A stretch of DNA of 64,000 nt from Semisulcospira habei. Taxonomy: Eukaryota > Mollusca > Gastropoda > Semisulcospiridae. Location of the stretch: assembly GCA_036245525.1 (NCBI GenBank), contig BTPG01000004.1, positions 231,715,891 to 231,779,890 on the forward strand, read 5' to 3'. The position numbers were made by a program, and so were the translations under genes. Every line of letters starts with the position of its first letter. The stretch's first letter is position 1. Under the pieces are notes generated by a model. That model was given only the letters and a program-made list of their open reading frames with translations, searched no databases and was not told the DNA's origin. Positions 1 to 64,000 of the stretch are shown in pieces.

Positions 1-1
1 A

Positions 2-676
2 CTATCAACGCTTGAGCCGACTGAAACAAATGTGATGACTAAAACAACACTTGTGCCTGATCCACAGGTGACAGCTGTGCCAATTGCATCAGATAAAACA
101 TTACCAGCAGACGCATTCAGATTAAATAATATTACAGAAGCTTTAAAATATTTGGAAAGTGAAGAGGCTAGGTACTCCAGATGTAAAAGGAGGTATAAGT
201 CAGTATTTAATTCTGTTCAAAACACTTCTATGGCTATTGGTGCAGTTTCAGCTGGATGTTCTGTAGGGGGTATTGTTCTGTTTGCCACAGGAATTGGAAG
301 TTTGGCTGGAATTGCAATTGAGGGTGTTAGCGTTGCTACATGCCTGGCTTGTTTTGGTTTGGAAGCCTTAAACAAAAGGTTTCACACAAAATTACAGAAA
401 CATGAAGCATTGAGTACGCTGGCTGGTGCAAAGCTGAGCAGTATGAAACTTATTATCAGTAAGGCATTAAACGATAATTATATTGATGACGAAGAATTTA
501 AGCGGGTCCAGGATGATTTAAATAATTACAAGAAACAAAAATCTGAAATACAGAATAAGATGCGTAGTCAATCACCCGTGAATGTTGAAGAACTTAAGGC
601 TAGTTTTTTAGCAGAGGGAAAAAGGATAGGGTTACAGGAAACCACAGAAAAGCTACACAATCTTTTAAACAAATAA
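2..676 (+). CDS. Late protein X of virus-like element, copy C (5' end outside window)
   Basis: This frame is open from the window edge, and an internal ATG lies at 32. It encodes a protein of at least 224 residues that recurs at 24423-25008 (minus) and 41344-42013, each time at the end of the same viral gene block. A hydrophobic stretch at about residues 70-115 (rich in G, A, V and I) looks like one or two membrane segments. A charged, helical C-terminal half follows (EEFKRVQDDLNNYKKQKSE region). This is the only copy without an internal break. I recognise no catalytic motif and give no function; a structural or accessory membrane protein of the element is an inference from context. The microORF at 703 follows after 26 bases. 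Confidence 0.75.
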   Translation, partial: LSTLEPTETNVMTKTTLVPDPQVTAVPIASDKTLPADAFRLNNITEALKYLESEEARYSRCKRRYKSVFNSVQNTSMAIGAVSAGCSVGGIVLFATGIGSLAGIAIEGVSVATCLACFGLEALNKRFHTKLQKHEALSTLAGAKLSSMKLIISKALNDNYIDDEEFKRVQDDLNNYKKQKSEIQNKMRSQSPVNVEELKASFLAEGKRIGLQETTEKLHNLLNK

Positions 677-702
677 AAATCAGATTTGGTAATCATTTAT
701 TA

Positions 703-795
703 ATGTCATACACTTCACAGAAAAATGCCATGCCACTTACACCACTTGTGCCTGATTATTTAGCCCCATCTGCACCACCCCCAGAGTACTTCTGA
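703..795 (+). CDS. Late-domain microprotein, copy C (30 aa)
   Basis: A 31-codon frame starts 26 bases after the X stop codon, in a different frame. It begins MSYTSQKNAMP and ends APSAPPPEYF. The tail holds PSAP, a P[T/S]AP-type motif that in known viruses binds TSG101/ESCRT-I, overlapping PPEY, a PPxY motif that binds WW domains of NEDD4-type ligases. The same tail occurs in the other two copies at the same place, and most nucleotide differences between them fall at third codon positions. The reading frame and motifs are seen directly; a protein product and ESCRT/NEDD4 recruitment are inferred. It could instead be the last exon of a longer product. Confidence 0.6.
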   Translation: MSYTSQKNAMPLTPLVPDYLAPSAPPPEYF

Positions 796-1060
796 GAAAA
801 AAAAGTTTTTTTATTGTCCTTGTATCTTGGCAAATCTGACCGAGTAAGTTGTGACTTAAGTCAAGTTGTTGTAAGAACTTATAAGAACTTACAGTAAGTA
901 ATTAATAAGTTCTTATGATAAGTAATTAATAAGTTCTTATAGCAACTCACTTAAAGGTTACCTCTGCAGGTTCTTAAAAGTTAGTTGTAACTTGCTAGTA
1001 ACGTATAAAGTTTTACTTGAGAAAATCGTGTTTCTCAGAAATCGACTCTGACAGGGGAGT
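796..1060. repeat. AT-rich word-repeat region flanking the X end, copy C
   Basis: This non-coding stretch is built from recurrent words such as AAGAACTTATAAGAACTT, AAGTAATTAATAAGTTC and AGTTAGTTGTAACTT. Equivalent word-rich DNA follows the microORF in copies A (24060-24271) and B (42132-42372). In copy A it separates the late block from the other viral genes; in B and C the recognisable element ends here. It may be a replication origin, a terminal repeat or a transcription end region. The exact outer boundary is not clear. Confidence 0.5.
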
Positions 1061-1597
1061 GTGTAAAAAGTTATTAGTCTATTACAGAGCACTATAAGGA
1101 TTTTGGTTTGATTTGAGAGAAACGACCGTGTGGACCTTAATGACCGTAATTAGTAATTAATTAAGGTCAACTTAAGACAATGGGTAATTGTCTTAGGGAT
1201 GTTCTATTCTCGACTGGTAATGTTCATCATTTTTTAACAATGTGTGATTAGGTTTTGTCAGAAACAATAGTTAGAATCCGGGAAAAATGAAAGGTGACAT
1301 CACACGAGTGTTTTGTTATCAAAAAACGTGAAAAGATGACGTCGTTAAAAAATTCCTTGTATTGTATTTTCTTATTTCTCTCTTATTTATTTTCATTCCA
1401 CCAATGTTTTCGTAAAGAAATCAAGAAGAAGTCTTCCGACCTGGATCACGCCAGACATGACAGACGTGAAAGGAATATACATTTATACATAATAGACTTA
1501 TGACGTAATTTAAAATATTTCATGACGTTGCCGTCTCCAGTAGTGTGCCTGTTGTTTCAAACAACACTAAGTAACTTTGTAATTTAGAACGTTTGGT
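1061..1597. other. Unassigned AT-rich DNA
   Basis: No coding pattern, repeat family or RNA gene is recognised. The short ORF at 1294-1503 has no family features and is treated as chance. Confidence 0.4.
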
Positions 1598-1610
1598 GAT
1601 CTTTTATAGA

Positions 1611-2004
1611 TTGATTGATTGATTGTAAATTGTTTAACGTCCCGACAGCAGCAAGGCTTTCGCAGGACGTGCCTGCACTGCTTGTGAAAAAAAAAAAAAC
1701 CACAACAACAACAGAATATTGAATGTATGTCGCCAGCCGGTCCAATTAGATAAACCTACTACATGGGGCCTAAATAAAGCTAAGACCATTTAGCAACACA
1801 CATCCAATATCAAGAGCTACAAGCGGCGCAGACAGTAAGGAGAGTTTAAAAAAGGAAAATACAGGTGAATGGACCAAGGGTAGACAGAAAGACATGCCGC
1901 AGAATAGACGGGAAAACCCACCCTGTGGGGCTGACCAGGGTGACCCTGGGAACTAAAAAGTAGTTAACCCCACCCAAGTCCCCCAGGGCAGACCCGGGTG
2001 GGGG
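1611..2004 (-). mobile_element. SINE-like element D1
   Basis: A reverse-strand copy of a roughly 390-bp non-coding family. The head (right side) reads CCACCCGGGTCTGCCC and the tail (left side) is GGGACGTTAA-type sequence followed by (CAAT)n. It is flanked by a direct repeat, GATCTTTTATAGA, at 1598-1610 and 2005-2017, the mark of target-primed insertion. There is no ORF, and I see no clear tRNA-type A/B boxes, so 'SINE-like' refers only to size, tail and target duplication. Sister copies lie at 37112, 44380, 50545, 53737 and 53882. Confidence 0.8.
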
Positions 2005-2155
2005 GATCTTTTATAGAACACAGCTGGCATCCAAGACACAAATGGCTACAAATGGTACATTAGTTGCTACAATTTGTTTTATTACCCCGGTCACATGGTG
2101 CGGTTTGTACTAAAGAGATTGGTTTGTAACGCAGGGATGAAAACAATATTAGTTG

Positions 2156-2326
2156 TATTACGAGTTAGGGATTGCCAGTGGTTCTTGTGCCTCGATGGTC
2201 CGATCAGAGAATTTATTTCTAAGATACAGGTCGAGGGCTTTACAATGGGACTTTAATCTTCGAATTAAACCCCGTGGTCGGCCCGGAGAGGTGACACGGA
2301 CCACTGGCAAAGCCTAATTCGTAATA
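2156..2326. mobile_element. Short MITE-like element with about 27-bp inverted ends
   Basis: The left end TATTACGAGTTAGGGATTGC and right end (reverse complement TATTACGAATTAGGCTTTGC) form an imperfect inverted repeat ending in CCAGTGGT. The interior is non-coding. It is not related by eye to the palindromic TTAA family next to it. No other copy was noticed in the window. Confidence 0.55.
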
Positions 2327-2387
2327 CGATTTCGTCTTTTAACTGTAAAAGTATAAATGCACGAAGGATCCCCTTGGGAGAACTTCC

Positions 2388-2433
2388 GCCGTGAGATGGC
2401 CTTAGTCGCCTGCTCTGCGTTAAACCCAAATAA
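2388..2433 (+). mobile_element. 3'-end fragment of a LINE B-type element
   Basis: GCCGTGAGATGGCCTTAGTC followed by GCGTTAAACCCAAATAA matches the 3' ends of LINE B1 (about 38950-38995) and LINE B2 (about 53285-53330). Only about 46 bp remain, ending where MITE F1 begins. Confidence 0.65.
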
Positions 2434-2652
2434 TTAACTTTACCCTTTCAGACCTGATGCACTACAGTAGGAGATGGATCGACCATGATAATTTAAGTGT
2501 AGTGCCAGATGAGCTTTGCGACTTTCGGCTCCAAGCTGATCTGGCACTGCCCTTGAATTATGATGGTCGACCCATCTCCTGCAACTGGTGCATAGTCATT
2601 AGATGGCACCTCCAAAATTTGGGAAATACGGCCGTCGGGCTGAATGATTTAA
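2434..2652. mobile_element. Palindromic TTAA MITE, copy F1
   Basis: A member of a dispersed family. An outer inverted end (TTAAC...CAG / CTGAATGA-TTAA) encloses a long near-perfect palindrome built around GTAGTGCCAGAT...ATCTGGCACTGCCC, so each strand can fold into a hairpin. TTAA at both ends is the expected target duplication of piggyBac-type or Kolobok-type transposases. The ORF through it is a shadow. Relatives are at 5904, 14364, 14800 and 15463. Confidence 0.7.
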
Positions 2653-3459
2653 AGGGCACGCCTGAACTTTCTCAAGGCTTCAGTTCGCAAAAAAGCTTTT
2701 ACTGGGATTCAGTATATATACCCATCAGACAGTGACCACCCTATTGTCCCACCAAATGCTTTCTTTCGTCCGTTCAAAGCGAAAAGAGGCCCACCGGAAT
2801 CTTGTGACGGCTTACCGTGAAAAGATTGCTTCTAATAAGCGATCGTAGCTGATGTCATAACTATTCTATACGACCTTAGGTCATCTGCATAATTATAACC
2901 AATCAGAGACAAGATGGCGGATGAACCAGCGAAGAAAACAAGAAAGACTCGCGCCGACAATGACAGACTCGGAATTGAAGAGAAGAAAGAGGAAGAGAGA
3001 CAAGATACCCCTTAGTAGAATTGACATCGGACAAGGAAATATGGACATTTGGTAACGCGTAAAGCAAGAGCTTGGCTTGACCGCCCACGGCCTATAATTT
3101 GTCCCTTTACCTGATGAATCAGTGAGTGGTCTGCGGTCTTTGTCGATCTTCCTATAGTTCCGTGAACGCTAGTGATTTTCAGAATTCATGATCTTCAGTA
3201 GAATTTATCTTTTACTGATTTCGCAAAATTTTAAACCTGTTTTATCATATAGTTACGAGCTAGTTATCACATTTGCGTTGCGTGTTTCCGAGGGGTAAAG
3301 GATCAAAGGTCAAACTAGGCACCGTAGACGCAGGCTTTGGGAGTCACTGAAATAAGCCACTCCCTCGGCAGGATCGTTACTAGTAAATACTAGTTAAGCG
3401 GAACCCGAATTATGATTTTGACAGCATAGCGAGTATGGAAGGTTTATTCTACTTTCTCG
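2653..3459. other. Unassigned DNA with a CCAAT-box/AAGATGGCGG start-like motif
   Basis: Mostly featureless. At 2900-2920 ACCAATCAG (CCAAT box) is followed directly by ACAAGATGGCGG, a typical TATA-less initiator/YY1-like context. The ATG at 2914 opens a 33-codon, lysine- and glutamate-rich frame ending at 3015. This could be a 5' end of a transcript or chance. No splice donor is evident. Confidence 0.3.
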
Positions 3460-3560
3460 TGAAAAATGACGTCAAAGAGATGCCGGAAAACATCAGTACA
3501 CGTGTACACTGACACGTGTGTACACCACAACGATGACCACGTGACCTGCAGTATTGTGAT
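3460..3560. promoter_or_regulatory. CRE plus three CACGTG E-boxes
   Basis: TGACGTCA, the full palindromic CRE, lies at 3467-3474. CACGTG E-boxes lie at 3499-3504, 3513-3518 and 3538-3543; the first sits inside the 12-bp palindrome GTACACGTGTAC. Such clustering of bZIP and bHLH sites in 80 bp suggests a promoter or enhancer. It lies about 600 bp upstream of the helicase-like exon at 4166. Confidence 0.4.
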
Positions 3561-4165
3561 ACACTGATAGTCGGCCTGGTTCTGCCTTGTGACGTAGGCT
3601 CATAAATATGCATATCAATTCAAAACATGGCCGATGCAGACCATAAACATGCGACTCGAGTACAAAAACAATACGCCCTTCAAGCGATGAATTTCGACAT
3701 GTGACATTGTACTCACATCATAAAGCTCTAAGTTAGTACACAAAGGACCCATACACATACTTAAGAGAACTTAAATTATAACGGTGTACCGGCGGAACGT
3801 GGCTTTTATTTCGAATTTTCGCTCAAAGGTATTGTTTAACCGTTTACATTTTGAGTTATTTTTGTATGAAATTTGCACTCTAAACAGCACATAACGATTG
3901 CATACACCCTTTTTGTGTTGCGTCACCTCCTCAGTGTTTATTTATCTAGCTTTTGTCTTTGCGCCGTTTGACTACGGTCAGTATGTACACTGTACGATAA
4001 TCGCTTGGAATTTTCAGTCGTTGATGTTATCTAACTTATCTCATTTCTGTGTTTTGTTTGGTATGCAACAATGAAAAAGTGTAACGAATCTCAAAGAAGA
4101 CAATTTACATTGTCATGTGTGTACGTAATTAGCATTTTAACATTACATAAGTTTTTGTTTTCAGT
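3561..4165 (+). other. Possible 5' exon/intron of the 4166 gene
   Basis: An ATG in strong context (AAAACATGGCC) at 3627 opens a 25-codon frame starting MADADHKHATRVQKQYALQ and stopping at 3704. The segment ends with TTTTTGTTTTCAG at 4153-4165, a good 3' splice site. A first exon here joined to 4166 is possible, but no convincing donor was found. Confidence 0.25.
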
Positions 4166-5668
4166 GTATGATACTTTTACACCAAAATGGAGAAAAACGG
4201 GTACAGGTGTGCGGACCGCCCGGCACTGGCAAGACGCTGCTTTTAATTATGATGGGCCAGCAGTTCGCTGAAAAGAAGGACCATGTGGTGTTTGTCCTCA
4301 ACATGTACCGCGGTGCTCAGGGGAGACCAGTCGGCCAGCATATCTATAACGCCATCTGTAACGGAAAACCAGGCATACAAAAAAGAATTTACCACCTCGG
4401 AGTCGATGTCGACACTGAAAAGGACACACAGACTTTCAGGCAAAAAGCAGAGGGCGAATTAAACAAATCCAAGCAAGAAGCAGAGAGGCAACATTTTGTT
4501 TCTGATCGATGAACCTCTTCCTTTCGAGTACTGGCAGAACATCAAGCAGTCTTTGCTCCGGGACTTCAAAAGCTCATTCATTTGGTATGCTTCTGATCTG
4601 GACAAGTCTTTTGACGAGACGTTCAAAACAGTTAAGCTTACCGTCGTGTACAGAATTCCCCCGTCCGTGCAGCATGTCCTGTACAATATTATGGACACCG
4701 AGACAGCCGAGAGAGAGTGGTACATGACAGATAGCAACAGGCACGGCGAGGTGGCGGACAACGGCCCAACCCCAGTCTGCATCAGGCACGCGCCGAAGCA
4801 CATGAATAAAGAGCATATCATGGACTGCCAGCAATGCGCTAAGGAACTCGTGCACCTTCTGACGGACACGTTCAAAGTGACTTCCAGTGGTAGCAGCGTC
4901 AGTGCGACGGCAAAAGGAGCAGCAGCAACATCTTCCCGTTCAGTGCCCATTCTCCCTTGCACTGTTGCTATTCTTTTTAATCTGCCGCCACCAAGAGAGG
5001 GTGCCCAAACAAGATCCATGCGTTTTAGTGCCTACCTTGACAAGGTTAAAGGCAGCAAGCTGGTTCAAGAACTGGAGAAGGTGGCCCCTGTGTATATAGT
5101 CAAAGATCTTGGTGACTTTCAGTTTAACGCAAACACACACTTCCTGGTGTCATGGTCGGACATCGTGCAGGGTCTAGAGTGGGACATAGTCGTGTTCGTC
5201 CCGAGTGGAACAGCTGCCGTGGTTCATCCGACACAGCACCAGGGAAAGGCAGAAAGCGGACCAGAGCACACAGAAGCACAAGCAGAAGAAACGAAACTAC
5301 CCACTACATCAGGGGGAGCTACGCCAAAGACTATGAAAAGCGCAGAGGGACCAAAGCTTTCTCCAAAAGAGGACCCATTAGCTTCTACCCGCTCTGGAGG
5401 AGCTAAACCAAAGATTAATAAAGATGTGGAACAAAATCCGTCAACATGGTTTGGACGGCGTGGACAAACTGCTGCTGGGAAATCGCCGCCCTCGTCTGAC
5501 AAGGCCGGAGTAAAACGTACCTATCAGCCCTCTGAGTACGGAATTGCTCACAAGTACTGGCGAGGGGACGACCTGAAGCGTTACAGCGCCTGGGACAAGA
5601 AGGGTCTGGTGTCTGCCGCGTCCACCTGCACCGCACAGCTAGTCCTCATGGTCCCGGCCGCTTTGTGA
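4166..5668 (+). pseudogene. P-loop / superfamily-1 helicase-like protein, frameshifted
   Basis: The exon starts after a pyrimidine-rich acceptor. The first frame (to 4512) holds a Walker A motif, CGPPGTGKT. The second frame (from about 4496 to 5668) holds a Walker B-like FLIDEP, an SF1 motif-like VVYRIPPS, GLEWDIVVF (motif V-like) and a C-terminal STCTAQLVLM (motif VI-like, with the expected arginine not obvious). Between the last two lies a low-complexity linker rich in T, S, K, P and E. The order matches UvrD/SF1-type NTPase domains that are expanded in molluscs. The two frames differ by one base near 4496-4512, so the copy is either a pseudogene or carries a sequencing error. Substrate and pathway are unknown. 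Confidence 0.6.
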
Positions 5669-5903
5669 AGATGAGAGGTGAATGAAATAATTATATCCTG
5701 TTAATCGACTCAGCTTATTCATGTTGTTTCAGCATGGCTTAGCTGAGCTGAATAGCTGGATGTAGCAAATTTCGTTTTACACAACATGTCTATTAAATTA
5801 AATCAGCATGTACAATAGCGCCGACTGGAGTTGACTAGCAGGTCATATCTATGTCTCTGGACCCTTGGCGCGTTTTCAGACGCTAGGCTTGTAGCATGCA
5901 TGC

Positions 5904-6117
5904 TTAACACATTCAGCCCTGACGCACTACATCAGGAGATGGGTCGAACATGATAATTCAAGGGTAGTGCCAGATTAGCTTGGCGCCTGTCGGCGCCAAG
6001 CTAATTTGGCACTACCCTTGAATTATCAGGGTCGACCGATCTTCTGCAACAGGTGCATAGTCGTTAGATGACGCCTTCAAAATTTGGGAAATACGTGCGT
6101 CGGGCTGAATGAGTTAA
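5904..6117. mobile_element. Palindromic TTAA MITE, copy F2 (best preserved)
   Basis: TTAA at both ends, outer inverted ends TTAACACATTCAGCCCTGAC / GTCGGGCTGAATGAGTTAA, and a central hairpin with arms AAGGGTAGTGCCAGATTAGC and its complement around GGCGCC-TGTC-GGCGCC. No coding capacity. Confidence 0.8.
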
Positions 6118-6556
6118 TGTGATCGCGGCATCATATATTTGTTTTCACTGATTTTCAAAGAAATTATGTGGTGACTAAAGTCTGACCGTGCATAATTGTG
6201 CATTGACGGATTTTGATACTAATAGCATTCGCCTTATTGAAAATGGTTCGCAATTTTGAATATGTGGAGGGGGATGGGGCGGGAAAAGGGGGGGGGGATG
6301 GGGGGTGGGGAGGAAATTTTACACTTGTTATCGCAGCCTGTACATTTTGACGTTTGTTGATCTTTACTGTGACCTGTCCTTACATGTGCAATGTACGCGC
6401 ACCTGTTTGCTATTTTCTATATTTGATGTTTTACATTGACTATTGCTCACATAACCCGTTCATTGCCGAGAAATATATACCATAACCCATTTGCAAGAGG
6501 TGTAGTTCTTCACGGGCTCCCGCAGTTTCGAGACCTCATGAGGATCAATGCCTATT

Positions 6557-6596
<40 letters not shown>

Positions 6597-6681
6597 CTGT
6601 TAAGAGTATTCATCATTGATGTTGAATTTTTTGATGATTTGAAAAACATAACCTGCGTCCACTTGCCGTGAAGGGGTTAAC

Positions 6682-6753
<72 letters not shown>

Positions 6754-6770
6754 GAGACAGAGACAGAGAG
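6118..6770. repeat. Non-coding DNA with G-run, poly(A) and (TG)n(AG)n tracts
   Basis: A G-rich run lies at about 6270-6315, an uninterrupted poly(A) of about 37 bp at 6558-6594, and (TG)n followed by (AG)n at about 6680-6770. No gene is seen. The poly(A) is not preceded by a recognisable retrocopy. Confidence 0.6.
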
Positions 6771-6911
6771 AACAATGAACAATGAACAATGAACTTTTAT
6801 TTTACAATGGTAGAATTATTTGGTTACAAGACCAATTTTCAAACTTGCCGTTGCTACAAACTACTTATTAACATTTTCATAAACAAAACAATGGTCTAAT
6901 ACATAACTAGG

Positions 6912-7298
6912 TCAGACACATACACACGCACACATGTTCACTCGCAAACACACACACACACACACTCCTGTAGGGAATTCAATTATGTGCTAGCAAACAA
7001 AATACTGATGAATATAGCGCGATAGAAAAGAAAAGAAATGTGCTAAGAACCTTTAAAGAGAATTTAAAAAATGATAAAAAATTCCAACATATAAATTGCA
7101 TAAATCGCGCACATGGTGTGCGCGTGCGCACATGCGTGCGTGTGCGCGCGTACGCGTGTGCAATCTGCCACATTATGACAGACCACGCACAGACGCACAC
7201 GATCACACAACCACACGCATGAACACACACATGCACACATACGCACGCACACACACACACACACACGATCACACACCCATACGCACGATTGCACACAG

Positions 7299-7330
<32 letters not shown>

Positions 7331-7360
7331 GCACACACACACGCACGCATACGCGTGCCA
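6912..7360. repeat. CA/GT microsatellites
   Basis: Alternating CA dinucleotides with interruptions (ACGC, GATCAC), separated at about 6970-7120 by unique LINE E 3'-region sequence. The ORFs here on both strands are low-complexity artefacts. Confidence 0.9.
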
Positions 7361-7456
7361 GTACATCAAAGCAGGTATTACTTGTCAGATATGGAGTTGA
7401 TGAACATGACGATATATGTACTCTAAGAACATGCAGTTTCCGCATGTAAAGCTGGA

Positions 7457-9252
7457 TTATTTTAGATATTTGAAGAGGCCGTCTTTAAAGGAGGGCAGGG
7501 ACATACTTCTAAGGTTACATGGAATCGAATTCCAGAGAGTACTACCGAAGTATGTTAAGCTACATTTAAAGATGTCAATGCGAGGCCGCGGAACCTGATA
7601 GTGCCGCCCCAGTCTGGGATGTCGTGAGGAAATTATTGAAAAAAATGGGTCAAGATAACGGGGCCCTTTTTGTTTACACAGCCTATACATAAAGATGGCT
7701 TTGTTACATATAAGGTGCTGCTTCAGGGGAAGCATACCAAGAACTTCAAGTTTTTTTTTTCCGTTGCTATTTGAGGATCCGGTAGGATAAGTTTAGCAGC
7801 CCTCCCGTGTAAAGTATTCAGCCTCTTTAAATGCACTTCACTTGAACCATCCCACACTGTTGATGCGTAGTCTATGTGCGCCTTTACATGGGCGTTATAG
7901 AAAATTGTATGCGTCTCTACATCGGTAATGAATTTCAACTTTGATAGCATATAAAGGTTTTTTGAGACACGTTTACATACGCTGCTGATGTGAGTTTTCC
8001 ACTTAAGTTGATCATCTACCGTGACCCCAAGGAGACGGTGTTGAGATACCTGTTGGACTGGTTTGCCGTTTACTGTTATATTAAGAAAAAGTGGGCGCAG
8101 CTGATGTCTTTGACGTGTGGCTATCACCATGCATTCTGTTTTAGATGGATTAAGAACCATTGAATTAGAATCGCACCAGTGAGAAACCTCCTGCATGCTT
8201 TTTTGCACACGTGTATTAATCGCATTAACACTATGATCAGGGGTATGAAGAGTTGCGTCATCCGCAAACAAATCACACGAGGTTTAGTTACTACTCAGGT
8301 GCAGCGATAGATCATTTATAACGACACAGAAGAGCAATGGACAGAGCCTAGAGGCACGCTGCTCGTGACAATACCGTGGGACGAGTAGTTACCATTTAAG
8401 AACACTCTTTGCCTCCTACCGCTGAGGTAGGAATTAAAAAACGATACGGCATCTGCATTGCATAAATATGCTTGAAGTTTAGACAAAAGGATGCTGTGGT
8501 CTACAAGATCAAAGGCTTTTTTGAAATCGAGATAGACTGTCCCAATCATTTGAGATTGATTCATAGAAGTTAACCAGGTGTCAACAAGTCTTGTTAATGC
8601 CGTATGGCACGAATGTTTTGGTCTAAAGCCTGACTGATGGGTATGTAGAAGATTACAGGTATCAAGGTACTGGTAGAGATGTTTGTGAACATGTCTTTCA
8701 AGTGGTTTTGACAAGGAACACAAAAAGGATATAGGTCTGTAGTTATTCACGTCCGGGCAGGGGTATTACTTTAGCATGTTTAAGCTCAGTAGGAAACGTG
8801 TTGTGTTGAATACACAAATTATAAATGTAGGTTAGTGATTCAATTGTGTAAGGAAGGGAAAGTTTAAGTATTTTGGGGCTAATCTCATCAGGTCCGGACG
8901 ATTTCTTGTTTTTTAGTGAATTTATAAGCTTGCCAACCTCGTGCACTGCTAAAGGGGGAATACAAAAGGATGACTTATTCACTGTCCTTTGCGAACAAAA
9001 GTTAAGTAGAGCCTCAGGACACGAATACGTACTTGACGTTTTGCCTGAGGAGTTTACTAACTGGGCGACCGACAGAAAGTGTTCGTTAAAAGTGTCTGCG
9101 TTGAGCTGAGAGGGGATAGCTGATGATCTTCTACTGTTGCCTCTGGTGATAAGATTAAGCGCTCGCCAGAGAGAAGATGTTTCTCTGTTCTCCCTTACCA
9201 TTCGTTCGAACAGAGTTTTTTTTTTTAGCTCTTCGCACCATTGATTTGACAC
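7457..9252 (-). pseudogene. LINE E reverse transcriptase, broken
   Basis: Three overlapping frames give one RT in order. 9252-8743 is the linker and finger part (NSLKNKKSSGPDEISPK). 8750-8316 carries YRPIS, GFRPKHS and the YLDFKKAFDLVDH motif with the first catalytic aspartate. 8271-7723 carries FADDATLH, the catalytic DD pair. A C-terminal stretch continues to 7457. Frameshifts lie near 8745 and 8290; the latter destroys the usual GxPQGS segment, which here reads VPLGSVHCSS. The element copy is not functional. Confidence 0.75.
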
Positions 9253-9467
9253 GGTTTCATTGGCGCTTGTACTCAGAAAACTGGTTTTGTTTTCTTAAGT
9301 TATTACGAAGTTCCATCGCTTGGATAATATCTTGTGTTAACCAAGTCGGTAACGTATGATTTTTTACTCTCTTTTTTCGTAAAGGGGCATGCTTATTAAG
9401 CACACTGTTGAAAAGATTATACCAGAGATCCAAAGCAGTGTCAGGATTCTCTTCATTGTGAACAATG

Positions 9468-9788
9468 TTAAAGATCAGCTAGAAAGGCCGACTCACAGAA
9501 ATGTTTAAAGGCGCGATAAGAGATGGTGGTGTGTCCAAGCTTAGGCTGTGCTGGTAGTTTTGATGACCATAAACATACAGTGGGATAGTGGTCACTGATA
9601 CTGAGGTCAGCAACACTAACGTTATATACGTTTTGGGGACGGTTAGAGTAAATGTGATCTATGAGTGTTGCTGATGTGGAAGTAATTCTAGTAGGGGAAG
9701 AAACTAGTTGTTTTAGACCAAGCTGTGTCGTAACACAATCCCACGCTGCGTGAGATTTAAGCATATCAATATTGAAGTCGTCTAGCAA
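9468..9788 (-). pseudogene. LINE E endonuclease, C-terminal part
   Basis: LDDFNIDML matches the GDFN-type motif of APE endonucleases and LSISDHYPTV the SDH catalytic motif. The N-terminal part of the same domain lies at 12501-12797, on the other side of the LINE A1 insertion. The upstream end of this fragment lies inside the 79-bp target duplication. Confidence 0.7.
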
Positions 9789-9789
9789 T

Positions 9790-12233
9790 GTCTCTTGGCT
9801 TGACTTCGCGAACGAAGATTTTATAGGAGTTGCCCACGACGTCTGCAGGCTTGTTCGTGGCTGCGGAGGCCAATCCGAGACAGGCAGGTTCGACCGCAGT
9901 GGCTGCAGGGGAAGGTATGGCCGGGGTTCTGAGCTGCGGCATCTCTGTTTTTTCTCCTGAGCCGCTTGTCCTTAAGGCTAACTCTGTGAGAGTCCTCAAA
10001 GGAGACAGCTGCCTTGTAAATGGTGGAGCGCCAGGTGTCACGGTCCGCAGCAAGCGAAGACCAATGGTGGTGGTCGATTTGGCAGGCACTAAGTGACTTC
10101 TTGAGACAGTCTTTGTATCTCTTCTTTGGTGCCCCTCTGTCACGGTGTCCAGTAGCAAGCTCGCCGAACAGGGTGATATTTGGTAGGCGATGATCCTCCA
10201 TCCTGGAGACATGCCCCGCCCAGCGGAGCTGTGTCCGCAACAGCAAAGCCTCGATGCTCACAGTTTCAGCCTGTTCAAGGACCTCGACGTTGGTGACATA
10301 GTCACTCCAGTGAATGCCCAGGATGGTACGCAGGCAGCGCTGGTGGAAGCGTTCGAGGAGTCGTAGTTGGCTGCGGTAGGGGGCCCAGGACTCGGAACCA
10401 TACAGCAGGGTGGTGAGGACCACAGCTCTGTACACGCTGATCTTGGTGCCTGTTTTCAGCTGTTGATTGTGCCACACCCGCTTGAAAAGTCGCCCGAAAG
10501 CGCTGTTCGCTTTTGCCAGCCTGCTGTCAAGCTCCTTGTCCAGCTTGGCGTCCGACGTGATAATGCAGCCAAGGTAAGTAAACTGGTGCACTGACTTTAG
10601 TTCAGACTCGCCAATGGTGATGTGAGGAGGGCGATACACTGTCTTGGGTGCCGGCTGATGGAGGACCTCTGTCTTTTTCAGACTGACCTCGAGTCCAAAG
10701 AGCTGGGCAGCATCTGCGAAGCAAGACGTGATGCGCTGCACGGCTCTCTCTGTGTGTGCAACGAGGGCAGCATCATCAGCAAAAAGCAGCTCACGAATCA
10801 GTTGGTCTAGGGTTTTCGTGTGGGCCTGCAGTCGTCTGAGGTTGAACAGGCTGCCATCGAGACGATACCTGATGTACACTGCATCGTCATCATCAAGGTC
10901 CACTGTGGCCTGCTTCAACATCATGCTAAAAAAGATGGTGAAGAGGGTCGGTGCCAGCACGCAGCCCTGCTTTACGCCGTTGAGAATAGGGAATGGTTCT
11001 GAGAGGTCATTGTTGAGTCTGACCTGGCCTTGCTGGTCCTCGTGTAGCTGGACAATCATGTTGAGGAACTTTGGGGGACAGCCAAGTCGCTCCAGGATCT
11101 GCCACATGCCTTGCCTGCTCACAGTGTCGATCGCTTTTGTTAGGTCGACAAATGTTACGTACAGCCCTTTGTTCTGCTCGCGGCACTTCTCCTGTAGCTG
11201 TCTCAGCACAAAGACCATATCGGTGGTGCTCCTGTTTGCTCTGAAGCCACACTGGCCCTCTGGGAGTTGGTCTTCAGCGATGGCAGGTACCAGCCGATTC
11301 AGGAGCAGCCTTGCAAGGATTTTCCCAGCAATGGACAGCAGGGTAATTCCCCGATAGTTGGAACAGTCAGACTTCTCGCCTTTGTTCTTGTACAGGGTGA
11401 TAACGACTGCATCACGGAGATCTTTTGGTAGTGTTCCTTCCTCCCAGCAGCAGAGAAAGAGGTCATGGAGCTTGTTGTGCAGTGCTGTGCCTCCATGTTT
11501 CCAGATCTCTGGCGGTATTCCATCAATGCCTGCTGCTTTGCCACTCTTGAGCTGGTGGATGGCTGTGAGGGTCTCTTCAGCGGTGGGCGGTTCGTCCAAT
11601 TCAACCTTTACTGGGAGGTGTGGGATTTGTATGACGACTGCTTCTTGAACAGTGCGCTCAGCGCTGAAGAGGCTCTGAAAGTATTCCGACCAGCGGTTCA
11701 AGATGGAGGTATTATCTGTGAGGAGTGCCTGGCCATTCGCGCTTCGCAGGGGACTTTGTACCAGGTGCCTGGGGCCATACACTGCTTTCAGTGCTTCGTA
11801 GAAGCCCCTGTAGTCACCATTGTCAGCACAAAGCTGGGTCCTCTGTGCAAGTCTGGTCCACCACTCATTCTGGAGATCTCTGAGCTTGCGCTGGAGACTG
11901 CTGCAGACGAGGCGGAAGGCAGACTTCTTCACAGGGCAGGAAGGCTGGGCTAGGTGGGCCTGATGGGCGGCTCTTTTTTTTGCTAGGTGTTCCTGGATCT
12001 CTACATCGTTTTCGTCAAACCAGTCTTTGTTCTTCTTTCTGGCGAAACCCAAGACTTCTGCAGAGGATTTTGTAATAGCATTTTTCAGTTGTTCCCAAAG
12101 TGTTTCAGGGGAGGAGTCTACTGGGTCCGCTGTGTCTACTGGGTCCGCTGTGTCTTTGAGCCTGCGCTGTAAATCTGTCTGAAAGGCGGCTTTCACATCG
12201 TCACGCTGAAGGCTGGCAACATCAAGCTTTTTC
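9790..12233 (-). mobile_element. LINE A1, 5'-truncated RTE-like non-LTR element
   Basis: It is inserted in the LINE E endonuclease. The 79 bp at 9711-9789 are repeated, identically by eye, at 12234-12312, a very long target-site duplication. The element's 3' terminus (left) has the CTTCG-TTCG-CGAAG hairpin also seen in copies at 18998, 39410 and 54425. The 5' end is truncated within the segment between endonuclease and RT. Confidence 0.85.
9821..12196 (-). CDS. LINE A1 reverse transcriptase ORF (791 codons, 5'-truncated element)
   Basis: One long open frame without stops. RT blocks in order: LKSGKAAGIDGIP (around residue 215), YRGITLLSI, GFRANRSTTD, VDLTKAIDT (catalytic D; the usual KAFD phenylalanine is isoleucine), NGVKQGCVLAP and LLFADDAALVAH with the catalytic DD pair (around residue 470). 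The C-terminal end has a zinc-finger-like CSHCGRTC...H...C. A direct duplication DTADPVDTADPVD sits near the N-terminus. The endonuclease is missing in this copy but present at 59.7-60.4 kb. It is probably immobile because it is truncated. Confidence 0.85.
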   Translation of the reverse strand: MKAAFQTDLQRRLKDTADPVDTADPVDSSPETLWEQLKNAITKSSAEVLGFARKKNKDWFDENDVEIQEHLAKKRAAHQAHLAQPSCPVKKSAFRLVCSSLQRKLRDLQNEWWTRLAQRTQLCADNGDYRGFYEALKAVYGPRHLVQSPLRSANGQALLTDNTSILNRWSEYFQSLFSAERTVQEAVVIQIPHLPVKVELDEPPTAEETLTAIHQLKSGKAAGIDGIPPEIWKHGGTALHNKLHDLFLCCWEEGTLPKDLRDAVVITLYKNKGEKSDCSNYRGITLLSIAGKILARLLLNRLVPAIAEDQLPEGQCGFRANRSTTDMVFVLRQLQEKCREQNKGLYVTFVDLTKAIDTVSRQGMWQILERLGCPPKFLNMIVQLHEDQQGQVRLNNDLSEPFPILNGVKQGCVLAPTLFTIFFSMMLKQATVDLDDDDAVYIRYRLDGSLFNLRRLQAHTKTLDQLIRELLFADDAALVAHTERAVQRITSCFADAAQLFGLEVSLKKTEVLHQPAPKTVYRPPHITIGESELKSVHQFTYLGCIITSDAKLDKELDSRLAKANSAFGRLFKRVWHNQQLKTGTKISVYRAVVLTTLLYGSESWAPYRSQLRLLERFHQRCLRTILGIHWSDYVTNVEVLEQAETVSIEALLLRTQLRWAGHVSRMEDHRLPNITLFGELATGHRDRGAPKKRYKDCLKKSLSACQIDHHHWSSLAADRDTWRSTIYKAAVSFEDSHRVSLKDKRLRRKNRDAAAQNPGHTFPCSHCGRTCLSRIGLRSHEQACRRRGQLL

Positions 12234-12312
12234 TTTTAGACCAAGCTGTGTCGTAACACAATCCCACGCTGCGTGAGATTTAAGCATATCAATATTGAAG
12301 TCGTCTAGCAAT

Positions 12313-12797
12313 AAGACATCGTTATTAGACAAATCAACATGTTCAATGGATTGCAGGAAGTCGTCATACCATTTATACGAGGCAGACGGGTTACGATAGA
12401 AAAAAACTATAAAGACTGGTCTGGTTTTAGGGCCTTTGAGCTCAAGCCAGATACACTCTACGTCAGGGGTTTCTAAGTCTTCACGTCGACGAACGAGTGT
12501 TTAGATAGAGTTATGTATGTAAACGGCAATACCAGTCAGACCAGGCATACAAGGGTCTCGCCGAACAGTACTAAAGTTGGGAATACTGATGGCATCGTTA
12601 CTCATATCAGGGTTTAAACGTGTTTCACTTAAACCAAACAAGAGGAACGGTTCAGGTGCGTTTAAGTAAACGTTTAAATCGGATACCTTATTAAAGAGGT
12701 GGTAGATATTCAGATGACCGATTTTTAGGTTGCACTGCTTCTTTGCGGGGTGCTTCATTTTCATTAACGAAAGCAACCCTAAACTGCAGCGCACTAT
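12313..12797 (-). pseudogene. LINE E endonuclease, N-terminal part
   Basis: GHLNIYHLFNKVSDL and FLLFGLSETRLN match the N/E motifs of APE-type LINE endonucleases. An in-frame stop near 12500 and the LINE A1 insertion at 12234 separate it from the C-terminal half at 9468-9788. Confidence 0.7.
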
Positions 12798-13353
12798 AAG
12801 CTAATATGATTTTTTTTACGTTAAACAAATAAAATAATAATTTTAAAAAAAGGAAATAGAGGAAGTACACTCTACAAGTGTCAATGGTGCACAGTAGAGT
12901 TGTACTATATGTGCACACCGCTTCAGCTATCACACGTCAGGCGTGTCAGTAAGGGACACTAATAGTAATACAAGTTCAGCACTGCAAGCATGAGTAATAG
13001 CTGCTGGTAGTTCTTGGCGGTACACAACTAAAGCCTTACTGTGAGAGATCAACAGTCTTACCGCTAGGTAATCAATCTCTAGGCGGCAGCAAGGTTGAGA
13101 AGTGACGGGAAAAGACTCACACTGCCAGATAAGCGCTTTTGTCGAAACTGCAGACCGATACCTAAACGGTAAGAGCACAATAGAACATAATCAGAAGAGA
13201 ACGCACACAAAATTTAGTTCATACCTCACAAATGAGGTATTATGAATACCGAAATATTGAAAACACTGGTTTTCTTTGTCAGATACAAATGCTGAATGAA
13301 AAGAACCAATCCGCTTAGCCGTTGCTAATATAGTTGATCGCACCCAAAACTAC

Positions 13354-13630
13354 TCAGTAAGCATGTGTTGGATTGATACTCTGAGGCCAGTGTCCGCCAT
13401 TAATAGCCGGCATGGGGAGGGCCGGAAAGTATGGATCACACATTCCACTGCCCGGGTGCGGGAGTCCGTACGGTGAAGGGTAGTACCACTGAACACCATC
13501 AGAGCGATTAAGTTTCTGTTGCCACAGAGCTGTAGGCGGATACATCAGTTGCTGTTGTTGGTGGTGATGTTGCCAGTCAACAAGAGCAACTGGCGTATCC
13601 TGTAGTTTCTGAGGCTCTTTTTTATTTAGT
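13354..13630 (-). pseudogene. Proline/aromatic-rich ORF, possible LINE E ORF1 tail
   Basis: The frame is open from about 13630 (no ATG until 13545) and encodes a glutamine stretch (HHHQQQQL) and then a proline-, tyrosine- and glycine-rich tail. It lies just upstream of the LINE E endonuclease frame on the same strand, where ORF1 would be expected. I recognise no domain; it could also be an unrelated exon. Confidence 0.3.
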
Positions 13631-13640
13631 CTTCTGCCAG

Positions 13641-14363
13641 TGGTTTGTTTCTATGTGTGTTCATTTGTGTGCATGTGTGTTTGTTTGCGTGCACGTGTGT
13701 GTGTGTCTGTGTGTGTGTGTGTGTGTGGGGGGGGTGTACTAGACATCAACTCACGCTTACGCAACAATGAAATGCTTGATTGATTTATTTTTCTATTACA
13801 CTTTCCGTGCTAATTACACATTTCCCGAAAAGTCTTTCGATTAGGAATATAAAAAAAAAATATCTTAGAAGCAAAGTTCATGTGATTTTAAAACAGTTTT
13901 CTGCAATGCACACACAAAAAGCACATGTTGCCCTTTAAAAAGCCTGGCGTCAGAGCTCGAGCCCATTACCACATAGTGATAGACATAAGGCCACAACACG
14001 ATTTCACCATGGGACGCAACTGCTACACTGACCTCGCTTTTTTCAGTAAGCCTTATGAAGGAGTGATCTGTCTTATAAATGTATTGTCTTTGGTGAGATG
14101 TGTAAAAGTTATGTGTACAGATTTTGTAGTGTATACTTTTGTCCATTTGGAATTTGTAGCTGTGTAAGTGCAGGGAGAAAATGTTCATAATTATGTTATA
14201 CTGTTTTCATGTCTTGTTTGTACTATCTGTTATAAATGTACTACAAGCAAATTTCTCTTTTCGAGATAATAAAGTACTCTTATTAATATTTGTATTCTTA
14301 TTATTATTGTAGCAAGTATCTTCACTTCTTCATTGTAATTGCAAATCGGCGACACGCGAATCG
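13641..14363. other. Non-coding DNA with a GT microsatellite
   Basis: (GT)n with interruptions at about 13650-13735, ending in a G run. The remaining sequence to 14363 is AT-rich with no recognised gene; short ORFs on both strands lack family features. Confidence 0.6.
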
Positions 14364-14446
14364 CCATGATAGTTTAAGGGTAGTGCCTAATTAGCTTGGC
14401 GCCTACAGAGGTGCCAAGCTAATCAGGCACTGCCCATGACCGATCG
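14364..14446. mobile_element. Palindromic MITE core, copy F3
   Basis: Only the central hairpin is clear: CATGATAGTTTAAGGGTAGT through GCTTGGCGCC and its reversed complement ending GGCACTGCCC. The outer ends and TTAA are not recognisable. Confidence 0.6.
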
Positions 14447-14799
14447 GGAACAGACATGTTTCTTTTTTTAGGAGACAGTGCTTAGCATAAATGTTAAATG
14501 TGATTGAAAAAGAGGAATATGCGAAAAGGACGTGGATCAACTGACGAGGATCGACACCCATACTGAATGTTATTAGCCACTTGTTTATTTGCGGTAGTAT
14601 GATAGCGAACTCCATCGGTGTGAATATGTGCAACAGCTTTAGCGAATGCAATATCTGTTGCCACCTTAACATTGTTTCCCATTTTCCATTACAGTGGGAA
14701 AATAAGAAACAATTCTGAAGTGGATGCAGGTACTGTTTAGCCCATTGTGGCCAAGGATCGAAATCCCGAAATATTGGAGTAGTCATCCGAAGTTTGTAT
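14447..14799. other. Unassigned DNA
   Basis: The 127-codon minus-strand ORF spanning this stretch and MITE F3 has no recognisable domain and part of it reads through the MITE; treated as chance. Confidence 0.4.
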
Positions 14800-14932
14800 T
14801 ACAATTCAGGAGACAGATCGACCATGATGGTTCAAGAGTGCTGCCAGAATAGCTTGGCACTTCTGGCAGCACCCTTGAACTATCATGGTCGACCCTTATT
14901 TTGCTCTGGTGTTGCGGGGCTGAATGAGTTAA
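14800..14932. mobile_element. Palindromic TTAA MITE, copy F4
   Basis: Hairpin arms AGTGCTGCCAGAATAGCTTG / complementary GTGCCAAG-type sequence around the centre. The right end GGGGCTGAATGAGTTAA matches F2. The left end is degraded. Confidence 0.6.
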
Positions 14933-15462
14933 ACTGGAGCAGGTTTATTGGTACTTTTTATAATTCCATGACAGTATTTTGTGTTCAAATTTTTGTGTTA
15001 ATTTTGTTTGCTTGGAGCGCGGCTTGGGAAACAATTCTAAAGCGACAACCGGTAGCGTATTGTTTAAAGTACCATTACCCGTAAAGCTGAAGACGCATGT
15101 CAGCAGTATTTGTGTTTGTAATGCCTTGTCGACTCATATAATGAACTTTAACAGCAGTTGGGACACACAGCAAAAGCATGCGTAATCGCACTTATTTATT
15201 CTGCGCAACCGTTAGTTTGTCATTCTATTTCTATCTGTTTCTCGTACTGAAAGGGTTTTATTTATAGAACAGAATGGAGTCATTTTCAGGCTACTTGATA
15301 CAAATACGACGTGTGCTGAGCTGGATTCTCTTGTGTTTAAATTAACCATAGCTAGACCCGTGTGTAGCGTTTCGTAACCATATGTTACAGAAGTGTATCT
15401 TTGAACAGTTATCGCGGTAGTGGGCCTTAAAATGGGAGCAGTAAATTTTTTTTTTATCTCAT
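14933..15462. other. Unassigned DNA
   Basis: No coding pattern or repeat family recognised between MITE copies F4 and F5. Confidence 0.4.
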
Positions 15463-15668
15463 TTAACCCCAAAGCCGTATGTCTCAAATTTTGGAGGTGT
15501 CGCTAAGGACTACGTAAAAGTTGCAGGAGACGGATCGACCATGATAACTCAAGGGTATTGCCAGATTAGCTTGGCGCCTGAAGGCGCCAAGCCAATCTGG
15601 CACTACCCTTGAAATATCATGGTCAGTCTCCGTCTCCTGGTGAAGGGCGTCGGGGCTAAAAGGGTTAA
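15463..15668. mobile_element. Palindromic TTAA MITE, copy F5
   Basis: Bounded by TTAACCC on the left and GGGTTAA on the right, with a central hairpin (GGGTATTGCCAGATTAGCTT ... complement) around GGCGCCTGAAGGCGCC. Confidence 0.75.
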
Positions 15669-16648
15669 TAAGTCCAAAAGGTATTTTCAAATGTATGTGT
15701 TCATGTTTGTGTGTGTTTACATGGCGTGCGGCATATCTATGTTACATGCAGAGAGATGAATATTAGAGAGCGGACGGACACCTAAATCAATAATGCCGTA
15801 TCGATAGTTATAAATCAGGGTAAATTACGTACGTAATTACGTTACGGTCCAGAATTTGTAATTTCCCGTTGTCACAGTTGGCGTTCCTGAGAAATAGCGA
15901 CTACATCCTGTACACGCCACCCACCCCCCTACCCCCACACCCCACCCCCCACCAACCTCGCACACACACACACACACATACCCACCCCCTACCCCCACCC
16001 CCCACCCCCCACCAACCTTGCACACACACACACACAAGCACACACAAACATATTAGGTCAAATTATTCCGTTCTGTGTCAACGCTTCAAATTTATGTCAC
16101 TAAGCCACTAGGACAGATTTTTAATCTGGTACAAACATTAAAAATAGGCTTTTTTTCCAAATATGGAGCACCAAGTCGTTCCTAAAACAAATAAAACTCT
16201 CCAAGTTAGTAGTTGTGTGGAGAAAAAATAATTTTGTTTCGACGTCTGTGTGAAGAAAAAGTTTTCACTCCACTCATCGTGACTGCTGCGATGCATTTAA
16301 AATAAAAGACAAAACCCATAACTCTACTCCCAGTGAGAGACCTCAGTGATTTAAGTCACTATACACCCACTCTGTTTTACGAGTGTTTTTAGATCACCAA
16401 CTCACGCTAGGAGAAAATTGGGTGTGAGTGGTTAGTTTGAAACCGGATCAGGGACATTTGCGCTGTTGCGTGCGTTTATTGCCTTGTTTACCCAACCAGA
16501 GCAGGAAGAGAATTAAGCCAGACAAGCTTTTGCGTATTCATTATATAACACCTGCTCTGTGAGTGAGTTTATTAGATTGCACCCCTTTCATAACCAGAAA
16601 GGCAAGCATAGTGTTTTGTACACACAGTTTATATATTGTGTTTTAAAA
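15669..16648. other. Non-coding DNA left of copy A, with CCCCAC/CA repeats
   Basis: Two direct copies of a C-rich plus (CA)n unit lie at about 15905-15985 and 15985-16050. The remainder to 16648 is the presumed left flank and leader of viral copy A. No inverted terminal repeat could be identified by eye. Confidence 0.5.
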
Positions 16649-17253
16649 ATGAACTTAATGACTCTCGACCCACACTGTGGCTTATTTGTTGGTGCCACGG
16701 GCTATGGAAAAACTGAATTTGTACTTAATCTATTACAAACAAGATACCTTCATCATTTTGAAAACATTGTGATATTCTGTCCTACTGTCAAACACAACAA
16801 AGCTTATCACAACCGTTCATTCATTGGACTGACAACAACATTTACTTAGTTGATCCTGAGAAGAAACTAAATGACTACCTGCAGTATTTTTACAAGCAAT
16901 TTGAAGGACAGCCAACCCTGTTCATAGTCGATGACTGCTCTGCAGATAAGGATATTGCTAAGAAGAGAAACACACTGGCAGAACTGGCCTTCAGTGGCAG
17001 ACATGCAAACATTAGTGTTTGGATTCTCACTCAAAAATATAATGCTGTACTGAAAGATTTTCGTGAGCAGTTAAAGTTTATTTGTTTGTTTTACTGCAAA
17101 GATCGTGACAGCTTTGAAGACTGTCTCAGAGAGAACGATGTCATCCCCAACAAACACGAACGAGACATTGTGAAAAACAAACTGAAATCGACTAAGCATC
17201 TAAAGCTTATTTTAAAGACAGATCAGCCCACAGGGTATGGGTTAGTGAAATAA
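16649..17253 (+). pseudogene. ATP: Viral genome-packaging ATPase, one frameshift
   Basis: A FtsK/A32-type packaging ATPase of the Polinton/adintovirus kind, expected to drive DNA into the capsid. Walker A is GATGYGKTEF (about residues 16-25). After a frameshift at about 16820, the second frame carries Walker B TLFIVDDC, the family segment LAFSGRHANISVWILTQKYN and FREQLKFICLFYCKDRDSFE, and ends TDQPTGYGLVK. About 200 residues in total is the usual length. The start is the ATG after TTTTAAAA. It lies upstream of, and in the same direction as, polB. Confidence 0.85.
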
Positions 17254-17338
17254 TTTAGCCTTTTGGTTTTGTCCATAAAAAATGATGGACAGGCAAAGCG
17301 GGTGAGCATTTGATATCACAGAGAGCTTCAGAGGTGTT

Positions 17339-17680
17339 GTGCATTTTTATGACTTAAAAACACAAGTTAAACATCCGTTTGAGCCTTTGATAAAACTCTC
17401 AACACCAACGAAGATATACATGGCATTTAATGTAACTTTTGGATATTCTAATAGTCCACCACGTTATAATTACAAGACTGTTCATCTTAAGACACAAGAT
17501 TTTATAGTTTATGTTGCTAACTGTGACTGGTTTGAGAGTATGTGTTTACACATATTCTACCATCTAAGTAAACAACATGATTATATTGAATTTGTTACTG
17601 TCAATAAAGTGATATTACACCTGCAGCATGAGCACAAGACCTTAAGACACAAACCAGGAAAGTGGTTGATTTGTTGGTGA
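17339..17680 (+). CDS. Hypothetical protein of virus-like element
   Basis: A 113-codon frame between the ATPase and polB. It has no recognised motif and no signal peptide; it is aromatic-rich (YNYKTVHLKTQDFIVYVANC region). Conserved position cannot be checked because copies B and C lack this part. An AATAAA-containing block, GTCAATAAAGTG-TATTACAC, occurs near its end (about 17598) and again at about 17724, perhaps poly(A) signals. Confidence 0.35.
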   Translation: MHFYDLKTQVKHPFEPLIKLSTPTKIYMAFNVTFGYSNSPPRYNYKTVHLKTQDFIVYVANCDWFESMCLHIFYHLSKQHDYIEFVTVNKVILHLQHEHKTLRHKPGKWLICW

Positions 17681-17786
17681 GTGAACTATATAAACTAAAT
17701 TTGTTTATTGTAGGGATTACAGTCAATAAAGTGCTATTACACATGGTGTAATGTTTTCTATTTATTATTTTGTCGGACAAATAAAA

Positions 17787-20700
17787 ATGACGGACAATGC
17801 CCAAAGCTTAAGAAACGTGTTTCACACAACAGACTTGCCTATATCCAACACTTACAGTGTCTATGAATCGATAGAAAGATCCTTTTTGGTCATACAAGAT
17901 AACCTTCTTTCTGGTAGTGTAAAGATTCAGATTGTTGCTAAAATAGAATATACCAGGGTAGATGGTGAAGTGATTGTTTCGTATATCTCGACAAGACAAC
18001 ACACAGTTAATTCAAAAGAGGAACTGGAAAAAGTGTTTAGAGAAAGACTGTTGCCTGACTTCTAGAAGCAATTGACAGAGCAAAAATGCAGGGATCTGGC
18101 TGGCACAAAGGCCGTGTACATGAACTGCAACTGAAGCAGTCAAGATATTATCCTATATTAGGCAAATCATGGTTGCCACTACCAATTGAGTTTGCAGACA
18201 AAAAGGCTGTCGTCAATGTTCAGAACAAAGATAATTTCTGTTTCATGTAGTGTGTGCTTGCCAAACTGCATTTTGTAAAAACAAAACCTGAACGTGTATC
18301 TAACTACACCAAATTTGAAAATGAACTCAACTTCAGTGGCATAGATTTTCCTGATAAGGTGGAGGATATAGATCTGTTTGAAAAACTAAATCCTGGGATA
18401 TCTGTGAATATGTATGTATGGGATAATGAGTCTGAGAACAAGTTACAACCAATTAGAGTGTCACCAATTGCCCCAACCTACGGTCAGTCAGAAGATAAGC
18501 ATGTTGATATGTTACTAATAAGCTCTGGCTCAGGTGATAACTTTCACTACACAATTATTAGGAGTATGTCACGACTAATTCACAACCATGTATCAAAACA
18601 CAATGGCAAATAGGAAGTATGTAAAAGATGCTTACAAAGGTTCTCCTCTATAAAAGTGGCACATAAACATACCCTGCACTGTAGGTCAGCTGATGACATT
18701 CAAACAATACTTAGGTATCCTTGATCCTGGTAGCAAGGTATATTTCAAGAACTATGTTAATCAGCAAAAGCTGCCGTTTGTAGTGTATGCTGATTTTGAA
18801 TCACTGGTTGTGCCATATGAGCATCCTGTTCCAGAATCATTACCAAAGACTGTAAAATTGAGTGATCAAGTGGTGTGTTCTTTCGGATATATTCTTGTTA
18901 GGTCAGATGGCCAGCATACAGAACCTGTTATCTACAGAGGTGAAAATGCAGCAGCTGAGTTTTTAACAGAAATGAGACAACTGTATAGTCAGGTAGTCTT
19001 CTTCTTCTTCTTGGCTGGACTTCGCGAACGAAGATTTTATAGGAGTTGCCCACGACGTCTGCAGGCTTGTTCGTGGCTGCGGAGGCCAATCCGGGACAGG
19101 CAGGTTCGACCGCAGTGGCTGCAGGGGAAGGTATGGCCAGAGTTCTGAGTTGCGGCATCTCTGTTCTTTCTCCTGAGCCGCTTGTCCTTAAGGCTAGCTC
19201 TGCGAGAGTCCTCAAAGGAGACAGCTGCCTTGTAAATAGTGGAGCGCCAGTCAGGTAGTACATTATTTGGAAAAGTGTCAGATGTCTTTGTTGATGACAG
19301 AAGAAGACAAACAGAATTTTGATGCAGCAGTGATGTGTTGGATTTGTGAACAACCTTTAGGAGGTTGTGATAAAGTTCGTGACCATGACCACATAACTGG
19401 GCGTTACAGAGGTGCTGCCCATTGTGATTGTAACTTGAAATTAAAAATAGATCCCAAGGCATATAAGTTGCCTATCTTTTTCCACAATCTCAAGGGGTAT
19501 GATTCACATATTATCATGCAGGCTGTGGATGAGTCTTACAAAAAAATTAGTTGTATTGCCCAGACAACTGAGAAATACTTGACTTTTAGGCTGGACAATA
19601 AATTAGCATTTTATGACTCCATGCAACATTTGTCTTTAGGGCTTGCTAGTCTTGCAGAAGGACTGACTGAGTATCCAATAACAAGTAAATATTTTGAGCC
19701 AGACTTGATTAAGAAAGGAGTGTATCCGTACGAGTACATCAGTGACTGGGTTGTGTTCGAGGAAAGGAGACTGCCACCAAAAGAGAAATTTTATTCCACA
19801 CTAAATGGTAAAGGTATTTCTGACTCCGATTACCAGCATGCACTTTATGCATGGGGTAAACTAAGGTGTGAAACGATTGGTGATTACCATGACCAATACT
19901 TGAAAGCTGATGTTTGCTTGCTTGCAGACGTATTTGAAAGTTATCGTGAAAAGGGTTTGTTACACTACAGACTTGACCCTGCTTGCTACATAACTAGTCC
20001 TGGCATGACATGGGATGCATTTTTAAAATCCAGTAAGATATCTATAGACCTGTTGTCGGATCATACGATGGGTGAAATGGTGGAACGTGGATTGAGGGGA
20101 AGCATTAGTATTGCAGCGAACAATTATGCCAGAGCCAACAATAAATATCTGGACGACCTTGGGTTTGACCCCTCAAGGTCAAGGTCATTCATTACGTACT
20201 TGGACGCTAACAATTTGTATGGGTTCGCGATGTGTGAATTATTGCCCTTGGAAAACTTGTGTCTGTATGATTTGTCACAGTATGACATAACACAGTTAAC
20301 AAATTATATTATGACTCATGGCCGGAATGATGCAAAGGGTTGGATCTTTGAAGTAGACCTGGAGTACCCACACCACCTACATGATTACCACAATGATTAT
20401 ATCCGTTGGCTGTTGAGAAAATGAGTATGACGGGTAAAAAAGTAGACACCAAACTTGTGCCAAATTTGAATGACAAATTCAATTACGTTTGTCACTTTCG
20501 CTTGTTACAGTTTTACATCAGACATGGGTTAGTACTAAAGAAAGTTCACAGGGGTATTCAATTTGAGCAAAGTGCTTTCATGAAAGATTATATAATGAAG
20601 AACACAACATTGCGTGCGAGGGACGGCAACACTGCATTTGACAAAGACTTCGTTAAGCTTATGAACAATGCCTGTTTTGGCAAGACTATGGAAGATCTTC

Positions 20701-21496
20701 ATCACCGCAAAGATGTGAGACTGGTCACAACTGAATTGGGTGCAATTAAACTTCCAGGCAAGCCACAGTACACAGGGTACAAGGAGTTTCATTCATCATT
20801 GTATGCAGTGTCACTCAAAAAAAAGATTGTCAAACTGGACAAGCCAGTATTCATTGGTATGGCAATACTCGAGTTATCAAAATTATTGATGCTTGAATTT
20901 TATTATGATTACTTCAAACCAAAGTATCCTGAGTGCCGTCTGCTATACACTGACACTGACCCTATGATCATTGACGTGCCTACTGAAGACTTTTATGCAG
21001 ACATGAAAACAGAGTTACATATGTATGACACGTCTGACTACCCTATGGATCACCCGCTGTTTAGCACACAAAATAAGAAAGTGCCTGGTAAGTTTAAAGA
21101 TGAACTAAATGGTGTGCCAATAGTTGAGTATGTTGAACTGAGATCAAAAATGTATTCTATACTGCACCAGAAGGGCAGTCAGTCCAAAGCCAAAGGTATC
21201 AAGAAAACAGTGATAAAAAATAAAGACATCCGTCATGAACACTACAAGCAAGTATTAGATGGAGAACTAATGCCTGATTATCCAAACAAGACACTGAGGT
21301 CAAATAGACACAATATTGAAATGATCCAAACACATAAAAATCTCTAGCAGTAGGGGACACAAAACGAGTGTTTCACACTAAGGAAAAGGCTTATGCACAT
21401 GGGCATTACAGGCTCAAGTTATCTGAAGAAATAGCTGATAAACTGGTTGATGAACTAATCAATGAATTAGTTGATGAAATGATTAAAAATGCGTAG
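17787..21496 (+). pseudogene. POLB: Family-B DNA polymerase of virus-like element, heavily broken
   Basis: A protein-primed-type PolB (DNA_pol_B_2 family) that would replicate the element. N-terminal region 17787-18613, then a C2HC zinc motif (CKRC...H...C, about 18615-18660). The exonuclease motif YADFES is at about 18786 and the family's HNH-like cluster CWICEQ...DHDHITGRYRG at about 19338. YLDANNLYG is at about 20200 and the catalytic YTDTD at about 20945, followed by P where S is usual. Breaks: a frameshift near 18060, TAG at 18249 where the family normally has tryptophan, a stop at 18611, a frameshift near 18690, the LINE A2 insertion at 18998, and frameshifts near 20400 and 21345. It is not functional. 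Confidence 0.85.
18998..19248 (-). mobile_element. LINE A2, 3'-end fragment inserted in polB
   Basis: Matches the last roughly 250 bp of LINE A, including the zinc-finger end of its ORF and the terminal hairpin. A tail of (GAA)n lies at 18998-19010. Flanked by the direct repeat AGTCAGGTAGT at 18987-18997 and 19249-19259. Confidence 0.85.
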
Positions 21497-22447
21497 CATT
21501 GTCTGGAGGAATAATTTGTAATTCTTCTCTGACAAATGCCCTTTGTGGGGCAGGCTCAGAGATATAATATATTGATGCGTTAGTGCCGGGGACTATTTTT
21601 TTTATATTGTGGACAGACGTAGACCAAATTGGATCAGTTGCCCTACGTTTGACGTCATTCTTGGCTTCACCGGGTTGATACAAATATCTGACCTGTTTTG
21701 TAAACAAGCTTGTGTCTGGAGGTGTTGTTTTTATTTCTGACCCTGATAGCATTGTTTTTAATTTAATAGCATCAACAGGTTTAGGGTGACCTTCATTATT
21801 CATTGCTTTTATCACAGATGGTAATCTCTTAACCCACTCAGTGTTCCGGGTGTCATGCATGAGTTCCTTAGAATACTGATAGCTGAAAAGTCTCTCTAAT
21901 AATTGTTTGTTAAAGTTCTCAACAATTGCCTGTGATCTGTGCATGCCCGGTATGCCTCGCCGCACTAGCACTCCATGCTTTGCAAATAACTGATTAACAG
22001 CGCCTTTAAATTCAGACCCGTCATCAACCTGCACAAGCATGGGAAATTTTAAAGGACCACGACTATATATCTTTGTTAGTGCAGTGGCCACTGTTACAGC
22101 ATTTTTGTCAGTTATGGGTTCAGCGTCCTTATACCTTGAAGCTATGTCGACAACAGTTAATGCATACTTGTATCGTTTCTTTCTTATTGTATCATGCGGC
22201 AAGAACAGAAGATCCATTTGATGGGTGTCATTATGGAATAGTGTTTACAAAATGAGGTCTTGTTATTTTTTTTGGAGCAGGAAGATATATTTGCAAAATA
22301 GCCTGTTTTTTTGAGCCACTGTTTTATTTGGTCGAGTGTAACATCACTGCCCACAGCTACATGTAATTTTTCTATTGCGGTTTTTCCTTTCCAGTAACCA
22401 ACAGGAGAGTAATATATTTTTGATAGTTTTGCTCCGACTTCGATCAT
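21483..22447 (-). pseudogene. INT: Retroviral-type (rve) integrase, one frameshift
   Basis: A Polinton/Maverick-type DDE integrase, expected to insert the element into the genome. The N-terminal part (22447 to about 22240) has KIYYSPVGYWKG and an ITLDQIKQWL-like segment typical of this family. After a frameshift near 22235, the core shows MDLLFLP (first D), VQVDDGSEF (second D) and RSQAIVENFN (E), then VRYLYQPGE and RATDPIWS near the C-terminus. It converges on polB, the 3' ends overlapping by about 14 bp. The start overlaps the preceding gene's end. Confidence 0.85.
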
Positions 22448-22865
22448 TTCTTCTAGCAATAAAAACTCCTGTAAAATAAACAAATGTCATTCCTACTAGT
22501 ACAAATATTATTTCTCCATTTCTTTGTTCTGGGCTTGGCTGGTAGTAGTTGCTAAGTTTTGGTTGCGGGATGGACATGTCTTTGCCAGTAACAAGAAAGT
22601 ATTCTTTGATCATGTCGTCGACATTTGAAAATGTATGCTGTGCATGACCTTCAAGCCTGAGTTTTTCATTGATGAAATCAAGTTTCTCAATTCTTGCTTT
22701 CCGTAATCTTGTTGAGCTTGATCTATTTTTTTCAGATGCCTCATTGTGATGCTTCATTTCTTCTGGTGATTCCTCTCTACCCATTTTTGAAAAGAGGTAG
22801 TTTGATCCACTAAATGACAATGCATTAACAACAGCCCCACCAATCATAATAGCTATTGTTGCCAA
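22344..22865 (-). CDS. Small membrane protein g4 of virus-like element
   Basis: About 173 codons. Hydrophobic N-terminus (IAIMIGGAVVNALSF), a charged middle (SSSTRLRKARIEKLDFINEK), and a second hydrophobic segment IIFVLVGMTFVYFTGVFIA. The last roughly 30 codons overlap the integrase start and may be a frameshifted tail. First of four co-oriented small genes (g1-g4) between the integrase and the repeat region. Function unknown; I recall similar unnamed proteins in invertebrate Polinton-like elements but cannot name a family. Confidence 0.5.
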   Translation of the reverse strand: MATIAIMIGGAVVNALSFSGSNYLFSKMGREESPEEMKHHNEASEKNRSSSTRLRKARIEKLDFINEKLRLEGHAQHTFSNVDDMIKEYFLVTGKDMSIPQPKLSNYYQPSPEQRNGEIIFVLVGMTFVYFTGVFIARRNDRSRSKTIKNILLSCWLLERKNRNRKITCSCGQ

Positions 22866-22874
22866 AGTTTTTAT

Positions 22875-23105
22875 TTACATAGAAACATTTTCTGGAATAA
22901 TTCCTTGATTGACGAGAAGGTCTTTTGTGGCAATCGATGCTGTGACAACTGCTACTAGCTTAGCACTGTCTTCGAAGTCTAATCTACTCATGTCTGCTGA
23001 TTTCATTTTGAGAAGACTTTTCCCCAGCATAGAATAAGCAACGGTTAGCCCGCTTATTACGGCAGAGTGATAGACGAGGTTCATTATGTTCTTTGTGTCG
23101 CTCAT
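22875..23105 (-). CDS. Small membrane protein g3 of virus-like element
   Basis: 76 codons from the second ATG (MSDTKN; the ORF also has an upstream ATG at 23120). Two hydrophobic stretches: HSAVISGLTVAYSMLGKSLL and AKLVAVVTASIATKDLL. Intact. It is separated from g4 by only about 10 bases, consistent with compact viral spacing. Confidence 0.5.
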   Translation of the reverse strand: MSDTKNIMNLVYHSAVISGLTVAYSMLGKSLLKMKSADMSRLDFEDSAKLVAVVTASIATKDLLVNQGIIPENVSM

Positions 23106-23141
23106 TTTCTTATACCACAAAAATTAAAATAATAAATTTAT

Positions 23142-23538
23142 TTACTGCATGTAAAATGGGTCCACGGCTTTGGGTGTTGCTGGTAATGTGGCGACTTCTT
23201 CTTTTGTTTTTGGAGTGCTTGATTTTTTAGACACTGTTTGAGTCTGTGGTTTGTATTTTTTGTATAATTGGTAACCTACGTAACCAAATCCGAGAACAAA
23301 TCAAGCAACTATATATTTTGTTGTTTTGGGTTTAGACTCAGTTGTTTGTCTCTCACTTTGTTGGGGGTGTGTTGGCCCTGGTGGTAGTGACACTTGCGCT
23401 GGGGTTGGAGCTGTTGATGGTGGGTCAGTTACATGAGACTTTTCTGTTAATGCTTGAAGCTGTAATTTTTTTTTGTCTGTTATATTCACCTAATCTTTTC
23501 CCAGCCTCTATTCGACCTGGACTTTTAACCTTAGTCAC
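23142..23538 (-). pseudogene. Proline/threonine-rich single-pass membrane protein g2, broken
   Basis: The frame overlaps the g1 stop codon; its first position reads GTG rather than ATG. The N-terminus has the basic segment KSPGRIEAGKRLGEYNRQKK, a style shared by small proteins of Polinton-like elements. A frameshift at the A-run near 23475 leads to a T/P/S-rich stretch. A TGA at about 23302 breaks a membrane segment (FVLGFGYVGYQLYKKY follows). The C-terminus is PFYMQ. Function unknown. Confidence 0.4.
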
Positions 23539-24052
23539 CGTTTGAACTTGTGCCAAGACAGGACTCTGATGTGGAGTCATCTGGGTCTTGTCCATTTTCT
23601 TCTAATTTAAAATTTATTTTAGAAAAATCAATATGACTACTAGTAACAAGTAAGGTTACCACAGATGCAAGGTAATTCCCAAACTTGTAAAACATAAGGC
23701 ATGCTAATTTGCCTATTGAACTTGAAACTATGGGGTTGCTTTCTAGATCATGTGAAAGGCTGTCACTATCAACAGGTAGGAAGTGACTCACAGCTTTTGT
23801 GTATAGGCAGACAAGAGATCGACTCAAATCACGTGTCATTAGTGAACTAATGTGATTTTCATATTTTGAATGTAGTTTGATTAGCTCATCACAGGTAAGA
23901 GATTCTATGTCTTCTGTCATGTATTGTTTACCAAGAAAAGCTTTTGATTTTCCGGAAACAACTACAGAGAGAAGACGTTTTTTTTTCGAGTCTAAGTCTT
24001 TGTTTTCTACAGCACAGATATCGCTTAGAAGAAGTAATTCATCTTGGTTCAT
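23531..24052 (-). CDS. Conserved hypothetical protein g1 of virus-like element
   Basis: 173 codons, intact, starting MNQDELLLLSD after an AT-rich leader. Helical and charged at the N-terminus, with a KFGNYLASVVTLLVTSSHIDF region near residue 135 and an acidic/serine tail. It resembles, from memory of its general pattern, unnamed proteins encoded next to integrase in related invertebrate elements; no function is assigned. The 3' end overlaps the g2 start. Confidence 0.5.
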   Translation of the reverse strand: MNQDELLLLSDICAVENKDLDSKKKRLLSVVVSGKSKAFLGKQYMTEDIESLTCDELIKLHSKYENHISSLMTRDLSRSLVCLYTKAVSHFLPVDSDSLSHDLESNPIVSSSIGKLACLMFYKFGNYLASVVTLLVTSSHIDFSKINFKLEENGQDPDDSTSESCLGTSSNGD

Positions 24053-24059
24053 TTTATAA

Positions 24060-24271
24060 TGAAAAATAAAAAAAATAACACAGCTTTGCTTGGACCTGTG
24101 AATAACTTATGATCTTACTTGATAACTAATTTCAAAGTTACCTACAACTTACAAGTAACTTTGACGTTAACTTTGAAGTTAGTTGTCACAAGTTCTTATA
24201 AGTTCTTGACTTCAGACAATAAGACACTCGGTCAGATTTCTCAAGTTACAAAGACAACAAGAAAACTTTTT
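24060..24271. repeat. AT-rich word-repeat region, copy A (internal)
   Basis: Contains repeated AAGTTCTTATAAGTTCTTG and TTTGAAGTTAGTTG-type words on both strands, equivalent to the regions after X in copies B and C. It separates the late block (minus) from g1 (minus). In copy A it is internal, whereas B and C become unrecognisable within it. Confidence 0.5.
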
Positions 24272-24328
24272 TTAGTAGTACTCTGGTGGTGGAGCTGATG
24301 GCGTCAATTGAGCAGGCATAAAAGGCAT
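24272..24328 (-). CDS. Late-domain microprotein, copy A (shortened start)
   Basis: From the ATG at 24328 the frame encodes 18 residues, ending LTPSAPPPEYY. The ATG used in copies B and C is TTG here, so only the C-terminal part has an ATG. PSAP and PPEY are intact, and relative to the other copies most changes in the motif codons are synonymous (TCA/TCT, GCT/GCA, CCA/CCC). Position is again directly downstream of X. Confidence 0.5.
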   Translation of the reverse strand: MPFMPAQLTPSAPPPEYY

Positions 24329-24422
24329 GACATTGTTTTGCAAAGAGTTTGACAAATTTATTAAACAATTGATTTTTACTTGCTTAAAAGTCCTTGAACA
24401 TTTTTTATAGTTTTTTCCATCC

Positions 24423-25008
24423 CTATTTTTTTCCTTCCTCGAAAAAAGATTTCTTTAGCTCTTCAATGTTTACGGGTTTATTACGCATCTTATTTTGTAT
24501 TTCAGATTTCTGTTGTTTGTAATTCGTCAAATCATCCTGGACTCTCTTAAATTCGTGTTCATCAATTTTATTATCTTCCATAGCCTTACTGATAATAAGT
24601 TTCATACTGCTCAGCTCAGCTGCTGCTAGCGTACTCAAGGCTTCATGCTTTTGCAACTTTCTATGAAATTTTGTTAAGGGCTTTCATACCAAAGAATGCC
24701 ATGCATGTGGCAATGCTAACACATTCAATAGCAATTCCTATGGCACTTCCCACTCCCGTAGCAAACAGAGCTAAACCAGTGGTAGATAATCCGACTGAAA
24801 CCACACTCACGACCATTGATGTGTTGTGTACAGAATTGAAAACTGTTTTGTAATGGCATTTACACCGGGAGTATTTTGCTTGTTCTACTTCCAAATACTT
24901 CAACGCTTCAGTAATATTTATTAAACGGAATGAGTCTGCCTGTAATCTTTCATCACGCACAATAGGTTCAGGTGGTTCAGGTGGTATTTGAGGATACAGT
25001 GGTAGCAT
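24423..25008 (-). pseudogene. Late protein X, copy A, frameshifted
   Basis: Two frames (25008-24661 and 24656-24423) cover the same protein as at 2-676, broken near 24660. The N-terminus MLPLYPQIPPEPPEP is proline-rich with a YPxI sequence. A hydrophobic region GLALFATGVGSAIGIAIECV and the charged C-terminal half follow. Confidence 0.7.
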
Positions 25009-25028
25009 TTTTATGGCAAATATTTTTT

Positions 25029-25898
25029 TTAATCTTCTAATTTATTTTGCAACTCTTCAAAGGTATACAATTTGCTAGCGTAATAAAATGAAACAAGATC
25101 TATGTGTTCCAGGTTTATGAAACTTAGACGAACAAAAATTTGTTTATCGATCACTACCTTAACAGCAGGAACACTACTCGAAACTTCAAAATCTGTATTG
25201 ATTTTTTTTGTAGCAATAACAACCTTTGTTGACTCTGCTACTGTGCTATCCCATGTAAGTTTGATTCCCTGTGCGATATCTGCTTCTTTCACAGCTTCCA
25301 CAGATCTTATGAGAATTTCAAAAACTATTGTCGCATCTCTATCTATGGTAAAATTTGCTGGTACGAAAGAAATAGAAGTATCTGTTCTACCCTTTCTATT
25401 TGTAAGAAGATACCTTCGTTTTCCATACTCTTGAAGTTTTAGTTTTTCTCTGCTATTGGTTTCGGAATAGCTTGGCACAAGACTTACAAGCATTGGCTCA
25501 GAGTTAACAACTTTTCTAAATACTAAGGCACCTTCATCAGTAAAATAAACATAAGGACTGATAAAAACAAACTTTATGTCCCATACAATGGGAATAGATG
25601 CAAGCGGAACAGGGGTAGGAATAATTACCCATTTATTACCCACATGTTTTAAGCTGTAGAGCACATTACTTACAGGAGTAGGAACAGTAACATCATGAAG
25701 CTGACTAAGTTTAAGAAACGAGCCATCTTTTACATCTTCAATTACCTTTCATTTGTACAATCCAACGGACACAAGTTCAAGGCCATACACCTCTCCTACC
25801 TCACCTTCTTTATCAAAATCTTGCACGTCAGCCAAATCTTTCAACTCTATTGATGGACATGCAACAGGAATAATTCTCGGCTTTGGACCAGCACTCAT
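25029..25898 (-). pseudogene. Late protein beta, copy A, one nonsense codon
   Basis: Starts MSAGPKPRIIPVACP. An in-frame TGA at about 25748 interrupts an otherwise open frame continuing to 25029. A proline linker is followed by a region rich in predicted beta strands (IVFEILIRS, KVVIATKK, FVRLSFINLEHIDLV). Copy B has the open version. No known family is recognised; a virion structural protein is inferred from location. Confidence 0.6.
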
Positions 25899-25920
25899 TT
25901 TTATAAAACAAAAATAAAAT

Positions 25921-26622
25921 TTATTTCACTTCCAACACTACAGTAAAATCATGCATCTGAACTGGTTTACCATCCTGATTAGTTACAGATAAACACAGTG
26001 ATTCAAAGAAACAAGAACCTAATTTTTTAAACTGCAAATTAGGAAATCTAGCAACCACACTTTCACAATATGGGGCAGTTCCAGTCGGCAAGCATCTTAA
26101 CAAAGTTGAAGGCTTTCCATTGTGTACATTTTCAGTAGTGTTCAGTTGTTTTAAATAAATATTTAGCACTGTGTGTACTGACAAATGAACAGTTATTCTT
26201 GGTTTTTTGGTGATAGTAGACGTCCATCTGATTGTGACCAATCTTCGTCTGGATGTGTTATTTTTTACCTAAAAAAACAAGTAATAATAAAAGACTAATT
26301 TATAAAGAAAACTGACCACTTTTCGGAAATTCAATTGTAACAAGTAAATTAGCTGGGTTTAAAGTTGCTTTAATTTTAAATTCATTTTGAAGCCATTCAG
26401 CTAAAGTACAAAAGTCATAATATCCAGCTCGTAAAATATCACCCTTTTCTAAACCATCAAGAGTTCCACTTACAGAATAATTGTTATCATCTGTTACATT
26501 AAACCACTTTACTCTATAAAACATTTCATGGATAGCTACAGCCTTGCTACCATCATGATTATTAATCCCATTAGTTAACCACACTGGTTTGCTTGTGTCA
26601 AGATTTGATAAGTTTATAAACA
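25921..26622 (-). pseudogene. Late protein J (possible minor capsid protein), copy A, broken
   Basis: Frames 26622-26300 and 26241-25921 match the N- and C-terminal thirds of the intact copy at 39643-40407; the middle is deleted and shifted. Keeps HEMFYRVKWFNV, AGYYDFCTLAEWL and LPTGTAPYCESVVARFP. Confidence 0.6.
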
Positions 26623-26647
26623 TTTTTATTATCACATATAAAAAAGG
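26623..26647. promoter_or_regulatory. Compact divergent promoter J/Y, copy A
   Basis: Only 25 bp separate the start codons of J (minus) and Y (plus); the sequence is almost entirely A/T (TATTATCACATATAAAAA). The same spacing and AT-rich make-up are kept in copy B at 39618-39642. Confidence 0.45.
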
Positions 26648-28018
26648 ATGGAATTTAAATCACCAACCATTACCACTACAAATGCATTTCAATTTAACGT
26701 GGATGCCAAATATAATGTCGCCCCTACTTATGAACAGAAAATAATTCAACTAAATCAACTCAACATAGCTGTAAGCGAACAAGATTTATTTCAAGTCAAA
26801 GTACCCAACCCTTTTGATCATTACCTAAACCCTCCAATAACAGACGATGCTACTGCAAGAAAGTGGTCTTCAAGTCCACTACAGATGTTTCAAAACCAAC
26901 TCAACTTTGCTATACTGTGTAATACTACAGGATGCGGCATTTCTTTTACAGACCATTTGAATCACTCAAGCAAACTGATTAGGTCTATGTACCGTTTCCA
27001 CACTTATTACCAGCTTACACGTATACTGTCAGAACTGCATACCCCACTACCAACTGAATCTAGTTTCAACAGGTATAACAACCCCATGGATATGAAAGCG
27101 TTTGAACGGATTTGTAATGAGTTTAACATAAGCCCCCGTGCCGGGTATGACTTCACACAAAATCTTGATGATCACAAAGGCATGGGTACATTGTATTATG
27201 CTATGAGTCACAGACAATACCCACAAGATTATTACCCTGGTTACACTTCATTCTCATCAAAATCACAAGTATGGTTAGGATCAATAGAACAGAAACAGTC
27301 TAATGCCTGGATCACATTTATCTTAGACAGGAGTGACGGGTTTACTCAAGCAGGAGTCGAGCGCGTAAATGAGTCTATCAGAACATATGTCTGGTGTTTA
27401 CTAGGTGCACAATCATTAACAAAATCAAACATTTTGAATGGAAAGTTTGAATCTCAAAAACAGTTTCTTGCAAACCTGGAAGATTCAATTAACTCAACAG
27501 TTGATCTCCCGTCAAGCATACAGCGCTATCAAGACGTTCTCAGATATGCGAGATCAAAAGTTGACTTTGTAGTTGGCATCGGGTTATACATGTTACCATC
27601 TGATCTTCAACTCCAAATGGGAACAATAACAAATTATAATAATGAAATAATAGTTGCAGGTGTTGGTCAAAAACTTGGTCTCAATCAATCTGTAAACTTA
27701 GGAGGAACAACTGCGCATGTACAGTTGTTAAAACCATTACAGGCGGTTACTTCCCCTGCCCCGGTAGTAACGCAAGATGTAATACTCCAGTCCCCTGACT
27801 CCACACATGATTCCGAGAGAATAGCATTGACAATAGGTCTCACTGGAGTAGTAGTGGTTACTTCCCCTGCCCCAACACCCATACAGCCAGTAACGCTAGT
27901 AAAGCCAGTAACACCCAACACATCGCTACCAACCCCTGACACACATGAGTCAGAACGAACAGCAGTGACAATAGGCCTCACTGGAGTAGGTATATTACTT
28001 CTTTACCTGTTTCATTAA
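26648..28018 (+). CDS. Large tail-anchored late protein Y, copy A
   Basis: 456 codons, open throughout. A long soluble body is rich in aromatics and Q/N (HRQYPQDYYPGYTSFSSK around residue 200; RVNESIRTYVWCLLGAQSL around 245). A T/P/V-rich linker follows, then a single C-terminal hydrophobic anchor ending GVGILLLYLFH. The anchor-proximal segment (HDSERIALTIGLTGV / HESERTAVTIGLTGV) is duplicated here but single in copy B. It overlaps Z tail-to-tail by 24 bp. No homology to a named family is recognised; attachment or membrane-associated virion protein is a guess. Confidence 0.65.
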   Translation: MEFKSPTITTTNAFQFNVDAKYNVAPTYEQKIIQLNQLNIAVSEQDLFQVKVPNPFDHYLNPPITDDATARKWSSSPLQMFQNQLNFAILCNTTGCGISFTDHLNHSSKLIRSMYRFHTYYQLTRILSELHTPLPTESSFNRYNNPMDMKAFERICNEFNISPRAGYDFTQNLDDHKGMGTLYYAMSHRQYPQDYYPGYTSFSSKSQVWLGSIEQKQSNAWITFILDRSDGFTQAGVERVNESIRTYVWCLLGAQSLTKSNILNGKFESQKQFLANLEDSINSTVDLPSSIQRYQDVLRYARSKVDFVVGIGLYMLPSDLQLQMGTITNYNNEIIVAGVGQKLGLNQSVNLGGTTAHVQLLKPLQAVTSPAPVVTQDVILQSPDSTHDSERIALTIGLTGVVVVTSPAPTPIQPVTLVKPVTPNTSLPTPDTHESERTAVTIGLTGVGILLLYLFH

Positions 28019-28667
28019 ATAACCCACCATTAACCCTCCTACTATCACCAAAAAGACCCAAACATTCTCTGCCATAAATCCTACTACCTTTGCTGCAGTA
28101 CTTATCATCCAACTCACAAGTGAGCCTAAAATGACAGGCAGTGCATCCATCGCTTTTACAGCCAATTTCTTAAGTAAGTCTGATATATGAGACAATTGTT
28201 TCTTTACCCACGACTGTAAATCTTTTGGATCAGTTGGTGGTGCTGGTGGGGCCGGAGCGCTACCCCCTGGTCCTCCCGTTACAGCTAACACAACAGTACT
28301 GATAATAAATCCAAGAGCAGTAATTAAACTCGCAATTGTGATACCCTGCTCTCTGAAAAGTGTTTTCAATCTCTCAGCCAACGTTCTGTCTTCGTGAAAT
28401 ATTTTCAGAATAGTTTCCCTAATTCTGTTAACTTGTGTTTTTAGTTTTCTTTTTCCCCAATTTCAATCACTTCTAGTCGCGCTGATCTTTCTATCTGCAA
28501 ATCATTTAATCTGTGTTGTATTCTTTCTTTTATTTCAATGTCAACATTCCCATTGTCTGCTATAGCTAGTTTTTTCTTTTTCTCTTTCTATGTGTTTATC
28601 AAGCTCACCTAGTTTGGCTACATTATTCACCAACTCACCTCTGATTGACTGCAGTGTTTTATCCTGT
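27995..28667 (-). pseudogene. Late protein Z, copy A, N-terminus lost at inversion junction
   Basis: The C-terminal two thirds of Z (compare 29435-30667): a coiled-coil segment with frameshifts around 28570-28390, then ITIASLITALGFIISTVVLA, a proline linker and the C-terminal hydrophobic region ending GYLMKQVKK. The sequence upstream of codon 'DKTLQS' is replaced by capsid gene sequence at about 28668. Confidence 0.7.
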
Positions 28668-29394
28668 CATAATAAATCGGCAGTTTTGTCTTGTACTGAT
28701 TTTGAATGAGAGTAGCTAAATAATCATGTGTGACAATTTCATATTCCAAAGAAATGTTAGAGATCTTATATGTTGCATTGGGATCAGATGATTTAATAAT
28801 TTTGGAGTAGTCATTGAAAGTTAGTTCAAAACTCAAACGGTCATTCAGTGCTCCTTGGTAATAAGGCAAATGTGCTGTTAGAATTTCAAACTCAAGTGGA
28901 ATGTAAAATCTGGTTCCATATGTTTCAGCCATTATAACGTCTTTGGCTACTGTAGTTGTTTTATCTCCGGCATCGATTCGAAGTTTACCAACATTATCTG
29001 ACTGTATGCCTTGGTAAATACGATCCTCTCGTTCTTCTGTTGTGAGCCATAAATCTTTGTAACAGTAGAACACATCAGCATCATCAAGACTAAACACTTC
29101 CTGTCCTTCAAGTTTTACTTTAATAGTTCTAACAATTGCTCTGCCTAGATTGTTAACTAGTGTTCTGTTCACATCTGTGTCTGATGAAAGTTCGATATTA
29201 AATGCAAGTCGTGCAGTACCAGGAACAATAACGTCACTGGGTCCTAGGTTTGGAAACTTGACTGTAAGTGTTTGGTTCTGGTCTATGGTACTTGGATTGT
29301 TAGTGATGACGATTGATTGTCTAATGCCCTTAACACCAAGAGGCTCACGTTGTTTTCTGTATGGGTCTAACTTTGATCCGTAAGACTGTGTCAT
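28668..29394 (-). pseudogene. MCP: Major capsid protein (double jelly-roll hexon-like), 3'-truncated
   Basis: Starts MTQSYGSKLDPYRKQREPLG. The pattern NNPSTIDQNQTLTVKFPNLG, LARAF-like RLAFNIEL, FSLDDADVFYCYKDLWLTTE and AETYGTRFYIPLEFEIL is characteristic of Polinton/adintovirus-type major capsid proteins, which assemble as pseudo-hexameric trimers. About 240 codons remain; the C-terminal part is missing because the sequence switches to the antisense-equivalent Z copy A at the 28668 junction. It is divergent from Z copy B. Confidence 0.8.
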
Positions 29395-29434
29395 TTTTAT
29401 TATGCACAATAAAAAATAATAAATTAATAAAACA
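29395..29434. promoter_or_regulatory. Divergent promoter MCP/Z
   Basis: 40 bp of A/T-rich sequence (TTATTATGCACAATAAAAAA) between the MCP start (minus) and the Z start (plus). Very short bidirectional spacing, as at J/Y. Confidence 0.4.
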
Positions 29435-30667
29435 ATGTCAGCAGGAGGATTTAATCATGGTGATTTTGAAATGGATGTCATGGATGCCTCAGATACCAGT
29501 ATCACAGATATGACTGGTATGGTAACTACTTCTAGTATGTATCATGAACTGTTAAAAGACAAAGTAAACTCATTTTATGACAGTGTTGGTGCGCGCCCAG
29601 ATGTAATAGATCCTAATCAGTTTGAATATGATAAAGGACACTTATTTGTAAATACAGACAGAGGGAAAATAAATCTAACACATAAAAATAACACTGCTAA
29701 GTTTAGAGCTTTAAGTACAATTAAAGGCGAAGTCGGTGGTAACTCTGGGTTGGTAAGGTACCTTGGAAATTGAGGGTCTCCTGTCACGCCAAGACTGGTT
29801 AGTGCGCTCCATGACACGCAAACAAGATTACCAACAGGGCAAGAAATTGAAATGGCACCTGTAACAAGCCTGCCAGAAATAGCAAACACAGTGATACAAG
29901 AAACTTCATTTACTGAAGGACAAATAAATGACATTATGAAAACAATAGATGATCCACCTTTGTCAATGCGGGAGATTATGGGCTTGGATAAATCACTGCA
30001 GTCAATAAGAGGTGAGATGGTAAATAATGTAGCCAAACTAGGTGAGCTTGATAAACACATAAAACGTGAAAAAGAAAAACTGGCTACAGCAGACAATGGA
30101 AATCTTGACACAGAAATGAAAGAAAGAATACAACACAGATTAAATGATTTGCAGATAGAAATATCAGGGCGGTTAGAAGTGATTAGTATTGGGAGGGAAA
30201 AACTGAAAACACAAGTCAACAGGATTAGAGAAACTATTCAGAAAATACTTCACGAAGACACAACTCTGGCTGAGAGACTTAAAACACTTTTCAGAGAGCA
30301 GGGTATCACAATTGCTAGTTTAATTACAGCTCTTGGGTTTATTATCAGTACTGTTGTGTTAGCTGTCTCCGGCGGTGGTGGGGGTCCAGCCCCGGCACCG
30401 CCAACCCCGGGTCCACCAGCACCTCCAACAGACCCAAAAGATTTACAGACATGGGTAAAGAAACAACTGTCTCACATATCAGACTTGCTTAAGAAATTGG
30501 CTCTGAAAGCAATGGACGCTTTGCCTGGTATAATAGGCACAGTTGTCAGTTGGCTTATTACTACAGCAGCAAAGGTAGTAGGGTTTATGGCAGAACATGT
30601 ATGGGTCTTTCTGGTGACAGTAGGAGGGTTAATGGTGGGTTATTTAATGAAACAGATAAAGAAGTAA
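29435..30667 (+). pseudogene. Late protein Z, copy B, full length with one in-frame TGA
   Basis: A 411-codon frame broken only by TGA at 29771-29773. The N-terminal third is acidic and threonine-rich (MSAGGFNHGDFEMD...). A coiled coil lies at about residues 190-270 (LGELDKHIKREKEKLA, RLNDLQIEISGRLEV), a hydrophobic segment at about 290-312, a G/P-rich linker (PAPAPPTPGPPAPP), and a second hydrophobic region at about 360-405. No known family is recognised. Coiled coil plus membrane segments suggests a membrane-inserted structural protein (inference). The 3' end overlaps Y by 24 bp. Confidence 0.65.
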
Positions 30668-31734
30668 AACCCCTAACCCCGTTAGGCCTATTACCAATGC
30701 AGTTCTCTCTGACTCATGTGTGTCAGGGGTTGGTGTTGGTGTTACATCTTGCATTACTGTTGGGGCTGGGGCTGGGGTCGGGGGTGTTACCGGAGGTGTC
30801 TGTAATAATTTTAATGACTGTACATGTGTGGTTGTGGCCCCCAAGTTCACAGATTGATTGAGTCCTAATTTTTGACCAACACCTGCAACAATGATTTCAT
30901 TATTATAATTTGTTATTGTCCCCATTTGGAGTTGAAGATCAGACGGCAACACGTATAACCTGATGCCAACTACGAAGTCAACTTTTGATCTTGCATATCT
31001 GAGTACGTCTTGATAGCGTTGTATGCTTGATGGGAGATCAACTGTTGAATTAATTGAATCTTCTAGGTTTGCCAGAAACTGTTTTTGTGCCTCGAATTTG
31101 CCACTCCCGTTTAAAATATTTGATTTTGTTAGTGATTGTGCTCCTAGTATACACCAGACATATGTTCTGATAGACTCATTTACGCGCTCGACTCCTGCTT
31201 GAGTAAACCCATCACTTTTGTCTAAAATAAATGTGGTCCAGGCATTAGACTGTTTCTGTTCAATTGATCCTAACCAGACTTGTGATTTTGACGAGAATGA
31301 AGTGTAGCCAGGGTAGTAATCTTGAGGGTATTGTCTGTGACTCATAGCATAATACAATGTACCCATACCATTGTGATCATCAAGTTTTTGTGTAAAGTCA
31401 TACCCGGCACGGGGTCTAAGACTTATGTTAAATTCATTACAGATGCGTTCAAATGCTTTCATATCCATGGGGTTGTTAAAACGGTTGAAACTAGATTCAG
31501 TGGGCAGTGGTGTATGAAGTAATGACAGTATTCTTCTTAATTGGTAATAAACATGAAAACAATACACAGATCTAATCAGTTTGTTTGAGTGATTTAAGTG
31601 GTCTGTGAATGAAACACCGCAGCCTGTAGTAGAACACAGTATAGCAAAGTTAAGTTGATTTTGAAACATCTGTAGTGGACTTGAAGACCACTTTCTTGCA
31701 GTAGCATCGTCTGTTATTGGAGGGTTTAGGTAGG
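30644..31734 (-). pseudogene. Late protein Y, copy B, main part (N-terminus displaced by LINEs)
   Basis: Matches residues from about 63 to the end of Y copy A, ending GLGVLLLYLFH with a single tail anchor. The missing N-terminus lies 7.7 kb away at 39441-39617, separated by LINE A3 with LINE B1 inside it. The 5' part of the ORF beyond 31734 is LINE A antisense and not part of Y. Confidence 0.8.
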
Positions 31735-32367
31735 TGTTCAATCTCAGACGACTGCAGGCCCACACGAAAACCCTAGACCAACTGATTCGTGAGCTGCTCT
31801 TCGCTGATGACGCTGCCCTCGTTGCACACACAGAGAGAGCCTTGCAGCGCATTACGTCCTGCTTCGCAGATGCTGCCCAGCTCTTTGGACTTGAGGTCAG
31901 TCTGAAAAAGACAGAGGTCCTTCATCAGCCGGCACCCAAGGAAGAGCATCGCTCTCCCCACATCACCATCGGCGAGTCCGAACTGAAGTCTGTACACCAG
32001 TTTACCTACCTTGGCTGCATCATCACGTCAGACGCCAAGCTGGACAAGGAGCTGGACAACAGGCTGGCAAAAGCGAACAGTGCTTTCGGGCGACTATTCA
32101 AGCAGGTGTGGCACAATCAACAGCTGAAAAAAGGCACCAAGATCAGCGTGTACAGAGCTGTCGTCCTCACCACCCTGCTGTACGGTTCCGAGTCCTGGGC
32201 CCTCTACCGCAGCCAACTACGACTCCTCGAACGCTTTCACCAGCGCTGCCTGCGTATCATCCTCAGCATTCACTGGAGTGACTATGTCACCAACGTCGAG
32301 GTCCTTGAACAGGCGGAAACTGTGAGCATCGAGGCTTTGCTGCTGCGGACACAGCTTCGCTGGGCGG
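31735..32367 (+). mobile_element. LINE A3, 5'-truncated, first part
   Basis: LINE A RT from FNLRRLQAHTKTLDQ through LLFADDAALVAH to LRTQLRWAE, open in frame. Interrupted after TCGCTGGGCGGAG by LINE B1; the rest is at 39002-39440. Confidence 0.85.
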
Positions 32368-32729
32368 AGTGCCTACCCGGCACCGGCCTCCACGTGGCGT
32401 GGGTGGGTAGTTCACTCAGTCCCTGACTGAGTGGGCTAGCAGACGGGTGCCATCTTTGTCCAGGATTAGGACTTGATGTCAGCAGATATGTTGTTCAGCC
32501 TTTTCACTGGAACGTCGAGGTCCTTGAACAGGCGGAAACTGTGAGCATCGAGGCTTTGCTGCTGCGGACACAGCTTCGCTGGGCGGAGTGCCTACCCGGC
32601 ACCGGCCTCCACGTGGCGTGGGTGGGTAGTTCACTCAGTCCCTGACTGAGTGGGCTAGCAGACGGGTGCCATCTTTGTCCAGGATTAGGACTTGATGTCA
32701 GCAGATATGTTGTTCAGCCTTTTCACTGG
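32292..32729. repeat. 219-bp tandem duplication across the LINE A3/LINE B1 junction
   Basis: 32292-32510 and 32511-32729 appear identical by eye. The unit contains the last 76 bp of the LINE A3 part and the first 143 bp of LINE B1, so it arose after LINE B1 inserted, or is an assembly artefact. Confidence 0.85.
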
Positions 32730-33233
32730 TCCTGTTTTTAAGGAGCTGTGCTAACCCAGGTCGTACCATGTTGGATTGGTCCTTAAAAATACTCGTGACT
32801 TTTTGGTCCTTTGGATCCCAAGTGTTTGCCGTGCTTGGAGACCCGTGTCGGGGGAGAAGAGGATCCTGGTGGCTGAAACACTCCACTTTGGCCTTGACTT
32901 CTGCCTAAACGGGAGGCTAGTCGTACCGGCCTAGTCAATCGGCTCTTGTCACGTTGAGCCCTATCCCACTGTTGACATGCGGGTTGCTATACGGAGCACC
33001 ATGCTATAGCCTCTGCTGCTGATTAGGTGCTTTACGCCAGTATTCCCCTGCATTCAACGGTGTGATAGAAGGCGGTGGCTCAAACGGTTCAATCGGGCTT
33101 ACCCCCTTGAGTATATCTTTCGGGCAGTCTCCATTGTGCGTCGGCTGGAGACCCGCCGACAAATGCACTTTCCCTTGTTGGGCTCGGTGGCGGGCGGGGA
33201 CCCCCGGGGGATGAATATCTCTACTAATATAAT

Positions 33234-34718
33234 ATGGATAAAACAAAAAAACCAAAACTAGCACAGAAACGACACATAGCCACCGACATTGAACATGACA
33301 GTGATTCAGACTGTGAGGAAGCGACGCCTCAGGCGTCGGCCGTCTGGCCTCGCTTCCTCATTGTCCATAGCAAGGTGAAAGAGAAACCAGTTACCAAGCT
33401 GCATCCTTTTCTGGTGGGGGAGACCCTCAGGAGCCGTGTTGGCAGGCCTGATGCCCAGCGCCTCAGGTCTGGTGACTTGCTGGTGGAGTGCAGTACTCGG
33501 GCACACTCCAGCGGGCTACTGGGGCTCTCTTCCATCGGAGACACTCCTGTGGAAGTCACACCCCACAAAACTATGAATTCGTCAAGAGGCGTAATCAAAG
33601 ATCAAGCTTTCGCAGAAATGTCAGAAGATGAACTTGTAAGGAACCTTAAGTCTCAGGGGGTGACTTGCGTCAGGCGCTTTGCTTCCAAGCGAGGTGGTGG
33701 GGAGATCCGTCTCCCTACCATCATCCTGACGTTTGGCACCCCCACCCCTCCTACTACCATCTGGAGAGGTTACTACTCCCTGAGAGTGAAAAAGTACGTC
33801 CCTCTCCCCCTCCGGTGCTTTAAGTGCCAAAAGTATGGCCATGGGCAGAAGACATGCCGTCGGGCAGAGGCTTCATGCGCCCGTTGCACTAGGCCCGGAC
33901 ACTCTGCTGAGTCCTGCACAGCCACCCCCCTGTGTGTGAATTGCCAGGGGGCGCATATGGCTTCGGATAAGAAATGCCCTCGTTGGATATCCGAGTGCAA
34001 GATTCAGCAGGTGCGTGTGGAGAAGGGGCTGTCCTTTCTGGATGCCAAAAAACTGGTTGAAGGCCCTGGTGCAGCTGCGGCTGCCCCAACCTCCAACACC
34101 TCTGTGTATACTTTTAGTGCAGCGGTGGCAGGCAAGCGCCCCACCAAAGACTTTTCATGTCAGACCCCAACTTCTTGGTTGGGGGCGGAGCCTCGGCTCA
34201 TCTCGCCCCTGGAGAGTAACCCTCCTCCGGTGGTGACAAGGAGCCAGGGAACGCAGAAGGCGGACACTGCCGGTCCGGTTGTGCCGCCTTCTGTTGCCCC
34301 TAAGCCTCAGCCCCCACCCAAACCTGTTAGTCAGTCAACTCCAAAGGCTTCTGGCTCTGGTCAGCCTTCTAAGGCCGCTAACTCTAGCGGCAGGAACGCT
34401 GCCCAGGACCAGAAGTCTAAGAAATCTATGGGACCGCTGTGCGCACAGGCCCAGAAGGGGAACACAGATGTCCCCCTTCAAAACAAATATGCTGCACTGG
34501 AGGAGCAGATGGAGGGAGTGGAAGTTGTTGTTGCTGATGCTGCGGCAGCTCCACCCCCTTCTTCTCCGAAGAACCAGAGGAGGCCCGGGAGCCGGCCCCC
34601 CTCTGTTTCTTCAACTCCTTCCAAGGTAAAGGAAAAAGGGGGGACAACTCCTTACCCCCAGATAAGACTTAATCATGGACTCTTTGCTTCAGTGGAATTG
34701 TCATGGTTTTCAAGCTAA
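33234..34718 (+). CDS. LINE B1 ORF1 (Gag-like, three zinc knuckles)
   Basis: 494 codons, intact. An acidic N-terminus (EHDSDSDCEE) and an RNA-binding-like middle are followed by zinc knuckles CFKCQKYGHGQKTC, CARCTRPGHSAESC and CVNCQGAHMASDKKC (residues about 195-250), then a P/S/K-rich tail. It would bind the element RNA. It overlaps the ORF2 start (34675) by about 40 bp in another frame. Confidence 0.9.
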   Translation: MDKTKKPKLAQKRHIATDIEHDSDSDCEEATPQASAVWPRFLIVHSKVKEKPVTKLHPFLVGETLRSRVGRPDAQRLRSGDLLVECSTRAHSSGLLGLSSIGDTPVEVTPHKTMNSSRGVIKDQAFAEMSEDELVRNLKSQGVTCVRRFASKRGGGEIRLPTIILTFGTPTPPTTIWRGYYSLRVKKYVPLPLRCFKCQKYGHGQKTCRRAEASCARCTRPGHSAESCTATPLCVNCQGAHMASDKKCPRWISECKIQQVRVEKGLSFLDAKKLVEGPGAAAAAPTSNTSVYTFSAAVAGKRPTKDFSCQTPTSWLGAEPRLISPLESNPPPVVTRSQGTQKADTAGPVVPPSVAPKPQPPPKPVSQSTPKASGSGQPSKAANSSGRNAAQDQKSKKSMGPLCAQAQKGNTDVPLQNKYAALEEQMEGVEVVVADAAAAPPPSSPKNQRRPGSRPPSVSSTPSKVKEKGGTTPYPQIRLNHGLFASVELSWFSS

Positions 34719-37700
34719 CTTTGAGGAATTGCGTCTTTTAGTCAAGTTCTATAACCCCTCAGTAATATCTCTTCAGGAGACTTACCTGAAGACTTCTGAC
34801 CCTGTGTCCTTTAATGGTTTTAATGTTATACATAAAGGCTCTGATTCGGAGAGGTGCTCGGGTGGAGCGGCTCTTCTCATTAGTAGCCAAATTTTATGTA
34901 GCCCCGTTAGCATCGACACCTGTCTTCAGGCTGTCGCAGCTCGGGTTACCTTACAGAAGACCATAACCATATGCAGTATTTACCTGCCACCATCACTGCG
35001 GCTCTGTAGCAATGATATTTTTAACTTAGTAGATCAACTGCCCCCTCCCTTTATTCTCATGGGGGATTTTAACGGTCACGCTCACCTTTGGGGTAGTGAC
35101 CACTATGATGGCAGAGGTCAGATGTTAGAAGATGTTTTTTCTCAACTTAACCTGTGTGTCTTTAACGATGGCTCACCTACATACTCTAACTCAGGTTCTG
35201 GATCTAGTTCTGTTCTAGACCTCACTGTGTGTGATCCTTCTCTCATGCTGGACTTTGACTGGAAGGTTCACGATGACCTGTGTGGTAGTGACCACTTCCC
35301 AGTAGTCCTGTCATCGGTCAGCTGTGAGGAGGATTCACCGGTGGGGCGCTGGAATCTCAAAAAAGCTAACTGGTCTCTGTTCGCCTCTCTCTGTCAGTCT
35401 CGTCTTGCAGAGGAGGTGGTCATGTCCGCTAAAGAACCTGTTTCTTGTTTTACTTCTATTTTGTTGGAGGTTGCAGGTGAAGCCATCCCTAGAACTTCCA
35501 CATCACTCCCTCGGAAGCCGAGAGTACCATGGTTCAATGAAGAGTGCCGCAAGGCCCAAACAATGCGCAAATCTGCTCAGCGACGTGCTTTTCGTAATCC
35601 GTCGCAAGCAAATATTTTAACATTTAAAAGACAGCGGGCGAAAGCCCGTTACATTTTTAAACGCGAACGCCGTGCTTCCTGGAGACGCTTCGTCTCATCT
35701 TTATCTTCTAGGACTCCATCCCAAAAAGTCTGGAAGGCTGTTCGAAGAATTAGGGGCGGGAGTGGCTCGGCTTCTGTCGGCCATCTTAGAGATGGTGCCA
35801 GTTTGGTCACAGATAAAAAGTCTGTGGCCAATTTGCTTGCCTCCACCATTGCCCATAATTCTTCAACAGAGCATTATTCACCTTTCTTCCAGAGAGAGAA
35901 GGAGAAGCGAGAATCTTGTACTTTTTATTTTATATCGGATAATTCGGAAGACTATAATGCCCCTTTTACGTTTTCAGAATTGCAGCAAGCCATGCAGAAA
36001 TGTACTGACTCTGCTACTGGATTAGATACCATCCACTATCAGCTCCTAACACATCTGCCTGAGGATTCACTCCTTGTACTTCTCAAGGCCTTTAACCATA
36101 TCTGGATAACCGGTTTTTTTCCGCCATCTTGGCGCCAGGCTGTAGTTGTGCCAATTCCCAAGCCGGATAAGGATCCTTCCGACCCGGGCAACTACCGGCC
36201 AATAGCTTTGACATCATGTTTATGTAAAACTATGGAACGCTTGGTCAACGCCCGACTGGTGTGGCATCTTGAGTCACAGGGTCTCATCACAGACCTCCAG
36301 TGCGGTTTCCGACGCTTCCGTAGTACAACTGACCATCTAGTTCGCTTTGAGTCTTTTATCCGAGATGCTTTTATCAACAAGCAACATGTCTATGCAATTT
36401 TCTTTGATCTTGAAAAGGCATATGACACTACCTGGAAGCATGGTATAATGTCTGATTTGTCGGACATGGGTTTTAAAGGGCATCTGCCCGTTTTTATTCA
36501 CAATTTTTTTTCCAACAGGTCGTTCCATGTCCGTGTGGGCTCCACCCTCTCCGACTCCTTTGAACAGGAGATGGGTGTCCCGCAGGGCAGTATTCTATCT
36601 CCTGTTTTATTTAGCATTAAAATAAATAACATTGTAAAGGCCGTCAAGGATGATTCTGAATGCTCTTTGTTTGTGGACGACTTTGCTTTGTGTGCACGAG
36701 GTCGAGGACTTGCGTCCCTTGAGAGGCGCTTGCAGCTGTGCGTTGATCGCATCCAGGGGTGGGTGTCTCTCAATGGATTCAGGTTCTCGCCCTCCAAGAC
36801 AGTCTGTGTGCATTTTACTAACCAGACGAAATTTTTTCCAGAACCTAGCCTGAGCATTGCTGGAGTGCCAATTAAGGTGGCCGAAGAGGCAAAGTTTTTG
36901 GGGGTCATCTTTGACAAAAGATTGACCTTCTGCAACCATGTTAACTACCTTAGAACCTCTTGTCGGAAGGCCCTCGACATTCTTCGTGTCGTTGGTCGTA
37001 CTGACTGGGGTGCAGACCGCATTGTCTTACTTCGACTGTACCGGGCCCTTGTTCGGTCCAAACTGGATTACGGCTCTGTGGTATATGGCTCGGCTTCAAA
37101 GTCTGTTCTACCCCACCCGGGTCTGCCCTGGGGGACTTGGGTGGGGTTAGGTATTTTTTAGTTCCCAGGGTCACCCTGGTCAGCCCCACAGGGTGGGGTT
37201 TTCTCTCTATTCTGGGGCATGTGTTTCTGTCTACCCGAGGTCCATTCACCTGTATTTGCCTTTTTTAAACTCTCCCTACTGTCTGCACTGCCTGTAGCTC
37301 TTGATATTGGATGTGTGTTGCTAAATGGTCTTAGCTTTATTTAGGCCCCATGTGTTAGGTTTATTTAATGTGTTTGACCGGCTGGCGACATACATTCAAT
37401 GTTCTGTTTAGTTGGTTGTTTTTTTTTCCACAAGCAGTGCAGGCACGTCCTGAGAAAGCCTTGTTGCTGTCGGGACGTTAAGCAATGTACAATCAATCAA
37501 TCAATCATTCAAAGTCTGTTCTACAACGTCTGAACACAATTCACCATCAAGGTCTGCGCATATGTCTGGGGGCCTTCAGGACATCTCCAGTTCCTAGTCT
37601 GTATGCCGAGGCAGGGGAGCCTTCTCTCAGGCTCCGCCGCATCCGCCTCATGCTCAGCTACGTTCTGAAGCTGAAGGCCCATCCAGACAATCCTGCCTAT

Positions 37701-38780
37701 GATTGTGTTTTTAACCCGTCGTTTGCAGAGATTTACGATGCCCATCCGGGAGCTGTCCGTCCACTTTCCTTCCGTGTCCGACCTCATCTGCAGGCGGCCG
37801 GAGTGGACCTGGACAAAGTTTCGGAATCTCTGTAACACGTCACTCCACCCTGGCTACTACCAGTTCCTGACATCTTGCTGGACTTGACCGCCCACAAGAA
37901 GGATTGTACTCCACCAGCAATATACCAACAGAGCCTCAATGAACTCCTTTCAATTTTTCCTGGCTATTGTCGTCTTTATACGGATGGGTCCAAGTCTGAG
38001 GATGGGAGGGTGGCTGCGGCTGCAGTATCCTCTCGCCATCCTAAACGCCCATTTAAGCTCCGTCTCCCTGACCATTCCTCTGTATTTAATGCAGAACTGC
38101 AGGCAATTCTGCTGGCACTCAGGCATGCCTATCAGTCTCGGGAAAGGAACTTCCTGATTCTGTCTGACTCTCTTTCTGCCCTGCAGGCCCTTCAGGGCGC
38201 AGGAACAGACCATCCACTGCTGGTGCATATTAGAGAGCTCTACGCAGACTTGATGAAGGAATATTATGACATCCTTTTTATTTGGGTCCCAGGCCATGTG
38301 GGCATCGAAGGCAACAGAATCGCAGATTCTGCTGCCAACAGTGCCCGCAGTGACCCTGTCCCTGACACACAGACTGTCTATAGTGATTTTAAACCTATGA
38401 TTAGTGCGTACATAGCCCGCGAGTGGCAGTCCGAGTGGGACAAAGAGGAAGGGAACAAGCTTCATGAAGCTCTTCCTAAGTTGTCTGACAGTCTACCTTT
38501 CCGCTGCGGCAGCCGCCGTGAGGAGACTGTCCTTGCTCAGCTCCACATCGGGCACACGTATGTTACGCACTCTTACTTACTTAAACAGGATGAGCGTCCA
38601 TGGTGTTTTGCCTGTGATGAGCAGTTTTCTGTTCGACACTTTTTGCTGTATTGTGCTGACCTAATTGACACCAGATATAAACACTTCACAGCAGACTCCT
38701 TGAAGGTTTTGTTCCGGGATGTTCCCCCGGACAAAATCTTCAATTTTTTGAGAGAATGCAATATTTTTAACAAGATCTGA
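34675..38780 (+). pseudogene. LINE B1 ORF2 (APE endonuclease, RT, RNase H), interrupted
   Basis: Endonuclease: LLQWNCHGFQANFEEL, ISLQETYL, LMGDFNGHAHLWGS and GSDHFPVVL. RT: YRPIALTSCLCKTMERLV, GFRRFRSTTDHL, FFDLEKAYDTTW, GVPQGSILSPVLF and LFVDDFALC (VDD rather than the more common ADD). RNase H: YTDGSKSEDG (D), NAELQAIL (E), ILSDSLSAL (D) and VPGHVGIEGN (H). Broken by D2 at 37112-37507 and by TAA at 37833 (copy B2 has CAA). Not functional as it stands. Confidence 0.85.
37112..37507 (+). mobile_element. SINE-like element D2 in LINE B1 ORF2
   Basis: Head CCCACCCGGGTCTGCCC and tail GGGACGTTAAGCAATGTACA-(ATCA)n. Target duplication TTCAAAGTCTGTTCTAC at 37095-37111 and 37508-37524. Confidence 0.9.
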
Positions 38781-39001
38781 GCATTCATAGACTATGTGAA
38801 TTTTTGTATTTGCCCTTTTTGAGAGTCTGTAGACGTTTCTTTTAAAGTCAAAGACGTGCGACATTTTAGCCTGAGATTTTTAATCTATATTTACATCTTG
38901 TCTTAAGACCTTGCTTTTAGTCTGGCTGACCAGATTTTTACCCATCCCGCCGTGAGATGGCCTTAGTCGCCTGCTCGGCGTTAAACCCAAATAACTAACT
39001 A

Positions 39002-39440
39002 ACTAACTCGCTGGGCGGAGCACGTCTCCAGGATGGAGGATCATCGCCTACCCAAGATCACTCTGTTCGGCGAGCTCGCCACTGGACACCGAGACAGAGG
39101 GGCACCAAAGAAGAGATACAAAGACGGTCTCAAGAAGTCGCTTAGTGCCTGCCAAATCGACCACCGCCAGTGGTCTTCGCTTGCTGCGGACCGTGACACC
39201 TGGCGCTCCACCATTCACAAGGCAGCCGTCTCCTTTGAGGACTCTCGCAGAGCTAACCTTAAGGACAAGCGGCTTAGAAGAAAAAACAGTTGTCGTAACT
39301 CAGAACCCTGACCAGACCTTCCCCTGCAGCCACTGCGGTCGAACCTGCCTGTCCCGGATTGGCCTCCGTAGCCACGAAAATGCCTGCAGACGACGTGGGC
39401 AAGCCCTATAGAATCTTCGTTCGCGAAGTCAAGCCAAGAG
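39002..39440 (+). mobile_element. LINE A3, second part (3' end)
   Basis: Resumes in the LINE A ORF at EHVSRMEDHRLPK, ends after the zinc-finger segment CSHCGRTCLSRIGLRSHENAC, a short 3'UTR and the CTTCGTTCGCGAAG hairpin. A frameshift lies near 39285. The junction with Y suggests a short (about 5 bp, AGGTA) target duplication. Confidence 0.8.
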
Positions 39441-39617
39441 GTAATGATCAAAGGGATTTGGTACTTTGACTTGAAATAAATCTTGTTCGCTCACAGCTAT
39501 GTCAAGCTGATTTAGTTGAATTATTTTCTGCTCATAAGTTGGTGCGACATTGTACTTGGCATTCACATTAAATTGAAATGCATTTACAGTGACACTTGTT
39601 GGTGATTTAAATTCCAT
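39441..39617 (-). pseudogene. Late protein Y, copy B, N-terminal fragment
   Basis: Begins MEFKSPTSVTVNAFQFNVNA and matches residues 1 to about 60 of Y copy A, stopping at VPNPFDHYL where LINE A3 inserted. Confidence 0.8.
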
Positions 39618-39642
39618 CCTTCTTTTTTATGAGATAATAAAA

Positions 39643-40407
39643 ATGTTTATTACCTTAACAAATCTTGACACAAGCAAACCAGTGTGGCTAACTAATGGGA
39701 TTGATAATCGGGATGGTAGCAAGGCTGTAGCTATCCATGAAATGTTCTACACAGTAAAATGGTTTAATGTAACAGATGACGGTGAATATTCTGTACATGG
39801 AACTATAAGTTTTATGAGTTATGACCACAGACACTTACAGCCTGGGTATTATGACTTTTGTACTTTAGCTGAATGGCTACAAACAGAATTTAAAATTAAA
39901 GCATCTTTAAATCCGGCTAACTTATTTGTTACATTGGAATTTCCAAAAGATAGTCAGTTTTTATTATCAGATAGTCTTGTAATACTACTTGGCTTTTTAT
40001 CCGAATTGGATATAAAACTTTTATATTTACCAATTACTATAGATGAAGATTGGACAATAAAAAAAGAATGGTTTGTAATGAATACAATAGAAAAAATATA
40101 TATAAAGCCCAAAAAAGATAAAATAACTGGAAGATATCCTGTTCATTTGTCAGTACACACAATGCTAAATGTTTATTTGAAAGAACTGAACACAACTGAG
40201 AATGTTCTCAATGGAAAGCCTTCAACTTTGTTGATATGCTTGCCAACTGGAACTGCTCCCTATTGTGAAAGTGTGGTTGCTAGATTTCCTGCACAGTTTA
40301 AGAAATTAGGTTCTAGTTTCTTTGAGTCACTGTGTATATCTGTAACTAATCAGGATAACAAACCAGTTATAATGCATGATTTTAGTGTTGTGTTGGAAAT
40401 TAAATAA
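39643..40407 (+). CDS. Late protein J (possible minor capsid/penton-like), intact
   Basis: 254 codons from the ATG in AATAAAAATG; an upstream in-frame ATG at 39589 would overlap Y. N-terminal MFITLTNLDTSKPVW, then HEMFYTVKWFNVTDDGEYSV, QPGYYDFCTLAEWLQTEF (the PGYY-Tx-L-style segment seen in many jelly-roll minor capsid proteins) and LPTGTAPYCESVVARFP. A single jelly-roll penton-like role is inferred from size, strand-rich pattern and neighbours, not from a recognised signature. Followed 20 bp later by beta. Confidence 0.55.
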   Translation: MFITLTNLDTSKPVWLTNGIDNRDGSKAVAIHEMFYTVKWFNVTDDGEYSVHGTISFMSYDHRHLQPGYYDFCTLAEWLQTEFKIKASLNPANLFVTLEFPKDSQFLLSDSLVILLGFLSELDIKLLYLPITIDEDWTIKKEWFVMNTIEKIYIKPKKDKITGRYPVHLSVHTMLNVYLKELNTTENVLNGKPSTLLICLPTGTAPYCESVVARFPAQFKKLGSSFFESLCISVTNQDNKPVIMHDFSVVLEIK

Positions 40408-40427
40408 TTTTATTTTTGTTTATAAAA

Positions 40428-41315
40428 ATGAGTGCTGGTCCAAAGCCGAAAATCATACCAGTTGCGTGTCCGGTAACAGAGTTGAAAGATTTGGCTGATG
40501 TACAGGATTTTGAGAAGGAGGGAGAAATTGGAGAAATATATGGTTTTGAACTTGATTCGACTGGTATGTACAAGAGGAAAGTAATTGTTGACATGAAAGA
40601 CGGTGAAAGACAGATTCCTAAACTTGGTCAGCTTCGTGATGTTACTGTACCAGTTGCGCCTAATCTTGTAAATAATGTGCCCTACAACTTAATACATGTG
40701 GGTAATAAATGGGTGGTTTCACCTGTACCGCCTGCACCTACACCTGCACCCACAATTGACTGGGACATAAAGATTGAATTTATTAGTCCTTATGTATACA
40801 CTGATGATGAAGGCGCCTTAGTGTTTAGGAAAGTTGTTAATTCTGGGCCGCTGATTGTAAGCCTTGTTCCAAGCTTTGCCCCAGACAACAATAGCAGAGA
40901 TAAACTGAAAGTTGAAAATTATGAGAAACGACGATATCTTCTTACAACTAGAAAGGGAAGATCAGATACTTCTGTTGTGTTTATGCCAGCAAGCTTAGTC
41001 GTGGCTAGAGAAGCGACAATAGTATTTGAAATTATCTTGAGATCTATAGCTTCTGTGAAAGAGGCAAATATTGCACAGGGAATAAAACTTACATGGGATG
41101 AAACAGTATCAGAATCATCAAAGGTCTTTATTGCTATTAAAAAGCGGGTTGATATAGAGGTTTCAAGCAGTATTCCCGCTGTTAAGGTGGTAGTTGACAA
41201 AACAACTTTTGTTCGTCTAAGTTACATAAACCTTGAACACATTGATCTTGTTTCGTTTTATTATGCTAGCAAATTGTATACTTTTGACAAGTTGCAAAAT
41301 GTAATTGCTGATTAA
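40428..41315 (+). CDS. Late protein beta, intact copy
   Basis: 295 codons from MSAGPKPKIIPVACPVTEL (start chosen by match to copy A; an ATG four codons upstream also exists). N-terminal region with VQDFEKEGEIGEIYGFEL, a proline-rich linker PVPPAPTPAPT near residue 105, then a strand-rich C-terminal half ending YYASKLYTFDKLQNVIAD. No known family. It lies in the strict order J-beta-X-microORF in copies A and B. Confidence 0.6.
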   Translation: MSAGPKPKIIPVACPVTELKDLADVQDFEKEGEIGEIYGFELDSTGMYKRKVIVDMKDGERQIPKLGQLRDVTVPVAPNLVNNVPYNLIHVGNKWVVSPVPPAPTPAPTIDWDIKIEFISPYVYTDDEGALVFRKVVNSGPLIVSLVPSFAPDNNSRDKLKVENYEKRRYLLTTRKGRSDTSVVFMPASLVVAREATIVFEIILRSIASVKEANIAQGIKLTWDETVSESSKVFIAIKKRVDIEVSSSIPAVKVVVDKTTFVRLSYINLEHIDLVSFYYASKLYTFDKLQNVIAD

Positions 41316-41343
41316 ATAAAAAATATTTGACAATAAAAAAAAT

Positions 41344-42013
41344 ATGGTAAAATTCTATCCAATACTACCGACGCTTGAGCCGACTGAATCAATTGTGACG
41401 ACTAAAACAACGCTTGCGCCTGATCCACACGCGACAGCTGTACCAATTGCACCAGATAAAACATTACAGGCAGACGCAAACAGATTAAATAATATTGCAG
41501 AAGCAATTAAATATTTGGAAAGTGAAGAGGCAAGGTACTCCAGATGCAAAAGGAGGTATCAGACCGTTTTCAATTCTGTACAAAATACTTCAATGGCTAT
41601 TGGTACAGTTTCAGCTGGTTGTTCTGTTTGGCACAGAAATCGGAAGTTTAATTGGAATTGCAGTTGAGGGTGTTAGCGTTGCTACATGCCTGGCTTGCTT
41701 TGGATTGGAAGCCATAAACAAGAGGTTTCACACGAAATTACAGAAACATGAAGCATTGAGTACTTTGGCCGGTGCGAAGCTGAGCAGTATGAAACTTATT
41801 ATCAGTAAGGCATTAAATGATAATTGTATTGATGACGAGGAATTTAAGAGAGTCCAGGATGATTTAAATAACTACAAAAAACAGAAGTCCGAAATACAAA
41901 ATAAAATGCGTAGTCAATCTCCCGTCAATGTTGAAGAACTAAAGGCTAGTTTTTTAGCGGAAGGAAAAAGATCGGAGTTCAGGAAACCACAGAAAAACTA
42001 CACAATCTTTTAA
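41344..42013 (+). pseudogene. Late protein X, copy B, frameshifted twice
   Basis: Starts MVKFYPILPTLEPTES, with a YPxL sequence at residues 5-8. A small deletion in the hydrophobic region shifts the frame near 41630 (frames 41344-41667 and 41495-42013), and another shift near 41975 changes the C-terminus relative to the copy at 2-676. Confidence 0.75.
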
Positions 42014-42047
42014 ACAAATACAAATCAGATTTGGTAATCGTTTATTA

Positions 42048-42131
42048 ATGTCATACACTTCACAGAAAAATGTCATGCCGCCTAACTATTTAACCCCATC
42101 AGCTCCACCACCACCACCAGACTATTACTAA
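42048..42131 (+). CDS. Late-domain microprotein, copy B (27 aa)
   Basis: Begins MSYTSQKNVMPP and ends TPSAPPPPPDYY: PSAP followed by PPDY (PPxY). Same position after X as in copies A and C. The proline run is two residues longer than in the others, yet both motifs are kept. Confidence 0.6.
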   Translation: MSYTSQKNVMPPNYLTPSAPPPPPDYY

Positions 42132-42372
42132 AAAAAAAGTTTTTTCATTGTCCTTGTATCTTGACAAATCTGAGTAAGTTGTGACTTAAGTTGTGACTTG
42201 AGTCAAGAACTTACAATTTCTTATGTTTAAGTTCCTATAAGAAATTATAAGTTCTTATTTTAAGACACTTATAACTTGTGTCAACTAACTTATAGGAACT
42301 TTAAAAAGTTACCTGAAAAGTAATTTGTCAGTTATAGGTGACTTTGAAAATTTGTTATGAAGTAACTGTAGG
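42132..42372. repeat. AT-rich word-repeat region, copy B
   Basis: AAGTTGTGACTTAAG occurs twice in tandem, with TTATAAGTTCTTA and GTCAACTAACTTATAGG words, comparable to 796-1060 and 24060-24271. Viral sequence ends at the poly(A) run from about 42374. Confidence 0.5.
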
Positions 42373-42980
42373 TAAAAAAAAAAAAAAAAAAAAAAATGTT
42401 ATCAAGTGTGTATGTCAATTTTTTGTGTGTGTGTGTGTGTGTGTAACCATACAAACCAGATACGTCAGATTTTGCTCATATTTCACCAGTAACATTGTTT
42501 TCAGTCATAATATACGTCGCAAAAATGATAACTCAAATCGTCTGGAACCGGGGACGTCCCCCGTTTACTTGAAGTCCCCGGTTGTGGGTGTATAACCCGT
42601 GTGTGTCCCCGGTTTACGGGATTTACATACTCACACACACACACACACACATTACAGGCAGACGCATTCCGATTAATATAATACACACACACATACAGAC
42701 GCATGCACACACGTACATACACATACACGTACGCACTCACACAGACAAACACAAGCACTCACACGTACTCACGCACGCACACAAACAAACACGCACATAC
42801 ACACGTACGCACACAAACAAACACGCACATACACACGCACGCACACAAACACACACACAGACTCATACACGCATGCACTCACATATAAACACACACACAG
42901 ACTAATACACGCATGCACTCACACATACCAACAAACACACACACGCATAGACAAACAGACAAACAAACACAAAATCTTTC
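42373..42980. repeat. Poly(A), GT and CA microsatellites with a short X-gene remnant
   Basis: A run of A, then (TG)n at about 42425-42443, and a long degenerate (CA)n at 42630-42965. Inside it, 42650-42680 reads ATTACAGGCAGACGCATTCC and onward like the 'LQADAFRLN' codons of X. Confidence 0.7.
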
Positions 42981-43082
42981 TGCATGAATATTGTAGACTC
43001 GTCCGCAAAACACCACACCGTATGACACGCGATACATAGGCTGTGTACTCAAATCGGCACTGCGCACTTCGTCCCGTCACTA

Positions 43083-43174
43083 AGGCTCTACGTCATGTGT
43101 TTACGTTAGATACCGGTCCCCCAGTGGGGGACGATTCGCTGAGGACATACGTCATGTGTTTATGTTAGATACCG
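43083..43174. repeat. 60-bp minisatellite, left part (split by LINE B2)
   Basis: Units CTAAGGACATACGTCATGTG then TTTACGTTAGATACC, then GTCCCCCAGTGGGGGAC, each with a 7-bp-stem hairpin. About 1.5 units here; the rest of the array is at 53334-53568. Confidence 0.85.
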
Positions 43175-43819
43175 GCCTACCCGGCACCGGCCTCCACGTG
43201 GTGTAGGTGGGTAGTCCGCTCAGTCCCTGACTGAGTGGGCTAGCAGACGGGTGCCATCTTTGTCCAGGATTAGGACTTGATGTCAGCAGATATGTTGTTC
43301 AGTCTTTTTCACTGGTCCGGTTTTTAAGGAGCTGTGCTTACCCAGGTCTTACCATGTTGGATTGGTCCTTAAAAATACGCGTGAGCTTTTGGTCCTTTGG
43401 ATCCCAAGTGTTTGCCGTGCTTGGAGACCCGTGTCGGGGGAGAAGAGGATCCTGGTGGCTGAAACACTCCACTTTGGCCTTGACTTCTGCCTAAACGGGA
43501 GGCTAGTCGTACCGGCCTAGTCAATCGGCTCTTGTCACGTCGAGCCCTATCCCCCTGTTGACATGCGGGTTGTTATACGGAGCACCATGCTATAGCCTCT
43601 GATGCTGATTAGGTGCTCTACGCCAGTATTCCCCTGCATTCAACAGTGGGATAGAAGGCGGTGGCTCAAACGGTTCAATCGGGCTTACCCCCTTGAGTAT
43701 ATCTTTCGGGCAGTCTCCATTGTGCGTCGGCTGGAGACCCGCCGACAATTGCACTTTCCCTTGTTGGGCTCGGTGGCGGGCGGGGACCCCCGGGGGATGA
43801 ATATCTATCATACTATAAT

Positions 43820-45690
43820 ATGGAAAATATCAAAAAACCAAAACTGGCACCAAAGCGGCACATAGCCACTGACATTGACCTTGAAAATGATAGCGACTCT
43901 GATTGTGGGGAAGCGACGCCTCAGGTTTCGGCCGTCTGGCCTCGCTTTCTCATTATCCACAGCAAAGTTAAAGAGAAGCCTGTTTCCAAGCTGCACCCTT
44001 TCCTGGTAGGGGAGACCCTCAGGAGCCGTGTTGGCAGGCCTGAGGCCCAGCGCCTCAGGTCTGGTGACTTGTTGGTAGAGTGCCGTACCCGGGCACACTC
44101 CAATGGGCTACTGAGGCTCTCCTCCATCGGAGACACTCCAGTGGAGGTCACTCCCCACAAAACAATGAATTCCTCTAGAGGAGTGATTAAAGATCAAGCA
44201 TTGGCCGAACTGTCTGAAGATGAACTTGTACGGAACCTTAAGTCACAGGGGGTGACCTACGTCAGGCGCTTCATTTCCAAACGAGGTGGTAGGGAGATCC
44301 GTCTCCCTACCATCATCCTGACGTTTGGCACCCCCACAGCTCCTACTACCATCTGGGGAGGTTACTACTCCCTAAAAGTTGTTGACTGACGTCTCGGCGT
44401 CCGTCGCTCCCCACCCGGGTCTGCCCTGGGGGACTTGGGTGGGGTTAGGTATTTTTTAGTTCTCAGGGTCACCCTGGTCAGCCCCACAGGGTGGGTTTTT
44501 CTCTCTATTCTGGGGGCATGTGTTTCTGTCTACCCTTTGTCCATTCACCTGTATTTGTCTTTTTAAAACTCTCCCTACTGTCTGCACTGCCTGTAGCTCT
44601 TGATATTGGATGTGTGTTGCTAAATGGTCTTAGCTTTATTTAGGCCCCATGTTATAGGTTTATTTAACATATTTGACCGGCTGGCGACATACATTCAATT
44701 TTCTGTTTAGTTTTTTTTTTCACAAGCAGTGCAGGCACGTCCTGAGAAAGCCTTGTTGCTGTCGGGACGTTAAGCAATGTACAATCAATCAATCAATCCC
44801 TAAAAGTGAAAAAGTACGTCCCTCTCCCCCTTCGGTGCTTTAAGTGCCAAAAGTATGGCCATGGGCAGAAGACATGCCGCCAGGCAGAGGCTCTATGCGC
44901 CCGTTGCACTAAGCCCGGACACTCTGCTGAGTCCTGCACAGCCATCCCCCTGTGTGTGAATTGCCAGGGGGCGCATATGGCTTCGGACAAGAAGTGCCCT
45001 CGTTGGATCTCTGAGTGCAGGATTCAGCAGGTGCGTGTGGAGAAGGGGCTGTCCTTTGCGGACGCAAAAAAACTGGTTGACGGTCCTGGTGCAGCTGAGG
45101 CGGCGCCAAACTCAAATAACAACTTTGTGTATACTTTCAGTGCTGCGGTGGCAGGCAAGCGCCCCACCAAAGACTTCTCTTGTCAAACCCCAACTTCTTG
45201 GTTGGGGGCGGAGCCTCGGATCCTCTCACCCCTGGAGAGTAACCCTCCTCCGGTGGTGATGAGGAGCCAGGGAACGCAGAGGGCGGACGCTACCGGTCCG
45301 GTGGCACCGCCTTCTGCTGCCCCTAAGCCTCAGCCCCCACCCAAACCTGCTAGTTTGTCAACACCAAAGGTTTCTGGCTCTGGTCAGCCTTCTAAGGCCG
45401 CTAACTCTAGCGGCAGGAACGCTGCCCAGGACCAGAAGTCAAAGAAATCTATGGGACCGCCGTGCGCACGGGCCCAGAAGGGGAACACTGATGTCCCCCT
45501 TCAAAACAAATATGCTGCATTGGAGGAGCAGATGGAGGGAGTGGAAGTTGCCGATGCTGCGGCAGCTCCACCCCCTTCATCTCCTAAGAACCAGAGGAGG
45601 CCCGGGAGCGGGCCCCCCTCTGTTTCTCCGACTCCTTCCAAGGCAAAGGACAAAGGGGGGAAAAACTCCGCACCCCCAGATAAGACATAA
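43820..45690 (+). pseudogene. LINE B2 ORF1 (Gag-like), interrupted by D3
   Basis: 43820-44379 encodes the N-terminal part and 44808-45690 the part with three zinc knuckles (CFKCQKYGHGQKTC and following) and the P/S-rich tail. Apart from D3 the frame is open. Confidence 0.85.
44380..44796 (+). mobile_element. SINE-like element D3 (longest head)
   Basis: Target duplication TCCCTAAAAGT at 44369-44379 and 44797-44807. Starts with about 24 extra bases (TGTTGACTGACGTCTCGGCG...) before the CCCACCCGGGTCTGCCC where other copies begin, so it may show the true 5' end. Confidence 0.85.
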
Positions 45691-46111
45691 TCATGGACTC
45701 TCTGCTTCAGTGGAATTGTCGTGGTTTTCAAGCTAACTTTGAGGAATGACGTTTTTTAGTCAAGTGCTATAACCCCTCAGTAATATCTCTTCAGGAGACT
45801 TACCTGAAGACTTCTGACCCTGTGTCCTTTAATGGTTTTAACGCTATACATAAAGGCTCTGATTCGGAGAGGCGCTCGGGTGGAGTGGCTCTTCTCATTA
45901 GTAGCCAAATTTTATGTAGCCCCGTTAGCATCGACACCTGTCTTCAGGCTGTCGCAGCTCGGGTTACCTTGAAGAAGACCATAACTATATGCAGTATTTA
46001 CCTGCCACCATCCCTGCGGGTCTGTAGTAATGATTTTTTTAATTTAGTTGATCAACTGCCCCCTCCCTTTATTCTCATGGGGGATTTTAACGGTCACGCT
46101 CACCTTTGGGG

Positions 46112-49100
46112 TGTAGAGTGTTCATGGAGAAGTAGTACCTTTGACTTTTCAGCCAGCAGCGCCTCTCGGGGCAGGCGGGAGCACTGGTCTTCACATGGCA
46201 CTCAACTCTCACAGCTGGCTCCAGGTCCTTTACCTAGCCACACCCCGGTAACCGCTTCTGCTGGCGGGCGAAACGTTGTGAGGGGCTGACGCGTCAGTTG
46301 AAATACTTGGAGAGGAGACGGGCGCCACCAAGTTCGCCTAAGCCCATTGAAAGGACTGATGGACAAGCAACAGAATAAGAATAACATGCCGGATCGGTCG
46401 GGGCCCGGATCACCAACGACCGCGCACCCCATTGGAGGTCTCCAGGGTGGGGGCGACAAGTGTGTTACTGGAACCAAACCCACCATCAAGCTGCCCACGC
46501 AAGGAATAACTATCGGAACTTGGAACGTTCGCACACTCTACCAGTGCGGCAAAGTGAAGGAACTCACCCATGAGTTAAAGCGCTATCGCTGGGACATTGT
46601 AGGACTTGCAGAAGTTCGATGGACAGGCTTCGGAGAAACAACAACAGATGAAGGCCATAAAATCTGGTTCAGCGGAAAAGACACCAAGCACGAACATGGC
46701 GTAGCTTTTATCGTAAGGAAAGAGGTGGCTGGAACTGTCATCAGCTGCACCCCCGTGTCAAGCAGACTAATCTCCATCCGCATCTCCGCCCGACCACACA
46801 ACATCACTATCATACAAGTATACGCTCCAACAGCAGATCATGATGATGAGGAATTAGAAGAATTCTACGAACAACTGGACAACATCATCAAGAAAACACC
46901 TAAGAAAGACATTCTGACCGTCCTCGGTGACTGGAATGCAAAGATCGGCCCTGACGCTTACCAACAATGGGCAGGAACAGCTGGCAAGTTTGGCCTTGGA
47001 GAAACAAACGACAGAGGCCTGCGACTTTTAGAGTTCGCACAGAGTCACCGTCTTACCGTTGCTAATACCCTCCATCCACACAAGAAGTCAAGAACAGTGA
47101 CATGGCAATCGCCAGGAGGCCTGGTCCATAACCAGATTGACTTCATCTTGCTGCCTCGACGATTCAAATCCAGCGTTAACAAAGCACAAACGAGGTCCTT
47201 TCCTGGCGCTGATATTGGCAGCGACCACAACCTCGTCCTTACTAGCCTCAAGTTGAAGCTGGCATTGAAACGAGACAGCAAGAGCCCTCGCATCCGATTC
47301 GACCTCGAGAAGCTAAAAGACCCGGAAGTAGAAGAGGTCTTCCAAGCCCAGGTGGGAGGCAGATTTGCAGCCTTGGCTACTTTGGATTGGGACGTAGACA
47401 CCCTTGCTGGAAATATAAAAGAGGTGTTACTTTCTACAGCAGAAGAAGTGCTGGGGAAGCAGAGGAAGCGCAAACAGCCCTGGGTCACCGATGACATCCT
47501 TGATCTCTGTGATGAGAGGAGAGCCTGGAAGAAAAAGAGAGGCCAAGACCTCACATCAGCAAACAAGTACAGACTTGTCAACAAGAAGATCAGGAAGAGG
47601 ATGAAAGAAGCCAAAGAAGATTGGATTGAAGACCAGTGTCGTAGCGTGGAAGAGGGCATGGCAAACGGCAACAGCAAGAAGGCTTATGAAACGCTAAGGA
47701 CCCTCACCAAGACTCAACAGCGAACAGCCACAGTCATCGAAGACAGCAGCGGCCAACTCCTTACGGAAAACACTGCTGTACTAAACAGATGGACTGAGTA
47801 CTGCCGAGACTTGTATAACTACAAGCCTGAGCCAGACACCAGCATCCTCCAAAACAACCAGGCTGGGGCCAGGAAGGCCGAAGACCTGCCAGTGTTAGCT
47901 GAAGAGGTGGAAATAGCCGTACGCGGCCTGAAGGGAGGAAAGTCTCCAGGTGTAGACAACGTACCTGCTGAACTGTTGAAACATGGAGGAGAAGTAACAA
48001 CGAAGGTACTCACTACACTCTGTCAAAAGATCTGGGAGCAAAAGAAATGGCCAGTAGAATGGACACAGTCTCTAGTGATCCCGCTCCCCAAGAAAGGAAA
48101 CCTGAAACAGTGCCAGAACTACAGAACTATCAGTCTGATAAGTCACCCTAGCAAAGTAATGCTTAGGATCATTCTCAACCGCCTCAAAACTTTCGCCGAG
48201 GAACTGCTGGCAGAAGAACAGGCTGGCTTCAGAGTTGGAAGAAGCACTGTAGAGCAGATTTTCAACTGCCGCGTCCTGATTGAGAAACATCTGCAGCATC
48301 AGCGCGAACTCTACCACAACTTCATTGATTTCAGGAAAGCATTTGATCGCGTCTGGCACGACGGACTCTGGCAAGTCATGAGATCGTTCAACATAGAGGA
48401 GGGACTGATCCAAATGATAGAAGCGCTTTACAAGAACGCCTGCAGCGCGGTTCTACTTAACAATCAGTCAGGCGTGTTCTTCAGGACGACGATCGGTGTC
48501 CGTCAAGGATGCCTGCTCTCTCCTGTCCTTTTCAACATATTCCTGGAGAAGATCATGCAGGAAACCCTCCACGACCACCATACTTCAATCTCTATTGGTG
48601 GCAGATCCCTGTGCAATCTTCGATTCGCAGACGACATTGACCTCATGGCAGGCAGCAATAGTGAGCTTCAAAACCTGACAGACAAACTTTCAAGTAGCGC
48701 AGGGTCTTATGGCATGGAGATCAGTACGGATAAAAGCAAAGTGATGATCAACACCACAAGCGACAGCAGCAGCAACATTCACATGAACGGCCAGAAGCTA
48801 GAAGAGGTCAATAGCTTCAAGTACTTGGGAGCCACCCTGTCCAAAGACGGTAGTTGCATAGCAGAGATCCGTATCAGGATAGGTACAGCAACATCCGCAA
48901 TGGCCAGGCTGGACAGGATATGGCGAAGTAACTCCATCAGCTTCACCATCAAGTACAGGCTTTACAAGTCCCTCGTAGTGTCTATTCTACTCTACGGCTG
49001 TGAGACTTGGACACTGCTTGCAGACTCAGAAAAGAAAATCCAGGCCTTTGAGAACAAGTGCCTGAGGAAGTTGCTCCGCATCTCGTACCGCGAGCACAAG

Positions 49101-49439
49101 ACCAACGAATATGTACGGAGCATCGTCACTTCCCTGGTGGGCCCACATGAACCCCTTCTGGCAACCGTGAAACGGCGCAAGCTTGCTTGGTTTGGCCACG
49201 TGACCCGACACAACACCTTGTCCAAGACTATCCTCCAAGGCACTCTCGAAGGAAGTCGTCGGCGAGGTCGTCAGAGAAAGAGTTGGGTCGCAAACATAAA
49301 AGAATGGACCGAACTCGAGATGCCAGACTTGCTTGCCACCGCCCAAAATAGAACTCAGTGGAGAGCACTGTCTGTTGCTGCTGCCTTTTAGTCCCCCCAA
49401 CGCCCAGTTCGGGCAAGGGACTGATGATGATGATGATGA
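46112..49439 (+). mobile_element. LINE C, intact RTE-type non-LTR retrotransposon
   Basis: A 235-bp 5'UTR, one long ORF, a 45-bp 3'UTR and a (GAT)n tail at 49423-49440, as in RTE-type elements. Target duplication TCACCTTTGGGG at 46100-46111 and 49440-49451. Both 5' and 3' ends appear complete. Confidence 0.9.
46347..49391 (+). CDS. LINE C endonuclease-reverse transcriptase, 1,014 codons, intact
   Basis: APE endonuclease: ITIGTWNVRTLYQCGK (about residue 53), GLAEVRWTG (E), VLGDWNAKIG (D/N) and GSDHNLV (catalytic H). RT: GGKSPGVDNVPAELLK, YRTISLISH, GFRVGRSTVEQI, FIDFRKAFDRVWHDG (first catalytic D), GVRQGCLLSPVLFNIF and LRFADDIDLM (DD pair, about residue 763). The C-terminus has RRRGRQRKSWVANIKEW, typical of RTE-type proteins. 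No stop or frameshift is visible, so this copy could be recent and competent, alone among the LINEs here. Confidence 0.92.
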   Translation: MKGLMDKQQNKNNMPDRSGPGSPTTAHPIGGLQGGGDKCVTGTKPTIKLPTQGITIGTWNVRTLYQCGKVKELTHELKRYRWDIVGLAEVRWTGFGETTTDEGHKIWFSGKDTKHEHGVAFIVRKEVAGTVISCTPVSSRLISIRISARPHNITIIQVYAPTADHDDEELEEFYEQLDNIIKKTPKKDILTVLGDWNAKIGPDAYQQWAGTAGKFGLGETNDRGLRLLEFAQSHRLTVANTLHPHKKSRTVTWQSPGGLVHNQIDFILLPRRFKSSVNKAQTRSFPGADIGSDHNLVLTSLKLKLALKRDSKSPRIRFDLEKLKDPEVEEVFQAQVGGRFAALATLDWDVDTLAGNIKEVLLSTAEEVLGKQRKRKQPWVTDDILDLCDERRAWKKKRGQDLTSANKYRLVNKKIRKRMKEAKEDWIEDQCRSVEEGMANGNSKKAYETLRTLTKTQQRTATVIEDSSGQLLTENTAVLNRWTEYCRDLYNYKPEPDTSILQNNQAGARKAEDLPVLAEEVEIAVRGLKGGKSPGVDNVPAELLKHGGEVTTKVLTTLCQKIWEQKKWPVEWTQSLVIPLPKKGNLKQCQNYRTISLISHPSKVMLRIILNRLKTFAEELLAEEQAGFRVGRSTVEQIFNCRVLIEKHLQHQRELYHNFIDFRKAFDRVWHDGLWQVMRSFNIEEGLIQMIEALYKNACSAVLLNNQSGVFFRTTIGVRQGCLLSPVLFNIFLEKIMQETLHDHHTSISIGGRSLCNLRFADDIDLMAGSNSELQNLTDKLSSSAGSYGMEISTDKSKVMINTTSDSSSNIHMNGQKLEEVNSFKYLGATLSKDGSCIAEIRIRIGTATSAMARLDRIWRSNSISFTIKYRLYKSLVVSILLYGCETWTLLADSEKKIQAFENKCLRKLLRISYREHKTNEYVRSIVTSLVGPHEPLLATVKRRKLAWFGHVTRHNTLSKTILQGTLEGSRRRGRQRKSWVANIKEWTELEMPDLLATAQNRTQWRALSVAAAF

Positions 49440-50544
49440 TCACCTTTGGGGTAGTGACCACTATGATGGCAGAGGTCAGATGTTAGAAGATGTTTTTTCT
49501 CAACTTAATCTATGTGTCTTTAACGATGGTTCACCTACATACTCTAACTCAGGTTCAGGATCTAGTTCTGTTCTAGACCTCACTGTGTGTGATCCTTCTC
49601 TCATGCTGGACTTTGACTGGAAGGTTCACGATGACCTGTGTGGTAGTGACCACTTCCCAGTAGTCCTGTCATCGGTCAGCTGTGGGGAGGATCCGCCGGT
49701 GGGGCGCTGGAATCTTAAGAAAGCTAACTGGCCTCTGTTCGCCTCCCTCTGTCAGTCTCGTATTACAGAGGAGGTGGTCATGTCATCTGAAGAACCTATT
49801 TCTTCTTTTACTACTATTTTGTTGGACGTAGCGGGTGAAACCATCCCTAAAACTTCCGCATCAGTCTCTCGGAAGCCGAGAGTACCATGGTTCAACGAAG
49901 AGTGCCGCAAGGCCCAAATAGCGCGCAAATCTGCTCAGCGACGTGCTTTCCGTAATCCGTCGCAAGTAAATATTTTAACCTTTAAAAGACAGAGGGCGAA
50001 AGCCCGTTACATTTTTAAACGTGAACGCCGTGCTTCCTGGAGACGCTTCGTCTCATCTTTAACTTCTCGGACTCCGTCCCAGAAAGTATGGAAGGCTGTT
50101 CGGAGAATTAGGGGCAGAGGTGGCTCGGCTTCTGTTGGCCATCTTAGAGATGGTGTCAGTTTGGTTACGGATAAAAAAGCTGTGGCCAATTTGCTTGCCT
50201 CCACCATTGCCCATAATTCTTCAACGGAGCATTATTCACCTTTCTTCCAGAGAGAGAAGGAGAAACGAGAGTCTCATATTTGTGATTTTGAGTCCGATAA
50301 CTCAGAAGACTATAATGTCCCGTTTACATTATCAGAATTGCAGCAAGCTTTGCAGAAATGTAATGACTCTGCTGCTGGCCTAGATACCGTCCACTATCAA
50401 TTCCTAACGCATCTGCCTGAGAGGTCACTCCTTGTACTTCTCAAGGCCTTTAACCATATCTGGAGAACTGGTCATTTTCCGCCGTCTTGGCGCCAGGCTG
50501 TGGTTGTACCGATCCCCAAGCCGGGTAAGGATCCTTCCGACCCG

Positions 50545-50927
50545 ACCCCACCCGGGTCTGCCCTGGGGGACTTGGGTGGGGTTAGGTATTTTTTAGTTCC
50601 CAGGGTCACCCTGGTCAGCCCCACAGGGTGGGTTTTTCTCTCTACTCTGGGGCATGTGTTTCTGTCTACCCTTTGTCCATTCACCTGTATTTGCCTTTTT
50701 AAAACTCTCCCTACTGTCTGCACTGCCTGTAGCTCTTGATATTGGATGTGTGTTGCTAGATGGTCTTAGCTTTATTTAGGCCCCATGTGTTAGGTTTATT
50801 TAACGTATTTGACCGGTTGGCGACATACATTCAATGTTCTGTTTAGGTTTTTTTTTACAAGCAGTGCAGGCACGTCCTGAGAAAGCCTTGTTGCTGTCGG
50901 GACGTTAAGCAATGTACAATCAATCAA
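50545..50927 (+). mobile_element. SINE-like element D4 in LINE B2 ORF2
   Basis: Target duplication CCTTCCGACCCG at 50533-50544 and 50928-50939. Head and (CAAT)n tail as in other D copies. Confidence 0.9.
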
Positions 50928-53333
50928 CCTTCCGACCCGGGCAACTACCGGCCTATCGCTTTGACATCATGTTTATGTAAAACTATGGAGCGCCTGGTCA
51001 ACGCCCGCCTGGTGTGGCATCTTGAGTCACAAGGTCTCCTCACAGACCTCCAGTGCGGTTTCCGGCGCTTCCGTAGTACAACTGACCATTTAGTCCGCTT
51101 TGAATCATTTATTCGAGATTCTTTTGTCAACAAGCAGCATGTCTATGCAATTTTCTTCGATCTTGAGAAGGCATATGACACTACCTGGAAGTATGGCATA
51201 ATGTCTGACTTGTTGGACATGGGTTTTAAAGGGCACCTGCCCGTTTTTATTCACAATTTTTTGACTAACCGGTCGTTCCATGTCCGTGTGGGCTCCACCC
51301 TCTCCGACTCCTTTGAACAGGAGATGGGTGTCCCACAGGGCAGCATTCTATCTCCTGTTTTATTTAGTATTAAAATTAATAACATTGTAAAGGCCGTCAA
51401 GGATGATTCTGAATGCTCTTTGTTTGTTGACGACTTTGCTTTGTGCGCACGTGGTCGAGGACTTGCGTCCCTTGAGAGGCGCTTGCAGCTGTGCGTTGAT
51501 CGCATCCAGCGGTGGGTGTCTCTCAATGGATTCAAGTTCTCGCCCTCCAAGACTGTTTGTGTGCATTTTACTAACCAGACGAAATTTTTTCCAGAACCTA
51601 GCCTGAGCATTGCTGGAGTGCCAATTAAGGTGGCCGAGGAGGCAAAGTTTCTGGGGGTCATTTTTGACAAAAGACTTACCTTCCGCAACCATATTAATTA
51701 CCTTAGAACCTCTTGTCAGAAGGCTCTCGACATTCTTCGTGTCGTCGGTCGTACTGACTGGGGTGCGGACCGTACTGTCTTACTTCGTCTGTACCGGGCC
51801 CTTGTTCGGTCCAAACTGGATTACGGCTCTGTGGTGTATGGCTCAGCTTCCAAGTCTGTGCTACAGCGTCTGAACACAATTCACCATCAGGGTCTGCGGA
51901 TATGTCTTGGGGCCTTCAGGACGTCTCCAGTTCCTAGTCTGTATGCCGAGGCAGGGGAGCCTTCTCTCAAGCTCCGCCGTATCCGCCTCATGCTCAGCTA
52001 CGTTCTGAAACTGAAGGCCCATCCAGACAATCCTGCCTATGATTGTGTTTTTAAACCATCGTTTGCAGAGATTTACGATACCCATCCGGGAGCTGTCCGT
52101 CCACTTTCTTTCCGTGTCCGACCTCATTTGCAGGCGGCCGGATTGGACCTGGACAGAGTTTCGGAATCCCTGCAACACATCACTCCACCTTGGCTCTTAC
52201 CAGTTCCTGACATCTTGCTGGACTTGACTGCCCACAAGAAAGACTCTACTCCACCAGCCATATACCAACAGAGCCTCAATGAACTGCTTTCAATTTTTCC
52301 TGGCTATTGTCGCATCTATACCGATGGGTCAAAGTCTGAGGATGGGAGAGTGGCTGCGGCCGCAGTGTCCTCTCGCCATCCTAGACGCCCATTTAAGCAC
52401 CGCCTCCCAGACCACTCATCTGTATTTAGTGCGGAACTGCAGGCGGTTCTGCTGGCACTCAGGCATGCTTATCGATCTAGAGAAAGGAACTTCCTGATTC
52501 TGTCTGACTCTCTTTCTGCCCTGCAGGCCCTTCAGGGCACGGGAAATGACCACCCACTGCTGGTGCAGATCAGAGAGCTCCACGCGGACTTGATGAAGGA
52601 ATATTATGATATCATTTTTATTTGGGTGCCAGGGCATGTGGGCATCGAAGGCAACAGGATCGCAGATTCTGCTGCCAACGATGCCCGCAATGACCCTGTC
52701 CCTGACACACAGACTGTTTATAGTGATTTTAGACATGTGGCTAGTGCGTACATAGCCCGTGAGTGGCAGTCCGAGTGGGACAAAGAGGAAGCTAACAAGC
52801 TGCATGAAGCCCTTCCTAAGTTGTCCGACGGTCTACCTTATCGCTGCGGCAGCCGCCGTGAGGAGACTGTCCTGGCTCGGCTCCACATCGGCCACACGTA
52901 TGTTACGCACTCTTATTTACTTAAACAGGAGGAGCGTCCATGGTGTTATGCCTGGGACGAGCAGTACTCTGTTCAACACTTTTTGTTGTCTTGTGCTGAT
53001 CTAATCGACACAAGGTATAAACATTTCACAGCAGACTCCTTGAAGGTTTTGTTCCGGGATGTGCCCCCGGACAAGATCTTCAGTTTTCTGAGAGAGTGCC
53101 ATATTTTTTATAAGATTTGAGCGTTTATCGATTAAGATGTTTCTATTATTTTGACCTTTTTGAGAGTCTTCCGACGTTTTCTTTAAAGACCTGTACGACA
53201 TTTTAGCCTGACATTTTTAAGGTATATTTACATCATGTCTTAAGACCTTTCTTTTAGTCTGGCTGACCAGATTTTTACCCTTCCCGCCGTGAGATGGCCT
53301 TAGTTGCCTGCTCGGCGTTAAACCCAAATAACT

Positions 53334-53568
53334 AACTAATTATGTTAGATACCGCTAAGGACATACGTCATGTGTTTACGTTAGATACCGGTCCCCCAGT
53401 GGGGGACGATTCGCTAAGGACATACGTCATGTGTTTACGTTAGATACCGGTCCCCCAGTGGGGGACGATTCGCTAAGGACATACGTCATGTGTTTACGTT
53501 AGATACCGGTCCCCCAGTGGGGGACGATTCGCTAAGGACATACGTCATGTGTTTACGTTAGATACCAT
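53334..53568. repeat. 60-bp minisatellite, right part
   Basis: About four units of GCTAAGGACATACGTCATGT-type sequence with the GGTCCCCCAGTGGGGGACG hairpin, nearly identical to each other. Continues the array interrupted at 43174. Confidence 0.9.
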
Positions 53569-53736
53569 GATTTGAAGGCTTGACTAGGGCACAGAGTAAT
53601 TTATAAATCAATTATTCAGATACAATGTCAATAAACATCTTTCTTTGACAGCGTGCTACAAGTGGGCTGACCAGGGTGCTGTTTTGTAAATCAATTATTC
53701 AGATACAAAGCCAAAATCATCTTTCTTTGCCAGGGT
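53569..53736. repeat. Two direct copies of a roughly 90-bp unit
   Basis: AAATCAATTATTCAGATACA followed by ATCTTTCTTTG(A/C)CAG occurs at about 53605-53655 and 53690-53736; a third end (TCTTTGCCAGGGTGCTACA) continues after the D5/D6 insertion at 54269. Confidence 0.7.
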
Positions 53737-54268
53737 CCCCCACCCGGGTCTGCCCTGGGGGACTTGGGTGGGGTTAGGTATTTTTTAGTTCCCAGGGTCA
53801 CCCTGGTCAGCCCCACAGGGTGGGTTTTTCTCTCTATTCTGGGGCATGTGTTTCTGTCTACCCTTTGTCCATTCACCTGTAGCCCCACCCGGGTCTGCCC
53901 TGGGGGACTTGGGTGGGGTTAGGTACTTTTTAGTTCCCAGGGTCACCCTGGTCAGCCCCACAGGGTGAGTTTTTCTCTCTATTCTGGGGCATGTGTTTCT
54001 GTCTACCCTTTGTCCATTCACCTGTATTTGCCTTTTTAAAACTCTCCCTACTGTCTGCACTGCCTGTAGCTCTTGATATTGGATGTGTGTTGCTAGATGG
54101 TCTTAGCTTTATTTAGGCCCCATGTTGTAGGTTTATTTAACGTATTTGGCCGGCTGGCGACATACATTCAATTTTCTGTTTAGTTTTTTTTCACAAGCAG
54201 TGCAGGCACGTCCTGAGAAAGCCTTGTTGCTGTCGGGACGTTAAGCAATGTACAATCAATCAATCAAT
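53737..54268 (+). mobile_element. SINE-like D5/D6 dimer
   Basis: D5 (53737-53881) is only the first 145 bp of D, joined directly to complete D6 (53882-54268). One target duplication, TCTTTGCCAGGGT at 53724-53736 and 54269-54281, flanks the pair, so both inserted as one unit. Confidence 0.85.
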
Positions 54269-54414
54269 TCTTTGCCAGGGTGCTACAGGTATACCCCACC
54301 GTCAGTCCTGTTGCTAAAACCTATGTAAAATCCGTTTCAATTCACTTGCAAAAAAGCAAGCTACTTGCATGAGCGTGGGAAAAACCTTTCACTCTTGGTC
54401 CATAACATTTAGAA

Positions 54415-55242
54415 TCTCTTGGCTTGACTTCGCGAACGAAGATTTTATAGGAGTTGCCCACGACGTCTGCAGGCTTGTTCGTGGCTGCGGAGGCCAATCC
54501 GAGACAGGCAGGTTCGACCGCAGTGGCTGCAGGGGAAGGTATGGTCAGGGTTCTGAGTTGCGGCATCTCTGTTTTTTCTCCTGAGCCGCTTGTCCTTAAG
54601 GCTAGCTCTGTGAGAGTCCTCAAAGGAGACAGCTGCCTTGTAAATGGTGGAGCGCCAGGTGTCACGGTCCGCAGCAAGCCAAGACCACTGGTGGTGGTCG
54701 ATTTGGCAGGCACTAAGTGACTTCTTGAGACAGTCTTTGTATCTCTTCTTTGGTGCCCCTCTGTCACGGTGTCCAGTAGCAAGCTCGCCGAACAGGGTGA
54801 TCTTTGGTAGGCGATGATCCTCCATCCTAGAGACATGCCCCGCCCAGCGGAGCCGGCACCCAAGACAGTGTATCGCCCTCCTCACATCACCATTGGCGAG
54901 TCTGAACTAAAGTCAGTGCACCAGTTTACTTACCTTGGCTGCATTATCACGTCGGACGCCAAGCTGGACAAGGAGCTTGACAGCAGGCTGGCAAAAGCGA
55001 ACAGCGCTTTCGGGCGACTTTTCAAGCGGGTGTGGCACAATCAACAGCTGAAAACAGGCACCAAAATCAGCGTGTACAGAGCTGTGGTCCTCACCACCCT
55101 GCTGTATGGTTCCGAGTCCTGGGCCCTCTACCGCAGCCAACTACAACTCCTCGAACGCTTCCACCAGCGCTGCCTGCGTACCATCCTGGGCATTCACTGG
55201 AGTGACTATGTCACCAACGTCGAGGTCCTTGAACAGACATAA
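54415..55242 (-). mobile_element. LINE A4 with 5' inversion (twin-priming structure)
   Basis: The 3' end of LINE A lies on the minus strand (54855-54415, from RWAGHVSRMEDH through the zinc finger and terminal hairpin). The adjacent upstream part of the same ORF (APKTVYRPPHITIGESEL to VTNVEVLEQ) lies on the plus strand at 54850-55241. About 15 codons between them are missing. Confidence 0.85.
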
Positions 55243-55575
55243 AAAGCATGGTTACGGGTCGTTAGACCACGCCAGAGCCTTTGTGCAACGTGACAACACA
55301 AACAAAACAAATAAGATTATGGTCCTCCAGAGCCTTTTTGTTCAATTTCAGTACTGAACAAGGTTAGGGACCGTTTAAAACAAAAGGTTACGAGCATTTA
55401 AAGCCACGCCAGAGCCTTTGTCTTAAACAGTAATATTATGGTTCTTTTGGTCGTGCCAAACACTTTTGTTCAATTTCAGTACTGAACAAGTTTATGAACC
55501 GTTCAAAACAGTAGGTTACGGGCCTTTTAAGCCACGCCAGAGCCTTTGCACAAACAAACAAACAAACAATAAACA
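55243..55575. repeat. Three imperfect copies of a roughly 140-bp repeat
   Basis: CACGCCAGAGCCTTTG recurs at about 55270, 55392 and 55534, and TTCAATTTCAGTACTGAACA at about 55340 and 55470. AT-rich, no coding potential. Confidence 0.7.
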
Positions 55576-55578
55576 AGG

Positions 55579-56231
55579 TTACAGACCAGCGTCAGGTTTT
55601 TTTTTCCAAAAATCGGCTATTTCCTGTATTTTCAGCATTTGTTCAATTTGCTCCCGCAAACTAAACACCTTTCGGAAAGACAGTGCAAGAAAATGAAATT
55701 TGGGGTACCCTCGTAGCAGCCTGGCTAGAACACACAACCGATGAGCATACGACTTGGAAATTTTACGTTTAATTTTAGCCAATCTGGCCAGTTCAATTTA
55801 GTTTGTTTTCGTATTTTCTGAATTTTATGGATTTCGGCACTTTGGATTAGCCACTCTCCATAGCAGATTGAAGCTGAAATGTTTAGGTGTTTTGTTCCCT
55901 GAAGTATTTTGTAGCCGTCTTCCAAATTCTTTTTTAACATGTCTAAAGTAAATATAGTCAAATCACATTGTTCTACTCTACTGCACGCAGGCGGCTTGCC
56001 ATCGGAAAGATTTTGTCTAAAGAACAAATCAAGTTCTTTTGGTTCTTTATTTGTCTTTCGTTTTTTCGAACCACTGTTGAGTTTATCACTCAAATTTCCT
56101 AGTGGTTTTTCCGGTTTTTCAAGCCGAAATTCTGGAGCTTTTGTTAACACGGAAAAAATGAACGCAGTCATTTTTTCATGGTATTCACCATGAGATCGCA
56201 AGATTGACGCCTCTTCCGGAGTCCAATTCAT
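55579..56231 (-). pseudogene. Unidentified protein, frameshifted or spliced
   Basis: A likely exon begins after TCATTTCAG with MNWTPEEASILRSHGEYHEK. The protein has a lysine-rich segment (SGSKKRKTNKEPKELDLFF), then GYKILQGTKHLNISASICYG and NWPDWL. At about 55783 the frame must shift to continue as AKIKRKISKSYAHRLCVLAR and YPKFHFLALSFRKVF to the stop at 55579. The helical, basic C-terminal part suggests nucleic-acid binding. I do not recognise the family; it may be host or a mobile-element gene. Confidence 0.45.
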
Positions 56232-57170
56232 TTTCTGAAATGAGCGAATGTTAGTGAGTGTAGCCTGGGTAAATAAAACTAGACCGGTCTGGTTAACTAT
56301 TGAACAGTATGACTTAGCGCAATGCAGTAACCGCGAGGCCGCCTGTCTTGTTTCTAAATAACACAAATTAACACGCAATCTAGCGATCTTACCGTCGTAT
56401 ATATTCACAAGATTTATCGATCACTGAATATCACCTCTGAGAATCAAGTCAGTCTTCAAAACACGTCCCACGGCTGTTCAGAACCACACTTTTAGTTAGG
56501 AGCGGCCGGGGGCCACTGAGTGCAAGATAAGCCATCTGTGGCAAGGCCGGGCGTGGGGGCAATTAGTCGTTAGCGCGCACCTCTTCAGGCAGCGTGACAG
56601 AGCTGTTCATGGTCCTAGAAAGGAGTGCTCTTTCATTACCCTACGCTATGTGTACGTGCCGACAGCAGCATACTGGCGCTCGGCAGCGGAAACGCTGAAA
56701 AGTGTTAGTAACTGAACATTCACAAAATACTTTTTTTTTTGCAAGAATATCATTATAACATGAGTGTAGATTTGTAGCTGATAAAATTTGCTTTCTTTTC
56801 ATACTAAACATGCCCATGCTGCTTACTTCCAGCACACCTGCAAGAGCAGTTACATTTCATATTTGCAATACAATGAACATGCACTGACACAAAAAAGCTC
56901 TAACTTTCAAGCTCAATCTGTTGTGCATCTAAGTTTTCTGTGGGATGAAAATTTGATGTATCTACGCAGCATTCTAGCCTCTACTGTTATCACTTACTTG
57001 AATTCTTGTTTCTTTCCTGCTAGAGCAACACTAGCGTCAAAAAGTACTCCACTGCTGAGAAGCTGGTAAGCTGGTAATCCGTTAGGTCCATCAAGACGAT
57101 CAACACAAACATGCTGATCCCAGCAGTGTTTATGCAGTACACTTGGGTTTACACGACAGTAAATTCATAA
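56232..57170. other. Unassigned DNA
   Basis: The open frame continuing upstream on the minus strand to 56408 precedes the candidate acceptor and has no features. Nothing else is recognised in this stretch. Confidence 0.4.
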
Positions 57171-57335
57171 CCACTAACACAACAGGTCTTCAGCACATCA
57201 CACTGGTTCCTTTATATTAACACAAATAACTAGGTCTGAAGCACACCACACTGGACCTTATAATATCGACACGAACACAAGTAATGGGTCTTAAGCATAT
57301 CACACTGGTGGTTCCTTTATATGAACAGTTTTTAG
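57171..57335. repeat. Three imperfect roughly 60-bp repeats
   Basis: GGTCTTCAGCACATCACACT, GGTCTGAAGCACACCACACT and GGTCTTAAGCATATCACACT follow each other, separated by TTCCTTTATAT-like sequence. Confidence 0.7.
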
Positions 57336-57347
57336 AATTTCCCTCAC

Positions 57348-57640
57348 AGGGATGAATACAGTTTTTGTAATTGAATTGATGATTTTCTTTTCAGTTTCAT
57401 TAGGCTTTGGTAACATTTTACACAAAACGAATTTGAGTAACACAGTCCACTAGTTTCATCTACAGTGATTCCATGTATTTCCTGAAGTTCAGCTACATAG
57501 ATTTCACACAGTTTTATTGGATTTTGATCAAGTGTTCGTTTTGACCTTCCTCCACATACTCTACATAGAGAATTTAACCTTTTAAAATGAAAGGCTCCTG
57601 TGTGTGCAAATGTTTCTTGTGTATGTTTTGTTCCCGCCAT
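57348..57640 (-). CDS. Small cysteine-rich (zinc-binding-like) first exon
   Basis: ATG in good context (GTTATGGCG) at 57640 opens about 97 codons. Cysteines are arranged as LCRVCGGR, LCEIYVAEL, GLCY and FCVKCYQSL, suggesting a paired-CxxC zinc-binding module of the kind found at the N-terminus of several transcription-factor-like and transposase-derived invertebrate proteins. The frame runs into a stop one codon after CCCT^GTGAGG, a good splice donor at 57347, so this is probably exon 1 of a longer gene with later exons to the left. No further exon was identified. Confidence 0.45.
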
Positions 57641-58482
57641 AACTGTACTGTCTACTCAGGCATTTGGAACAAAGGAACCAGGATAATATGGATGAGCAGA
57701 CAACAGTTAGTACATGATACTACTAAACAGTATCACATCTATATTGGAGGCTATGAGCAGAGCATAAAGCACAGGGATTACACAATACACAACAGAATTC
57801 CAGAACAGAGAATGAATGTTCAAACCAACTGGGTACTGTGGGGCTCAGATAACTTACCAGCCATGTTCAGTCACACACAAACACGGTACCTGTCTTTATC
57901 CTCGGATTGCACTCTTAAAAAAAACGTAACTGGAATTATACCACCAACACAGGAACCAGCACACAACGGTTCACAAGTGTGTCAAACGGTTCTATGTAGA
58001 AAATCTTTGAAGAGGAGATAGAGAACATTAAACACAGGCATAACCACCACACATCAGCAGTCCGTTACAGAGATTAGAGAAGGAATAGCTAACAGACTGT
58101 GACCTACTTTAAGCCTGTCGGCTGCGGGAGTGGCTGCAGCAAGCATGTTGCTGGCTAAACTAAAGAGTGGAAAATCCAGCGTTCTGCACAGCCGTGGTCC
58201 GTCTCCTACAAAGCCTGCTTAACAGAAAGAAATACGACCGGCTTGGTGTTTACAAACTAACACGTGACCGTTGCCATGAGCCGTCGGCGGTGTGTGCGTG
58301 TTCAGTACTAAGGGAAGTAAATGTGTATGTCGTTTTTGCTTATGACCAAAAGTTACATTCCTTTGTTTATGGGAAAATATGGGAAAAAACGGAGTGTGTT
58401 ATTAGATGAGCGATTTGTGGTCAAAAAACAATGGAATTAGGGGGTGTATGTAAATTGTCCAAAACCGCCCATATTATCTCTC
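57641..58482. other. Unassigned DNA
   Basis: The 144-codon plus-strand ORF at 57587-58021 overlaps the cysteine-rich exon antisense and has no family features. A short CT run lies at about 58480, where LINE A5 begins. Confidence 0.4.
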
Positions 58483-60443
58483 TCTCTAGTCGCTCCAGGA
58501 TCTGCCACATACCTTGCCTGCTCACAGTGTCAAACGCTTTTGTTAGGTCGACAAACGTTACGTACAGCCCTTTGTTCTGCTTGCGGCACTTCTCCTGAAG
58601 CTGTCTCAGCACAAAGACCATGTCGGTGGTGCTCCTGTTGGCTCTGAAGCCACACTGGCCCTCTGGGAGGTGGTCTTCAACGATGGCAGGTACCAGCCGA
58701 TTCAGGAGCAACCTTGCGAGAATTCCCGGCAATGGACAGCTGGGTAATTCCACGATAATTAGAGCAGGCAGACTTCTCTCCTTTGTTCTTGTACAGGGTG
58801 ATGATGACTGCATCACGGAGATCCTTTGGTAGTGTTCCTTTTTCCCAATCAGCAGAGAAAGAGGTCGTGGAGCTTGTTGTGCAGTGCTGGGCCTCCATGT
58901 TTCCAGATCTCTGGCGGGATTCCGTCAATGCCTGCTGCTTTGCCACTCTTGAGCTGGTGGATGGCTGTGAGGGTCTCTTAGGCGGTGGGCGGTTCGTCCA
59001 ATTCAACCTTTAGTGGAAGGTGTGGGATTTGGAGGATGACTGTTTCTTGAACAGTGCGCTCAGCGCCGAAGAGGTCCTGAAAGTATTCCGACCAGCGGTT
59101 CAAGATGGAGGTATTATCTGTGAGGAGTGCCTGTCCATCAGCGCTTCGCAGGGGACTTTGTACCAGGTGCCTAGGGCCTAGGGTTCGTAGAAGCCCCTGT
59201 TGTCACCGTTGTCAGCGCAGAGCTGGGTCCTCTGTGCGAGTCTGGACCAGCACTCGTTCTGGAGTTCTCTAAGCTTGAGCTGGACACTGCTGCAGATGAG
59301 GCGGAAGGCAGACTTCTTCACAGGGCAGGAAGGCTGGGCTAGGTGGGCCTGGTGGGCGGCTCTTTTTTTTTGCTAGAAGTTCCTGGATCTCTACGTCGTT
59401 TTCGTCAAACCAGTCTTTGTTCCTCTTTCTAGCAAAGCCCAAGACTTCCACAGAAGATTTTACAATAGCAGTTTTCAGTTGTTTCCAGAGTGTTTCAGGG
59501 GAGGAGTCTGCTGGATCAACTGTGTCTTTGAGCATGCGCTGTAAATCGGTCTGAAGGGCAGCTTTCTTGTCGTCACGCTGAAGGCTGGCAACATCAAGCT
59601 TTTTCTTGGGGGGGGCGGGGGAGGGGGGCCCTTTCTTGGGTTTCAGCTTGAGGCAGAGCCTGAGTTTGCAGCGAACAAGGCGGTGGTCAGTGTGGCACTC
59701 TGTGCTGGGCATCACTCTGGTGAGGAGGACGTCACTGCGGTCCCTCTGACACACTAGGACATAGTCGATAAGGTGCCAGTGCTTGGAGCGAGGATGCATC
59801 CAGGTGGTCTTTCGACTGTCCTTTTGCTAGAAAGTAGTGTTGGTGATGACAAGTTGCTGCTCTGCACAGAGCTCCAACAGTAGGCGATCATTGTCATTGC
59901 AGTTCCCAACGCCATGCTTGCCGAGGACTCCTTTTCAGGCTTCAGAGTCTTGGCCCAATCTGGCGTTGAAGTCGCCAAGGATGATGACTTTGTCGTCTGC
60001 AGGGGTGCTCTGCAGGAGGCTGCAGAGTAGAACTTGTCTTTTTCTGCAGGCTGTGCCAGGACGGTTGGGGAGTACACCCTGAGATCGGTGACGTATTGCT
60101 GGTGTCTCTGTGGGAGGCGCATGGACATGATGCGGTCGGAGTGACCCGTTGGTAGGTTTTCCAACTTAGTCGCAATGGGGGTCTTCACCATGAAGCCCAC
60201 GCCTGAGAGCCGTCTTTCTGATGCAGGCCTGCCTGACCAGTAGAGGGTGTACCCAGCGCCAAGTTCTTGGAGGCTGCCTTCCTCCGGGAGGCGTACTTCG
60301 CTGAGCGCGGCGATGTCGATGCTTAACCTCCGCAATTCATGGGCAATGAGGGCGGAGCGACGCTCAGGGCGTCCGCTGTCTGCTATGTCGAGCATGGTTT
60401 GGATGTTCCAGCATGCTACGTTGAGTCCGGTCGTGGTCGTCAT
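58483..60443 (-). pseudogene. LINE A5 endonuclease-RT ORF, broken
   Basis: Begins MTTTTGLNVACWNIQTML. Shows LSIDIAALSEVRLPE (catalytic E) and, after a frameshift near 59770, HWHLIDYVLVCQRD and CHTDHRLVRCKL (catalytic H). RT blocks YRGITQLSIAG, GFRANRSTTDMVF and VDLTKAFDTVSRQG follow with further shifts near 59300, 58990 and 58730. Here the catalytic block reads KAFD, unlike KAID in LINE A1. Confidence 0.75.
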
Positions 60444-61020
60444 GAGAGTAGATCCGTTGTTTTTTCTTGTTTTCTGACCGCATGAGAAGATGCCCGTTGA
60501 CCGCGGCTAGCCAACTGGGGTTACGAGGGGATGAGCTTTGGTTAGGCCACCTTTTCTAGGCCCCTCTTCGTGTGGAGCAAGCAGTGCTGTCCCTAGAGAA
60601 GGCTGCTTGGTCGTTCAGGGTGTGCCGAGTGACGTTGTCATCCCCAGGTCAACATCAGGCGACCAATATCCTGAACCGCCTGCATGCAGGTTTGAGACTG
60701 CGGCTTCCAGTGACATCTTTCACCTGCCGTTTTGCCCCTTGCCCATCGCTACAGGACTTGGAAAGTTCAGTGTCATAGTCCGTGGGCGTTTCCTAAACGG
60801 CCTGCGCGGTGGAGCTTTTTGGTGGAGTGCAGTGTGCGCAGTACTGGCCCCACCCTTTAAACCCTTGGTTCGTTTGCCATGGCGTAGCAAGCTGGGACGG
60901 TGGCATCAAGGTCCTCAGGTCCTAGGTTTTATATCAGACTGTCCTTGTCTTAGTCTCTGGCTCAAAAGCCTTTCCCGGAGACACGGGGGCTTTGATGTCA
61001 GGGGTTTCCTCCCTTAGCCT
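58483..61020 (-). mobile_element. LINE A5, 5' part with 5'UTR, 3' end missing
   Basis: Read on the minus strand: 5'UTR (61020-60444), endonuclease (60443 to about 59680), linker and the first RT blocks, stopping at LERLE/DLTKAFDTVSRQG near 58483. Loss of the 3' rather than the 5' end is unusual for a LINE and implies later breakage at the CT run. Confidence 0.8.
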
Positions 61021-61024
61021 TTCC

Positions 61025-63090
61025 GCAGCCAAGCAGCCAGATACAGACACACTAATTATCAACTAACTCCCACTACTGGTACAGCACAAATACAGACACT
61101 GTAATGATCAACTAACTCCCACTACTGGTACAACACAAATACAGACACTGTAATGATCAACTAACTCCCACTACTGGTACAGCACAAATACAGACACTGT
61201 AATGATCAACTAACTCCCACTACTGGTACAGCACAGACACTGTAATGGTCAACTAACTCCCACTACTGGTACAGCACAAATACAGACACTGTAATGATCA
61301 ATTAACATCCACTATTGGTACAGAAGAAATACAGACGCTGTAATGATCAACTAACTCCCACTACTGGTACAGCACAAATACAGACACACTAATTATCAAC
61401 TAACTCCCACTACTGGTACAACACAAATACAGACACTGTACTGATCAACTAACTCCCACTACTGGTACAGCACAAATACAGACACTGTAATGATCAACTA
61501 ACACCCTCTACTGGTACAGCACAAATACAGACACTGTAATGATCAACTAACTCCCACAAATACAGACACTGTAATGATCAACTAACTCCACTACTGGTAC
61601 AGCACAAATACAGACACTGTAGTGATCCATTAACATCCACTATTGGTACAGCAGAAATACAGACACTGTAATGGTCAACTTACTCCCACTACTGGTACAA
61701 CACAAATGCAGACACTGTAGTGATCAATTAACATCCACTATTGGTACAACAGAAATACAGACACTGTAATGATCAACTTACTCCCACTACTGGTACAACA
61801 CAAATACAGACACTGTAATGATCAGCTAACTCCCACTACTGGTAAGGCACAAATACAGACACTGTAATGATCAACTAACTCCCGCTACTGATACAGCACA
61901 AGTACAGACACTGTAATGATCAACTAACTCCCACTACTGGTACAGCACAGACACTGTAATGATCAACTAACTCCCACTACTGGTACAGCACAGACACTGT
62001 AATGATCAACTAACTCCCACTACTGGTACAGCACAGACACTGTAATGATCAACTAACTCCCACTACTGGTACAGCACAAATACAGGCACACTAATTATCA
62101 ACTAACTCTCACTTCTGGTACAACACAAATACAGACACTGTAATGATCAACTAACTCCCACTACTGGTACAACACAAATACATACACTGTAATGATCAAC
62201 TAACTCCCACTACTGGTACAGCACAAATACAGACACTGTAATGATCAACTAACTCCCACTACTGGTACAGCACAAATACAGACACTGTAATTATCAACTA
62301 ACTCCCACTACTGGTACAGCACAGACACTGTAATGATCAACTAACTCCCACTACTGGTACAGCACAAATACAGACACTGTAATGATCAACTAACTACCAC
62401 TACTGGTACAACACAAATACAGACACTGTAATGATCAACTAACTCCCACTACTGGTACACTTCAAATACAGACACTGTAATAATCAACTAACTCCCTCTA
62501 CTGGTACAGCACAAATACAGACACTGTAATGGTCAACTAACTCCCACTACAGCACAAATACAGACACTGTAATGATTAACTAACTCCCAGTACTGGTACG
62601 GCACAATACAGACACTGTAATGATCAACTAACACCTACTACTTGTACAATACAAATACAGACACTGTAATGATCAACTAACTAATGACACCCACTACTGG
62701 TACAGCACAAATACAGACTCTGTAACGATCAACTAACTCCCACTACTGGTACAGCACAAATACAGACACTGTAACGATCAACTAACTCCCACTACTGGTA
62801 CAGCACAAATACAGACTCTGTAATGATCAACTAACTCCCACTACTGGTACAGCACAAATACAGACACTGTAATGATCAACTAACTCCCACTACTGGTACA
62901 GCACAAATACTGACACTGTAACGATCAACTAACTCCCACTACTGGTACAGCACAAATACAGACACTGTAATGATCAACTAACACCTACTACTTCTACAGC
63001 ACAAATACAGACACTGTAATGATCAACTAACTATGACACCCACTACTGGTACTGCACAAATACAGACTCTGTAATGATCAACTAACTCTG
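61025..63090. repeat. 49-bp tandem satellite, about 2.1 kb
   Basis: Unit TACAGACACTGTAATGATCA then ACTAACTCCCACTACTGGTA then CAGCACAAA, repeated roughly 40 times with substitutions and shortened units that lack AAATACA. No unique spacers. Lies between LINE A5 and the exon at 63337. Confidence 0.95.
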
Positions 63091-63336
63091 GTGGTCACGT
63101 TATGTTTTGGAAGTTCATCAGGTGTGTGTAAAAGAGAGAGAGAGAGGAACACATTAGCATGCGGTTTTCTGAAATGTTTTGTGTGCTAGAATTTGTATCG
63201 CTCACCATTACAACTGTGTTTTCTGAACAAACAGGAATGTGTGCTGTCTAGAGGAGTTTCTTCTTTTTGTGTTAAATTCTAGTGATGTCATTTGATCCCA
63301 TTGTATTCACACCCATGGTCCTGTTTATTTTCTCAG

Positions 63337-64000
63337 AAGCGGAAGAAGCAGAAAAACCACTGGCTTACTCTGAGAGATTGACACCAAAGGGACTTTCTAG
63401 CTGCTGGTGTGACACAGACAACACTACTGCTGAAGACACAGACAACACCGCCAGTATGGAGAGATATGATCCTGTCGAACACACCCAATTCAAACTGGAG
63501 CCAGCTATCAAGGTCGAACCTGGTGTCTGGCTAGAACTTGTGACCAGCAAAGGGTCTGGGGTTAATCTGGAACCTGACATCAACCTAGCATCGATATCTG
63601 TGCCCAGTGTTAACAATGACATGGACTGTGACACTAAACATGACATCAAGCTAGAGTCTAACTTTGTGCCCAATGTTTACAGTGATATGGACTGTGACAC
63701 TAAACATGACATCACGCTAGAGTCCAACTCTGTGTCTGGTGTTATCAGTGACATGAACTGTGACACTAAACATGACATCAAGTTAGAATCTAACTCTGTG
63801 TCTGGTGTTATCAGTGACATGAACTGTGACATTCAGCATGACATCAAGCTAGAGTCTAACTCTGTGCCCAATGTTTACAGTGACATGGACTGTTACACTA
63901 AACATGACATCAAGTTAGAGTCTAACTCTGTGTTTAGTGTTATCAGTGACATGGACTGTGACACTAAACATGACATCAAGTTAGAATCTAACTCTGTGTC
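63337..64000 (+). CDS. Exon encoding 22-residue repeats with psi-K-x-E motifs (runs off window)
   Basis: Follows TGTTTATTTTCTCAG, a strong 3' splice site, and stays open to the window edge (codons start at 63339). N-terminal acidic segment, then MERYDPVEHTQFKLEPAIKV and, from about 63610, repeats of the type DTKHDIKLESNSVSGVISDM in a 66-bp period. IKLE, FKLE and IKVE fit the SUMO-acceptor consensus (hydrophobic-K-x-E); nearly every repeat carries one. Such runs occur in nuclear zinc-finger proteins; no zinc finger is visible here. Function unknown. Minus-strand ORFs in the region are shadows. Confidence 0.6.

Follow-up and report, generated by a model that had tools for sequence, protein, structure and literature searches.

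A probable −1 frameshift extension of a Polinton gene in Semisulcospira habei would carry overlapping PSAP and PPxY motifs

Gene X of the Polintons in the gastropod Semisulcospira habei is followed by a short stretch in which a PSAP motif overlaps a PPxY motif. The conserved unit is probably not a dedicated microprotein but a −1 frame whose entry point is a T TTT TTA heptamer in the reading frame of X. Comparison of the copies makes it fairly likely that X has a second isoform, produced by −1 frameshifting, whose PSAP and PPxY would recruit TSG101 and NEDD4-type ubiquitin ligases and which would also bear an ALIX-type motif in its leader. In the proposed mechanism, X would be a helical-hairpin Polinton protein with the ALIX-type YPx[LIV] in a disordered leader. 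Close to the 3' end of the gene, at T TTT TTA, some of the ribosomes on X would move back by one base and continue into a basic linker that closes with L-x-PSAPPP[ED]Y[YF]. With the TSG101-type and NEDD4-type motifs added in this way, the extended isoform would bring in ESCRT-I and a ubiquitin ligase for membrane scission or trafficking, most likely in egress.

Gene X and the motif frame in three Polinton copies

The window analyzed here is a stretch of 64,000 nucleotides (contig BTPG01000004.1, positions 231,715,891 to 231,779,890, forward strand) that holds three copies of X, named A, B, and C. The name X is merely the label of an earlier, sequence-only reading of this DNA; identity with the 'PX' of the literature was ruled out, as PX denotes the penton (PMC4028283). 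The copies of X and the Polinton genes of copy A are located as follows:

2..676, + strand: gene X, copy C; open frame, its first codons just left of the window
24376..25008, − strand: gene X, copy A; frame broken; leader MLPLYPQI
41344..42021, + strand: gene X, copy B; frame broken; leader MVKFYPIL
21483-22217, − strand: retrovirus-like integrase, copy A (Pfam rve, 37.5 bits; cutoff 32.6)
19267-20424: piece of a B-family polymerase, copy A (DNA_pol_B_2, 24.2 bits, just below the Pfam cutoff of 25.8)

A complete X start, MVNFYPQL..., was read in genome copy L001. X sits 3' of a 299-aa frame (40416-41315 in copy B), and in copy A it precedes a 173-aa frame and then the integrase. With a retrovirus-like integrase and a B-family polymerase piece, copy A has a gene pair typical of a Polinton/Maverick element. 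Two frames, 28627-29409 (−) and 39589-40407 (+, copy B), which we take by eye to resemble double jelly-roll capsid or penton proteins, had no Pfam match and no PDB sequence match. For vertebrate Mavericks, PMC8097293 includes a description of core genes and accessory regions.

Other parts of the window have features of their own. The frames 26648-28018 (+) and 30644-31852 (−) are related, about 85% alike in DNA (26822-27864 versus 30661-31732), and have a hydrophobic C-terminal stretch, ESERTA..IGLTG.G.LLLYLFH; Pfam returned no match for the former. Long frames that resemble LINE retrotransposons by eye, at 9821-12196 (−), 34675-37161 (+), 46347-49391 (+), and 50961-53120 (+), are interleaved with the Polinton copies, and many offset self-matches mark tandem-repeat arrays at 61034-63088 and 63571-64000.

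The sequence-only reading had proposed a conserved microprotein directly after X, and the short frame with PSAP overlapping PPxY is present in all three Polinton copies where it had been placed:

703..795, + strand: reported frame, copy C; reads MSYTSQKNAMPLTPLVPDYLAPSAPPPEYF, then a stop; here taken as the 3' portion of the −1 extension
24272-24328, − strand: reported frame, copy A; reads MPFMPAQLTPSAPPPEYY, then a stop
42048-42131, + strand: reported frame, copy B; reads MSYTSQKNVMPPNYLTPSAPPPPPDYY, then a stop
766..789, + strand: PSAPPPEY, PSAP and PPxY overlapping, copy C
24278..24301, − strand: PSAPPPEY, copy A
42096..42125, + strand: PSAPPPPPDY, copy B

The length given for the peptide, 27-30 aa, does not suit copy A, where it has 18 aa counted from its own ATG. 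Across all six reading frames, the window has three occurrences of P[ST]AP with PPxY following within 6 residues, solely at copies A, B, and C; the pattern was absent from 60 order-3 Markov windows of equal length, and the form P[ST]APP{1,3}xY occurred once in these 60. The triple occurrence exceeds chance by far.

Most changes between the copies had been described as silent. This holds for the motif, from PSAP to the last codon (silent to replacing codon differences of 4:2 for C-B, 3:1 for C-A, and 1:1 for B-A), but not for the whole reported frame (5:5, 5:6, and 4:3, respectively). In the seven motif codons that are left when the variable x codon is excluded, 4 of about 6.3 synonymous sites vary among the three copies, and none of some 14.7 nonsynonymous sites does (Fisher, 0.0025). 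Values of dN/dS by NG86 for the reported frame are 0.091/0.490 (C-B), 0.193/0.732 (C-A), and 0.152/0.635 (B-A); for X itself they are 0.235/1.04 over 85 codons (C-A) and 0.067/0.540 over 42 codons (C-B). Ahead of its ATG, the motif frame remains open and reaches back into X, which the earlier reading had overlooked. The observation of that reading is confirmed, and its interpretation was half right.

The slippery heptamer and the open −1 frame

Conservation was assessed in 37 copies of the same genome that were chosen by similarity to X, the motif not being used (X-first copies). The X homologue P0003, used as query, gave 150 scored matches out of 9,388 first-look candidates, and the 30 best loci were read; P0005 gave 150 scored matches out of 8,357, from which 8 rows were picked for variety and 7 were usable (L111 was cut). 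The motif window is recognizable in all 37 copies and the motif is intact in 28. Because these copies were picked by X alone, the proposed late-domain peptide is well supported at the sequence level. Among the P0003-picked copies, the motif lies within 300 nt in 21 of 30, and its phase is −1 in 19 of these 21, L090 and L103 being out of phase. The motif has a pN/pS of 0.154 in the 37 copies, with decay after insertion included, and the region between the X stop and the motif one of 0.58 (43 distinct open tails); a motif value of 0.082 comes from tails pre-chosen for an intact motif. The dN/dS check proposed in the sequence-only reading thus finds constraint on the motif codons, both here and in copies A, B, and C, and P[ST]AP and PPxY are kept by selection, as in a late-domain protein.

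Upstream of the motif, the following features lie within X or extend from it:

604..610, + strand: slippery heptamer T TTT TTA in the X frame, copy C
24441..24447, − strand: slippery-type heptamer TTTTTTC, copy A
41950..41956, + strand: heptamer TTTTTTA, copy B
604..795, + strand: −1 frame of X, copy C; basic linker followed by the reported frame

A TAG at 601-603 closes the −1 frame of copy C directly before the heptamer; past it, the frame is open to the TGA at 793-795. An X-frame TTTTTTA is found at the same site of X in 33 of the 37 X-first copies (26/30 and 7/7), a classical slippery heptamer of the form X XXY YYZ in the zero frame. The −1 frame is open from the heptamer site to the intact motif in 25 copies (18/30 and 7/7); six more reach the same end with the motif altered or cut (L081, L092, L093, L095, L107, and L108), and six do not reach it (L090, L094, L098, L099, L100, and L103). 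A heptamer in phase and a −1 frame kept open downstream are marks of a −1 frameshift gene, and we infer frameshifting in X and expression of the extended protein.

The heptamer itself is conserved. When third bases only are counted, as in all heptamer and X figures of this kind, synonymous difference is 0.0 in the three heptamer codons and 0.30 in the X body (924 pairs less than 90% identical). The heptamer's first codon is AGT in C-type copies and TCT in A-type copies, so that its T is preserved across unlike codons. In the X tail past the heptamer, synonymous difference is 0.41, i.e., not lower than the 0.30 of the body, so that the −1 residues overlapping X show no constraint and those after the heptamer are at most a linker.

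There is also selection for an open −1 frame. A T before AA, AG, or GA makes a stop in the −1 frame, and in this position T-ending codons make up 5/37 distinct states in the X tail and 84/175 in the body (Fisher, 5.5e-5), the corresponding counts at other codons being 28/73 and 212/456. X codons that would give −1 stops are avoided in the tail. When the copy C tail is recoded at random with synonymous codons, 3.8% of the versions keep the −1 frame open. Across 34 copies, the median length of the frame that spans the tail is 62 codons in −1 and 12 codons in +1; within the X body, the longest −1 frames reach a median of 44 codons and a maximum of 67, some equalling the tail frame in length.

These counts also bear on whether the tail is translated at all. 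An untranslated tail, inherited in common by the copies or retained for some other function such as RNA 3' end formation, has in its favor that the 55 nt past the stop are also alike between copies (44/53 aligned bases for C-A); the codon-wise constraint on the motif (pN/pS 0.154; Fisher 0.0025) and the avoidance of −1 stops nevertheless make this very improbable.

A second question is where, and by which machinery, the frame changes. The same X-PSAP-PPxY fusion might arise through polymerase slippage on the T6 run, or through slippage elsewhere than at T TTT TTA: the T run itself is conserved, and the −1 frame also reaches the motif from an in-frame T TTA AAC, 20 codons downstream of the heptamer (26/62 copies), and from an in-frame G GGA AAA, 4 codons downstream (22/64 copies), two sites present in many C-type copies. 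However, the exact heptamer is retained with its A and its phase, the other sites are absent from some subfamilies, and six T are few for polymerase slippage, which leaves this alternative unlikely. T TTA AAC and G GGA AAA could add slippage in the copies that have them. An in-frame T TTA AAT lies 28 codons upstream in 28 of 65 copies, and in those inspected there are −1 stops between this site and the motif. No strong RNA structure was found 3' of the heptamer in nine of ten chosen copies, folded pseudoknot-free, where z was for the most part close to 0; a single 60-nt stretch had a z of −3.1, and a weak double hairpin recurs in several copies.

The dedicated microprotein of the earlier reading would be a separate product of 18-30 aa, started at its own ATG by reinitiation, by leaky scanning, or on its own transcript. 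An in-frame ATG does occur in copies A, B, and C, 26 nt past the X stop in copy C, and MSYTSQKN is common to C-type copies. Its start codon, however, is not conserved, as A-type copies, along with several others, have a Leu codon in place of the ATG at 703. A usable Met is missing from 7 of the 25 open tails: there is none in the −1 tail of L084 (whose heptamer is non-canonical), L096, L104, L112, and L116, and the sole Met of L083 and L101 stands just before PSAP. A separate ORF, moreover, would not need a frame that is kept open and −1-phased through the X tail. Such a microprotein is therefore quite unlikely, and this half of the earlier claim is probably wrong.

Splicing of X to the tail was also considered and set aside, as no conserved GT donor was seen by eye at the X stop.

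Additional copies, L001-L028 and L059-L070, were fetched by their match to the 93-base frame and so cannot test its presence; among the motif-chosen C-type copies L001-L028, the −1 frame is open from the heptamer to the motif in 21 of 28. A count of 52/58 blends motif-chosen and DNA-chosen copies, and the totals of 91 located loci, 85 with the canonical heptamer and 57 whose frame is open to the strict motif, combine all sets and count some places twice (L080 is L033, and L092 is L037). The DNA evidence as a whole comes from one genome. X-like sequence is very abundant in it (9,388 and 8,357 first-look candidates for the two X queries), and most of the 150 scored matches per query have an open frame. 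Many P0005-query matches share one score, which suggests that X-like sequence spread recently.

Leader motifs and predicted fold of the X family

Altogether, 61 homologues of X (P0002-P0062) were collected in three protein searches, and an alignment of 23 X proteins has M1, Y5, and P6 nearly invariant. Leaders were compared in a set of 24 (P0002-P0023 with copies A and B; copy C was excluded, its leader being cut by the window edge). YPx[LIV] is present in 22 of them, with a mean of 0.75 and a maximum of 6/24 in 20,000 shuffles, and P[ST]AP in 8, with a shuffle mean of 0.21 and a maximum of 4. Without P0022, A, and B, the counts are 19/21 and 7/21. By sequence, the X leader bears a motif of the YPXnL late-domain type. 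All 65 leaders read in S. habei lack P[ST]AP, and 56 have [LFIM]YPx[LIV]; of the 61 homologues, 10 have P[ST]AP in the leader (P0005-P0009, P0020-P0022, P0032, and P0041). The relatives with a leader P[ST]AP carry it beside YPx[LIV].

PPxY occurs in one homologue of the 61, the distant P0031 (239 aa, 32% identical), which ends in ...HPPSPASPSAPPPYLV, whereas close relatives end in ...KKLAASESHSP. Its ending suggests a similar 3' peptide in another lineage. The end of P0031 contains PSAPPPYLV.

An AlphaFold2 model of X, built on the 23-protein alignment, has a mean pLDDT of 82 and a pTM of 0.60, with a low-confidence leader, and helices at 35-96 and 100-158, then at 163-188 and 195-223. X is thus predicted to be a helical hairpin with a disordered leader. 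The 19-residue windows with a hydropathy of at least 1.6 fall within 75-122, and X is probably membrane-associated; we infer insertion into the membrane. The best viral Foldseek matches of the model are three uncharacterized proteins of invertebrate iridescent viruses (A0A5B8RH66, A0A068QKD3, and S6DF61), with E values of 1.5e-6 to 5.4e-6 and 20% identity but an rmsd of 18-22, and helical hairpins match easily. Lower-ranked matches include giant-virus proteins, several of them labelled SLATT-type, and the PDB gave solely generic helical matches.

Known late-domain systems and the role of the extension

Late domains of the P[ST]AP, PPxY, and YPXnL classes are known from HIV-1 Gag, from HTLV-1 Gag, with PPPYEPTAP, and from EIAV (passages of PMC4880917). 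The same three classes occur in X, and PSAP and PPxY adjoin as in HTLV-1 Gag. X differs in that it is a Polinton hairpin protein, unrelated to Gag by annotation, that one of its motif sets lies on a probable frameshift extension, and that binding of its motifs is predicted. In tiger frog virus, a large DNA virus, three separate proteins bind Alix, Tsg101, and Nedd4 (passages of PMC4880917). This is likewise a DNA virus with all three motif classes; there, the motifs are spread over three proteins and binding has been shown, whereas in X they are read from the sequence of one gene.

U UUU UUA is the slippery heptamer of HIV-1 gag-pol −1 frameshifting. With gag-pol, X shares the heptamer, its phase, and an overlapping −1 frame that must remain open; in contrast, the extension of X is a short motif tail rather than an enzyme, and no strong stimulatory structure was found. 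For some adintoviruses, a possible −1 frameshift was predicted with KnotInFrame where the Penton ORF nears its 3' end (PMC11071296). Here too, an alternate C-terminus would arise through slippage in the same virus group, but the gene is another one, its tail is partly cysteine-rich, and the case of X comes from a comparison of many copies. The same source names a hypothetical 'membrane-active capsid core' class, some members of which have holin-like hydrophobic domains, and X may resemble this class (PMC11071296). PPxY, PTAP, late domain, and ESCRT are absent from the main text of PMC11071296.

The fusion could also be real and serve entry or endosomal escape rather than egress, in the manner of the PPxY of adenovirus protein VI. 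Adenovirus is a relative of the Polintons. Its entry makes use of a PPxY on this capsid protein, in connection with Nedd4 (PMC2841620), the membrane-active capsid core is a named hypothetical class in the virus group of X (PMC11071296), and X has a predicted hydrophobic hairpin. The likeness to protein VI is one of motif, a PPxY on a possibly membrane-acting protein; X adds PSAP and YPx[LIV], which would indicate ESCRT recruitment too, and its PPxY is on an optional tail. A role in entry seems somewhat unlikely to us, and it is compatible with, not exclusive of, the proposed frameshift mechanism. Egress is the preferred, though unproven, role of the extended X.

More tentatively, and as a possibility we would not yet favor, egress in an animal Polinton lineage may be retrovirus-like as a whole. 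The bulk of X would form membrane hairpins with an ALIX-binding leader, frameshifting would tag a set fraction of the molecules with the TSG101/NEDD4-binding tail, and budding would be ESCRT-dependent, enveloped or vesicular, with P[ST]AP shifting between leader and tail in evolution.

Among open-licence PMC papers, no literature was found that joins Polinton with late domain, PTAP, or TSG101, and none of the matches listed there joins Maverick/Polinton with ESCRT; Polinton with Nedd4 leads to a virophage review, a passage of which tabulates the share of virophage proteins with PPxY. The parts of the system are thus of known kinds, and no report of their combination in a Polinton was found. 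For annotation, X serves as a warning that ORF-based work on Polintons overlooks frameshift extensions. For the biology of these elements, the finding bears on whether Polintons make particles and on how such particles would exit cells; as all three late-domain classes occur on a single conserved Polinton gene, some of them apparently under the control of frameshifting, this can be tested directly.
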